Source: Georgenia ruanii (lineage in GTDB: Bacteria > Actinomycetota > Actinomycetes > Actinomycetales > Actinomycetaceae). Taken from it: DNA of 46,300 nt. Both the position numbers and the translations under genes were made by a program. The notes under the pieces were generated by a model that made no database searches, was not told the DNA's origin, and saw only the letters and a list, made by a program, of their open reading frames with translations. The stretch spans positions 1-46,300 of the forward strand of contig NZ_VUKE01000028.1 in assembly GCF_009193175.1 (NCBI RefSeq), written 5' to 3'. Position 1 is the stretch's first letter. Each line of letters begins with the position of its first letter. Positions 1-46,300 of this stretch are shown here, piece by piece.

Positions 1-654
1 AAGGTCTCCCGCGAGCACACCGTCACCGAGGCCGCCCCCGGCCTGACCGTCATCGCCGGCGGCAAGCTCACCACCTACCGCGTCATGGCCGAGGACGCCG
101 TCGACTTCGCCCTCGGCGAGCGCGCCAGGGCCCTTCCCTCGATCACCGCCAGCACCCCGCTGGTCGGCGCCGAGGGGCTGCGCGCCGCCCAGCGGCGCCG
201 CGCCGCAATCGCCCGGGACCGCGGCTGGACCGCCGCCCGGGTCGACCACCTCCTGAACCGCTACGGCTCGGAGATCGGCACCCTCCTCGAGATGATCGAC
301 GCCGACCCCGACCTCGGCCGCCCCCTCGAGCACGCCGACGCCTACCTGCGCGCCGAGGTCGCCTTCGCCGTCACCCACGAGGGCGCCCTGCACCTCGAGG
401 ACATCCTCACCCACCGCGTGCGCCTCGACTACGAGATGCGCGACCGCGGCGCGACCGCCGCCGAGGAGATCGCCGACATCGCCGCGCCCCTGCTCGGCTG
501 GGACGCGACCACCGCCGCCGCCGAGGTCGACTCCTACCGCCGGCGCGCCGCCGCCATCCGCGCCGCCGAGCAGGAGAGCACCGACGCCGCCGCGGCGGCC
601 GCCCGGCAGCGCGCCGAGGACGTGCGGCCGCTGGTCCCGCTGCCCGTCCCGTAG
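1..654 (+). CDS. glpD: Glycerol-3-phosphate dehydrogenase, C-terminal part (5' end outside window)
   Basis: The frame is open from base 1 and ends with TAG at 652-654, giving 217 residues of a protein whose N-terminal part lies outside the window. The first residues include IAGGKLTTYRVMAEDAVDF, the conserved stretch that closes the FAD domain of GlpD, followed by the helical C-terminal domain. The enzyme is an FAD-dependent, membrane-associated dehydrogenase that oxidises sn-glycerol 3-phosphate to dihydroxyacetone phosphate and passes electrons to quinone. glpF and glpK follow on the same strand, so this is a complete glycerol uptake and oxidation locus. The tail after about residue 180 is Ala-rich and poorly conserved in type. 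Identity is firm from motif plus context. Confidence 0.92.
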   Translation, partial: KVSREHTVTEAAPGLTVIAGGKLTTYRVMAEDAVDFALGERARALPSITASTPLVGAEGLRAAQRRRAAIARDRGWTAARVDHLLNRYGSEIGTLLEMIDADPDLGRPLEHADAYLRAEVAFAVTHEGALHLEDILTHRVRLDYEMRDRGATAAEEIADIAAPLLGWDATTAAAEVDSYRRRAAAIRAAEQESTDAAAAAARQRAEDVRPLVPLPVP

Positions 655-957
655 CGCCGCCGTCCTCGACCGCCCGCGGTCCCTCGACCGCCCGCCGTCG
701 CCCGACCGCCCGCCGTCCCAGGAGGCCACCGCCGCCGAACGCAGGAGTCCCGTCCCGCCCTTGCCCGCCCCGGCCGGATCGTCCGGGGCGGCGCGGTGTC
801 ACAGACCGGGCGCACCACGCCGCCGTCGCGCCCACAAAATGCCGGACGATCCCGCCCGTTGCGAGCATCATGTGCCATACCCGCACCCGGGCGCCCCACC
901 CACGCGCCGCCTGGCGCAAGGACTGGCTCGACGACGACGCCAGAAAGTGAGTGCACA
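655..957. other. glpD-glpF intergenic region (303 bp)
   Basis: No convincing gene is present. Bases 666-716 hold degenerate copies of a CGACCGCCCGC-like sequence. A perfect 9-bp hairpin follows at 765-791. The remainder must hold the glpF promoter, but I see no clear -35/-10 pair. Confidence 0.5.
765..791 (+). terminator. Hairpin between glpD and glpF
   Basis: The arms CCGCCCCGG (765-773) and CCGGGGCGG (783-791) pair perfectly around a 9-base loop. No T-tract follows, so it could be a weak or Rho-assisted terminator of glpD or a processing hairpin. Confidence 0.45.
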
Positions 958-1710
958 GTGGAACAACTCTCCATGCTGGACATCTTCTTCTCCGAGGTCA
1001 TGGGCACGGCGATGCTGACCCTGCTGGGTTGCGGCGTCGTGGCCAACGTGGTGCTGCCGCGCAACAAGGGCTTCAACAGCGGCTGGATCGTCATCACCTT
1101 CGGGTGGGGCATCGCGGTCTTCGCCGGTGTGTACGTGGCGTTCCGCAGCGGGGCGCACCTCAACCCCGCGGTCACCCTCGGCCTGCTGGCCAACGGCTCC
1201 GACTTCGTCGGCGCGACCGACACCACCGCGGCCGTCCCCCCGAGCTTCCCCACCGCGCTCGTCTACATCGCCGGCGAGATGGTCGGCGCGTTCATCGGTG
1301 GTGTCATCGCCTGGGCCGCCTACAAGACTCACTTCGACGAGGAGGCGGACCCGGGGAGCAAGCTCGCCGTGTTCTCCACCGGCCCGGCCATCCGCAGCTA
1401 CGGCTGGAACTTCATGACCGAGCTGATCGGCACGTTCGTGCTGGTCTTCGTCATCCTCATGTTCGGCAAGACCCCGGCCGGCCTCGGCCCGCTCGCCGTC
1501 GCCCTCCTGGTCGTCGGCATCGGCCTGAGCCTCGGCGGCCCCACCGGGTACGCCATCAACCCCGCCCGTGACCTCGGCCCCCGCATCGCCCACGCCGTCG
1601 TGCCGTTCCGCGGCAAGGGCGGCGGCGACTGGTCCTACGCCTGGGTCCCGGTCGTGGGCCCCATCGTCGGCGGGGTCATCGCCGGTCTGCTGGGCAAGGC
1701 CGTCCTGTAG
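958..1710 (+). CDS. glpF: Glycerol uptake facilitator (MIP/aquaglyceroporin)
   Basis: This 250-residue inner-membrane channel of the major intrinsic protein family conducts glycerol by facilitated diffusion. The two half-helix NPA motifs are both present, HLNPAVTLG near residue 65 and AINPARDLGPR near residue 200; the Asp after the second NPA is typical of glycerol-conducting members rather than strict water channels. About six hydrophobic segments are visible. I chose the GTG at 958 because AGAAAGTGA lies just upstream and the protein then starts VEQLSMLDIFF, as in relatives; a longer in-frame extension back to 796 has no family support and ATG 973 is a second option. glpK follows 107 bases later on the same strand. 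Confidence 0.93.
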   Translation: MEQLSMLDIFFSEVMGTAMLTLLGCGVVANVVLPRNKGFNSGWIVITFGWGIAVFAGVYVAFRSGAHLNPAVTLGLLANGSDFVGATDTTAAVPPSFPTALVYIAGEMVGAFIGGVIAWAAYKTHFDEEADPGSKLAVFSTGPAIRSYGWNFMTELIGTFVLVFVILMFGKTPAGLGPLAVALLVVGIGLSLGGPTGYAINPARDLGPRIAHAVVPFRGKGGGDWSYAWVPVVGPIVGGVIAGLLGKAVL

Positions 1711-1725
1711 GCCCCTCTGCGTCGT

Positions 1726-1752
1726 CGGCCGCGGCACTGGTGCCGCGGGCCG
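1726..1752 (+). other. Intercistronic hairpin glpF-glpK
   Basis: CGCGGCA (1730-1736) and TGCCGCG (1741-1747) pair around CTGG, with further partial pairing outside. It lies 20 bases after the glpF stop and may attenuate or stabilise the upstream message. Confidence 0.4.
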
Positions 1753-1817
1753 CCGGCGTCCTCCCCCTCCCGGGCACGACGCCCGGTCCGTGAGCACCAT
1801 GACGTGGAAGGAACACC

Positions 1818-3341
<1,524 letters not shown>

Positions 3342-3345
3342 GGTC

Positions 3346-3377
3346 GTGCCGCGGCGGGCTGCGTCCCGCCGCGGCAC
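3346..3377 (+). terminator. Strong hairpin after glpK
   Basis: GTGCCGCGGCGGG (3346-3358) pairs perfectly with CCCGCCGCGGCAC (3365-3377) around a 6-base loop, starting four bases after the glpK stop. There is no T-tract, which is common for terminators in GC-rich actinobacteria. Confidence 0.65.
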
Positions 3378-3402
3378 GCCGCTCGCCGCACCGCCCGGCC
3401 GT

Positions 3403-3432
3403 GGGCAGGCCGGCCGCGGGCAGGCCGGCCGC
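3403..3432. repeat. 15-bp perfect tandem duplication
   Basis: GGGCAGGCCGGCCGC occurs twice head to tail (3403-3417 and 3418-3432) in the glpK-CBS spacer. Confidence 0.8.
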
Positions 3433-3509
3433 AGGCTGGCGGGACCCGGGCGGGCCAGCCCCACGCCGGTGAGCCCCGCCTCGGCGGCCGCACGCAGGGA
3501 GGAGCACCG

Positions 3510-3911
3510 ATGGATCTGCCGAGCGCGGTGACGCAGCCGGTCTCGGGCCTCATGAGCAGCCCGGTGGCCGCGGTCGACGCGGGCGCCACCTTGCGCGAGA
3601 TCGCCGAGGCCATGGCGGCCAACGAGATCGGGGCGGTCACCGTGCTGGCCGACGGGCACCTGGCCGGCATCGTCTCCGAGCGCGACGTCGTCACCCATCT
3701 CGCCGACGGCGCCCACCCCGACCACCTGCTGGCCGAGGACATGTTCACGGCCGAGTTCGTCTCCGCCGCACCCGCCGACCGGCTGATCGACGTCGCACGG
3801 CGGATGATCGCCGCGCGGGTGCGCCACGTGCCGGTGCTCGAGGACGGTCAGGCGGTGGGCATGGTGTCGATGCGCGACGTCACGGCGGTGCTGGTCGCCG
3901 CGCTGGGCTAG
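3510..3911 (+). CDS. CBS-domain pair protein
   Basis: This 133-residue protein is made almost entirely of two CBS motifs (about residues 8-62 and 70-130), visible as VSGLMSSPVAAVDAGATLREI and AGIVSERDVV, then ADRLIDVARRMIAARVRHVPVLE and AVGMVSMRDV. Such stand-alone Bateman modules bind adenine nucleotides and act as energy sensors or small regulators; the ligand and partner are unknown here. ATG 3510 is preceded by GGGAGGAGC. It follows glpK on the same strand but behind a strong hairpin, so it may be transcribed separately. Confidence 0.85.
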   Translation: MDLPSAVTQPVSGLMSSPVAAVDAGATLREIAEAMAANEIGAVTVLADGHLAGIVSERDVVTHLADGAHPDHLLAEDMFTAEFVSAAPADRLIDVARRMIAARVRHVPVLEDGQAVGMVSMRDVTAVLVAALG

Positions 3912-3970
3912 CGGGTGGCGGCCGTCACCTCCCCTGCGACCGCCGGTCGGCGTACTGGCGCACCATCGGC

Positions 3971-3982
3971 CAGACTGACCCC
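3971..3982 (+). promoter_or_regulatory. Leaderless -10 of the SMP-30 gene
   Basis: CAGACT (3971-3976), a near match to TANNNT, is followed by six bases and then ATG 3983. No Shine-Dalgarno sequence is present, so transcription probably begins at the start codon. Confidence 0.5.
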
Positions 3983-4825
3983 ATGAGCACCCTCGAGCAG
4001 ATCACCGCCCCCCTGTGCTACCACGGCGAGGGGCCGGTGTGGTCGGACACCTGGGGCGGGTTGCGGTGGGTGGACATGCTCGCCGGCGACCTGCTCACCC
4101 TGCGCGCCGACGGCACGGTCGACCGGCTCCACGTGGGCGAGGTCGCCGCGTTCGTGCGGCCCCGCAGGGGCGGCGGGTACGTCGTCGGCATCGAGCGCGG
4201 CATCGCCCTGGCCGACGGGCCCGACGAGGCGCCCACCTCCCGCCCCGAGATGTGGTCGGACCCGGGCGTGCGGATGAACGAGGGCGGCTGCGACCCGGCC
4301 GGCAACCTCTACGCCGGCTCGATGCCCTACGACAAGACCCCCGGGGCGGCCAAGCTCTACCGCATCACCCCGGCCGGCGACGTCTCGGTCGTGCTGCCGT
4401 CGGTGACCACCTCCAACGGCATCGACTTCTCCCCGGACGGCACCCGCGCCTACTACAACGACACCCAGACCGGCGGCACGGACGTCTTCGACGTCGTCGA
4501 CGGCGAGCTGACCGACCGGCGCCTGTTCCACCACGGCGACGGCGGGCGCCCGGACGGGCTGTGCGTGGACTCGGCGGGCAACATCTGGGTGGCGATGAAC
4601 CGCGTGGGCAAGGTCCGCCTGTACTCCCCCGAGGCCGAGATCCTCACCGAGGTGGACCTGCCGCTGCGCCTGGTCACGGCGTGCACCCTCGGCGGCGCGG
4701 ACGGGCGGGACCTGTACATCACCACCTCCCGCGACGGCCTCCAGGACCCCGAGCCCGAGGCGGGCGCCGTCTTCCGGCTGCGGGCCGACGTGCCCGGCAA
4801 GCCGGTGCTCACCTACGCCGGCTGA
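3983..4825 (+). CDS. SMP-30/gluconolactonase family protein
   Basis: The 280 residues form a predicted six-bladed beta-propeller of the SMP-30/gluconolactonase/LRE family. Metal ligands expected for the family can be seen: Glu in YHGEGPVWSD near residue 16, Asn in TTSNGIDFSPDG near residue 148 and Asp in GGRPDGLCVDSAGN near residue 192. Members hydrolyse sugar-acid or other small lactones in the cytoplasm. The substrate cannot be read from sequence, and no sugar dehydrogenase gene is adjacent. There is no signal peptide. The start is supported by the leaderless promoter spacing. Confidence 0.85.
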   Translation: MSTLEQITAPLCYHGEGPVWSDTWGGLRWVDMLAGDLLTLRADGTVDRLHVGEVAAFVRPRRGGGYVVGIERGIALADGPDEAPTSRPEMWSDPGVRMNEGGCDPAGNLYAGSMPYDKTPGAAKLYRITPAGDVSVVLPSVTTSNGIDFSPDGTRAYYNDTQTGGTDVFDVVDGELTDRRLFHHGDGGRPDGLCVDSAGNIWVAMNRVGKVRLYSPEAEILTEVDLPLRLVTACTLGGADGRDLYITTSRDGLQDPEPEAGAVFRLRADVPGKPVLTYAG

Positions 4826-5137
4826 CCCCCTGCCCGCGACCGGGATGGCCGTCCGGCTGCGACCGGACTGGCCCTCCCGCCGTTGGGCTCCTTCGGCGCC
4901 GAGCCCCGCCGCAGGACCTGTCGGAAGGCACCCCGCTACTCGCGGCGCCCGCGTCCCGCTCCCCGCGGCGGAGGGGCCGCGACTCCCCCAGCGACGGGGG
5001 GTCCGCCCTCAGCGGGGGTCCACCCTGGGCGCGGCTCGGCGTCGTCCCGCGGCGCGGGTCCCGGCAGGCGGACGGAGAGGTTGCCTATCCTTGTCTGGGC
5101 CCGCAGGGCGCGGCGCCCGGCCTGAGGAGGACGTCGC
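4826..5137. other. 312-bp intergenic region between the lactonase and the kinase
   Basis: No gene is supported; open frames here lack a ribosome binding site and family features. It contains a hairpin at 4847-4873 and a possible -10, TATCCT at 5086-5091, ahead of the next gene. Confidence 0.5.
4847..4873 (+). terminator. Hairpin downstream of the SMP-30 gene
   Basis: GTCCGG (4851-4856) and CCGGAC (4863-4868) pair around CTGCGA, and flanking GGCC/GGCC extends the stem with a one-base bulge. It lies 22 bases after the stop codon. Confidence 0.45.
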
Positions 5138-5833
5138 ATGAGCCAGGGCGCTGACGGCACGGACCAGCCCGACGACGACGCGTCGGAGGCGCTCGCCGGC
5201 CTCGCCCAGGAGGGCCTGTTCGACCTGCCGCCCGGCGCCCGGCGCCCCACCGCGCGGGTGGTGCTGCTCACCGGCCCCTCCGGCTCGGGCAAGACGCGCC
5301 TGACCCGGCGCCTCGGGGTGCCGGTGGTGGCCCTCGACGACTTCTACCACGACGGGGACCACCCCGGGCTGCCGCGCCGCTACGGCATCGTCGACTGGGA
5401 CAGCCCGCTGTCCTGGGACCGCGCCGGGGCGCTGGCGACGCTGGAGGAGCTGTGCAGCACCGGGCACGCCGACCTGCCCGTGTACGACATCCCCAGCAAC
5501 CGCCGCACCGGCACCACCCACCTGTCCCTCGACGGGTTCCCGGTGTTCATCGCCGAGGGCATCTTCGCCGCCGAGCTGGTCGAGGCGTGCCGGGAGGAGG
5601 AGATCCTGGCCGACGCCCTGTGCCTGTGGCGGCCGCGGGCGCAGACCTTCTTCTTCCGCCTCACCCGCGACCTCGGAGAGGCTCGCAAGCCGCCCCTGAC
5701 GCTGGTGCGCCGGGGCCTGAACCACTTCCGCAACGAGCCGGCGATGATCGCCGACCTCACCGCCAAGGGCGCCCGCAAGGTGCGCATCGACGAGGCCGAG
5801 CGGGCCATCGAGGCCCTGGTCGCCGGACGCTAG
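5138..5833 (+). CDS. Uridine kinase-like P-loop ATPase
   Basis: This 231-residue cytoplasmic protein has a Walker A loop GPSGSGKTRLTRRL near residue 47 and a following VVALDDFYHDGDHP, the phosphate-acceptor region of uridine kinase/phosphoribulokinase-type P-loop enzymes, plus DWDSPLSWD near residue 86. A nucleoside or nucleoside-like acceptor is likely, but the divergent C-terminal half prevents a firm call as Udk. ATG 5138 has GAGGAGG seven bases upstream. It is convergent with the MFS gene. Confidence 0.78.
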   Translation: MSQGADGTDQPDDDASEALAGLAQEGLFDLPPGARRPTARVVLLTGPSGSGKTRLTRRLGVPVVALDDFYHDGDHPGLPRRYGIVDWDSPLSWDRAGALATLEELCSTGHADLPVYDIPSNRRTGTTHLSLDGFPVFIAEGIFAAELVEACREEEILADALCLWRPRAQTFFFRLTRDLGEARKPPLTLVRRGLNHFRNEPAMIADLTAKGARKVRIDEAERAIEALVAGR

Positions 5834-5858
5834 CGCGGGCAGTGCGCCCTGACGCCCG

Positions 5859-5946
5859 CACCCGCGCAGCCGACCTGCTGGCCGCCAGCACCCGCGCGGC
5901 GGACCTGCTGGCCGCCAGCACCCGCGCGGCGGACCTGCTGGCCGCC
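5859..5946. repeat. 30-bp tandem repeat, about 2.9 copies
   Basis: Copies occupy 5859-5888, 5889-5918 and 5919-5946. Copies 2 and 3 are identical over their shared length; copy 1 differs at a few bases. The array lies between the converging udk-like and MFS genes, outside both. Confidence 0.85.
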
Positions 5947-5977
5947 GCCCGCGCCCGTGCCGGCGGTGGCGCGCACC

Positions 5978-7483
5978 TCAGTCGTGGTACTTCCGGCCCT
6001 TGGGGATGGTGACCGTGACGGAGATGATCGCGATCAGCGCGAGGATGACGTTGAACATGAAGGCCACCAGGCCGGCCTGGCGCACGGCCGCGTTCGCCTG
6101 GATGCCCTGGGTCTGCAGGAGCTCTCCGACGATCGTCACGCCGCCGCCGAGGAAGGCGGTGAAGATCGCCAGCGACATCGCCGCCCCGATCGCGCCGCCC
6201 AGGGAGGAGGCCATCTTGTAGATGCCGGCACCGGAGCCGGCCTGCGCCTCCGGCAGGTTGGACAGCGCCGCGTCGGTGGACGGGGTGGCGTAGAAGGCGA
6301 GCCCGAGGCCGAACAGGGAGTAGGCGATGACGGCGAGGACGGTGTACGGCCCGATGAGGACGTTCGTCGGGGTGAGCAGGGCGCACGACACCGCGACGAT
6401 CGTCGCGCCCCAGACCATCGGCTTGCGCGGGCCGAACGCGCGCAGGAGGCGCTCGCCCACCCGGATGAAGGCGATGATCGTCACGGCGTAGCCGAGCGTC
6501 AGCAGGCCGGCCTTCCAGGGGTCGAACAGCTCGGGCCGGGCGATCTGCAGCATCTGCTGGCTCACGATGAGCATGCCGATGGTGGCGTTGAGGACGAAGT
6601 TCGAGATCGTCGCTCCGGTGAAGGTGACGTTCCGGAACAGGGCGAAGTCGATGAACGGGTTCTCCTGTCTCCGCTCGTAGAGGACGAAGACCACCAGCCC
6701 GACGACCGCGACGGCGGCGAGCCCCAGGGTGAGCGGCCGGGTCCAGCCCAGCTGCCGACCGAAGATCAACAGGATCATCAGAGCCAGGACGGCGATCATG
6801 AAGATGATCAGCCCCGGCACGTCGAACCGCCGGTGCGTGCCGACCTCGGCCTTGCTCTCCGGCGTCCCCCACACGAGGGCGATGGCCACGACGGAGATGA
6901 CGATCGAGGCGTAGAAGATGAGCCGCCAGTTGAAGGTGGCGGCCACGAAGCCGCCGAAGAGCGCGGCGACGCCGGCGCCGCCCCACGACCCGATCGACCA
7001 CATCGACACGGCGCGCTGGCGGCCGGCTCCGTCCCAGTAGGACTTCACCAACGCCATGGTGGCGGGCATGATGCACGCCGCCGCGAGGCCCTGGATCGCC
7101 CGGCCGGCGAGGAGCAGGGGCAGCGCGACACCGCCGCTGGCGAGGATGACGAACGCCGAGCCGACGATGGCGAGCACGTTGCCGGCCTGGGTGACGCGCA
7201 CCCGACCGATCCGGTCGGCGAGGCCGCCCATGAACACGATGAACAGCCCGGAGAACAACGCCGTGATGGAGACGGCGAGGTTCATCTGGTCGAGGCTGAC
7301 GTTCGGGTGGGCGACCTGGTCGATCGGGCCGCCGTTGATGTCGGCGAGCATCGCACGGGCGATGGTGCCCACCGTGCCCGCGAACATCCAGAAGGTCAGG
7401 ACGGCCAGGACGATGCCCGTGAGCAGCTTGTCGTTGCCCTTGAACTCCTGGGCCGTCCTGGGCACGGCTGCCGCGGTCGTCAT
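5978..7483 (-). CDS. MFS transporter, DHA2-like (14 TM)
   Basis: This 501-residue integral membrane protein has about 14 hydrophobic segments. The MFS motif A is seen as GGLADRIGRVRV near residue 90, and the segment GRAIQGLAAACIMPATMALV near residue 135 resembles motif C of proton-driven drug/H+ antiporters of the DHA2 family. It probably exports a small hydrophobic or cationic compound; the substrate is unknown. Start at 7483 is chosen because GGGGAGGA precedes it; an upstream in-frame ATG at 7546 has no such site. There is no adjacent regulator gene. It ends towards the 30-bp repeat array. Confidence 0.85.
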   Translation of the reverse strand: MTTAAAVPRTAQEFKGNDKLLTGIVLAVLTFWMFAGTVGTIARAMLADINGGPIDQVAHPNVSLDQMNLAVSITALFSGLFIVFMGGLADRIGRVRVTQAGNVLAIVGSAFVILASGGVALPLLLAGRAIQGLAAACIMPATMALVKSYWDGAGRQRAVSMWSIGSWGGAGVAALFGGFVAATFNWRLIFYASIVISVVAIALVWGTPESKAEVGTHRRFDVPGLIIFMIAVLALMILLIFGRQLGWTRPLTLGLAAVAVVGLVVFVLYERRQENPFIDFALFRNVTFTGATISNFVLNATIGMLIVSQQMLQIARPELFDPWKAGLLTLGYAVTIIAFIRVGERLLRAFGPRKPMVWGATIVAVSCALLTPTNVLIGPYTVLAVIAYSLFGLGLAFYATPSTDAALSNLPEAQAGSGAGIYKMASSLGGAIGAAMSLAIFTAFLGGGVTIVGELLQTQGIQANAAVRQAGLVAFMFNVILALIAIISVTVTIPKGRKYHD

Positions 7484-7608
7484 GGCTGGTCCTCCCCGGC
7501 GCGACGTGCGCTCGCAGCGAGGGTAGGCCCGGTGACGCCGTCGCACCCGTCCAGCGGTGGCGCCATGGCGAGGGGCGCCCGCCCTGGGGGCACGGACGCC
7601 ATCCCCCG

Positions 7609-7638
7609 CGGCGGCGCCGGACGGGACCGGGGCCGCCG
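7609..7638 (-). terminator. Hairpin downstream of lysS
   Basis: CGGCGGC (7609-7615) pairs with GCCGCCG (7632-7638) just after the lysS stop codon. The loop is long (16 bases) and can pair partly within itself. Confidence 0.4.
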
Positions 7639-7645
7639 TCGGGGC

Positions 7646-9193
7646 TCAGCGCGGCTTGACGAGCGGGAAGGTGATGGTCTCGCGGATGCCCCGGCCGGTG
7701 AGGGCCATGAGGAGCCGGTCGATGCCCATGCCCATGCCACCGGCGGGCGGCATGCCCTGCTCCATGGCCTCGAGGAAGTCCTCGTCGAGGACCATGGCCT
7801 CCGGGTCGCCCTTGGCGGCGGCCAGCGCCTGGGTCGCGAACCGCTCGCGCTGGACCACCGGGTCCACGAGCTCGGAGTAGGCCGTCGCGAGCTCGAAGCC
7901 GCGCACGTAGAGGTCCCACTTCTCCACCTCGCCCGGCTTGGAGCGATGCGCGCGGGTGAGGGGGGAGGTGTCGACCGGGAAGTCGCGGACGAAGGTGGGC
8001 GCGTGGAGGTCGTGGGAGACCAGGTGCTCCCACAGCTCCTCGACGATCTTGCCGTGGGTGTAGTGCGGGAGGACCTCGATGCCGAGCCGCTCGGCGTGCG
8101 CGCGCAGCGTAGCCTCGGGGGTGGCCGGGGTGATCTCCTCGCCCAGCGCCTCCGACAGGGACCCGAACAAGGTGATCTGCGCCCACTCGCCGCCGAGGTC
8201 GTACTCGCTGCCGTCGTCGAGGGTGACGGTGGTGCCGCCGAAGGCCTCGACGGCGGCGCGCTGGATGATCTCGCGGGTCAGCGCGGCCATGGTGTCGTAG
8301 GAGCCGTAGGCCTCGTAGGCCTCGAGCATGGAGAACTCCGGCGAGTGCGTGGAGTCGGCGCCCTCGTTGCGGAAGTTGCGGTTGATCTCGAAGACCTTCT
8401 CCACGCCGCCGACCACCGCGCGCTTGAGGTAGAGCTCGGGCGCGATGCGCATGTACAGGTCGACGTCGTAGGCGTTCATGTGCGTGACGAACGGCCGGGC
8501 CGCCGCGCCGCCGGGCTGGACCTGCAGCATCGGCGTCTCGATCTCGAGGAAGCCGCGCCCGTCGAGGGAGCGGCGCAGCGAGCGCACCACCGCCGAGCGG
8601 GTGCGCAGCATCTGCCGGGCCGCCGGGCGCATGATGAGGTCGAGGTGGCGACGGCGCACCCGCCCCTCCTCGGACAGCGCCACCTGCTCGCCGGCCTCGT
8701 TCTCGTACGTCTTGGGCAGCGGGCGCAGCGCCTTGGCGGCCATCTGCCAGGCGTCGGCGAAGACGCTCAGCTCGCCGCGACGGGACTTGCCCACGTGGCC
8801 GTGGACGAAGAGGTGGTCGCCGAGGTCGACGTCGGTCTTGAACGCGGTCAGGGCCTCCTCGCCGACCGCGGCGCGGGAGAGCATGGCCTGCAGCCGGTTG
8901 CCCTCGCCGTCCTGCAGGGTGACGAAGCAGAGCTTGCCGGTGTTGCGCAGGTACATGACGCGGCCGGCCACGCCGACGTCGTCGGTGGTCTCCTCGCCGG
9001 CCTCCAGGGCGTCGTAGCGCGTGCGCACGTCGGCGATGGTGGTGGTGATCGGCAGGGTCACCGGGTAGGGGTCGACGCCGGAGTCGAGCAGCCGCTGGCG
9101 CTTGTCCGCGCGCACGCGCACCTGCTCCGGGAGGTGGTCGGTCTCCTCCGGGGCCTGGAGGCCCCCCGCCTGCTCGGTGGTCTGCTCAGTCAC
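7646..9193 (-). CDS. lysS: Lysyl-tRNA synthetase, class II
   Basis: The 515 residues cover an N-terminal OB-fold anticodon-binding domain (about 60-160) and a class II catalytic core. Motif 2 is seen in [22 protein letters not shown] near residue 275 with its class II arginine, and motif 3 in [13 protein letters not shown] near residue 492. It charges tRNA-Lys with lysine. The start is GTG 9193, preceded by a -10 box at leaderless distance rather than a ribosome site. It is the last gene of the folate/pantothenate block but appears to have its own promoter. Confidence 0.97.
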
Positions 9194-9205
9194 CGGACAA
9201 GGGTA
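9194..9205 (-). promoter_or_regulatory. Leaderless -10 of lysS
   Basis: On the minus strand TACCCT (9205-9200) is followed by six bases and then GTG 9193. No Shine-Dalgarno sequence is present. Confidence 0.6.
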
Positions 9206-9270
9206 GCCGTCCGGCGGGAGCGACCCGACCCCGGGTCCGCGTGAGGTCGCACGTCACACCTGACCGCGTA

Positions 9271-9315
9271 GCCAGAACGGCATTCCGGTCGCCGCCAGAA
9301 CGCCATTCCGGTCGC
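9271..9315. repeat. 22-bp direct repeat pair
   Basis: Copies at 9271-9292 and 9294-9315 differ at one base. Each contains CATTCCGGTCGC. They abut the three-copy array downstream of panD. Confidence 0.85.
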
Positions 9316-9320
9316 AGCAA

Positions 9321-9390
9321 GAGTGGCGGCGTGGCCGCCGGTCAGAGTGGCGGCGTGGCCGCGGTCAGAGTGGCGGCGTGGCCGCGGTCA
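9321..9390. repeat. Three tandem 23-24 bp units ending in the panD stop codon
   Basis: Copies are 9321-9344, 9345-9367 and 9368-9390. Read on the minus strand each begins TGACC and contains the hairpin GCGGC-CAC-GCCGC. The TGA of the first unit (9388-9390) is the panD stop. Confidence 0.85.
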
Positions 9391-9894
9391 GATGTCGAAC
9401 TCGGGGTGGCCCGGCGCCGGTGGGGCGGAGGTGCGGTACTCGGCGATGGTGATGCCGCTGGGCTCGATGTGCCGGGCCTGACCGGCGTCGGTGTCGGGCA
9501 CCCCGCCCGGCTCCCCGCCGACGTCGACGATGCGGTTGCGATCGTCGACGAACACCACGCGCGGGGTGTAGGTGCGCGCGTCGGCGTCGCTGAGCATGCC
9601 GTAGGCGATGACGATGACGAGGTCCCCGGCGTGGACCAGGTGCGCGGCGGCGCCGTTGATGCACAGCATGCCGCTGCCGCGCTCGCCGGGGATGACGTAG
9701 GTGGTCAGCCGCGCGCCGTTGGTGACGTCGACGACGTCGACCTGCTGGCCGGGCAGCAGGTCCGCGGCGTCGAGCAGGTCGGCGTCGACGGTGATCGAGC
9801 CGACGTAGTGCAGGTCCGCCTCGGTGATGGTGGCCCGGTGGATCTTCCCGATCATCATGGGGCGCACCAGGCTCGACGGTGCGGTGGGGGTCAT
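9388..9894 (-). CDS. panD: Aspartate 1-decarboxylase proenzyme
   Basis: This 168-residue pyruvoyl-dependent enzyme decarboxylates L-aspartate to beta-alanine for pantothenate. The self-cleavage site is in HYVGSITVD, between Gly32 and Ser33; Ser33 becomes the pyruvoyl group. The conserved [22 protein letters not shown] and NGAAAHL stretches follow. It is about 30-40 residues longer than typical PanD, with the extra length in a Pro/Gly-rich C-terminus. The ATG at 9894 overlaps the panC stop by ATGA, so the two are translationally coupled and supply both beta-alanine and its ligase. The stop codon forms the first base triplet of a short repeat array. Confidence 0.95.
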
Positions 9895-11774
9895 CAGTGC
9901 CTCGGTCCTAGCTGGACGGTCGTGTTGTCGATCAGCCGGGTGCTGCCCACGCGGGCGGCGACGGCCAGCAGGCCGGGGCCGGTGGCGGCGGCGTCCAATG
10001 GCAGGAACGTGTCCGGATCGACCAGTGCAAGATAGTCGAGGTCGACGCCCTCGGCCGCGTCGAGGACCGCCCGGGCGGCTGTGACAACGGCCGCAGCTCC
10101 CGCCTCGGCGGCCGCGGCGCCCGTGCGCAGCGCCCGGGAGAGGGCCAGGGCGCGCTCGTGCTCGACCGGGCCGAGGTAGGCGTTGCGGCTGGACATCGCC
10201 AGGCCGTCGGGCTCGCGGCGGATCGGCGCGCCGACGATCTCCGCCCCGAGGTCGAGGTCGCGGACCATCGTCCGCACGAGCGCCAGCTGCTGGGCGTCCT
10301 TCTGCCCGAAGACGGCCACGTCCGGGCGCACGAGGTTGAGCACCTTGCACACGATCTGCAGCACGCCGGCGAAGTGGCCGGGCCGGGTGCGGCCCTCGAG
10401 CACCGTGGCGACCGGGCCGGGGTCGACGCGCACGAGCGGCTCGGCGGGGTACGCCTCGGCGTCGGTGGGCGCGAAGACGACGTCGACGCCGGCGCGGACG
10501 AGCAGGGCCAGGTCGGCCTCGAGGTCGCGGGGGTAGGCCTCGAAGTCCTCGCCGGGGCCGAACTGCAGGGGGTTGACGTAGATGGAGACGACGACGTGGT
10601 CGGCGCGGGCCTGCGCCTCCTGGACGAGGGAGAGGTGCCCGTCGTGCAGCGCCCCCATGGTCATCACCAGGGCGCGGGTGCCGCCCAGGGAGCGCAGGGC
10701 CGCGGCGAGCTCGGCACGGGTGCGGGCGAGGACGGGCTCGAGGGGGGTCGCCGCGCTCGCGTCGGCGCTCGCCGCCGCGCCCGCGGGCGCCGGGACGGCA
10801 CCGGTGGGGGGCGTGGCCCCGGCGCGGGCGGGCGTGGCCCCGGGCTCTCCGGCCGTGGCCGCCGGCTCCGCGAGGGCGTCGAGCAGCGCGACCGCGACCG
10901 GCTCGGTGATCTTCCCGGCGGCCAGCGCCCGGCGGGTGGTGGCGCCGGCCAGGTGGCGGTAGCCGTCGAGGATGTCCAGGTCCTCGCCGTCGAGCCGGGC
11001 CAGGGCCTCCAGGTGCGCCCGGACGGTGCCGACGTCCCCGCGGACCACCGGGCCGGTCAGGCCCTGCTCCCCGCCGCGCAGGGCGCCGTCGAGGGCGGCG
11101 GAGAGCAGCGGCGTGAGCAGCGCCCCCGGCTCCTCGATGCCGGCGTCGGCCAGGGCCCGCTCGGCCTGGGCGACGAGGGTGACGAGGTGGTTGCCGCCGT
11201 GGGCGAGGGCGGCGTGGTAGACCGGCCGGCGGGCCTCGTCGAGGACGAACGGCTCGCCGCCGATCTCGACGACCAGGGCCTGGGCGATGGGCAGCACCGG
11301 CGCGGCGGCGGTGACGGCGAAGGGGCAGCCGGTCAGGCGGCCCAGGTCCAGGCTCGTGCCGGTGAAGGTCATGGCCGGGTGGATGGCCAGCGGGATGGCC
11401 CCGGCGGCCCGGGCCGGGGCGAGCACCTCGGTGCCGTAGCGGCCGGAGGTGTGCACGACGAGCTGGCCGCCCTGCCACCGGCCGAGCTCGGCGAGCCCGG
11501 CGACCAGGCCGGGGAGCACGTCGTCGGGGACGGTCAGGAGGACCAGCTCGGCGCGCTCGACGATCTCGTCCACGGTGAGCACGGGCACGCCGGGCAGCAG
11601 CGCCTCCACCCGGTCGCGGCTCTCCTCCGAGACGGCGGTGGCGCCGACGACGGCGTGGCCTGCGGCGCGCAGGGCGCTGGCGAGGACGGCGCCGACCCGG
11701 CCGGCGCCCACCACGCCGACCCCCAGGCGGCCGGGACGGGGGGCGGAGGGACGTGTCGCGGGTGCTGAGCTCAC
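9894..11774 (-). CDS. panC: Fusion of Rossmann/DUF2520 reductase-like protein with pantothenate synthetase
   Basis: A single 626-residue frame joins two proteins that are usually separate. Residues 1-300 form an NAD(P)-binding Rossmann domain ([11 protein letters not shown] at 18-28) and a DUF2520 helical domain (HGGNH at 192-196). Residues 302-344 are an Ala/Pro linker. Residues 345-626 are PanC, which ligates pantoate and beta-alanine using [17 protein letters not shown] holds the nucleotide-binding HxGH at 377-380, and QKDAQQL and SSRNAYL follow. DUF2520 proteins are PanG-like ketopantoate reductases in some bacteria (from memory), so the fusion may make and then use pantoate. Start GTG 11774 lies seven bases after the upstream stop; no clear ribosome site, consistent with coupling. 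No panB or panE is in the window. Confidence 0.93.
10743..10871 (-). other. Ala/Pro-rich interdomain linker of the fusion
   Basis: Codons 302-344 encode a low-complexity stretch with APAGA/GATP-like repeats, with no stop codon or start with a ribosome site. It marks the junction between the DUF2520 and PanC parts. Confidence 0.75.
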
Positions 11775-11781
11775 CCGGCCA

Positions 11782-13380
11782 TCATCGCAGGGGCGCGGCG
11801 CCGGTCTCGGTCCCGGCCTCCCCCGCGACGTGCCCGGCGGCGTCGGCGCCGGCCTCGTCCACGCGGCGCAGCCACTCCTCGGGGCCCTCGTGGGCGCGGG
11901 CGGTGCGGGCCCGCTGGGCCTGCTCGAGGAGCACCCGCCCCGCCACCTGGGCGTCCAGGTGGTGCGCCACCGGCACGACCGGCCCGGGGACGGAGTGGGC
12001 GTGCAGCCCCGCCAGCCCGAAGCGGCGCTCCAGCGGCCCCTGCTTGAGGGCGAGGGACTGGGTGCGCTCGTGCGGGACGACGTCGAGCTGGCGGGTGAGC
12101 CGGCCGCGGCGCACCAGCAGCGCGGTGCGGGTGATGCGCAGGCCGCTGCGGCGCCACACCAGGGGGTCGAGCGTGCGGGCCCGGGCGGGGCTGGTGAGGA
12201 ACCCGGCGGCGTCCCCCTCGCCCTCGAGGGCGGCGTCGAGGACGGCCTGGGGGTCGTCGACGCCGAGGTCGGGAAGGACGAGCCACAGCGCGGTGAGGGC
12301 CTCGCCCCGGCTGCCCACCGGCAGGAGCACCGTCTCGGCGGGGCGGCCGTTCTGGCCGGGCGTGTGCTCGCCGTACCCGGCGACGTTGACCTCCACCCGC
12401 CACCAGCCCCGCCGGCGCCACAGCAGGCCCTGCTTGAGCACGACGGCCTGCACGCGCCCGGGCGGGACGGTCTGGGTGCGGGTCTCGAGCAGGCCGTGCC
12501 GCAGCCGGATGCCGTCGGGCGAGATGGCGGCGCGGAAGCCGAACTCGCCGGCGAAGCGGCCCCACACGAAGCCGCCGAGGCCGAGGATCATCGGGATGAG
12601 CCCGAAGACCGGGGCGAACGAGCCGGCGACCACCACCAGGGCGGCCAGGCCCGCCACGACCAGGACGAAGAAGATCGTCGAGCCGGACAGGAGCAGCGAG
12701 CCGACGATCCGGCCGGGCGGCACCTGCAGCAGCTCGCGCTCGGGGGCGGCGGGCACCACGGTCGGCTCGGCGCCGGCGGCGGCCGGGGCGACCTCCACCC
12801 CGGCGGCGCGGGCCATGATCTCGTTGCGCAGCTGCTGGGCCTCCGGCTCGCGCAGATAGCCCAGCACGACGTTGGACTCCCCGCCGCCGGCGGTCTCCAC
12901 GCGCACCTGCGCCAGCCCGAACAGGCGGCCCAGGAGCGGTTGGACGACGTCGACCGCCTGGACGCGGTTGAGGCGGGCGTGCCGCTCCTGCCGGAACAGG
13001 ATGCCGGTGTGCAGGTCGACCGACTCTGCGGTGACGGCGAAGCGCATGCGCCGCCAGGCGAGCATGGAGTACACGCTCGCGACGAGCGCGACGAGGACGA
13101 GGACGCCGACGACGGCGAGCACCGCCCGGGCCCGGAAGGCCGCCACCGTGTCCCACACGTCGGCGGGCAGGTTCCCGATCTGGTCGGTGGCCTGGTAGGC
13201 CACGAAGGCCAGGACGGCGACGACGACCTTCCAGGCGTTGAGGACCGGGGTGATCTTGTGGACGCGCCGCCACGGCGTGCCGCCGCCTGCCTCGGGGCGC
13301 CCGGGCCCGCCGCCTGCCGCGGGGGGCTCGCCGCCCGGCGCCGGGGTGAGCCTCGGGTCGGGGCCGGCCATCGCGGTCAC
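11782..13380 (-). CDS. Large PH-domain membrane protein (YdbT-like)
   Basis: The 532 residues hold a Pro/Gly-rich cytoplasmic N-terminus, two hydrophobic hairpins (about 57-115 and 250-310) and three bacterial PH-like bPH_2 (DUF304) domains near 120-190, 320-390 and 450-520. The repeated signature is visible as TGILFRQERHARLNRVQAVDV, LLETRTQTVPPGRVQAVVL and RRGRLTRQLDVVPHERTQSLAL. Function is unknown; B. subtilis YdbS/YdbT, a similar pair, affects resistance to other cells' antimicrobials, which cannot be assumed here. GTG 13380 overlaps the stop of the smaller partner by GTGA. An internal ATG at 13371 is the alternative start. Confidence 0.85.
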   Translation of the reverse strand: MTAMAGPDPRLTPAPGGEPPAAGGGPGRPEAGGGTPWRRVHKITPVLNAWKVVVAVLAFVAYQATDQIGNLPADVWDTVAAFRARAVLAVVGVLVLVALVASVYSMLAWRRMRFAVTAESVDLHTGILFRQERHARLNRVQAVDVVQPLLGRLFGLAQVRVETAGGGESNVVLGYLREPEAQQLRNEIMARAAGVEVAPAAAGAEPTVVPAAPERELLQVPPGRIVGSLLLSGSTIFFVLVVAGLAALVVVAGSFAPVFGLIPMILGLGGFVWGRFAGEFGFRAAISPDGIRLRHGLLETRTQTVPPGRVQAVVLKQGLLWRRRGWWRVEVNVAGYGEHTPGQNGRPAETVLLPVGSRGEALTALWLVLPDLGVDDPQAVLDAALEGEGDAAGFLTSPARARTLDPLVWRRSGLRITRTALLVRRGRLTRQLDVVPHERTQSLALKQGPLERRFGLAGLHAHSVPGPVVPVAHHLDAQVAGRVLLEQAQRARTARAHEGPEEWLRRVDEAGADAAGHVAGEAGTETGAAPLR

Positions 13381-13898
13381 AGCCCCGCCAGCCGCGCCTC
13401 GCCACGCGCGGTGAGCCGGTCACGCAGGCGCGCGGCCTCGGCGGGCGGCAGGCCCTCGATCTTGGCGTCGGAGTGGGCCGAGGCCGTGTGCAGCTGGACC
13501 TCGGCGACCCCGCACCAGCGGTCCAGCGGGCCTGCCTTGACGTCGACGAACTGCATGCGCCCGTACGGCACCACGGTCAGCGACCGGAAGAGGATGCCGG
13601 TGCGGATGAGCAGGTCGTCGTCGGCCTCCGCGTAGCCCATGGCGCGCACCTGGCGCGGGATGAGCCACACCAGCCAGCCCGCCAGCGCCGCGACCGCGAC
13701 CGGGGCGAGCCAGGTCCAGCCGCCGACGACGACGCCCAGGACCACGCCGGCGACCAGCGGGAGCAGCAGGGTGGCGCCCGCGACGACCAGCCGGGCCCTG
13801 ATGAGGCCGTCGGAGACCGGCCGGAAGGCGACGTCCCGCGGGTCGAAGGGGTCGGCCCCGGTGCCGCCCGGGGCGGGGTGGTCGGGGAAGTCGCTCAT
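13377..13898 (-). CDS. Small PH-domain membrane protein (YdbS-like)
   Basis: This 173-residue protein has an acidic/Pro N-terminus, two adjacent membrane helices (about 34-56 and 60-80) and one bPH_2 domain (about 88-160, TGILFRSLTVVPYGRMQFVDV). It is the usual small partner of the larger PH-domain protein encoded next. ATG 13898 has AAGGAG at good spacing; an upstream in-frame ATG at 13976 lacks one. It probably opens the PH1-PH2-panC-panD transcription unit. Role unknown. Confidence 0.85.
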   Translation of the reverse strand: MSDFPDHPAPGGTGADPFDPRDVAFRPVSDGLIRARLVVAGATLLLPLVAGVVLGVVVGGWTWLAPVAVAALAGWLVWLIPRQVRAMGYAEADDDLLIRTGILFRSLTVVPYGRMQFVDVKAGPLDRWCGVAEVQLHTASAHSDAKIEGLPPAEAARLRDRLTARGEARLAGL

Positions 13899-14062
13899 CG
13901 GTTCGCTCCTTGCTGCGCGCCGGAACTCGGCTGTCACCCCCCGATCCTGGCAGATGCGGCCGACGACCCCATCCACCTCCAGGACGGTCCGAGACCGGTG
14001 CGCTCCGCCGGACGGCGGAGGCGGCGGCGCCGCGGGCCGTCGGCGACCGCCCCGGGGCGCCG

Positions 14063-14123
14063 CGAGCGGGGCGTCCGGCTCGGCCGGTCAGGGCCCGAGC
14101 GAGGCGTCCGGCGTGGCCGGTCA
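14063..14123. repeat. 28-bp direct repeat ending in the DUF3180 gene stop codon
   Basis: Copies at 14063-14090 and 14096-14123 match at 25 of 28 bases. Read on the minus strand both begin TGACC and contain a 5-bp hairpin (CCGGC-CAC-GCCGG and CCGGC-CGA-GCCGG). The first TGA is the gene's stop. Confidence 0.8.
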
Positions 14124-14606
14124 GGCGGCGGTCGGGGCGCCCCGCCCGCCGCGCGGGTGCGGGTCCTGGTCGTCCGGCGGCACCCGGCACCACCACTCCA
14201 CCAGCAGGGCCACGCCGACCAGCGCCAGGCACCCGACCAGGGCGAGGCCGGAGGCCCAGGCCTGCTCGCGTGGCAGCGGGGCGGTGAGGTTGTCCAGGGT
14301 GCGCAGCAGCTGGGCGGCGAAGTAGCCCACCAGGGCCGCCCCGACCAGGGCGCAGGACTTGGCGAGCATGACCACCCGGGCGGCCCCGAGCGGCGTCATC
14401 GAGGTCGGCTGCTGCTTGACCATGCGGCGCACGCCGCGCCCGAGCAGCAGCAGCACGACGGCGAGCACGGAGGGCCCCAGGAAGGTCACGAGCGGCACGG
14501 GCACGGGCAGCAAGCCGCGGTCGTCCAGGCCGGCGAGCACGAGGAAGGTCACGAGCCCGGCGCCGAGCGCCAGGCTGACGAGGAGCTGCCAGGAGGTGCG
14601 GCCCAT
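14121..14606 (-). CDS. DUF3180 family membrane protein
   Basis: The 161-residue protein has four predicted membrane helices (about 7-25, 34-56, 80-100 and 117-138) and a charged C-terminal tail. It matches the DUF3180 family, which in actinobacteria regularly follows folK. No function is known. ATG 14606 overlaps the folK stop by ATGA, so it belongs to the ftsH-folEPBK operon and is probably its last gene. Confidence 0.8.
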   Translation of the reverse strand: MGRTSWQLLVSLALGAGLVTFLVLAGLDDRGLLPVPVPLVTFLGPSVLAVVLLLLGRGVRRMVKQQPTSMTPLGAARVVMLAKSCALVGAALVGYFAAQLLRTLDNLTAPLPREQAWASGLALVGCLALVGVALLVEWWCRVPPDDQDPHPRGGRGAPTAA

Positions 14607-15199
14607 CAGCCGGCCCCCTCGGCCGGGGTCGGCGCGGAGACGTCGGGCACCGCGCCGGTGCGCCAGTCGGCGGCGAGCCACCGGACGGTGCCCCGGTCGG
14701 CGGCCCGCTCGGCCAGGGCCGCGACCGGGCCGCCGTCGGGGCCCGGCAGCACGGCGCCGGGGTCGGCCGCGGCCCAGGGCACGAGCACGAAGGCGCGAAG
14801 GTGGGCGCGCGGGTGCGGCAGGGTCAGCTCGGGGTCGGCGACGACGAGGTCGCCCACCGCGATGACGTCGACGTCGAGGGTGCGGGCCCCCCACCGCTCG
14901 GCGCGGGTGCGGTGGTGCGCCCGCTCGAGGTCCTGGGCCAGGCGCAGCAGCGCCAGCGGGGCGAGCGTCGTGCGCCCCAGGACGACGGCGTTGAGGTAGT
15001 CCGGCTGGGCGGCCTGGCCGGGGGCGAGCACCGGGGCGGTGCGGGCCAGCTGCGAGACGCGCACGCCCTCAAGGTCCGGGACGTGCTCGAGGGCGTCGGC
15101 GGCGGCCCGCAGCGTCGCCAGCGGGTCGGCGAGGTTGGCGCCGAGGGCGAGCACGAACCGCACGGCCGCGGCGGGCCGGCGGGTCAGCAGGTCGCTCAC
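14606..15199 (-). CDS. folK: 6-hydroxymethyl-7,8-dihydropterin pyrophosphokinase
   Basis: This 197-residue enzyme transfers pyrophosphate from ATP to 6-hydroxymethyl-dihydropterin, preparing the substrate of FolP. Diagnostic stretches are LALGANLADP at the N-terminus, RWGARTLDVDVIAVGD near 100 with the Mg-binding Asp pair, and LPHPRAHLRAFVLVPW. GTG 15199 overlaps the folB stop by GTGA. The C-terminus is about 20-30 residues longer than E. coli FolK. Confidence 0.95.
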   Translation of the reverse strand: MSDLLTRRPAAAVRFVLALGANLADPLATLRAAADALEHVPDLEGVRVSQLARTAPVLAPGQAAQPDYLNAVVLGRTTLAPLALLRLAQDLERAHHRTRAERWGARTLDVDVIAVGDLVVADPELTLPHPRAHLRAFVLVPWAAADPGAVLPGPDGGPVAALAERAADRGTVRWLAADWRTGAVPDVSAPTPAEGAG

Positions 15200-15594
15200 C
15201 GCCCGCCCTCCCGCCGGCGGATGCGCACCGCGACGTCGTCGAAGGGCACGGTCAGCGGCGCCCGCGGCTTGTGCACGGTCACGTCGACGGCCCGCACGCC
15301 CGGGTGGGCGAGCACCACCTGCGCGACGCGCTCGGCGAGGGTCTCCACCAGGTCCACCGGCTCCCCGCCCAGGACGGCGGTGACCTCCTCGGCGACGTCG
15401 GCGTAGCTGACCGTGGCGGCCAGCTCGTCGGTGCGGGCGGCGGCGCGGGTGTCCAGGTGCAGCACGACGTCGGCGCGGAAGGGCTGGCCCTCGGCCCGCT
15501 CGTGGGGGTAGACGCCGTGGTGGCCGGTCGCCCGCAGCCCGACGAGCCGGATCTGGTCGAGCTCGTGCCCGTCCGGGCCCAGGACGGCGCTCAC
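15196..15594 (-). CDS. folB: Dihydroneopterin aldolase
   Basis: The 132-residue protein has the FolB fold: LVGLRATGHHGVYPHERAEGQ at the N-terminus, the conserved Glu in VDLVETLAERVAQ near 84 and HKPRAPLTVPFDDVAV with the active-site Lys near 112. It cleaves dihydroneopterin to 6-hydroxymethyl-dihydropterin and glycolaldehyde. GTG 15594 overlaps the folP stop by GTGA, and its own stop overlaps folK. A long upstream extension in the same frame is only the shadow of folP. Confidence 0.94.
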   Translation of the reverse strand: MSAVLGPDGHELDQIRLVGLRATGHHGVYPHERAEGQPFRADVVLHLDTRAAARTDELAATVSYADVAEEVTAVLGGEPVDLVETLAERVAQVVLAHPGVRAVDVTVHKPRAPLTVPFDDVAVRIRRREGGR

Positions 15595-16457
15595 CGGTGC
15601 GCCCGCCACGCCGCGGCCACGCGCACGGCGTCGGCCGTCGCGGCGACCTCGTGCACCCGCACCGCCCAGGCGCCGGACTGGGCGGCCAGGGCGCTGACGG
15701 CGGTGGTGGCGTGGTCGCGGGCGAGGGGCTCGGCGGCGAGCGCGGGGGGCACCACGCCGGAGAGGAACCGTTTGCGGGAGGCGCCGACCAGCACGGGGTG
15801 GCCGAGCGCGGTGAGGGCGTCGAGGTGGGCCAGCAGCGTCCAGTTGTGCTCGGCGTTCTTGGCGAAGCCGAGGCCGGGGTCGAGGACGATCTGGTGGTCG
15901 CGCACGCCGCCGGCCCGGGCCTGGTGCACCCGGTCGCGCAGCTCGGCGCACACCTCGGCGACGACGTCGTCGTACACGGCCAGGGAGTTCATCGTCTCGG
16001 GGGTGCCGCGCCAGTGCTGGATGACGTACACGGCCCCGGCGCGGGCGACGGCTCCCGCCATGGCGGCGTCCGCCAGCCCGCCGGAGACGTCGTTGACGAT
16101 CTGCGCGCCGGCGGCCACCACGGCCTCGGCGGTGGCGGCGTTGACGGTGTCGACGCTGACGACGGCGCCCTCCCGGGCCAGCGCCTCGACGACGGGCAGC
16201 ACCCGGGCGGCCTCCTCGGCCGGCGTGACGGGGGCGGCGCCGGGGCGGGTGGACTCCCCGCCGACGTCGATGATGTCCGCGCCCTGGGTGAGCAGGTGGC
16301 GGGCGTGGGCGATGGCGACGTCGGTGTCGTACCACTGCCCGCCGTCGGAGAAGGAGTCCGGGGTGACGTTGACGACCCCCATCACCAGCGTGCGCCCGGG
16401 GGCTCGCAGCGCCTCCGGCAGCGGGCTGGGGGCGGCGGACGTTCCTGGAGTGCTCAC
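15591..16457 (-). CDS. folP: Dihydropteroate synthase
   Basis: This 288-residue TIM-barrel enzyme condenses 6-hydroxymethyl-dihydropterin pyrophosphate with p-aminobenzoate. Signatures are MGVVNVTPDSFSDGG near 26, GADIIDVGGESTRPGA near 58, IVLDPGLGFAKN near 183 and GASRKRFL near 222. GTG 16457 gives a leading Ser/Thr/Pro-rich extension of about 20 residues with no strong ribosome site, so a start nearer residue 20 is possible. It follows folE after a 106-base gap that holds repeats. Confidence 0.95.
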   Translation of the reverse strand: MSTPGTSAAPSPLPEALRAPGRTLVMGVVNVTPDSFSDGGQWYDTDVAIAHARHLLTQGADIIDVGGESTRPGAAPVTPAEEAARVLPVVEALAREGAVVSVDTVNAATAEAVVAAGAQIVNDVSGGLADAAMAGAVARAGAVYVIQHWRGTPETMNSLAVYDDVVAEVCAELRDRVHQARAGGVRDHQIVLDPGLGFAKNAEHNWTLLAHLDALTALGHPVLVGASRKRFLSGVVPPALAAEPLARDHATTAVSALAAQSGAWAVRVHEVAATADAVRVAAAWRAHR

Positions 16458-16485
16458 CCGGCCAGGTTAGCGCCGGGGCGCGGCG

Positions 16486-16573
16486 GCGCCGTCAGCGCGG
16501 ATGGCACCGTCAGCCGTGGCGACGGCGCCGACGGGGGAAGCACCGTCGGCCGGGACGGCACCCTCAGCCGCGG
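16486..16573. repeat. Degenerate 12-17 bp repeats between folE and folP
   Basis: Four loose copies of GGCACCGTCAGCCG lie at about 16486, 16503, 16539 and 16557. The copy at 16557-16573 spans the folE stop codon and matches the copy at 16503-16519 at 15 of 17 bases. Confidence 0.6.
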
Positions 16574-17240
16574 TGGCCCAGCAGCAGGCTCATGGCCTCC
16601 GCGCGGGTGGCCGTGTTGCGCATCTGCCCACGCACCGCGGAGGTGAGGGTCCGGGCGCCGGGCTTGCGCACCCCGCGCATGGACATGCACAGGTGCTCGG
16701 CCTCGACGACGACGAGGACCCCGCGCGGGGCCAGGCGGCGCACCAGGGCGTCGGCCACCTGGGAGGTGAGGCGTTCCTGGACCTGGGGGCGGCGGGCGTA
16801 GCCCTCGACGAGCCGGGCGAGCTTGCTCAGCCCGGTGACCCGCCCGTCCGGGGCCGGGATGTAGCCGACGTGCGCGACCCCGTGGAAGGGCAGCAGGTGG
16901 TGCTCGCACATGGAGTACAGCGGGATGTCGCGCACGATGACCATCTCCTCGTGCCCGATGTCGAACACCGCGTCGAGGTGGTCGGCGGGGTCCTCGCCCA
17001 GCCCGGCGAACATCTCCCGCAGGGCGCGGGCGACCCGGTCGGGGGTGCCCACCAGCCCGTCGCGGTCCGGGTCCTCCCCCACGGCGACGAGCAGGTCGCG
17101 CACCGCCCGGCGCACGCCGTCGGTGTCGTAGGGCCGCACCGCGCGCCCGCCGTCGGCGATCGGCGCGGCATCGCTGACGCTGAGGTCGTCCGCGGGGGTC
17201 TCGGCGGAGCCGGCGATGCCCGTGCCGGGGCCCTGCACGC

Positions 17241-17244
<4 letters not shown>
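16564..17244 (-). CDS. folE: GTP cyclohydrolase I
   Basis: The 226-residue enzyme makes 7,8-dihydroneopterin triphosphate from GTP, the first folate step. The zinc and active-site residues are in [15 protein letters not shown] near 118 and the second zinc Cys in [15 protein letters not shown] near 190. The first 40 residues are variable. GTG 17244 overlaps the ftsH stop by GTGA, placing it in one operon with ftsH and the later fol genes. Confidence 0.96.
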
Positions 17245-19292
<2,048 letters not shown>

Positions 19293-19350
19293 CGAGTGTG
19301 GGCTGCTCGCCCGGTCCCTCCTGGTCGCACGGTCATCGCCCGACGGTATC

Positions 19351-19374
19351 TGACAAACCCGGCCAGCGGCCGGG
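19351..19374 (-). terminator. Intrinsic terminator after hpt
   Basis: On the minus strand CCCGGCC-GCT-GGCCGGG (19374-19358) is a perfect 7-bp hairpin directly followed by TTTGTCA. It separates tilS-hpt from ftsH. Confidence 0.7.
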
Positions 19375-19456
19375 CGCTACCGGAATGTTCGCGCAGGGCT
19401 TGCTCCCTGCAACAACGGCCGCGCGGGCCGTGGTGTTCCGGCGGTCGCGGCTCGGG

Positions 19457-20011
19457 TCAGCCGCCGTAGACGTGCGGGGCGAGGGTGCCGACGAAGGGCA
19501 GGTTGCGGTAGCGCTCGGCGTAGTCCAGGCCGTAGCCGACGACGAACTCGGTGGGGATGTCGAAGCCGACGTAGCGCACGTCCACCGGCACCTTGGCGGC
19601 CTCGGGCTTGCGCAGCAGGGCGGCGATCTCCACCGAGGCCGGGCCGCGCGAGCGCAGGTTGGACAGCAGCCAGGACAGGGTCAGGCCGGAGTCGATGATG
19701 TCCTCGACGATGAGGACGTGGCGGCCGTGCAGGTCGGTGTCGAGGTCCTTGAGGATGCGCACCACGCCGGAGGACTTCGTGCCCGAGCCGTAGGAGGAGA
19801 CGGCCATCCAGTCCATCTGCACGGGCAGGTGGAGGCGGCGGGACAGGTCGGCCATCACCATGACGGCCCCGCGCAGCACCCCGACGAGGAGCAGGTCCTT
19901 GCCGGCGTAGTCGGCGTCGATCTCCGCCGCCATCTGCACCAGCCGGTCCTCGATCTGCTCCTGGCTCAGGAGCACCTTCTCGAGGTCGCTGCCCATGTCC
20001 TGCGCGTCCAC
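19457..20011 (-). CDS. hpt: Hypoxanthine phosphoribosyltransferase
   Basis: The 184-residue enzyme salvages hypoxanthine (and guanine) with PRPP. The PRPP-binding signature [17 protein letters not shown] is near residue 100, and [23 protein letters not shown]-type C-terminal residues contact the base (the conserved FVVGYGLDY is visible). GTG 20011 has GAAGGAG at close spacing; ATG 19995 is the alternative. It begins ten bases after the tilS stop, the usual tilS-hpt-ftsH order. Confidence 0.95.
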
Positions 20012-20021
20012 GTGCGCTCCT

Positions 20022-21074
20022 TCACTGCGTCTCGTCGGCTGTGGCGGCCCCCCTGGCGGGGCCCAGAGACAGCCTGCCACACGCCCGCCGGGCGACCACG
20101 CCGCCGGGCAGCTGCACCGGCCCCTGCCCGTGGTAGGCGGCCACGAGGGCGTCGAGCGCCTCCACGTGCACCGCGGCGAGGGCGCCGGGGGCGGCGCCGG
20201 AGCGCAGGGCGGCGGTCTGCAGGGCGCGGGTGCGCAGCGCCGGGTGCGCCGCGGCGAGGACCGTGACGTCGAGCACGACGGCGGCGCCGTCCACCAGCGC
20301 CTGGGCGAGCAGGTCGGCGGCGAGGCCGTCGAGCAGGTCGGCGTCGCGGCGCAGCTGGGCGGCGGTGCGGCCCAGTGCCGGGACGACCCCCGGCCCGAGG
20401 GCGTCGGCCAGGGCGGGCAGGACGCGCTCGCGTACGGCGGCCCGGCGCAGCGCGGTGCCGTCGGCGGCGCGCCAGGGCCCGGCGGCGGCGTTGCCGGGGT
20501 CGAGGACGAAGTCCAGGCCCAGCGCGCGGCACACCGCCTCGGTCTGGGCGCGGCGCAGGGCGAGGAACGGGCGGCGCCACGGCCCCCGCGCGGGGGCCAT
20601 GCCGGCGAGCGAGCGGGCCCCGGAGCCGCGGGCCAGGCCCAGCAGCACGGTCTCGGCCTGGTCGTCCAGGGTGTGGCCGAGCAGCACGGCGGCCGCCTCC
20701 GCCTCGCGGGCGGCGGCGGCCAGGGCGGCGTAGCGGGCCGTGCGGGCGGCCGCCTCCGGGCCGCCGGCGCCGCGCCCGCCGCTGCCGCCGGGCACCTCGA
20801 CGGCGCGGACGGTCGCCGCGAGCCCGAGCGCCCGGCACCGGGCGGCGGCGTGGCGGGCGACGTCGGCCGAGCCGGGCTGGAGGCCGTGGTCGACGGTGAC
20901 GGCCGAGGCGAGCCAGCCGGCCCGCGGGGCGACGAAGGCGGCGGCGGCCGCGAGCGCGAGGGAGTCCGCCCCGCCGGAGCAGGCCACGAGCACCCGGGCG
21001 CCGGGGGGCAGGTCCGCGAGGGTGGCCCGCACCGCCGACCGGGCCGCGGCGACGGCGGGGTGCGGGGCGGACAT
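20022..21074 (-). CDS. tilS: tRNA(Ile)-lysidine synthase
   Basis: This 350-residue N-type ATP pyrophosphatase converts C34 of tRNA-Ile(CAU) to lysidine, changing its codon from AUG to AUA. The PP-loop SGGADSLAL is at about 33-41 and the downstream [20 protein letters not shown] near 130 matches the TilS signature. The C-terminal part is short, as in other actinobacteria. ATG 21074 follows a -10 box at leaderless distance. Confidence 0.94.
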
Positions 21075-21087
21075 GGGGCCGAGCGTA
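21075..21087 (-). promoter_or_regulatory. Leaderless -10 of tilS
   Basis: On the minus strand TACGCT (21087-21082) is followed by seven bases and the ATG at 21074, without a Shine-Dalgarno sequence. Confidence 0.55.
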
Positions 21088-21135
21088 GACCGGCGCCCGG
21101 CGGAGGCGGCCGGGACGTCCCGGCGCCCGCCCCGG

Positions 21136-21187
21136 TCAGCCGTGGACCCGGCGCGGCCGGGCCGCGGATCAGCCGTGGACCCGGCGC
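21136..21187. repeat. Duplicated 3' end of the DUF2342 gene
   Basis: A 19-base sequence is identical at 21136-21154 and 21169-21187. The second copy is the last codons and stop of the DUF2342 gene; the first lies 14 bases beyond it, repeating the C-terminal codons and stop. Confidence 0.85.
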
Positions 21188-22230
21188 ACCCAGGCCTCGG
21201 GCTCGGCGATCTCGGCCGCCGTCGGCAGCTGCTCGGGCCCGGTCCACACGGCGTTGAGGCCGCGATGGCCGACCCGGTTGATCACGGTGCGCACGAACGA
21301 CGCCCCGTTGCGGTACTGGGCGATCTTGGCGTCCATGCCCAGCAGCCGGCGCAGCGCGACGTCGGGCAGGGAGGTCCCGTCGCGGCGCTTCTCGAAGGCG
21401 GCCCGGATGCGGCGCACCGAGGGCAGCCGGGCGGGGCCGACGGCGTCCATGACGACGTCGGCGTGCCCCTCGAGCAGGCTCATGACGGCGACGACCTCGG
21501 CCATCGCGGCCCGCTCGGGCTCGGTGAGGAAGGCCTCGACGAGCGGGCCGCCGACGTCGTGGCCCGGGGCGTCGGCGCTGCCGGCGAGCACCGAGCGCAG
21601 GGTGTCGACGACGGCGCCGACGGCCCGGGCGAGCCGCTCGCTGCCGTCGGTGGTGTCCGAGATGCCCTCGACGAGGGCGCGCATGCGGTGGGCGAGGTGG
21701 TCGGCGAGCCAGGGCGCCGCGGCGAACTGCACCGCGTGGGTCTGCTCGTGCAGGCACACCCACAGCCGGAAGTCCATGGCGTCCAGGTCCAGCTCGCGCT
21801 CGATCTTCAGCACGTTGGGGGCCACGAGCAGCAGCCGGCCCGGCGCCGCGCCGTCGCCGGTGAACGGGTCGAACTGGCCCAGCACCTTCCCGGCGAGGAG
21901 GGCGAGCATGAGGCCCATCTCCTCCCCGGCCATGCGGGCCGAGCCGGGCAGCTTGGAGGTGGGCAGCAGCCCGTCGGTCAGCCGGGCGAACATCGCCACG
22001 TTGGCCTCGGCCCAGCGGGGCCGGTCGACGACGTAGACGGGCAGGGCGCCGGCGCGGGCGGCGGCGTCGTCCAGGCCGGTGATCTGGGCGACGTGCCGCG
22101 GGGCCTCGGCGGCCGCGTCGCGCAGCACCTGGATGAGGCCGCGCAGCTCGGCGCGCGTGCCGCTGGGGCCCGGCCGGGCGAGGGTCCCGGCGCGGCGCAC
22201 GGCCACCTGCCAGTCGACGGCGCTGCTCAT
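21169..22230 (-). CDS. DUF2342 zincin-like metalloprotease
   Basis: The 353-residue protein matches the actinobacterial zinc-dependent metalloprotease family DUF2342 (once described as coenzyme F420 biosynthesis associated, on thin grounds). The zinc-binding HExxH is HEQTH in [15 protein letters not shown] near residue 180, with a downstream Glu-rich helix [12 protein letters not shown] near 250 that could give the third ligand. No signal peptide or membrane helix is seen, so it is probably cytoplasmic. Substrate unknown. ATG 22230 follows TAACGT at leaderless distance. It sits between dacB and tilS as in many relatives. Confidence 0.85.
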
Positions 22231-22243
22231 GCGCCTCACGTTA
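22231..22243 (-). promoter_or_regulatory. Leaderless -10 of the DUF2342 gene
   Basis: On the minus strand TAACGT (22243-22238) precedes ATG 22230 by seven bases. GAGG in the gap is too close to the start to be a good ribosome site. Confidence 0.5.
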
Positions 22244-22247
22244 CCGC

Positions 22248-23618
22248 TCAGCCGCAGCCGCACGCCGCGAGCCGCTCGGCCCACGCGTCGATGGCCTGGC
22301 GGCCCTGCAGCGTCCCGCCCTCGCTCAGCCCGTCGGTGAGCACGGAGAAGACCAGCAGGCGGCCGTCGGCGGTGACCACGGTCCCGCTGAGGCTGCTCGC
22401 CGCCAGCAGGGTGCCGGTCTTGGCGCGCACCCGCCCGGCCGCCTCGCCCGGCAGGCGGTCGTCGAGCGTGCCGTCCAGGTGCGCCACCGGCAGCGAGGGC
22501 ACCAGGGCGTGCAGCGCGGTGCGCGCGGGCTCCAGCGCGGTCAGCAGGGTGTCCACGAGGGCGGTGGCGGTGACCCGGTTGGCGGCGCCGAGCCCGGAGA
22601 CGTCGGTGAGGCGGACGCCGGTGGTGTCCACCCCGAGCTCGCCGAGCTGGGCGAGCACGGCGGCCGTGGCGCCCTCGAAGTCCGCCGTGGCGCCGCGCTC
22701 GACGGCCACCAGCCGGCCGAGGACCTCGGCGAGGGTGTTGTCGGAGGTCTTGAGCATCTGCCGGACCACCTGCCCGCTCGGCGCCGAGGCGACGGCGGCC
22801 AGCGGGGCGGCGCCGCCGGGGGCGCGGGTGCGGCGCACCTCGCCGGTGACGGTGACGCCCGCGTCGGTCAGCGCGGCGGCGAAGGCGCCGGCGGCGTCCA
22901 TGGCCGGGTCGGCGGAGTAGCCGGCGCCGGTGCGGCCGGTGTCGACGGCGAGGGGCTGGATCGGCATGACGTAGTCGAGGTCGATGCCGGAGACGCCCGG
23001 GGCGTGCAGCGGCCCGCTGAAGAGGGTGTCGTCCAGGCCGACGGCGACGCGGCGCACGCCCTGGGCGGCCAGCGCCGCGGCCGCCTGCCGGGCGAGGTCG
23101 GCCAGGCCCGCGTGGCCGACGACGGCGTCCGGGTCCCCGGCGCCGGCGGCCAGCAGCACGTCACCGCCGCCGACGAGGACGACCGTGTCGCCGTCGAGCA
23201 CGGCGCGGGTCTCGAGGGTGCGGGTGGTGCCGAGCGCGTCCAGCGCGGCCGCGGCAGTGAGGATCTTCAGGGACGAGGCGGGGGTGCGGGCGACGGCGCC
23301 GTCGTCGTCGAGGAGCACCGTGCCGGTGACGGCGTCGGCGACGACGAGGCCGAGCCCGCCGAGGCCGGGGGTGGCGCGCAGGTCGGCGGCGAGGGCCTCC
23401 AGCGCGGCGGCGGTGGGGACGGGCGCGTCGACGTCCGGCCCGGGCACGGCCTCGGTCAGGGCGCCGGCCGGCAGCGCGATCCCGGGGTAGGGCGCGGGAG
23501 CGGCAGGCGCCGGGCCGGTCGTCAGGGGCCCGGGGACCACGTCCGCGGCGTCCGCCACGCCGTAGCCGCCGAGCGCGAGGACGGCGACCAGCGCGGCGAC
23601 GAGGGTTCGACGTGCCAC
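22248..23618 (-). CDS. dacB: D-alanyl-D-alanine carboxypeptidase/endopeptidase (PBP4, S13 family)
   Basis: This 456-residue secreted penicillin-binding protein trims or cleaves peptidoglycan cross-links. A signal peptide covers about residues 1-25. The three active-site motifs are SSLK (115-118, SxxK), SDN in KTSDNTLAEVLG near 300 and KTG in VRAKTGTLLAAS near 400. GTG 23618 has GGGAGG about five bases upstream. It is divergent from ppa. Confidence 0.94.
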   Translation of the reverse strand: MARRTLVAALVAVLALGGYGVADAADVVPGPLTTGPAPAAPAPYPGIALPAGALTEAVPGPDVDAPVPTAAALEALAADLRATPGLGGLGLVVADAVTGTVLLDDDGAVARTPASSLKILTAAAALDALGTTRTLETRAVLDGDTVVLVGGGDVLLAAGAGDPDAVVGHAGLADLARQAAAALAAQGVRRVAVGLDDTLFSGPLHAPGVSGIDLDYVMPIQPLAVDTGRTGAGYSADPAMDAAGAFAAALTDAGVTVTGEVRRTRAPGGAAPLAAVASAPSGQVVRQMLKTSDNTLAEVLGRLVAVERGATADFEGATAAVLAQLGELGVDTTGVRLTDVSGLGAANRVTATALVDTLLTALEPARTALHALVPSLPVAHLDGTLDDRLPGEAAGRVRAKTGTLLAASSLSGTVVTADGRLLVFSVLTDGLSEGGTLQGRQAIDAWAERLAACGCG

Positions 23619-23643
23619 CCGACCTCCCGTCCCGTTCTCGGCG

Positions 23644-23674
23644 TCGTGCCAGCACGATCACCCCGTCGTGCGAC
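23644..23674. promoter_or_regulatory. Paired inverted repeats in the dacB-ppa divergent region
   Basis: TCGTGC-CA-GCACGA (23644-23657) and GTCG-TG-CGAC (23665-23674) are two small palindromes sharing TCGTG, placed between the divergent starts. They could bind a regulator; no regulator is encoded nearby. Confidence 0.35.
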
Positions 23675-23771
23675 ACACTAGTGCCCGGGAGCGCCCGGCC
23701 AGGCGGGCCGGGCGCACGTCACAGCGGCCCCGCGAGCGTGACCCGCCGCGCGGGGCGGAAGAAGGGAAGCC

Positions 23772-24293
23772 GTGGAGTTCGACGTCACGATCGAGATCCC
23801 CAAGGGGAACCGCAACAAGTACGAGGTGGACCACGAGACGGGCCGCATCCGGCTCGACCGGATGCTGTTCACCTCCACGCGGTACCCGGACGACTACGGC
23901 TTCATCGAGGGCACCCTCGGCGAGGACGGCGACCCCCTGGACGCCCTGGTGCTCCTCGAGGAGCCGACGTTCCCCGGCTGCCTCATCCGGTGCCGCGCGC
24001 TGGGGATGTTCCGCATGCGCGACGAGGCCGGCGGCGACGACAAGGTGCTGTGCGTGCCCGCCGGGGACCAGCGCGCCTCGTGGCGCACCGAGATCGACGA
24101 CGTCAGCGAGTTCCACCGCCTGGAGATCCAGCACTTCTTCGAGGTCTACAAGGACCTCGAGCCGGGCAAGTCAGTCGAGGGCGCGCACTGGGTCGGCCGC
24201 GAGGAGGCCGAGGCGGAGATCCGCAAGTCCTTCGAGCGGGCCGAGCAGACCGGCTACTACAACCACGGGCACGCCGCCGCGTCGGAGGCCTGA
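23772..24293 (+). CDS. ppa: Inorganic pyrophosphatase, family I
   Basis: The 173-residue soluble enzyme hydrolyses pyrophosphate and so pulls biosynthetic reactions forward. The metal-binding signature [11 protein letters not shown] lies near residue 53, with the substrate-binding [18 protein letters not shown] at the N-terminus and [11 protein letters not shown] near 38. GTG 23772 has GAAGGGAAG upstream; the protein then starts [12 protein letters not shown] as in relatives. Confidence 0.97.
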
Positions 24294-24318
24294 CGCGCCG
24301 CGAGGCCCTCGCCCCGAA

Positions 24319-24376
24319 CCGCGAAGGCCCGGTCGCCGCCCTCCCCGACGGGAGGACGGCGGCCGGGCCTTCGCGG
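24319..24376. terminator. Bidirectional terminator between ppa and the NlpC/P60 gene
   Basis: CCGCGAAGGCCCGG (24319-24332) pairs perfectly with CCGGGCCTTCGCGG (24363-24376), and an inner GCCGCC/GGCGGC stem extends it. It lies between two converging genes and can serve both. Confidence 0.8.
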
Positions 24377-24394
24377 CGTGGGTGCCGCGGACGG

Positions 24395-25774
24395 TCAGAG
24401 CCGGACGGCGAAGGGCATGACGTTCGTGTAGAACATCGACACCTCCTGCACGGCCGCGCCGGAGTACGGCGCCTGGATACGCATGCCGCCGCCGCTGAAG
24501 ATGGCGACGTGGTAGATGCCGGCGGCGGTGCCGTCGTTGGACCAGAAGACCAGGTCGCCCGCCTGGACCTGGCTCAGCGGGATCCGCGTGCCGACGTTGT
24601 ACTGCGAGCGGCTGGTGCGCGGCAAGGAGATGCCGGCCTGCTGGTAGGCGCGCATCGTCAGGCCCGAGCAGTCGTAGGCGGCCGGTCCCGTGGCGCCCCA
24701 GCCGTAGGGCTTGCCGATCTGGGTGCGGGCCCAGGCGATCGCCGTCTGCGTCGCGCCGGCCTTGACCGGCGGGGCCGGTGCGGGCTGGGGCTCGGGCGCC
24801 GGGGCCGGCTTCGGGGCGGGGCTGGGCGCCGGGGCCGGGCTGGGGGCCGGAGCCGGGCTGGGCGCGGGGGCCGGGGCCGGGCTGGGCGCAGGAGCGGGGC
24901 TGGGCGCGGGGGCCTGCGTCGGCGTGGGGGCCGGGGTGCGGCTCGGCGCCGGGCTCGGGGTCGTGCTCCCACCGCCGGCCGGCTGCGGCTGGGCGGCGGC
25001 GCGCTCGGCAGCGGCGAGCGCGGCCGCCTCCTGGCGCTGGCGGCGCTCGGCGTCGAGCTGGTCCTGCCGGGACCGCTCGGCCTCGACGGACGTCTGCCGC
25101 TCGGCGGCGAGGTCGGCGATGAGCTGGTCGCGGCGCTCGGTGGACAGGGCCAGCTGGGACTGCACGGCGGTGGCGCTGGCCTCGGCCTGGTTCGCGGCCT
25201 GCGAGAGCGCGGTGGTGGCCTCCTGCTGGGTGGCGACCGCCGTGTCGGCGCGCTGGCGCAGGGTCTTGGCCACCTGCTCGACCGCCTGGAAGCTCTGCAC
25301 CTCGCTGCCCGCCCGGCTGCCGAGCCGGTCCAGGGTCGTCGAGCGGGCCATCGCGTCGGAGAAGTTCTGCGCCGACAGGTACGGCGTGATCTGCGCCAGG
25401 CCGGTGGCGCCGTCCCGGTAGTAGGCCAGGGCCACCTGCCCCAGCGCCGCGCGCGCCTGCTCGAGCCGGGCCTCGGCGGCGTCCGCCTTGGCCTGCGCGT
25501 CGGCGGCCGCCGCGGTGGCGGCGTCGAGGGCCTCCTGGGACTGCAGGTACTCCTCGTTGGCGGTCGAGGCGCGCTGGGTGGCCTCCTCCGCCTGCGCGGC
25601 GACGCGAGCCAGCTGGATCTCCAGGGAGGCGACCGTCGGCTCCGCCGTCGTCGTCGCCCTGTCCGTGCCGGCACCGGGCGCCGCCGCCGCGGCGCCCGCG
25701 GTCAAGGTGGTGACCAGGGCCACCGCGGCGGCCGAGGCTGCCAGCCGTCTGACGTGCCGGGTTGACTGCGTCAC
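24395..25774 (-). CDS. Secreted NlpC/P60 peptidoglycan hydrolase with coiled coil
   Basis: The 459 residues comprise a signal peptide (about 1-35), a long Ala/Gln/Glu-rich coiled coil (about 40-260), a Pro/Ala/Ser linker of PAPSPAPA-type repeats (about 265-335) and a C-terminal NlpC/P60 domain. The catalytic Cys is in AAYDCSGLTMRAYQQAG and the His in GIYHVAIFSGGG. This is the layout of RipA/Cgp-type actinobacterial endopeptidases that cut stem peptides during cell separation; the coiled coil probably binds a divisome or ABC-type partner. GTG 25774 has GGAGG at good spacing; in-frame sequence before it is not signal-like. Confidence 0.9.
   Translation of the reverse strand: MTQSTRHVRRLAASAAAVALVTTLTAGAAAAAPGAGTDRATTTAEPTVASLEIQLARVAAQAEEATQRASTANEEYLQSQEALDAATAAAADAQAKADAAEARLEQARAALGQVALAYYRDGATGLAQITPYLSAQNFSDAMARSTTLDRLGSRAGSEVQSFQAVEQVAKTLRQRADTAVATQQEATTALSQAANQAEASATAVQSQLALSTERRDQLIADLAAERQTSVEAERSRQDQLDAERRQRQEAAALAAAERAAAQPQPAGGGSTTPSPAPSRTPAPTPTQAPAPSPAPAPSPAPAPAPSPAPAPSPAPAPSPAPKPAPAPEPQPAPAPPVKAGATQTAIAWARTQIGKPYGWGATGPAAYDCSGLTMRAYQQAGISLPRTSRSQYNVGTRIPLSQVQAGDLVFWSNDGTAAGIYHVAIFSGGGMRIQAPYSGAAVQEVSMFYTNVMPFAVRL
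24770..24990. repeat. Low-complexity linker repeats in the NlpC/P60 gene
   Basis: Degenerate copies of a short GGGGCCGGGCTGGGCGC-like unit encode the Pro-Ala-Ser linker. Such runs are prone to length change. Confidence 0.7.
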
Positions 25775-25982
25775 CGTGCCTCCGTGTGCGTGCGCCCGCG
25801 CGGCGCGCGGGCATGGTTCCGGGCACGACCGTAACGCAACTCCGTCACTTCCGGAACACCCGTCCCTCTTTTCACAGCCGTCACAGTAGTAACAGGGGAA
25901 GCTCGCGTCCCGGGATTCGGGCACCGCCCCGACCGGGTCTCGCCTTGTGAGACGCCTCTCGTCCGGTCGCGGCGCGGCCCCC

Positions 25983-25995
25983 TAGAGTCGGCCGC
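25983..25995 (+). promoter_or_regulatory. Leaderless -10 in front of the metY leader ORF
   Basis: TAGAGT (25983-25988) fits TANNNT and is followed by seven bases and ATG 25996, so the transcript would start at or next to the leader ORF's first codon. Confidence 0.55.
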
Positions 25996-26019
25996 ATGTT
26001 CCGTCGAATGTGCCGCTGA
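25996..26019 (+). CDS. Seven-codon upstream ORF (leader peptide candidate) of metYX
   Basis: ATG TTC CGT CGA ATG TGC CGC TGA encodes MFRRMCR. Two of seven residues are Met and one Cys, both end products or substrates of the pathway below, and it starts at leaderless distance from a -10 box. It is 158 bases ahead of metY and followed by mutually exclusive hairpins. A role as a ribosome-sensing leader is an inference. Confidence 0.5.
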   Translation: MFRRMCR

Positions 26020-26047
26020 CGCGCACGTTCGGCCTGCCCTGATCCCG

Positions 26048-26064
26048 ACGGCCACGCTGGCCGT
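26048..26064 (+). other. Leader hairpin 1 upstream of metY
   Basis: ACGGCCA (26048-26054) and TGGCCGT (26058-26064) form a perfect 7-bp stem with a CGC loop, 28 bases after the leader ORF stop. Confidence 0.55.
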
Positions 26065-26085
26065 GGCCAGGGCCCGACCATCCCG

Positions 26086-26097
26086 GACGTGCACGTC
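26086..26097. promoter_or_regulatory. Perfect 12-bp palindrome upstream of metY
   Basis: GACGTGCACGTC is fully symmetric. It could be a protein site or part of the leader RNA fold. Confidence 0.4.
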
Positions 26098-26099
26098 AC

Positions 26100-26133
26100 T
26101 GCCAGCCCCCTCGCGGGCTGACGGGACCTGGCA
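26100..26133 (+). other. Alternative hairpins just upstream of metY
   Basis: CAGCCC (26103-26108) pairs with GGGCTG (26115-26120). The overlapping TGCCAG (26100-26105) can instead pair with CTGGCA (26128-26133). The two stems exclude each other or stack only after shortening, the pattern expected of an attenuator. Confidence 0.45.
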
Positions 26134-26177
26134 CAGCCGCGGCTCGTTGGCCCGCTCCACCCGAGCAAGGAGCCACC

Positions 26178-27518
26178 GTGAGCAACGAGACCGCGAACCC
26201 GCAGGACGCCTGGGCGTTCGAGACCAAGCAGATCCACGCCGGCCAGACGCCGGACGCCGCCACCGGCGCCCGGGCGCTGCCGATCTACCAGACGACGTCC
26301 TTCGTCTTCGAGGACGCCGCCCAGGCCGCCGGCCGCTTCGCCCTGGCCGAGACCGGGCCGATCTACACCCGGATCACCAACCCCACCCAGGAGGCGGTCG
26401 AGACCCGCATCGCCGCGCTCGAGGGCGGCGTGGGCGGCCTGCTGCTGGCCTCCGGCCAGGCGGCGGAGACCCTCGCGATCCTCAACATCGCCGAGGCCGG
26501 CGACCACGTCGTCGCCAGCCCGAACCTGTACGGCGGCACCTACAACCTGCTGCAGAACACGCTGAGCAAGTACGGCATCACCACCACCTTCGTCGAGGAC
26601 CCGGACGACCCGGAGTCCTGGCGCGCCGCCGCCCGGGAGAACACCAAGCTCTTCTTCGGCGAGACGATCGCCAACCCCAAGGCCGCCGTCCTGGACATCG
26701 AGGCCGTCGCGGCGGTCGCGCACGAGCTCGGCGTCCCGCTCGTCGTGGACAACACCATCGCCACGCCATACCTCATCAAGCCGCTGCAGCACGGCGCCGA
26801 CATCGTCATCCACTCCGCCACCAAGTACCTCGGCGGGCACGGCACCTCGATCGCGGGCGCCATCGTCGACGGCGGCACGTTCGACTGGTCCGCGGACCCG
26901 GCGAAGTTCCCGAACTACAACACCCCGGACCCGAGCTACAACGGCCTCGTGTACAAGGACCTGGGCGCGCCGGCGTTCATCCTCAAGGCCCGGGTGCAGC
27001 TGCTGCGCGACCTCGGCCCCGCCGTCTCCCCCTTCAACGCCTTCCTCATCGGTCAGGGCCTGGAGACGCTGTCGCTGCGGATCGAGCGGCACGTGGAGAA
27101 CGCCCGCAAGGTGGCCGACTTCCTCGAGGCGCAGGAGCAGGTGACCCGCGTGGCCTACGCCTCGCTGCCGTCCTCGCCGTGGTACGAGCGGGCGCAGAAG
27201 TACGCCCCCCAGGGCGCCGGCGCGGTCCTGGCCTTCGAGCTGGCCGGCGGGTATGCGGCCGGGCTGGCCTTCGTCGACGCGCTGCAGCTGCACTCCAACG
27301 TGGCCAACATCGGCGACGTGCGCTCGCTGGTGATCCACCCCGCGTCGACGACGCACTCCCAGCTCAGCCCCGAGGACCTCGCGGCCGCGGGCGTCAACCC
27401 CGGCCTGGTGCGCCTGGCGGTGGGCATCGAGAACATCGACGACATCCTCGCCGACCTCGAGCTCGGCCTCGCCGCCGCGGCGTCCTTCACCGCCGAGACG
27501 ACCACCGCCGGGGCGTGA
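26178..27518 (+). CDS. metY: O-acetylhomoserine sulfhydrylase
   Basis: This 446-residue PLP enzyme of the Cys/Met metabolism family makes homocysteine from O-acetylhomoserine and sulfide. The PLP lysine is in VIHSATKYLGGHGTS near residue 212, and the long insert and ending (VRLAVGIENIDDIL) match MetY rather than cystathionine gamma-synthase. GTG 26178 has AAGGAG upstream. metX overlaps its stop by GTGA, so substrate-making and substrate-using enzymes are coupled. Confidence 0.95.
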   Translation: MSNETANPQDAWAFETKQIHAGQTPDAATGARALPIYQTTSFVFEDAAQAAGRFALAETGPIYTRITNPTQEAVETRIAALEGGVGGLLLASGQAAETLAILNIAEAGDHVVASPNLYGGTYNLLQNTLSKYGITTTFVEDPDDPESWRAAARENTKLFFGETIANPKAAVLDIEAVAAVAHELGVPLVVDNTIATPYLIKPLQHGADIVIHSATKYLGGHGTSIAGAIVDGGTFDWSADPAKFPNYNTPDPSYNGLVYKDLGAPAFILKARVQLLRDLGPAVSPFNAFLIGQGLETLSLRIERHVENARKVADFLEAQEQVTRVAYASLPSSPWYERAQKYAPQGAGAVLAFELAGGYAAGLAFVDALQLHSNVANIGDVRSLVIHPASTTHSQLSPEDLAAAGVNPGLVRLAVGIENIDDILADLELGLAAAASFTAETTTAGA

Positions 27519-28852
27519 GCGTGGCAGACGACAGCCGGACGGCGGGGGCGGCGCGGGGGGCCGCCCCCGCCCCGGGTACGGCCGCCCCGGGAGCGGGCGC
27601 GGCGCGTACGGGCGCGACGGCCGCCCCGGGAGCGGGCGCGACGCGTACGGGCGCGACGGCCGCCGCCCCGCTCACGCGCCGCCACGCGCGCCGCGAGGTC
27701 GACCCCGCCACCATCCCCGCCAGCGGGGCCTGGCGCGAGGGCGACGACCCGGGCCCGCGGCGCTTCGCCGACATCGGCGCGCTGCCCCTCGAGGCCGGCG
27801 GCCGGCTGCCGCACGTGCGCCTGGCGTACGAGACGTGGGGCGAGCTGAACGAGGCGGGCGACAACGCCGTCCTGGTCCTGCACGCGCTCACCGGCGACGC
27901 GCACGTCACCGCCCACCCCGGCGACCAGTCCGACGACGAGGGCTGGTGGGGCCAGGTGGTGGGGCCGGGCCGGGCCATCGACACCACGAAGTACTTCGTG
28001 GTCGCCCCGAACGTGCTCGGCGGCTGCCAGGGCTCCACCGGGCCGTCCTCCCCTGCCCCGGACGGCAGCCCGTGGGGCTCGCGGTTCCCCGTGCTGACGG
28101 TGCGCGACCAGGTGGCGGCGGAGATCGAGCTCGCCGACCTGCTCGGCATCGAGCGGTGGGCCCTGGTCGTGGGTGCGTCCATGGGCGGGCACCGGGTGCT
28201 CGAGTGGGCCGTCATGGCGCCCGAGCGGGTGGACGCGATCGCCGTCGTCGCCACCAACGCGCAGGCCAGCGCGGAGCAGGTGGCCTGGGCGCACAGCCAG
28301 CTCGGCGCGATCCGGCTGGACCCGAACTGGCGCGGCGGCGACTACTACGACGCCGCGCCCGGGCACGGTCCGCACGCCGGGCTGGGCCTGGCCCGGCAGA
28401 TCGCCCACACCACCTACCGCAGCCCCGCCGAGCTCGAGGAGCGCTTCGGCCGGCTGCCCCAGCACGCGGAGGAGCCGCTGAGCGGCGGGCGCTACGCGGT
28501 GCAGTCCTACCTCGACCACCACGCCTCCAAGCTCGCCGTGCGCTTCGACGCCGGCAGCTACGTCGCGCTCACGCAGACGATGATCACCCACGACGTCGGC
28601 CGCGACCGCGGCGGGGTGGAGGCGGCGCTGGCGCAGGTGCGGGCCGCGACGCTGGTGGTCGCGGTGGACTCGGACCGGCTCTTCTTCCCCGACGAGTCCG
28701 AGCGGATCGCCGCCGCCGTGCCGGGCGCCGGGCCGGTGGCCTACGTGCGCTCCGACCACGGCCACGACGGCTTCCTCGTCGAGCACGACCAGGTGGCGGC
28801 GCTGGTGGGCCGGTTCCTGCGGTCGGTGGCACCGGTGCGCCCGGCGCGCTGA
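27515..28852 (+). CDS. metX: Homoserine O-acetyltransferase
   Basis: The 445-residue alpha/beta-hydrolase-fold enzyme acetylates homoserine with acetyl-CoA. Conserved stretches are LAYETWGELN, NAVLVLHALTGDAHV, the nucleophile loop VVGASMGGHRVLEW near residue 228, the Asp in VDSDRLFFP and the His in SDHGHDGFL near the C-terminus. Start GTG 27515 overlaps metY by GTGA; GTG 27521 is possible. The first about 55 residues are an unusual Ala/Gly/Thr-rich extension built from a 13-residue tandem repeat, absent from typical MetX. Confidence 0.95.
   Translation: MSVADDSRTAGAARGAAPAPGTAAPGAGAARTGATAAPGAGATRTGATAAAPLTRRHARREVDPATIPASGAWREGDDPGPRRFADIGALPLEAGGRLPHVRLAYETWGELNEAGDNAVLVLHALTGDAHVTAHPGDQSDDEGWWGQVVGPGRAIDTTKYFVVAPNVLGGCQGSTGPSSPAPDGSPWGSRFPVLTVRDQVAAEIELADLLGIERWALVVGASMGGHRVLEWAVMAPERVDAIAVVATNAQASAEQVAWAHSQLGAIRLDPNWRGGDYYDAAPGHGPHAGLGLARQIAHTTYRSPAELEERFGRLPQHAEEPLSGGRYAVQSYLDHHASKLAVRFDAGSYVALTQTMITHDVGRDRGGVEAALAQVRAATLVVAVDSDRLFFPDESERIAAAVPGAGPVAYVRSDHGHDGFLVEHDQVAALVGRFLRSVAPVRPAR
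27578..27655. repeat. 39-bp in-frame tandem duplication in metX
   Basis: Units 27578-27616 and 27617-27655 differ at one base and begin a partial third copy. Each encodes 13 residues of the N-terminal extension. Confidence 0.85.
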
Positions 28853-28941
28853 CCCGGCGAGCCGGCCGGCGCGGGCCTGCTCCTGGGCGAGGGCCTGGCC
28901 GGGCGTGTGGGCGGCCGCCGTCCGCCGTCGGCGCCTCACGG

Positions 28942-28953
28942 CATGATGAGCCC
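28942..28953 (+). promoter_or_regulatory. Possible leaderless -10 of the alpha/beta hydrolase gene
   Basis: CATGAT (28942-28947) then six bases and ATG 28954; there is no clear Shine-Dalgarno sequence. Confidence 0.4.
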
Positions 28954-30093
28954 ATGGCCCGCAAGACCCCCAAGACCGTCGCGCCCCACGTGCCCGGCGA
29001 GCCGGTGCCCGAGGACGCCGTCGTCTTCCCGCCAGCCCCGCCCGCCGACCGGTGGGCCGAGGACGTGCTGGGACAGGGGTTCGAGGCGCGCACGCTGCCG
29101 CTGCTCGACGACGACGAGGGCGAGGTGGTGGCGACCCTGGTGCGGCACGTGCCGGCGGACGACCCGGGCGCGCTGCCGGGCACGCCGTCGTCCCCGACGT
29201 TCGCGGTGCTGTACCTGCACGGGTGGAACGACTACTTCAACCAGCGCGAGCTGGCCCGGGAGCTTGCCGCCCTGGGCGCCGCGTTCTACGCCGTCGACCT
29301 GCGCAAGTACGGCCGGTCGCTGCGCCCGCACCAGACCCGCGGATACGTGACGAACCTGTCCACCTACGACGAGGACCTGCACGCGGCGCTGCGGGTGGTG
29401 CGCGCCGAGCACGGGGTGGGCACCGACGTCGTCCTCATGGGCCACTCCACCGGCGGGCTGACCGCGGCGCTGTGGGCGCACCGCCACCCGGGCGCGCTGC
29501 GCGCCGTCGTGCTCAACTCCCCCTGGCTGGAGCTGCAGGGCTCGGCGCTGCTGCGGGCGGTGTCCCAGCCGATCGTCGGGCGACTGGCCAAGCTGCAGCC
29601 CAAGGCGATCATCCCGACGACGGACCTGGGCTTCTACCAGCGCACGCTGCTCGGGTGGACCGAGGCCGACGGGCCCGTGCCCGAGGGGCGGGAGGACGAC
29701 CCGTTCATCACCGGGTGGGCCCCCGAGCCGGCGTGGCGCCTCTCCCCCAGCGCGCCGGTGCGCCCGGGCTGGCTCGCCGCGGTGCTGGCCGGGCACGCCC
29801 AGGTGGCGGCCGGGCTGCAGATCAGCTGCCCGGTGCTGGTCATGACCTCCGGGCGCACCCTGCTCAGCCCGCGCTGGTCGCCGCAGATGCGCGAGGCGGA
29901 CGTGGTGCTCGACGTCGAGCAGACCCGCCGGCGCGCGCTCCAGCTCGGCGACCTCGTCACGGTGGCCCGGTTCGAGGGCGCGATCCACGACGTCACGCTC
30001 TCCGCGCGCCCGGTGCGCGAGCGCATCTACGCCGAGCTGCGCCGCTGGGCGCGGGCGTACGTCCTGCGGCCGGTGGGCGAGCCGGCGCCCTGA
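28954..30093 (+). CDS. Alpha/beta hydrolase (monoacylglycerol lipase-like)
   Basis: The 379-residue protein has an alpha/beta-hydrolase core: oxyanion region LYLHGWNDYFNQ near 88, nucleophile elbow MGHSTGGLTA near 166 with catalytic Ser, and the terminal His in GAIHDVTLS near 345. The overall layout is like serine lysophospholipases/monoacylglycerol lipases (Hydrolase_4). It lacks a signal peptide and is probably cytoplasmic. The substrate is unknown and neighbours give no hint. Confidence 0.85.
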   Translation: MARKTPKTVAPHVPGEPVPEDAVVFPPAPPADRWAEDVLGQGFEARTLPLLDDDEGEVVATLVRHVPADDPGALPGTPSSPTFAVLYLHGWNDYFNQRELARELAALGAAFYAVDLRKYGRSLRPHQTRGYVTNLSTYDEDLHAALRVVRAEHGVGTDVVLMGHSTGGLTAALWAHRHPGALRAVVLNSPWLELQGSALLRAVSQPIVGRLAKLQPKAIIPTTDLGFYQRTLLGWTEADGPVPEGREDDPFITGWAPEPAWRLSPSAPVRPGWLAAVLAGHAQVAAGLQISCPVLVMTSGRTLLSPRWSPQMREADVVLDVEQTRRRALQLGDLVTVARFEGAIHDVTLSARPVRERIYAELRRWARAYVLRPVGEPAP

Positions 30094-30180
30094 TTGCGTC
30101 GGGGCGATCGGGGCCGCGCGGGCCGGGACCAGGCCCGGGCCCGGGCTCGGCTCGGGGCTCGGGCCTGCTGCGGGCGGTGC

Positions 30181-31353
30181 TCAGCCCCTCCGGCGTCCCG
30201 CGCCCGTGACCCGGCCGGCCGAGGAGAGCAGCTCCGCACGGGCGTCGGCCAGGCTCGGGCCGCCTTCCCCGAAGCGCCACACCCGCCAGCCGTCGACGTC
30301 GTCGCGCCCCGAGGCCGCGGTGGCGGCGAGGTCGGGGTCGTCGAAGGCGGCGCCGCTGGCCAGGCGGAGCAGGCCCTCGGTGGTGAGGGTGGCCTCGTGG
30401 CGCACGCCGCGGCGCAGCTGGACCCAGGCCAGCACGGTGTCGGCGCTCAGGGAGGCGGCGATCCGGGCGAGGTCCTCGGCCGCCGCGCCGTCGCGCTCGC
30501 GCGGGAGCGGCTCGTTCGACACCGGCTCGCGGGCGGCGGCGTGCGTGCCGGCGGCGGCCGCCGGCGAGGCCGCCGAGGCGGCGGTAGAGGGCGACCCGGG
30601 CGTCCGCGGGGTGGCCGCGGACGGCGAGACGGGCGCGGCCGGGGTCGCGGCGGAGGCTGCGGAGCCGGCAGAGTCGACCGGGGAGGCCGGCGACGTCGGG
30701 GTGGCCGGCGACGTCGCGGTGGCCGGCGAGGCCGCGAGCTCCCGCGCCGGGCTGGCCGGCCGGCCGGCCAGCACCCGGCCCGTCTCCACGATCTCGTGCG
30801 GACGCAGCTCGGCGACCTCGAGGAACCGACGCCCGCTGCTCATCTGCCGCAGGGCGACCTCGTGCACGGCCACGCCGTTGGTCGTGAGCGAGCCCAGCGC
30901 GGGGCGCACCTCGTCGGCGACCGAGCCGGCGACGAGGATGAGCCGGGGGCCGGGCGCCGGGCGGGGCGGCATGGACTCGCGGAAGACGTTCCAGTCGCGA
31001 CGGAAGGCACCGACGCCGCGCGGGTAGAGCTCGCCGAGCTGGGTCCAGCCGAGCGAGGAGTTCCGGGCACTGAGCGACAGGGCGGAGACCAGCGCCGCGG
31101 AGTCCAGGCGCTCGACCACCTCGACGGTGACGACCTGCCCGGAGGCGTCCATGGCGGTCAGCCGCGGGGCTGGCGGCGCGGCGCCGGCGCGCGGCGCCTC
31201 CCCGTGCCAGGAGACGGGGAAGAGGGGACGCTGGACCACCTCGAGCACCTGGTCGCGGATGGCCTGGAGAAGATCGGGCTCGAGGTCCTCACCGACCGGA
31301 CGTCCGAACTGCGCGGGGACGAGGCGTCCCTCGTCGAACTCGAAGAACGGCAT
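30181..31353 (-). CDS. RAMA-domain protein (putative modified-DNA reader) with nuclease-like N-terminus
   Basis: The 390 residues fall into three parts. Residues 1-195 look like a divergent restriction-endonuclease-like alpha/beta fold (VVTVEVVERLDSAALVSAL and PRLILVAGSVADEV), but where an E-x-K catalytic pair would be expected there is E78-V-V80. Residues 198-280 are a Pro/Ala/Ser/Thr linker. Residues 300-376 (WVQLRRGVRHEATLTTEG, then AAFDDPDLAATAASG and GWRVWRFGEGGPSLADAR) resemble the RAMA domain thought to read modified bases. Both assignments are by eye. ATG 31353 is preferred because MPFFEFDEGRLVPAQFG looks like a conserved start; an ATG 16 codons upstream is possible. Confidence 0.6.
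   Translation of the reverse strand: MPFFEFDEGRLVPAQFGRPVGEDLEPDLLQAIRDQVLEVVQRPLFPVSWHGEAPRAGAAPPAPRLTAMDASGQVVTVEVVERLDSAALVSALSLSARNSSLGWTQLGELYPRGVGAFRRDWNVFRESMPPRPAPGPRLILVAGSVADEVRPALGSLTTNGVAVHEVALRQMSSGRRFLEVAELRPHEIVETGRVLAGRPASPARELAASPATATSPATPTSPASPVDSAGSAASAATPAAPVSPSAATPRTPGSPSTAASAASPAAAAGTHAAAREPVSNEPLPRERDGAAAEDLARIAASLSADTVLAWVQLRRGVRHEATLTTEGLLRLASGAAFDDPDLAATAASGRDDVDGWRVWRFGEGGPSLADARAELLSSAGRVTGAGRRRG
30514..30762. repeat. Low-complexity linker with 18-bp tandem repeats
   Basis: Codons 198-280 of the RAMA-domain gene. Bases 30685-30738 hold three head-to-tail copies of an 18-bp unit starting GGCCGGCGA. Confidence 0.7.
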
Positions 31354-31463
31354 GCGTCGTAGACCTGACCTCGCAAGGAAGTGGATGGAAGCTGTCCCCA
31401 TCCTCTCACGCCCGGGCGGAGCCGGGGGGCCGCGGTGCTGCGGCGACCGGCGCCCTCAGGCGC

Positions 31464-34430
31464 CTACCGCTCCCCCGCCAGCAGCTGGGCGAGGTGGACG
31501 CCGTGGCGGCCGGCGAGCTGCTCGGCCTGGGTGCGGCAGGAGAAGCCGTCGGCGAGGTAGACGGTCTCGGGGGCGGCCTCGCGCAGCGCGGGCAGCAGGG
31601 CGTTCTCGGCGACGGCGACGGAGGTGTCGTAGTGGCCGGCCTCCATGCCGAAGTTCCCCGCCAGGCCGCAGCAGCCGGCCAGCGTGGTCACCCGCGCGCC
31701 GGCCCGGGCCAGCAGCGCGGCGTCGGCGTCCCAGCCCATGACGGAGTGGTGGTGGCAGTGCGGCTGGGCGACCACCTCGACACCCTCGAGGGATGGCGGC
31801 TGCCAGTCCGGCCCGGGCCCGACCGGGGCCGGGGCGGTGAGCAGCTCGGCGAGGGTGTAGGTCTGCCCGGCCAGCATGGGCGCGCGCGGGTCCTCGGGGA
31901 GCAGGTCGAGCAGGTCCGAGCGCAGCACGGCGGTGCAGCTCGGCTCGACCCCGATCACCGGGATGCCGTTGGCCGCGTACGGGGCCAGGACGGCGAGTAG
32001 GTCGCGCAGGCGTCTGCGGGCGCCGTCGAGCTGGCCGGTGGAGATCCAGGTCAGGCCGCAGCAGGCGGGGTCCTCAGGGACGATCACGGTGTAGCCGGCG
32101 CTCTCGAGGACACCGACGGCGGCCCGCGCCCCGGCGGTGTCGAGCGTCTCGGAGAAGGTGTCCGCCCACAGCACCACGAAGCGCGGCGCGTCGGGGTCGC
32201 GCGAGGTGCGGCCCGCGGCAGGGGCCGGTGCGACGGCCGCGGCATCCGCCGGCGCGGCGGGCGCCGGCTGGGCCGCCGCGTCGGCGTGAGCCGAGGGCGT
32301 CCCGCCGGGCCGGGCTGCGCCGTCGTCCCGGTCCTTCCACCAGGTGGAGAAGCGCTCCTCGGCGAAGGTGACGACGTGGCGGCGGGTGTCCATGCCGCCG
32401 GCCCAGAGCACGGCCTGCTCCAGCGGCCGGGCTTTGAGGACGGTGTTGGCGAGCTTGGCCAGGGGTGGGACGGCGGTGAGCATCCGGGTCCAGCGCGGCA
32501 GCTGGCCGAGGAGGTAGTGGTTGCGCGGGCGGAGCTTGCCCTGGTAGCCGCGGTAGAGGACCTCGGACTTGTACTTGGCCATGTCCACCCCGGCGGGGCA
32601 GTCGGCCGAGCAGGCCTTGCACGACAGGCACAGGTCGAGGGAGTCGATGACGGCCGGGGAGTTCCAGTCCCGCACGAGGGAGCCGTTGGTCAGCTCCTGC
32701 AGCACCCGGGCGCGGCCGCGGGTGACGTCCTTCTCGTCCTTGGTGGCCCGGTAGCTCGGGCACATGAAGCCGCCCGAGCTCGAGGTGTCGGCGCGGCACT
32801 TGCCCACCCCGGTGCACCGGTGCACCGCGGTGGCGAAGTCCCCGCCGTCCTCGGTGAAGGCGAAGCCGCCGCGGGCGGGGGTGCGCCGGGCGTGGGGCCG
32901 GCGCAGGTCGGCGTCGAGCGGGGCGGGGTCGACGACGACGCCGGGGTTGAGGTGGTTCTCGGGGTCGAAGAGGGCCTTGACCTTCCCGAACAGGTCGAGG
33001 ACCTCCGGGGCGTACATCCGGGCCAGCAGCTCCGAGCGGGCCCGGCCGTCGCCGTGCTCGCCGGAGAGGGACCCGCCGTAGGCGGCCACCAGGTCGGCGG
33101 AGGCCTCGAGGAAGTCCCGCGAGGGGCCGATGCCGGCGCGGGTCTCCAGCGGCAGGTCCAGGCGCACGTGCACGCAGCCGTCGCCGAAGTGCCCGTAGAG
33201 CAGCCCGTCGACGTTGCGCTCGCGCATGAGGGCGGTGAAGTCGCGCAGGTAGTCGCCGAGCTTCTCGGGCGGGACGGCGGCGTCCTCCCAGCCCGGCCAC
33301 GCCGGCGCGTTCGCCGGGGTGCGCCCGCCCAGGCCGGCGCCGTCGGCGCGGATGCGCCACAGCGCGGCGGCCTGCGCGCCGGCCGGGACGACCCGGACGG
33401 CGTCGGTGCCGGCGTCGGCGGCCAGGGCCCGGGCGCGGGCGAGCACGTCGGCGTCGGTCTCGCCCTCGGCGGCGCCGACCTCGACCAGCAGCCAGCCGCC
33501 GCCGGCGGGCAGCTCGGGCACCGCGGCGGGGCCGTGGTGGCGGCGCACCACGTCGACGAGCTGGGCGTCCAGGCCCTCGACGGCCAGCGGGTTGTGGGCC
33601 AGCAGCGCGGGGACGGCGTCGGCGGCGGTGGGCATGTCGGGGTAGCCCAGGGCCACCACCACCGGCGCCGTCGGCACCGGGACGAGGTTGACGGTGGCCT
33701 GCAGGATGGTCACGAGGGTGCCCTCGGTGCCCACGAGCATCTTGGCCAGGTCGGTGCCGTGCTCGGGCAGCAGGTGCTCGAGGGAGTAGCCGGAGACCTG
33801 CCGGCCGAAGCGGCCCAGCGCGGTGCGGATGGTGGCGAGGTGGGCGCGGACCAGGGCGTCCAGGCCGGGGACGGGCTCGAGGCTGCCGGCGCCGGCGGTG
33901 AAGCGGCGGCCGGTTCCGTCCACCACGTCGAGGGCGGTGACGTTGTCGGCGGTGCGCCCGTAGGCCACCGCGTGCGGGCCGCAGGCGTTGTTGCCGATCA
34001 TCCCGCCGAGAGTGGCGCGGTTCTGGGTGGAGGGGTCGGGGCCGAAGCGCAGCCCGTGCGGGGCGGCCACCGCCTGCAGGCTCGACAGCACCACGCCCGG
34101 CTGGACGACGGCGGTGCGCGCCTCGGGGTCGAGCGCGACGATCTGGTTCATGTGCCGGGAGAAGTCCAGCACCACGCCGGTGCCGACGGCGTTGCCCGCC
34201 ACCGAGGTGCCGGCGCCGCGGGCGGTGACCGGGACCTCGAGGCGGCGGGCGACGTCGAGCGCGGCCAGGGCGTCGTCGCCGTCGCGGGGGGCGACGACCA
34301 CCCGGGGCGGCACCCGGTAGTTCGACGCGTCGGTGGAGTACTCGGCCCGGCGCCGGTCGGAGTCGTCCACCTCGCCGTCGACGGCGGCCCGAAGGGCCGC
34401 GGTGACGTCAGTCGTTGTCAGCGCAGTCAC
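31464..34430 (-). CDS. FAD- and 4Fe-4S-binding dehydrogenase, YdiJ-type (candidate D-2-hydroxyglutarate dehydrogenase)
   Basis: The 988-residue protein has an FAD_binding_4 domain (about 30-180, ARGAGTSVAGNAVGTG and LGGMIGNNACGP), an FAD-oxidase C-terminal domain (about 250-510, YGHFGDGCVHVR), a dicluster 4Fe-4S domain (about 545-640, CTGVGKCR and CLSCKACSADCPAGVDMAK) and CCG cysteine-rich domains (CCGLTW and CCGLAGNFG). This order and length match E. coli YdiJ, a D-2-hydroxyglutarate dehydrogenase; D-lactate dehydrogenases share parts of it. The DUF1338 gene nearby, whose family product is D-2-hydroxyglutarate, favours that substrate. GTG 34430 is chosen because MTALTTTDVTAAL starts the homologous region; GGGAG is upstream. 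Confidence 0.85.
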   Translation of the reverse strand: MTALTTTDVTAALRAAVDGEVDDSDRRRAEYSTDASNYRVPPRVVVAPRDGDDALAALDVARRLEVPVTARGAGTSVAGNAVGTGVVLDFSRHMNQIVALDPEARTAVVQPGVVLSSLQAVAAPHGLRFGPDPSTQNRATLGGMIGNNACGPHAVAYGRTADNVTALDVVDGTGRRFTAGAGSLEPVPGLDALVRAHLATIRTALGRFGRQVSGYSLEHLLPEHGTDLAKMLVGTEGTLVTILQATVNLVPVPTAPVVVALGYPDMPTAADAVPALLAHNPLAVEGLDAQLVDVVRRHHGPAAVPELPAGGGWLLVEVGAAEGETDADVLARARALAADAGTDAVRVVPAGAQAAALWRIRADGAGLGGRTPANAPAWPGWEDAAVPPEKLGDYLRDFTALMRERNVDGLLYGHFGDGCVHVRLDLPLETRAGIGPSRDFLEASADLVAAYGGSLSGEHGDGRARSELLARMYAPEVLDLFGKVKALFDPENHLNPGVVVDPAPLDADLRRPHARRTPARGGFAFTEDGGDFATAVHRCTGVGKCRADTSSSGGFMCPSYRATKDEKDVTRGRARVLQELTNGSLVRDWNSPAVIDSLDLCLSCKACSADCPAGVDMAKYKSEVLYRGYQGKLRPRNHYLLGQLPRWTRMLTAVPPLAKLANTVLKARPLEQAVLWAGGMDTRRHVVTFAEERFSTWWKDRDDGAARPGGTPSAHADAAAQPAPAAPADAAAVAPAPAAGRTSRDPDAPRFVVLWADTFSETLDTAGARAAVGVLESAGYTVIVPEDPACCGLTWISTGQLDGARRRLRDLLAVLAPYAANGIPVIGVEPSCTAVLRSDLLDLLPEDPRAPMLAGQTYTLAELLTAPAPVGPGPDWQPPSLEGVEVVAQPHCHHHSVMGWDADAALLARAGARVTTLAGCCGLAGNFGMEAGHYDTSVAVAENALLPALREAAPETVYLADGFSCRTQAEQLAGRHGVHLAQLLAGER

Positions 34431-34453
34431 GCCTGCAGTCTCCCAGCACGGAT

Positions 34454-34468
34454 GTTGATGCACACAAC
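34454..34468. promoter_or_regulatory. Operator-like GTTG-N7-CAAC upstream of the YdiJ-type gene
   Basis: GTTGATGCACACAAC lies 24-38 bases ahead of the start codon. The 4-bp arms are symmetric; the site resembles GntR/FadR-type operators in general form only. Confidence 0.3.
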
Positions 34469-34535
34469 TGCTCGCCGGGGGCAGGCGCCACCGACGCGAC
34501 CATGAGGGAGCCCCGCCGACGCGCACCGCGAGGAG

Positions 34536-35729
34536 TCATGCGCGGGCGCTGAGGTCCGGGCCGCGGCGCAGGATGTAGGTGTGCAGCCGCGAGAGGGCCT
34601 CGGCGATCTCTGCGTCCGCACCCGCGAAGGCCAGCCGCAGGTGCCCCTCCCCACCCTGGCCGAACGCGGAGCCCGGGGTGACCGCGACGCCACCGTGCTC
34701 CAGCAGGTCGAGCGCCAGGGAGGCCGAGCTGGCGGAATAGGCAGAGAAGTCCGGCAGTGCCTAGAAGGCTCCGGCCGGTTGCTCGCACGTCACGCCGGGG
34801 ATGTCGCGGAGCGTCGCCACGACCAGGTCGCGGCGCCGCTGGTAGGCGTCGACCATCTCGCGGAGCTCGTCCTGCGGCCCGGTCAGCGCTGCGATGCCCG
34901 CGCGCTGGATCGGGACCGGCAGGTTCGCGAGGGTGCCCTCCTGGATCTCGGCCATCACTGCCACCACAGGTGGGGCGGCGATAGCCCATCCCAGCCGCCA
35001 ACCCGTCATCGCGTGGCTCTTCGACAGCGAGCTGACCACGATGACGTGGTCGAGGTCGCCGGCGAGAGTGGCCGCGGAGACGTGCCTGCGGCCGTCGAAG
35101 AGGATCTGTTCGTAGACCTCGTCCGAGATCACGGTGAAGCCGTGAAGGCGGGCGAGGTCGACCATCGCGAGGACGTCGTCGTCATCCATGACCGTGCCGA
35201 GCGGGTTCGAGGGCGAGTTGAGGACGATCGCGCTCGTCCGGTCGGTGATGCGTTCAGCCACGTCCGCGGCGCGCAGACGAAAGCCCTCTTCCTTTCGCAC
35301 GGGGACCGGTACTGCCCGCGCTCCGACGGCGTGGACCTGCCCCAGGTAGTTGGGGAAGCACGGGTCCGGCACGAGGACCTCGCTGCCGGGCTCGACCATG
35401 AGCAGCAAGGACAGCTGCAAGGCCTGCATCGCGCCACCGGTGATCATCACGTTCCGGTGCTCGACCGGCAGCCCCCACCGTGCCGAGTAGGTCTCGGCGA
35501 CGGCGTTCCTCAGCCCCGCGATGCCGGCGCTCGCGTCGTACCGGGTCTCCCCCGCCTGGACGGATTCGATCGCGGCCCGACGAACGTATGCGGGCGTGTG
35601 GAAGCTCGGTTCGCCGATCGCGAGCGACACCACATCGGGACGAACAGCCGTGAGGTCGAACATCGCACGGATCTGCGAGCGCGGGTAGCTCAGCGCCATG
35701 GACGACATGCGCGCGGTCGACTCGAGCAA
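34536..35729 (-). pseudogene. PLP aminotransferase class I/II, interrupted by an in-frame TAG
   Basis: Codons 1-322 encode a fold-type I aminotransferase with SLAIGEPSFHTPAYV, SPSNPLGTVM, ISDEVYEQILFDG and the PLP lysine in SLSKSHAMTGWRLGW. TAG at 34763-34761 stops it in PAGAF-stop-ALPDFSAYS; the frame then continues for 74 normal codons to TGA at 34536, ending in GGEGHLRLAFAGADAEIAEAL. Relatives have an aromatic residue at that place, so one base change explains the lesion. Truncation removes the small C-terminal domain with the substrate-carboxylate arginine (HLRLAF). TTG 35729 is the likely start because GGAGG lies six bases upstream; ATG 35708 is the alternative. In context it could be the 2-aminoadipate aminotransferase. 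Confidence 0.85.
34761..34763 (-). other. In-frame amber codon in the aminotransferase gene
   Basis: TAG replaces the codon for the aromatic residue expected after PAGAF. Sequence on both sides is in the same frame and conserved. Confidence 0.85.
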
Positions 35730-35932
35730 CGTGTTCCTCCTGTCGTCCTCGGCCGGGACGGGCCGTGTCCGGCCGCCACCGAGAGCTGGTCGAGCACCCG
35801 CACGCCGTGGATGGCCTCGCCGAGGTTCTCTGGCCGGGCGGCGGGCTTGTCGTCCGGACGTCGCGGTTCGTCGACGGGCACATGGTCGTAGGACTCCACG
35901 TCTGCCTCGGCCGGTCGGCAGGTCTCGGTCAC
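35690..35932 (-). CDS. Small ORF between the cyclodeaminase-like and aminotransferase genes
   Basis: GTG 35932 overlaps the upstream stop by GTGA and the frame runs 80 codons to 35690, overlapping the aminotransferase start. The first about 58 codons have strong G/C third positions, as in real genes; the last 20 are Arg/Cys-rich and probably not meaningful. The protein starts MTETCRPAEADVESYDHVPV and I do not recognise it. It may be a real small protein, a decayed gene remnant, or chance. Confidence 0.35.
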   Translation of the reverse strand: MTETCRPAEADVESYDHVPVDEPRRPDDKPAARPENLGEAIHGVRVLDQLSVAAGHGPSRPRTTGGTRCSSRPRACRPWR

Positions 35933-36903
35933 CGATGCCCTCCACGGTGGATCTGGTTGGCGACGACGAGGTCCTCCCACGGCATCCCCGTGCTCTTGAA
36001 GAGCCGGGGACGTCGCGGTAGCTCCGCGGGTGCGGTCACGAGCTCGCGCAAGGTCATCAGGGCTTCCTCGCTCATGGCCCCCTCGGCGATGGCCAGGACC
36101 ACGTCACCGGCCTCGCGCAGGGCACTGCTTCGGGACTCGACGACGACGGTCGAGCGTGTGACCAGTCGGGAGTCGACCTCCCGGGCGTCGGGCGTGTGGG
36201 CGCCCATGGCCACGACCACGGCGTCGTCCCGGACGGCCGCGCCGTCGAAGAGCGGTTCGCGCGCGTTCGTGCAGCAGCAGATGAGGTCGGCCTCGGCGAC
36301 GGGGTCGCCCTCACCGGCGAGCTTCGTGTCGAGCGGCAGCTCGCGGACCTCGCCCTCCCGGACGAACCACTCCAGGGCCTCGGGATCTCGGCCGACCACG
36401 GTGACCCGGGCAAGTTGCCGCACAGCTGCCATCGCTCCGAGGTGTGCCCGCGCCTGCGGCCCGGTGCCGAAGATGGTGAGACTCGCCGGTGCCGCGCCCT
36501 CGGGGGTGAGATGTCGGACGGCCAGCGCGGAGACCGCAGACGTGCGCAGGTTCGTCAGCGCGATGCCGTCCAGGAGCGCGACCGGGGACTGGTCCGCCCC
36601 CTCGAACAGCACGTAGACCCCCTGGATCACCGGGAGGCCCCGAGCGGGGTTGTCGTGGGTCAGTGTCAGCAGCTTGACCCCGGAGGCCTCGGCCATGGCC
36701 GAGGGCATGACGAGCAGGTCGCCGGTCTCGGTCCGCACGCGGGAACGCGGCGCGTCCGACTCAGGATCCAGGCCCAGCCGGAGAGCGGCGCCGAGCGCGT
36801 CTACCGCGTCCACCACAGAGGCGCTCGCGGCCATGTCGGCCGACGAGTACATGCGAACGCTTGTCGCGCCGTCTCTTGCGGCAGCTGCAGGTCTCATTGA
36901 CAT
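35929..36903 (-). CDS. Ornithine cyclodeaminase/mu-crystallin family enzyme
   Basis: The 324-residue NAD(P)-binding protein shows the family core: substrate-side GVKLLTLTHDNPARGLPVIQG (with the conserved Lys), LRTSAVSALAVRHL, and the Rossmann loop IFGTGPQARAHLGAM near 135, ending FKSTGMPWEDLVVA. Family members cyclise ornithine to proline or lysine to pipecolate, or reduce cyclic ketimines such as piperideine-2-carboxylate. With ALDH7 and DUF1338 genes nearby, a lysine- or piperideine-type substrate is more likely than ornithine. Start is uncertain: ATG 36903 is chosen, with ATG 36921 and 36897 also possible. Bases upstream carry the putative operator. Confidence 0.82.
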   Translation of the reverse strand: MSMRPAAAARDGATSVRMYSSADMAASASVVDAVDALGAALRLGLDPESDAPRSRVRTETGDLLVMPSAMAEASGVKLLTLTHDNPARGLPVIQGVYVLFEGADQSPVALLDGIALTNLRTSAVSALAVRHLTPEGAAPASLTIFGTGPQARAHLGAMAAVRQLARVTVVGRDPEALEWFVREGEVRELPLDTKLAGEGDPVAEADLICCCTNAREPLFDGAAVRDDAVVVAMGAHTPDAREVDSRLVTRSTVVVESRSSALREAGDVVLAIAEGAMSEEALMTLRELVTAPAELPRRPRLFKSTGMPWEDLVVANQIHRGGHR

Positions 36904-36913
36904 TCCATTTCTC

Positions 36914-36943
36914 GACAACATTGTCAGACGGAATCATTCAAGG
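36914..36943. promoter_or_regulatory. Putative operator upstream of the cyclodeaminase-like gene
   Basis: GACAA-CA-TTGTC (36914-36925) is a near-perfect palindrome and is followed by GACGGAATCATTCAAGG (36927-36943). The second part recurs in the LysR divergent promoter with the same orientation. The DNA is clearly less GC-rich than its surroundings. Confidence 0.55.
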
Positions 36944-37010
36944 AATGGGACATTTCTGTCAGCGAATTATGGATGGCGGCAGACGGGCGGGCACCGGTGA
37001 CCGTTCCCTC

Positions 37011-38144
37011 TCAGACCAGGAGGCCGGTGCGCAGCTTCGTCGCCTGACGGACTCGCTCCTGGGCAAGTTCACGCGCGACCGCGTGCGACGTGCGCGTGCC
37101 GGCGAGCGTCCGGCCCAGGATCTCCGCCGTGTTCGCCCGGATCGAGCGGGACACGGCCTCGAAGACGGGCTCCGGTTGCACGGGGAACGGCGAGTGCCGC
37201 GCGTCCATGGCGAATCCCGCCGCGACGGCGCCCCCGCCGTTGGCGATGAAGTCGGGAACGACGGCGACGCCCCGGGCGCGGAGCACCTCCTGTGCCGCGG
37301 CGTCGGTCGGCATGTTGGCACCCTCCACCACGAGCCGGGCGGAGATCCTGCCGGCGACGTCGGCATCGATGACGTCCTGCGTCGCTGCGGGGATCAGCAC
37401 CTCGCAGGGCAGGAGAAGCTCGCTGCCGAGCGCGCCGACGGACGTGCCGTATGCCAGGACGCAGTCGTCACCGTGCTCGTCCCGCAGGCGCAGAAGCCGG
37501 TCCACATCGAGACCGTCCGGCTCGTGCAGGACGCCCCGCGCCGAGGACACGGCCACGACCGTGGCGCCGAGGTCGGCGAGCCGCCGGGCCGCGTGCGCAC
37601 CGACCGCCCCGAAGCCCTGGACGACGACGCGTGCGTCGCGCAGCGTGATACCGAGCGCCTCGGCGGCGGCGTCGGCTGCCTCGGCGACGCCGAAGCCGGT
37701 GACCCCGAGCCGGTCGTAGGCCAGCCCGCCGAGCGCCTCCGGCGTGCCGACCGCAGCGCTGCGGGTGCGGGTCTCATCGAGCAGGATGGCGGCGTCCTGC
37801 TCAGTCAGCCCCATGTCGAGACCGAAGACGTACTCGGCCGGTACCTCGTTGGACAGCGCGCGGGCGAAGGCCCGCAGTGCGTCCGGCTTGGACGCCGAGG
37901 CCGGGTCGTACCGGATCCCCGCCTGGGCGCCTCCGAAGAACAGGTTGAGCGCCGCCCACTTCCAGGTCATGGTGCGGGCCAGGCGGGCGACTTCCTGCAC
38001 GGTGACGTCCGGGGCCATGCGGGTGCCGCCCTTGCCCATACCCCGTGCGGTGTTGTCGATGACCAGGACGCCCTGCATCCCGGTGCGGCGGTCGGAGACG
38101 CAGACCACCTTCTCGGGGCCCCACTCGTCCATCAGCTCGAACAC
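37011..38144 (-). CDS. Glu/Leu/Phe/Val dehydrogenase-like protein with catalytic Lys replaced by Gln
   Basis: The 377 residues match the amino-acid dehydrogenase family: GMGKGGTRMAPDVT (35-48), MTWKWAALNLFFGGAQAG (59-76), the Rossmann loop VVQGFGAVGAHAARRL near 195 and VEGANMPTDAAAQEVL with PDFIANGGG near 300. In active relatives the segment reads GGAKAG or GGGKGG, and that Lys is the catalytic base; here codon 74 is CAG (Gln). The other conserved Lys (62) and the Asp of LDMG are kept. It may have a different chemistry, a regulatory role, or be inactive. By context it would oxidatively deaminate 2-aminoadipate. GTG 38144 has GGGAG upstream and lies 16 bases after the ALDH stop. Confidence 0.82.
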   Translation of the reverse strand: MFELMDEWGPEKVVCVSDRRTGMQGVLVIDNTARGMGKGGTRMAPDVTVQEVARLARTMTWKWAALNLFFGGAQAGIRYDPASASKPDALRAFARALSNEVPAEYVFGLDMGLTEQDAAILLDETRTRSAAVGTPEALGGLAYDRLGVTGFGVAEAADAAAEALGITLRDARVVVQGFGAVGAHAARRLADLGATVVAVSSARGVLHEPDGLDVDRLLRLRDEHGDDCVLAYGTSVGALGSELLLPCEVLIPAATQDVIDADVAGRISARLVVEGANMPTDAAAQEVLRARGVAVVPDFIANGGGAVAAGFAMDARHSPFPVQPEPVFEAVSRSIRANTAEILGRTLAGTRTSHAVARELAQERVRQATKLRTGLLV

Positions 38145-38160
38145 GGATCTCCCTCTCGAG

Positions 38161-39693
38161 TCAGGCAAAGTTGACGCCCTGCGCGAGGGGCAGCTCGTCG
38201 GAGTAGTTGACGGTGTTCGTCGCGCGGCGCATGTAGGCACGCCAGGCATCGGAACCGGACTCCCGCCCGCCGCCGGTGGACTTCTCGCCGCCGAACGCGC
38301 CGCCGATCTCAGCCCCGGAGGTGCCGATGTTGACGTTGACGATCCCGCAGTCGGACCCCGCCTCGGAGAGGAACCGCTCCGCCTCGCGCTGGTCCCTCGT
38401 GAAGATCGACGACGACAGGCCCTGCGGCACGCCGTTGTGGATCTCGATCGCCTCGTCCAGCGTCCGATAGGTCATCACGTACAGGATCGGCGCGAAGGTC
38501 TCCTCCGTGACGAGCGCGCTCTGGTGCGGCATGCGCACCAGGGCCGGGCTCACGTAGACGGCCCCGGGGGCCGCCGGCACCTCGACCGTCTCGCCTCCCA
38601 CGACGACCGTGCCACCGTCGTCCACCGCCCGTTCGAGCGCGGCACGCATCCTGTCTCGCGAGGCGGCGTTGATGAGCGGCCCGACGAGGGTGCCCTCGGC
38701 CCGAGGGTCACCGACGGGCAAGCCGCGATACGCCGTCGCCAGGCGGGCGACGACGTCATCGACGATGTCCTCGTGGACGATGAGCCGACGCATCGTGGTG
38801 CACCTCTGCCCGGCGGTCCCGACAGCGGCGAACACGATGCCTCGCACGGCGAGGTCCAGGTCCGCCGTCGGCGCGACGACGGCGGCGTTGTTGCCGCCCA
38901 GCTCGAGCAGGTAGCGGCCGTTGCGGGCCGCGACGAGGGGACCGACCTGCGCTCCCATCCGCTCGGAGCCCGTCGCCGAGACCAAGGCCACGTGCCGGTG
39001 CTGGACGAGCGCCTCGCCCACGTCACGCGCGCCCAGGACGAGGCGGTGGAGGTCACGGGGCGCGTCGCTGTCGGCGATGGCACGGTCCAGGAGCGCCGCG
39101 GACGCGATCGAGACCAGCGGTGTCATCTCTGACGGCTTCCAGACCACCGGGTCGCCGCACACGAGCGCGACCGCGGTGTTCCAGGACCACACGGCGGCCG
39201 GGAAGTTGAAGGCACTGATGACGCCGACGACACCGAGCGGGTGCCAGGTCTCCATGAGCCGGTGCCCGGGACGCTCGGACGGCATGGTGCGACCGCCGAT
39301 CTGGCGGGAGAGCCCGACGGCGAGGTCGCAGATGTCGATCATCTCCTGGACCTCGCCGAGCGCCTCGGAGGTGATCTTGCCGGCCTCGATGGTGATGAGC
39401 TCGGCCAGGTCGGCCTTGTGGTCGGTGAGCAGCTGGCCGAGCCGCTTGACCAGCCCCCCCCGCACCGGTGCCGGCACCGAGCGCCAGGTGAGGAACGCCC
39501 GGTGGGCCGCACGGACGGCGCTGTCGACGTCCGCCACGCTGGCCGCGGGAAGCTCGAGCAGGTTCTGCCCTGTCAGGGGCGACCGGGCGTGCAGCGTGGG
39601 GCCGTCACCGGCGGTCGGGACGGACGCGCCGATGCGCTCGAGCGCCGCCAGCGCCGTGGCAGCGAGGTCGTGGGTGATCGATGTCGTGGTCAT
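38161..39693 (-). CDS. Aminoadipate semialdehyde dehydrogenase (ALDH7 family)
   Basis: This 510-residue NAD-dependent aldehyde dehydrogenase has the catalytic Cys298 in GTAGQRCTTMRR and Glu264 in LELGGNNAAVV. GVISAFNFPAAVWSWN near 157 and the C-terminal GTSGAEIGGAFGGEKSTGGG with SDAWRAYMRRATNTVNYS are hallmarks of ALDH7 (antiquitin/AmaB), which oxidises 2-aminoadipate 6-semialdehyde (in equilibrium with piperideine-6-carboxylate) to 2-aminoadipate in lysine breakdown. ATG 39693 has GGAGG upstream and overlaps the DUF1338 stop by ATGA. Confidence 0.9.
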   Translation of the reverse strand: MTTTSITHDLAATALAALERIGASVPTAGDGPTLHARSPLTGQNLLELPAASVADVDSAVRAAHRAFLTWRSVPAPVRGGLVKRLGQLLTDHKADLAELITIEAGKITSEALGEVQEMIDICDLAVGLSRQIGGRTMPSERPGHRLMETWHPLGVVGVISAFNFPAAVWSWNTAVALVCGDPVVWKPSEMTPLVSIASAALLDRAIADSDAPRDLHRLVLGARDVGEALVQHRHVALVSATGSERMGAQVGPLVAARNGRYLLELGGNNAAVVAPTADLDLAVRGIVFAAVGTAGQRCTTMRRLIVHEDIVDDVVARLATAYRGLPVGDPRAEGTLVGPLINAASRDRMRAALERAVDDGGTVVVGGETVEVPAAPGAVYVSPALVRMPHQSALVTEETFAPILYVMTYRTLDEAIEIHNGVPQGLSSSIFTRDQREAERFLSEAGSDCGIVNVNIGTSGAEIGGAFGGEKSTGGGRESGSDAWRAYMRRATNTVNYSDELPLAQGVNFA

Positions 39694-41054
39694 GCTCGGA
39701 CCTCCAGGTTCGAGACGATCTCATCCGGTGTGGTGCCGTGCTGCTGGGCGACCTCACGCAGCGACGCCTCGCTCTGCCTGGCGTAGAGCTCGAAGGGGTC
39801 GTGCAGGTCGCGCTCGAGCGCGCCGGCCATCCAGTCAGCGTCGAACGCGGCGCCCTCCTGGCTGGTGTCCTTGGAACCCTCTGCTGTGAGGTTGGACTGG
39901 AAGATTCCCGCCGCGGAGCGCGGCAGGAAGTCCTCGTAGACGATGGGCTCGGCGACGACGTCCTCGCCGTCGGCCCGGTAGGTGAAGTAGGCGAGCCCCT
40001 GGGCGGCGAGGACGGCCTCGCTCGTGGGGAACGCTCGGCGCCAGACCTCGCGGGCGGTGTCCTGTCGCTCCGCTGCGCTCAGCCCGCGTGAGCGCTCGTC
40101 CGCCGCAGCGACGGCGTCGTCGTAGAGCGCGCGGCCCTTCCGCGTGAGTGCGATGCCGCGCGCCTCCACCTCGCCGAAACGCACCCGGAGCGATCCCATC
40201 TCGACGGAACCGTCCGGCATCCGGAACGTGCGCGGCTCTTCCAGCGCCCGGAAGGACGTCTGGCGCAGCAGCACGTCGGGACCCTCCCAGCGCGGGGGCC
40301 CCTGGATGTCGTCGATCATCCGGATGCCCCGCTGCTCCATGCGGGCGTAGAGGTCGTCGATGTCCAGCACCCGCGGGGTGAGGTGGTTGATGTGCGTGGT
40401 AGTGACTCCGCCGATGTCCGCGGCCACGGCGGAGACGGCCTCCAGCTCGTCGTACCAGGCGCGGTCCACGGGCTCGGCCGACAGCTCGAAGGATGCCGTG
40501 GCCAGCTCGAGGAAGCGCTCGGCGTCCGCGCCGCTCAGGCCCCCGTCGGCCTCAGCACGGTCGGCGAGCCGGAGCAGCTCGGGCGGGAAGAGCTCGCGCT
40601 TGCCGAGGAAGGTCTCCAGCCGACGCTGGAGGTCGGGGGAGAAGAAGCGGCGGTCGGACGGGGCCAGCATCGACGTGAACACCCGGAACGGGTTGAGCGC
40701 GAGCTCCTCGGCGTCGATCGGACGGAAGGCCGTCGAGATGACCGGGACCGCGCTGCTCGCCGCCTCTCGCAGGTCGTAGAAGCCCACGGGATACATCCCC
40801 ATGGCGCCGAAGATCCGCGCGAGCTGGGCCATCTCCCTGGGCGTACCCACGCGTATGGCGCCGTGCCTCTCAGCGGTGACCCGGCCGATGCTGCCCAGGC
40901 GCTCGGCGTCCGCGCCGAGCCGGGCGACGACGTCGGCGTTCACCTGGTGGGAGACGTCGAGCAGGGTGGTGTAGGCGGGCACCTCCGTGCCGTACATGTC
41001 GGAGAGGCTGCGGGCGAAGGCAGCACGCAGCTGCCACGGCGGGACGTCGACCAC
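39690..41054 (-). CDS. DUF1338 protein, 2-oxoadipate dioxygenase/decarboxylase (HglS type)
   Basis: The 454-residue protein belongs to the VOC-fold DUF1338/YdcJ family. The characterised member HglS of Pseudomonas putida uses Fe(II) and O2 to convert 2-oxoadipate to D-2-hydroxyglutarate. Expected active-site residues are visible: His64 and Arg68 in ERHGAIRVG (same four-residue spacing), a His in HINHLTPR (221-228) and Glu295 in RFGEVEARG. GTG 41054 has GAGGAGG upstream; the gene lies 17 bases after the FAD oxidase stop and overlaps the ALDH7 gene, fitting consecutive pathway steps. Confidence 0.9.
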   Translation of the reverse strand: MVDVPPWQLRAAFARSLSDMYGTEVPAYTTLLDVSHQVNADVVARLGADAERLGSIGRVTAERHGAIRVGTPREMAQLARIFGAMGMYPVGFYDLREAASSAVPVISTAFRPIDAEELALNPFRVFTSMLAPSDRRFFSPDLQRRLETFLGKRELFPPELLRLADRAEADGGLSGADAERFLELATASFELSAEPVDRAWYDELEAVSAVAADIGGVTTTHINHLTPRVLDIDDLYARMEQRGIRMIDDIQGPPRWEGPDVLLRQTSFRALEEPRTFRMPDGSVEMGSLRVRFGEVEARGIALTRKGRALYDDAVAAADERSRGLSAAERQDTAREVWRRAFPTSEAVLAAQGLAYFTYRADGEDVVAEPIVYEDFLPRSAAGIFQSNLTAEGSKDTSQEGAAFDADWMAGALERDLHDPFELYARQSEASLREVAQQHGTTPDEIVSNLEVRA

Positions 41055-41071
41055 GGGACAGTCCTCCTCGG

Positions 41072-42244
41072 TCAGATGATGTTGGCTTCGGACACGGCGG
41101 CACTGCGGCTGAAGCGATCGGCACTGAAGGGTGAGACGTCGACGAACGGAGCGCGGCCGGTGTAGAGGTCGCGGACCACCTCACCCACCGCCGGCGCCTG
41201 GACGAACCCGTGGCCGGAGAAGCCGGTGGCGTACAGGAAGCGGTCGACCGACGCGGCCTCTCCGAGGAGGGCGTTGTGGTCCGGGGTCATCTCGTAGAGA
41301 CCAGCCCAGCCGCGCTCGACCTCCATGTCGGCGAGGGACGGGCAGCAGCGGGCTGCGGAGTCGTGGAGCAGGGGGAGCCAGGTCTCGTCGTATCCGCGCT
41401 CGAAGCCGACCGCCTGCGCCGGGTCGGCGATCCCCATGAGCAGGCCCTCGCCGGCGTTGTGGAAGTAGAGGGTGGTGCCGAAGTCGATGGTGAACGGGAT
41501 GACGGGCGGCCGGGGCGAGAGTGGCGGGCTGAAGGCGATCTGGCGCCGCACGGGCACCACCGGCAGGTCGACGCCGACCATCTGGCCGATCCGCTCGGAC
41601 CATGCGCCGGTCGAGCAGACCACGGCGCCGGTCGACACCGTGCCGCGCGAGGTGACGACAGCGGTGATGCCGCCGTTCGCGACGACGATCTCCTCCACGG
41701 CGCATCCGGTGCGCACCTGGGCGCCGAGCCGCTGCGCAGCGGTGACATAGCCGGCGACCACGCGTTCCGGGTACGCCCAGCCGTCCTCCGGAGAATAGGC
41801 GGCCGCCGCATACCTCGAACGGTCGATATAGGGGCAAAGCCGCAGCGCCTCGTCCATGTCGATGATCCGGCTGGGCACACCCTGGGCGTTCTGCATCGCC
41901 ACGCTGTGCCTGAAAAGCTCGACGTCGGCGTCGGTCGGCAGGAGAAAGAGATATCCCACCCGGCGCAGCCCGATGTCGCCGCCCGGCCGGCTGGCGAAGT
42001 CGGCGTAACGGGTCAGGCTCCTTGCGCCGAGCGCAACGTTGAGGGGGTCGGAGAACTGGGCGCGCACGCCACCGATGGGTTTGCCCGAGCTGCCCGACGC
42101 GAGCGCATCGCGCTCGAGGAGCAGCACGCCCACCCCTGCCTCGGCGAGGTGGAACGCCACAGAGGAGCCGATGACGCCGCCACCGACGATCACCACCTCC
42201 GCGTGAGGAGGCAGGGGTCCCCGCTGATGCGCCGTGTCTGCCAT
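41072..42244 (-). CDS. FAD-dependent amine oxidase/dehydrogenase (DAO family; candidate L-pipecolate oxidase)
   Basis: The 390-residue flavoprotein starts with a dinucleotide-binding loop VVIVGGGVIGSSVAFHLAEAG near 16-36 and ends with the DAO signature LYEMTPDHNALLGE and ATGFSGHGFVQAPAVGE. Such enzymes oxidise secondary or primary amines such as sarcosine, dimethylglycine or pipecolate. The neighbouring ALDH7 and DUF1338 genes favour L-pipecolate, giving piperideine-6-carboxylate, the ALDH7 substrate; this is inference. ATG 42244 has GAAGGAG six bases upstream. It is the first gene of the minus-strand cluster, divergent from the LysR gene. Confidence 0.85.
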   Translation of the reverse strand: MADTAHQRGPLPPHAEVVIVGGGVIGSSVAFHLAEAGVGVLLLERDALASGSSGKPIGGVRAQFSDPLNVALGARSLTRYADFASRPGGDIGLRRVGYLFLLPTDADVELFRHSVAMQNAQGVPSRIIDMDEALRLCPYIDRSRYAAAAYSPEDGWAYPERVVAGYVTAAQRLGAQVRTGCAVEEIVVANGGITAVVTSRGTVSTGAVVCSTGAWSERIGQMVGVDLPVVPVRRQIAFSPPLSPRPPVIPFTIDFGTTLYFHNAGEGLLMGIADPAQAVGFERGYDETWLPLLHDSAARCCPSLADMEVERGWAGLYEMTPDHNALLGEAASVDRFLYATGFSGHGFVQAPAVGEVVRDLYTGRAPFVDVSPFSADRFSRSAAVSEANII

Positions 42245-42314
42245 GCGACTCCTTCGTCGAACCTCCGGCGGCCCCCATTCTGCAGAGTGAGCGCTATTAA
42301 GATCTATGGATAGT

Positions 42315-42337
42315 TTGTCGACGGAATCGTCTAAGTT
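42315..42337. promoter_or_regulatory. Putative operator and leaderless -10 in the LysR divergent promoter
   Basis: TTTGTC then GACGGAATCGTCTAAG (42320-42335), which contains GACG-GAAT-CGTC, lies between the divergent genes. TAAGTT (42332-42337) followed by six bases and ATG 42344 forms a leaderless -10 for the LysR gene, so the element overlaps its own promoter, as in autorepression. The region from 42293 to 42340 is AT-rich. Confidence 0.6.
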
Positions 42338-42343
42338 ATCTGG

Positions 42344-43270
42344 ATGGTGGACTTGCCGTGGCCCGCGCTCCGATCGCTTTGCGCGCTGGTCGAACGCGGC
42401 ACGATGACAGCGGCCGCGGAGAAGCTCGGTTACAGCACCGGGGCCGTGTCGCAGCATCTCGCCACGCTCGAGTCCGCCGTCGGCGCTGCGCTGCTGACGC
42501 GACGAGGCCGTAACGTCGTGCCGACGGACGCGGGCCTTCTCCTCGCCACCCGTGCCGCTCGCCTCCTCGAAGACCAACGCGTGGCGCTCCAGCAGGTCAA
42601 TGACACGTCCGGAAAGGTCGCCGGCACCGTGCGCCTAGGGATGTTCGCGACCGTGGCGGCGAGCTTGCTCCCCGCGATCGTCGAGCAGCTCGCCAGCCGC
42701 CTTCCGGACGTGGCGCTGGAGAGCTACGAGATCGCCGTGGACGACATCACGTCCACCGTCGCTCGCGGCGACGTGGACCTCGGCCTCGGCCTGGACTATC
42801 CCAGCGCGCTCATCCCCCGTGAGCGCGGTACGGCGCTCGAGCTGGTCCAGCGGGAGACGTTCTCGCTGGTGACGGCACGTCCGGCCACGCTGCCGAAACG
42901 GGTCGCGCTCTCCGACGCCGCCGACCTGGACTGGATCCTCCCGCCCGCCCACACCCACTTCGGCCTGGCCGTCCGCTCCGCATGCCGGCAGGCCGGTTTC
43001 GAGCCGCGGGCCGTTCACGAGGTCAACGACACCGCAACCTCGCTGGCCCTGGTGGCTCAGGGGCTCGGGGTGGCGCTGGCGACGCCGCTCATGCTGCGGC
43101 TCACCCGGGCCGACGCCCTGTGCCTGAGCGAGCTCGAGGCGCGCGTCGAGCGGCACCTGGTGCTGGTGCAGCCCGAGGGTGGATCCGCCCGACGGTCCGT
43201 GGCCGCCGTCACCGAGGTGATCAGAAAGGTCGCCGCGCAGGCCGTGCCTGTCATCGGTCACCGGTCTTGA
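42344..43270 (+). CDS. LysR-family transcriptional regulator
   Basis: The 308-residue protein has an N-terminal winged helix-turn-helix (residues 5-65, ALVERGTMTAAAEKLGYSTG then AVSQHLATLE) and a periplasmic-binding-like effector domain from about 90. Divergent placement from the FAD oxidase gene and a shared operator-like element suggest it controls the cluster, with a pathway compound such as lysine, pipecolate or 2-aminoadipate as effector (inference). It appears to be leaderless. Confidence 0.92.
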   Translation: MVDLPWPALRSLCALVERGTMTAAAEKLGYSTGAVSQHLATLESAVGAALLTRRGRNVVPTDAGLLLATRAARLLEDQRVALQQVNDTSGKVAGTVRLGMFATVAASLLPAIVEQLASRLPDVALESYEIAVDDITSTVARGDVDLGLGLDYPSALIPRERGTALELVQRETFSLVTARPATLPKRVALSDAADLDWILPPAHTHFGLAVRSACRQAGFEPRAVHEVNDTATSLALVAQGLGVALATPLMLRLTRADALCLSELEARVERHLVLVQPEGGSARRSVAAVTEVIRKVAAQAVPVIGHRS

Positions 43271-43370
43271 CGTTGCTTCGGTCATCAACCGCGCTGCGCG
43301 CCTCGGAGCCGGGAGGCACGCCGGCCGGGCGGTCTGCCATCGGCCTGTGCGCGCTGCCCGAGACCGCAGT

Positions 43371-43383
43371 GCCCCGCTGGGGC
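43371..43383. terminator. Small hairpin between LysR and feoA-like genes
   Basis: GCCCC-GCT-GGGGC lies in the 134-bp space between converging genes. The stem is only 5 bp and no T-tract follows. Confidence 0.3.
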
Positions 43384-43404
43384 GGGTTGCACCAGCTGTC
43401 CTGA

Positions 43405-43638
43405 TCAGCGCACGTGCTGCGGGATCAGCGCGACGCCGACCCGGCGGGCGGTCGCGGCGTCGAGGACCATCCGGGCCCCGGCCACGGCCACCGCCACCCC
43501 GCCGAAGGCGGCGCGGCCGGTGACCCGCAGGCGCACGCCGGGACGCAGCCCGACCCTGAGCAGGGGCGGCAGGGCCGCCCCGCCGGCCACGCCGACCACC
43601 CGCACCTCGGCGCACTCACGGCACTGCGAGAGCCTCAT
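43405..43638 (-). CDS. FeoA-domain protein
   Basis: The 77-residue protein is a single SH3-like FeoA domain (LRVGLRPGVRLRVTGRAAFGGVAVAV). FeoA normally assists the FeoB ferrous iron transporter at its cytoplasmic face, but no feoB is adjacent, so it may act elsewhere or on a distant FeoB. Two N-terminal Cys (CRECAE) are notable and might bind metal. ATG 43638 follows TAGCCT by six bases, a leaderless arrangement. Confidence 0.75.
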   Translation of the reverse strand: MRLSQCRECAEVRVVGVAGGAALPPLLRVGLRPGVRLRVTGRAAFGGVAVAVAGARMVLDAATARRVGVALIPQHVR

Positions 43639-43650
43639 GGATCGAGGCTA
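43639..43650 (-). promoter_or_regulatory. Leaderless -10 of the feoA-like gene
   Basis: On the minus strand TAGCCT (43650-43645) precedes ATG 43638 by six bases; no Shine-Dalgarno sequence. Confidence 0.55.
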
Positions 43651-43700
43651 GGAACGTCCGGCATGGCTTGGGGGGACGATGGTCCCGCTCTCACCCGGGG

Positions 43701-45149
43701 TCAGACGGCCTTGACGATGTCCTCGACGCGTTCCTTGGCGTCGCCGAACAGCATGCGGGTGTTGTCCTTGAAGAACAGGGGGTTCTGGACGCCGGCGTAG
43801 CCCGTGGCCATGGAGCGTTTGAAGACGATGACCTCCTTGGCGTTCCAGACCTGCAGGACCGGCATGCCGGCGATCGGGGAGCCGGGCTCTTCCAGGGCGG
43901 CGGGGTTGACGGTGTCGTTGGCGCCGATGACGAGCACGACGTCGGTGGCGCCGAAGTCGTCGTTGATCTCGTCCATCTCCAGGACGATGTCGTAGGGCAC
44001 CTTGGCCTCGGCGAGCAGGACGTTCATGTGCCCGGGCAGGCGGCCGGCGACCGGGTGGATGCCGAAGCGGACCTCGACGCCCTTGTCCCGCAGCTTGCGG
44101 GTCATCTCGGCGACGGGGTACTGCGCCTGGGCGACCGCCATGCCGTACCCCGGGGTGATCACGACCGACTTCGCGTCGGCGAGGAGCTGGGCGACCTCGC
44201 CTGCCTGGACCTCGCGGTGCTCGCCGTAGTCGCGTGCCACGCCGGCGACGGCGCCGTCGGAGCCGAAGCCGCCGGCGATGACGCTGACGAAGGAGCGGTT
44301 CATCGCCTTGCACATGATGTAGCTGAGGATCGCACCGGAGGACCCGACGAGGGAGCCCGTGATGATCAGCAGATCGTTGCTCAGCATGAAGCCGGCCGCG
44401 GCCGCCGCCCAGCCGGAGTAGGAGTTGAGCATGGACACCACCACCGGCATGTCGCCGCCGCCGATCGCGGCGACGAGGTGGAAGCCGAGCCACAGCGCGA
44501 GCACCGTCATCACCGCGAGGGGAACGAGCGCGGCGCCCTCGTCGTCGAGGACGAACCAGACCAGCAGGCCCGCCGAGACGAGCAGGACGGCGAGGTTGAG
44601 CCAGTGCCGTCCGGGCAGCACCAGCGGCGCGGACCTCATCTTCGCGCTGAGCTTGAGGTAGGCCACGGCAGATCCGGTGAGGGTGACGGCCCCGATAAAC
44701 ACCCCGAGGTACACCTCGACGGCGTGGATGGTCGCCATCCCGCTGCCGGCCGGGCCGGTGACCTCCCCGAGGAAGGAGTTGTAGCCCACCAGCACCGCGG
44801 CCAGGCCGACGAAGCTGTGGAGCACCGCGATCAGCTCGGGCATGCCGGTCATCTCGACCGTGCGCGCCTTCCAGATGCCGATGACCGCACCGACCGCAAT
44901 CGGGGCGGCGATCAGCACCAGCGTGAGCGGCACCGAGGATGAGAAGCCGGGCAGCGCGGTCTGGCGCAGCGCGAGCACGACCGTCGCGATCAGGGCGATG
45001 GCCATGCCGGTCATGCCGAAGACGTTGCCGCGCTTGGCGGTCTCGTGCTTCGACAGGCCGGCCAGGGCCAGGATGAACAGGACGCCGGCGATGATGTAGG
45101 CCGCCTGGGCGAGGCCGGCCAGGCGCTCGGAGGCGAGGAGATCGGTCAC
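43701..45149 (-). CDS. pntB: NAD(P) transhydrogenase subunit beta
   Basis: The 482-residue protein has about nine N-terminal membrane helices (dII) and a soluble NADP(H)-binding domain (dIII) from about 300, with [42 protein letters not shown] and [14 protein letters not shown]. With PntA it couples proton flow to hydride transfer from NADH to NADP+, supplying NADPH. GTG 45149 lies three bases after the pntA stop, with AAGG upstream. Confidence 0.96.
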
Positions 45150-45152
45150 GGG

Positions 45153-46300
45153 TCAGGCCTTCCGGAACATGTCGAGCATGCGCAGCGTCACGAAGAAGCC
45201 GCCGAAGATGTTGATCGAGGCCACCAGCACCGCGACGACCGCGAGCGCCGCGACGACCGGGTTGTCGCTGCCGACCTGGAGGATCCCGCCGACGACGATG
45301 ATCCCGGAGATGGCGTTGGTCTCGCTCATCAGCGGGGTGTGCAGGGCGTGGTGGACCTTGGAGATCACGTAGTAACCCACCACCACCGCCAGGGCGAACA
45401 CCGTGAAGTGGCTCAGGAAGGCCGGCGGGGACGCGGTCGCCAGGGCGGCGAAGGCCACGGCCGCCAACCCCGCGCCGTACAGCCGGCGCCTGGGGTCCGG
45501 CGGCGGTGTGGGGGCCGCCGGCGCGATCCCGGTGACCGGCGGCGCGGCGGGGGCGGCGGGGGCGGCGGAGACCTGGACCGGCGGGGGCGGCCACATGGAC
45601 TCCCCGTCGCGGGTGACGGTGATGCCCCGCTGGACCACGTCGCCGAGGTCCAGGACGAGCCGGCCGTCCTTGCCCGGGGTGAGCAGCTTGACCAGGTTGA
45701 CGACGTTGGTGCCGTAGAGCTGGCTGGTCTGGGCGGCGAGCCGGCCCGCGAGGTCGGTGTAGCCCAGGATCGTCACCTGGTTCTCGGTCACGACCCGCTC
45801 GTCGGCCACGGTCGTCTCGACGTTGCCGCCGGAGGCCGCCGCCATGTCGACGATCACCGACCCCGGCCGCATGCCCGCCACCGTCTCGGCGGTGATCAGC
45901 CGCGGCGCGGGGCGGCCCGGGATCAGCGCGGTGGTGATGACGATGTCGGCGGCCCGGGCCTCCGTGTCGTACATCGCGGCCGTGGCCGCCGCCTGCGCGG
46001 CGGTCATCTCCCTCGCGTAGCCGTCGGACGACGCTGCGGCCTCCATCGCCGGATCTTCGACGGTCACGAACTGCGCGCCCATCGACTCCACCTGCTCGGC
46101 CACCTCCGGGCGCACGTCAAAGGCGCGCACGACGGCGCCGAGCGCCCCGGCCGCCCCGATCGCGGCCAGGCCAGCCACCCCCGCGCCGACCACGAACACC
46201 CGCGCCGGCGGGACCTTGCCCGCCGCGGTGACCTGGCCCGTGAACAGCCGGCCGAACTCGTGCGCCGCCTCGATCACCGCCCGGTAGCCCGCGACGTTCG
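45153..46300 (-). CDS. pntA: NAD(P) transhydrogenase subunit alpha (5' end outside window)
   Basis: The frame is open to the window edge, so the N-terminus is missing; 381 residues are visible, starting [17 protein letters not shown]. The NAD-binding loop is [20 protein letters not shown], followed by the conserved GGNVETT segment. A Pro/Ala linker leads to three or four C-terminal membrane helices ending [19 protein letters not shown], so the alpha-1 and alpha-2 parts are fused as in E. coli PntA. It pairs with PntB. Confidence 0.94.

Follow-up and report, generated by a model that had tools for sequence, protein, structure and literature searches.

A candidate lysine/pipecolate catabolic island in Georgenia ruanii and putative exit exchange at 2-oxoadipate among actinobacteria

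A gene block at positions 31464-43270 of the window (the whole 46,300-nucleotide stretch that was analyzed, Georgenia ruanii NZ_VUKE01000028.1, window positions 1-46,300) probably encodes an actinobacterial form of the pathway that takes lysine/pipecolate to 2-oxoglutarate, with exits that are swapped elsewhere at 2-oxoadipate. We lean slightly toward a more specific form of this reading, in which the route is modular: a proline-dehydrogenase-like FAD amine oxidase/dehydrogenase (FAO) would act on pipecolate, an NAD(P)-dependent dehydrogenase of the Glu/Leu/Phe/Val type (ELFV) would be dedicated to L-2-aminoadipate, lineages would repeatedly swap HglS plus a D-2-hydroxyglutarate dehydrogenase for a glutaryl-CoA exit, and the set in G. 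ruanii would lie beside a resident ydiJ-type gene, its own ELFV protein being catalytically dead or repurposed. In the proposed sequence of steps, the aminotransferase (AT) would remove the alpha-amino group of lysine, with cyclization to Delta1-piperideine-2-carboxylate, which the OCD-family enzyme would reduce to L-pipecolate; FAO would then yield piperideine-6-carboxylate, and ALDH7 would convert this to 2-aminoadipate. Deamination by the ELFV dehydrogenase would give 2-oxoadipate, HglS would use O2 to form D-2-hydroxyglutarate, and the resident YdiJ-type enzyme encoded next door would complete the conversion to 2-oxoglutarate. In other actinobacteria, the place of HglS beside the same FAO and ELFV is taken by differing combinations of 2-oxoacid dehydrogenase E1, ThDP decarboxylase, CoA-transferase, and glutaryl-CoA dehydrogenase genes. 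We infer all of these substrates and reactions in G. ruanii, above all those of FAO, the OCD-family enzyme, and the aminotransferase, from sequence, and the route may not run as encoded in this organism.

Gene block and enzyme families

All eight genes of the block were found inside its limits, on the strands given in an earlier note on this DNA (Table 1). The tight minus-strand order described there was borne out for genes and strands, but tight spacing holds for four genes only: FAO and HglS are separated by 17 bp, HglS and ALDH7 overlap by 4 bp, and ALDH7 and ELFV lie ~7 bp apart. The gaps flanking the OCD and aminotransferase genes measure ~90-220 bp, varying with the start codon chosen. 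The 77-aa gene at the right edge looks FeoA-like by eye.

Table 1. Features of the gene block and its surroundings (window positions)
Feature	Position	Strand	Family or remark
YdiJ-type FAD/4Fe-4S dehydrogenase	31464-34430	-	FAD_binding_4, FAD-oxidase_C, Fer4 domains
Class I/II aminotransferase (AT), interrupted gene	34538-35708	-	PF00155
OCD/mu-crystallin family enzyme	35929-36852	-	PF02423
Glu/Leu/Phe/Val-type (ELFV) dehydrogenase	37011-38153	-	PF00208/PF02812
ALDH7, putative piperideine-6-carboxylate / 2-aminoadipate semialdehyde dehydrogenase	38161-39693	-	NF050084
HglS/DUF1338	39690-41054	-	PF07063, NF050083
FAD amine oxidase/dehydrogenase (FAO)	41072-42244	-	DAO family, PF01266
LysR-type regulator, divergent	42344-43270	+	PF00126/PF03466
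77-aa resident gene, right edge of island	43405-43638	-	Adjoins ydiJ in the genus-mate G007 (96% identity)
Island	34410-43404		Present here, absent from same site in closest genus-mates

Computed family assignments upheld the identities that had been proposed for HglS and ALDH7, both of which lie above curated cut-offs. HglS scored 723 bits against NF050083 (cut-off, 600) and 452 against PF07063 (cut-off, 25). Its H64, H224, E295, R68, and S380 align with H70, H226, E294, R74, and S403 of Pseudomonas putida 6w1g, so that the His-His-Glu metal triad, the specificity Arg, and the Ser403 equivalent, metal and substrate residues named in the accessible part of PMC7286885, are all kept. The best reading of the product is a 2-oxoadipate dioxygenase/decarboxylase yielding D-2-hydroxyglutarate. 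ALDH7 passed the L-piperidine-6-carboxylate dehydrogenase model NF050084 (797 bits; cut-off, 730), and its best solved relative is 6rtr, "Semialdehyde dehydrogenase Pcd." The FAO, OCD, ELFV, and YdiJ-type proteins all scored under the cut-offs of their nearest curated families.

Among solved structures, FAO comes closest in both sequence and fold to 1y56_B, the L-proline dehydrogenase of P. horikoshii; sarcosine oxidases follow, one of them solved with L-proline. An assignment as the L-pipecolate oxidase AmaA was rejected (NF050086, 55 bits against a cut-off of 600). We propose that FAO is an L-pipecolate oxidase or dehydrogenase forming piperideine-6-carboxylate. We know of no pipecolate-acting enzyme within its DAO subfamily. 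The OCD-family enzyme looks more like a ketimine (Delta1-piperideine/pyrroline-2-carboxylate) reductase than a cyclodeaminase. Its best NCBIfam model was the P2C/Pyr2C reductase NF004793 (178 bits, under the cut-off of 322), and the Pyr2C reductase 6t3e ranked first by sequence and fold; in the fold search, 3hdj ("probable ornithine cyclodeaminase") ranked 4, the P. putida ornithine cyclodeaminase 1u7h ranked 16, and lysine cyclodeaminase ranked lower. A role as lysine/ornithine cyclodeaminase therefore seems less likely, a ketimine reductase structure ranking above the cyclodeaminases on both measures. The earlier proposal that lysine is led through pipecolate to the semialdehyde thus finds support in its direction but not in the cyclodeaminase-like role that it assigned to this enzyme.

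The earlier note spoke of a compact gene set and missed damage in two genes, so that the set need not be a working one in this genome. The aminotransferase frame is cut by an in-frame TAG at 34763-34761, a position that its relatives read through in 17/17 aligned rows (14 distinct genes). The ELFV frame is full length, with 58-68% identity to closer relatives, and carries Gln at 37923-37925, where 79/79 aligned relatives have Lys, which we take to be the catalytic Lys of glutamate dehydrogenase (GDH). This residue and six others make up 7 unique changes at sites invariant in 48 relatives, against 2 in the next-highest relative, and on a quick tree the end branch of the window copy is 0.78 (median, 0.19). 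The changes at otherwise invariant sites numbered 0 in HglS, 2 in ALDH7, and 0 in FAO (sites invariant in 35 relatives for the last), within the range of other species. With the aminotransferase stop and the loss of the ELFV Lys, both deamination steps are probably not run by the island itself. Both lesions speak for a broken route in G. ruanii, or else for errors in the assembly.

Island boundary and the resident ydiJ-type gene

The YdiJ-type gene is a resident of the genus, and the remaining genes make up an adjoining island of ~9 kb. A YdiJ-type gene was found in 9/9 genus genomes and was 81-94% identical in six genus-mates that were matched in one piece. By blastn, window positions 30599-34409 match positions 2962-6835 of the genus-mate G007 and 43405-43696 match 6951-7245, so that ~115 bp stand there in place of the island; in a second genus-mate, G008, the two flanks lie ~135 bp apart, likewise without the island. 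The GC content is 0.709 for the island, 0.770 for positions 20000-34409, and 0.720 for the right flank; since the right flank is this close to the island, composition alone does not mark the latter. The YdiJ-type protein failed the curated YdiJ family test (NF049975, 404 bits; cut-off, 1350), and we propose it for the final oxidation of D-2-hydroxyglutarate. Its use as final enzyme had been thought new; the accessible part of PMC9504171 already describes YdiJ of Escherichia coli and Pantoea as a D-2-hydroxyglutarate dehydrogenase, and here the gene is a resident rather than a dedicated part. A module whose product would be consumed by an adjoining resident gene would be informative on how such routes get acquired.

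Exits across actinobacterial loci

Conserved association was computed for 80 ELFV loci, the best 80 of at least 412, many of which are kin (Lentzea, Arthrobacter). HglS was present in 32, a glutaryl-CoA/decarboxylase exit in 28, both in 0, and neither in 20, a first count that was not blind, with exit query proteins drawn from the same 80 loci, and that covers the DNA around each locus, so that the other exit may sit elsewhere in the genome. When these best 80 were limited to ELFV identities of at least 57%, the 71 loci gave 32, 28, 0, and 11, respectively. Further carriers also had one exit each (4/4 from the order draw, excluding our own, and 1/1 from the phylum draw): HglS in L125, L126, and L127, and E1 plus glutaryl-CoA dehydrogenase in L124 and L180. 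The exit label switches 6 times on the quick ELFV tree. In the alternative exit, the glutaryl-CoA dehydrogenase scored 614 bits to 3swo, 2-oxoacid dehydrogenase E1 domains were found in the E1, and the best model for the CoA-transferase was NF052585, succinate--glutarate CoA-transferase, under its cut-off. Because the same FAO and ELFV are joined to either exit, 2-oxoadipate would be the node where exits swap.

The 32 HglS-carrying loci among the best 80 of at least 412 come from 19 named genera in 14 families, and a one-locus actinobacterial version, which had been taken for new, is accordingly not rare. Within the DNA around each locus, a YdiJ/GlcD-type relative accompanied 24/32 of these HglS loci and 0/28 glutaryl loci, in favor of the earlier assignment of D-2-hydroxyglutarate to an FAD 2-hydroxyacid dehydrogenase; a LysR relative (at least 38% identity) was found in 10/32 HglS loci versus 1/48 others in this same best 80. 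None of the five other HglS loci retrieved from the same family (L119-L123; the L121 contig ends after ALDH7) had ELFV alongside, and the HglS-ELFV pairing is thus not universal. Two of these genomes, L120 and L123, use Lat in its place and have the gene order Lat-HglS-ALDH7.

The amino-acid dehydrogenase had been left without a role, and comparative evidence now places it at the 2-aminoadipate step. Since ELFV loci of the best 80 carry HglS or a glutaryl/decarboxylase exit but never both, the evidence points to the ELFV relatives being NAD(P)-dependent L-2-aminoadipate dehydrogenases; the 11 of 71 close loci with neither exit count against this. Three of the 32 HglS loci in the best 80 of at least 412 (L015, L020, and L063) have HglS and ELFV without FAO or ALDH7 nearby, an arrangement that links ELFV with the reaction immediately preceding HglS. 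The window ELFV and the listed relatives share a GDH-type KGG motif, the Lys of which is presumably the residue for the distal carboxylate of a dicarboxylic amino acid; the Leu/Val-like paralogue encoded in the same genome (L099) has LGG at this site. As a curated glutamate dehydrogenase the protein was rejected (best GDH equivalog, 184 against a cut-off of 620). In the literature searched, with subscription papers mostly outside it, we found no description of an ELFV-type 2-aminoadipate dehydrogenase or of such actinobacterial clusters among the matches listed, and the query "2-aminoadipate dehydrogenase" found no paper.

Alternative explanations and known systems

The recurrent tight unit is FAO-HglS-ALDH7-ELFV, without OCD and aminotransferase genes. 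The set could thus serve the utilization of pipecolate or 2-aminoadipate rather than a lysine pathway, with pipecolate or a cyclic amine being imported and the OCD and aminotransferase genes being unrelated neighbors, an alternative that we consider unlikely. Among the best 80 of at least 412 ELFV loci, OCD accompanied 8/32 with HglS and a close aminotransferase relative 0/80, which leaves the entry from lysine weak; genes that by eye resemble those of ABC transporters turn up repeatedly near the loci, and one locus has HglS-ELFV-YdiJ beside CapA/CapB-like lactamase subunits (scores under cut-offs). However, OCD was found in 0/48 loci of this set lacking HglS (Fisher p 0.0004, kinship uncorrected), and L126 has both aminotransferase and OCD relatives near its FAO-HglS-ALDH7-ELFV unit. 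Of the regions from the order draw, neither the five around an aminotransferase relative (L161-L163, L169, and L170) nor the five around an OCD relative (L164-L167 and L171) showed a close relative of FAO, HglS, ALDH7, or ELFV; in L164, ~5 kb separate the OCD relative from relatives of CoA-transferase and glutaryl-CoA dehydrogenase. It is improbable that FAO bypasses pipecolate and forms the semialdehyde directly from lysine or an N-substituted derivative of it, for instance as an N6-alkyl lysine oxidase: oxidases of N-methyl amino acids do belong to the DAO family, and no pipecolate enzyme is known to us in the subfamily, but the closest structures, L-proline dehydrogenase and then sarcosine oxidases, act on secondary, partly cyclic amines.

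That the island is a decaying remnant, acquired and now losing its deamination genes while HglS, ALDH7, and FAO are still constrained, has close to an even chance. The aminotransferase stop, the accumulated ELFV changes, the island-free sites of the nearest genus-mates, and the lack of a Lat above the cut-off elsewhere in the genome fit such decay, whereas HglS, ALDH7, and FAO are conserved, general transaminases could supply both deamination steps, and sequence error is a possible source of the lesions. This explanation concerns the island's present state, not its ancestral function. Least probable is a repurposed ELFV protein (for example, noncatalytic or with an altered substrate) replaced by the aminotransferase; the full-length frame, at 58-68% identity to closer relatives, combined with its unusual changes would suit it, but the replacing aminotransferase is itself interrupted, and the Gln has no second example among 79 relatives. 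If the modular lysine/pipecolate route is true, a concrete function would follow for a so far unassigned ELFV branch represented in many actinobacterial genera and for an FAD enzyme that resembles proline dehydrogenase. Lysine breakdown through D-2-hydroxyglutarate could then be compared gene by gene with breakdown through glutaryl-CoA.

With YdiJ of E. coli and Pantoea the island's neighbor shares FAD-linked oxidase and Fe-S domains, but its score places it outside that model's family. The actinobacterial Lat-Pcd route, present for example in cephamycin producers (L-lysine 6-transaminase plus Pcd; PMC9854754, accessible part) has Pcd/ALDH7 in common with the island (6rtr, 764 bits), whereas entry here would be via an FAD amine enzyme. 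The parts of the glutaryl-CoA exit (2-oxoadipate dehydrogenase and glutaryl-CoA dehydrogenase) are joined to the ELFV core, mostly with FAO, in 28/80 loci, but never together with HglS in these best 80 of at least 412, and they are absent from the window. The D-lysine route of P. putida presumably includes AmaA, AmaB, and an aminotransferase as further members. Its HglS chemistry and residues, leading from 2-oxoadipate through D-2-hydroxyglutarate to 2-oxoglutarate (PMC7286885, accessible part), are the same as those proposed here; in contrast, the island FAO is no AmaA orthologue by the curated cut-off, the 2-aminoadipate step is assigned to an ELFV dehydrogenase, and the exits are swapped between species.

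Gene content and setting of the island

The genome that contains the window comprises 4.42 Mb in 36 contigs, and the window is its complete 46,300-base contig C20. All genes named in the earlier note were found (see the table), and the scores of HglS (DUF1338, which converts 2-oxoadipate to D-2-hydroxyglutarate) and ALDH7 (piperideine-6-carboxylate dehydrogenase) exceeded the curated equivalog cut-offs (723 against 600 and 797 against 730, respectively). The FAD amine oxidase (FAO), the Glu/Leu-type dehydrogenase (ELFV), the OCD/mu-crystallin enzyme (OCD) and the YdiJ-type protein each missed their best NCBIfam equivalog cut-off. In HglS, the metal triad and specificity residues described for the Pseudomonas putida enzyme in PMC7286885 were kept as H64, H224, E295, R68 and S380 (window numbering). 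The proposed pathway direction, from lysine through pipecolate to 2-oxoglutarate, holds. The novelty claimed for a one-locus version with YdiJ in an actinobacterium does not hold, since many genera share this arrangement and the YdiJ gene is resident in the genus.

Features of the window and of loci from other contigs
Feature	Location	Strand
FAO, HglS, ALDH7, ELFV, OCD, class I/II aminotransferase (AT) and YdiJ-type FAD/Fe-S protein, in that order	42244 down to 31464	minus
LysR	42344-43270	divergent
Island block (FAO to AT, with LysR)	34410-43404	
Interval separating the OCD gene and AT, ~220 bp	35709-35928	
In-frame stop of AT	34763-34761	
RAMA-domain protein (PF18755), downstream of ydiJ	30181-31401	
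HglS cassette of genus-mate G003	L134:9831-19998; L119:1-12181	
Second OCD-like gene and neighbors	L160:7375 to ~14366 (own contig C30); L168	
Lat, HglS and ALDH7, same family	L120:7995-12186; L123:6150-10405	
CapA/CapB-like genes before HglS-ELFV-YdiJ	L020:4514-14135	

The island block was missing from the closest genus-mate, G007, which has about 115 bp in its place. An ELFV match of over 39% identity was found in 0 of 8 genus-mates, and HglS was found in one of the 8 (G003; 83% identical to the window HglS) within a different cassette. That cassette lies on the same contig as ydiJ, ends beside a relative of the 77-amino-acid gene flanking the island and includes, as named by eye, a three-part molybdenum-hydroxylase-like set, an ABC transporter, and RidA-like, LLM-type and amidohydrolase-like genes, which suggests that HglS can serve outside lysine breakdown. 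The island may have arisen by a single gain with partial loss or by two gains, and the GC content (0.709 in the island, 0.770 to its left and 0.720 to its right) does not settle its history. Membership of YdiJ in the acquired block was ruled out by the presence of a YdiJ-type gene in 9 of 9 genus genomes, although elsewhere it does adjoin HglS. Such a resident gene would be consistent with general recycling of D-2-hydroxyglutarate, an activity of YdiJ in E. coli and Pantoea according to PMC9504171. A relative of the RAMA-domain protein (55 to 82%) adjoins ydiJ in 8 of 8 genus-mates. Contig C30 of the same genome carries a second OCD-like gene (63 to 64%) near a ThDP-enzyme-like gene (27 to 28%) and a second YdiJ-like gene (44 to 48%). 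This cluster was rejected as a pathway part: G007 has it too, and nothing closely related to the remaining pathway genes was seen in it.

Proposed alternative fates of 2-oxoadipate

The ELFV protein was scanned against 84,980 species genomes, yielding at least 412 relatives. The 80 best-matching loci, most of them 21 kb in length, were then scored by tblastn. The fixed thresholds were set after identities had been viewed, and the exit query proteins were drawn from the same 80 loci. Genes of the relatives were called by a codon-usage script that missed some (e.g., in L125); locus counts rest on tblastn instead. Among these best 80 of at least 412 loci, 32 carried HglS, 28 carried a glutaryl-type exit, none carried both and 20 carried neither. 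The 28 glutaryl-type loci each contained one or more of the following: glutaryl-CoA dehydrogenase (18), CoA-transferase (16), a fused E1 2-oxoacid dehydrogenase (10) or a ThDP decarboxylase (11). In L006, the acyl-CoA dehydrogenase matched glutaryl-CoA dehydrogenase 3swo with 614 bits, and the CoA-transferase scored highest, below cut-off, against the succinate--glutarate model; a 705-amino-acid protein of L003 combined E1 and transketolase domains. Nine of the 20 loci with no exit had an ELFV of <57% identity (some archaeal), and the 71 closer loci (≥57%) of the best 80 divided into 32 with HglS, 28 glutaryl, 0 with both and 11 with neither. HglS-type loci in the best 80 spanned 19 named genera and 14 families, and glutaryl-type loci spanned 10 named genera.

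Five loci taken from separate genome draws served to repeat the test, and one exit each was observed in 4 of 4 order-draw carriers other than our own genome and in the single phylum-draw carrier: HglS in L125, L126 and L127, and E1 plus glutaryl-CoA dehydrogenase in L124 and L180. L125 is less independent, since it shares 87% DNA identity with L040 across 8.5 kb; the best DNA matches of the other four were below 81%, except for one 110-base piece of L126, a locus that also supplied one query (the GlcD-type protein). On a quick ELFV tree (L125 and L180 not included), the exit label switched 6 times, a figure that is no firm minimum because the tree has 23 open forks and its well-supported branches demand no more than 3 changes of the glutaryl label. 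Given these switches, the exit swap was probably more than a single event.

Partner genes differed between the loci of the best 80. A YdiJ-type or GlcD-type FAD 2-hydroxyacid dehydrogenase accompanied 24 of the 32 HglS loci but none of the 28 glutaryl loci; L050, with neither exit, has a YdiJ relative. In the HglS loci L030, L031, L044 and L047, and in L126 from the order draw, a shorter GlcD-type FAD protein (~450 amino acids) occupies the place of YdiJ, after ALDH7 or ELFV. FAO was present in 27 of 32 HglS loci versus 29 of 48 others, and ALDH7 in 29 of 32 versus 6 of 48; 21 of those 48 had a second type of ALDH. The window order FAO-HglS-ALDH7-ELFV-YdiJ, with no OCD and AT between, recurred in L032, L036, L040, L054, L057 and L074, and nearly so in L062, where a transporter gene precedes YdiJ, and in L076, where that position holds a gene of comparable length. 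With our own genome counted, HglS occurred in 7 of 200 family genomes, and the ELFV type occurred in 5 of 297 order genomes and 2 of 396 phylum genomes; at these frequencies, chance would not be expected to bring the two together within ~10 kb.

Probable role of the proposed deamination genes and their damage

Three observations place ELFV, as judged from its sequence and neighbors, probably at the step from 2-aminoadipate to 2-oxoadipate. L015, L020 and L063 pair it with HglS and have no FAO or ALDH7 within the locus DNA examined; in loci without HglS it stands, mostly with FAO, beside enzymes fit to consume 2-oxoadipate or its products; and it keeps a KGG motif, where the genome's own Leu/Val-like paralogue has LGG. 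KGG is the glutamate dehydrogenase (GDH)-type motif for a distal carboxylate; at the position aligned to the GDH serine, the window ELFV and its close relatives have alanine. Directly before HglS-ELFV-YdiJ in L020 (Arthrobacter sp. VKM Ac-2550) lie genes for CapA/CapB-like subunits (caprolactamase/oxoprolinase-type, below cut-offs), possibly a lactam entry into 2-aminoadipate.

In the window itself, ELFV has Gln at the catalytic Lys position, which is Lys in 79 of 79 aligned relatives. We compared invariant sites using rows of at least 90% coverage and at least 57% (ELFV and HglS), 60% (ALDH) or 44% (FAO) identity to the window, thinned where ≥88% identical to a kept row. In ELFV, 7 positions that do not vary among 48 relatives were altered (the highest count in any other sequence was 2; median, 0), and the ELFV end branch in the quick tree was 0.78 versus a median of 0.19; HglS, ALDH7 and FAO showed no excess (0, 2 and 0 changes). 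The AT frame ends at an in-frame stop that relatives read through in 17 of 17 rows (14 distinct genes). General sequence disorder was judged an unlikely source of these lesions, as seven resident genes (one cut by the contig end) had 0 in-frame stops against G007. L-Lysine 6-transaminase (Lat) was dismissed as an entry, with no match over cut-off anywhere in the genome. Thus, as encoded, the island would have no functional deamination enzymes of its own, although transaminases from elsewhere might stand in or the lesions might be sequence errors.

Proposed entry into the pathway

FAO was nearest to chain B of the Pyrococcus horikoshii L-proline dehydrogenase (205 bits; Foldseek E value, 5.6e-41; TM scores, 0.88/0.92; mean pLDDT of the predicted model, 93.6), followed by sarcosine oxidases, and its likeness to AmaA was weak. 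Pipecolate is the six-ring homologue of proline, and we therefore infer that it is the preferred substrate. For OCD (model pLDDT, 90.4), the nearest structure was the Delta1-pyrroline-2-carboxylate reductase 6t3e, which favors reduction of Delta1-piperideine-2-carboxylate over cyclodeamination; lysine cyclodeaminase was the second choice, as characterized cyclodeaminases ranked below the reductase in both sequence and fold. A short open frame overlaps the OCD stop in the interval before AT. The entry is the weakest part of the proposed route, because OCD relatives occurred in 8 of 32 HglS loci (0 of 48 others; best 80) and an AT relative lay beside an FAO/HglS-type unit in L126 only. AT was rejected as a conserved partner, with no relative above threshold in the best 80 loci; apart from L126, close relatives of FAO, HglS, ALDH7 and ELFV were not seen in five order-draw AT regions. 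ELFV was absent from five other HglS loci of the same family (L119 to L123; L121 is cut by a contig end), and two of these, L120 and L123, instead carry Lat (over cut-off) next to HglS and ALDH7, a different single-locus entry that does not involve ELFV.

Within the literature searched, three features may be new: the probable 2-aminoadipate dehydrogenase, its FAD partner resembling proline dehydrogenase, and exits from 2-oxoadipate that exclude each other in the loci scored.
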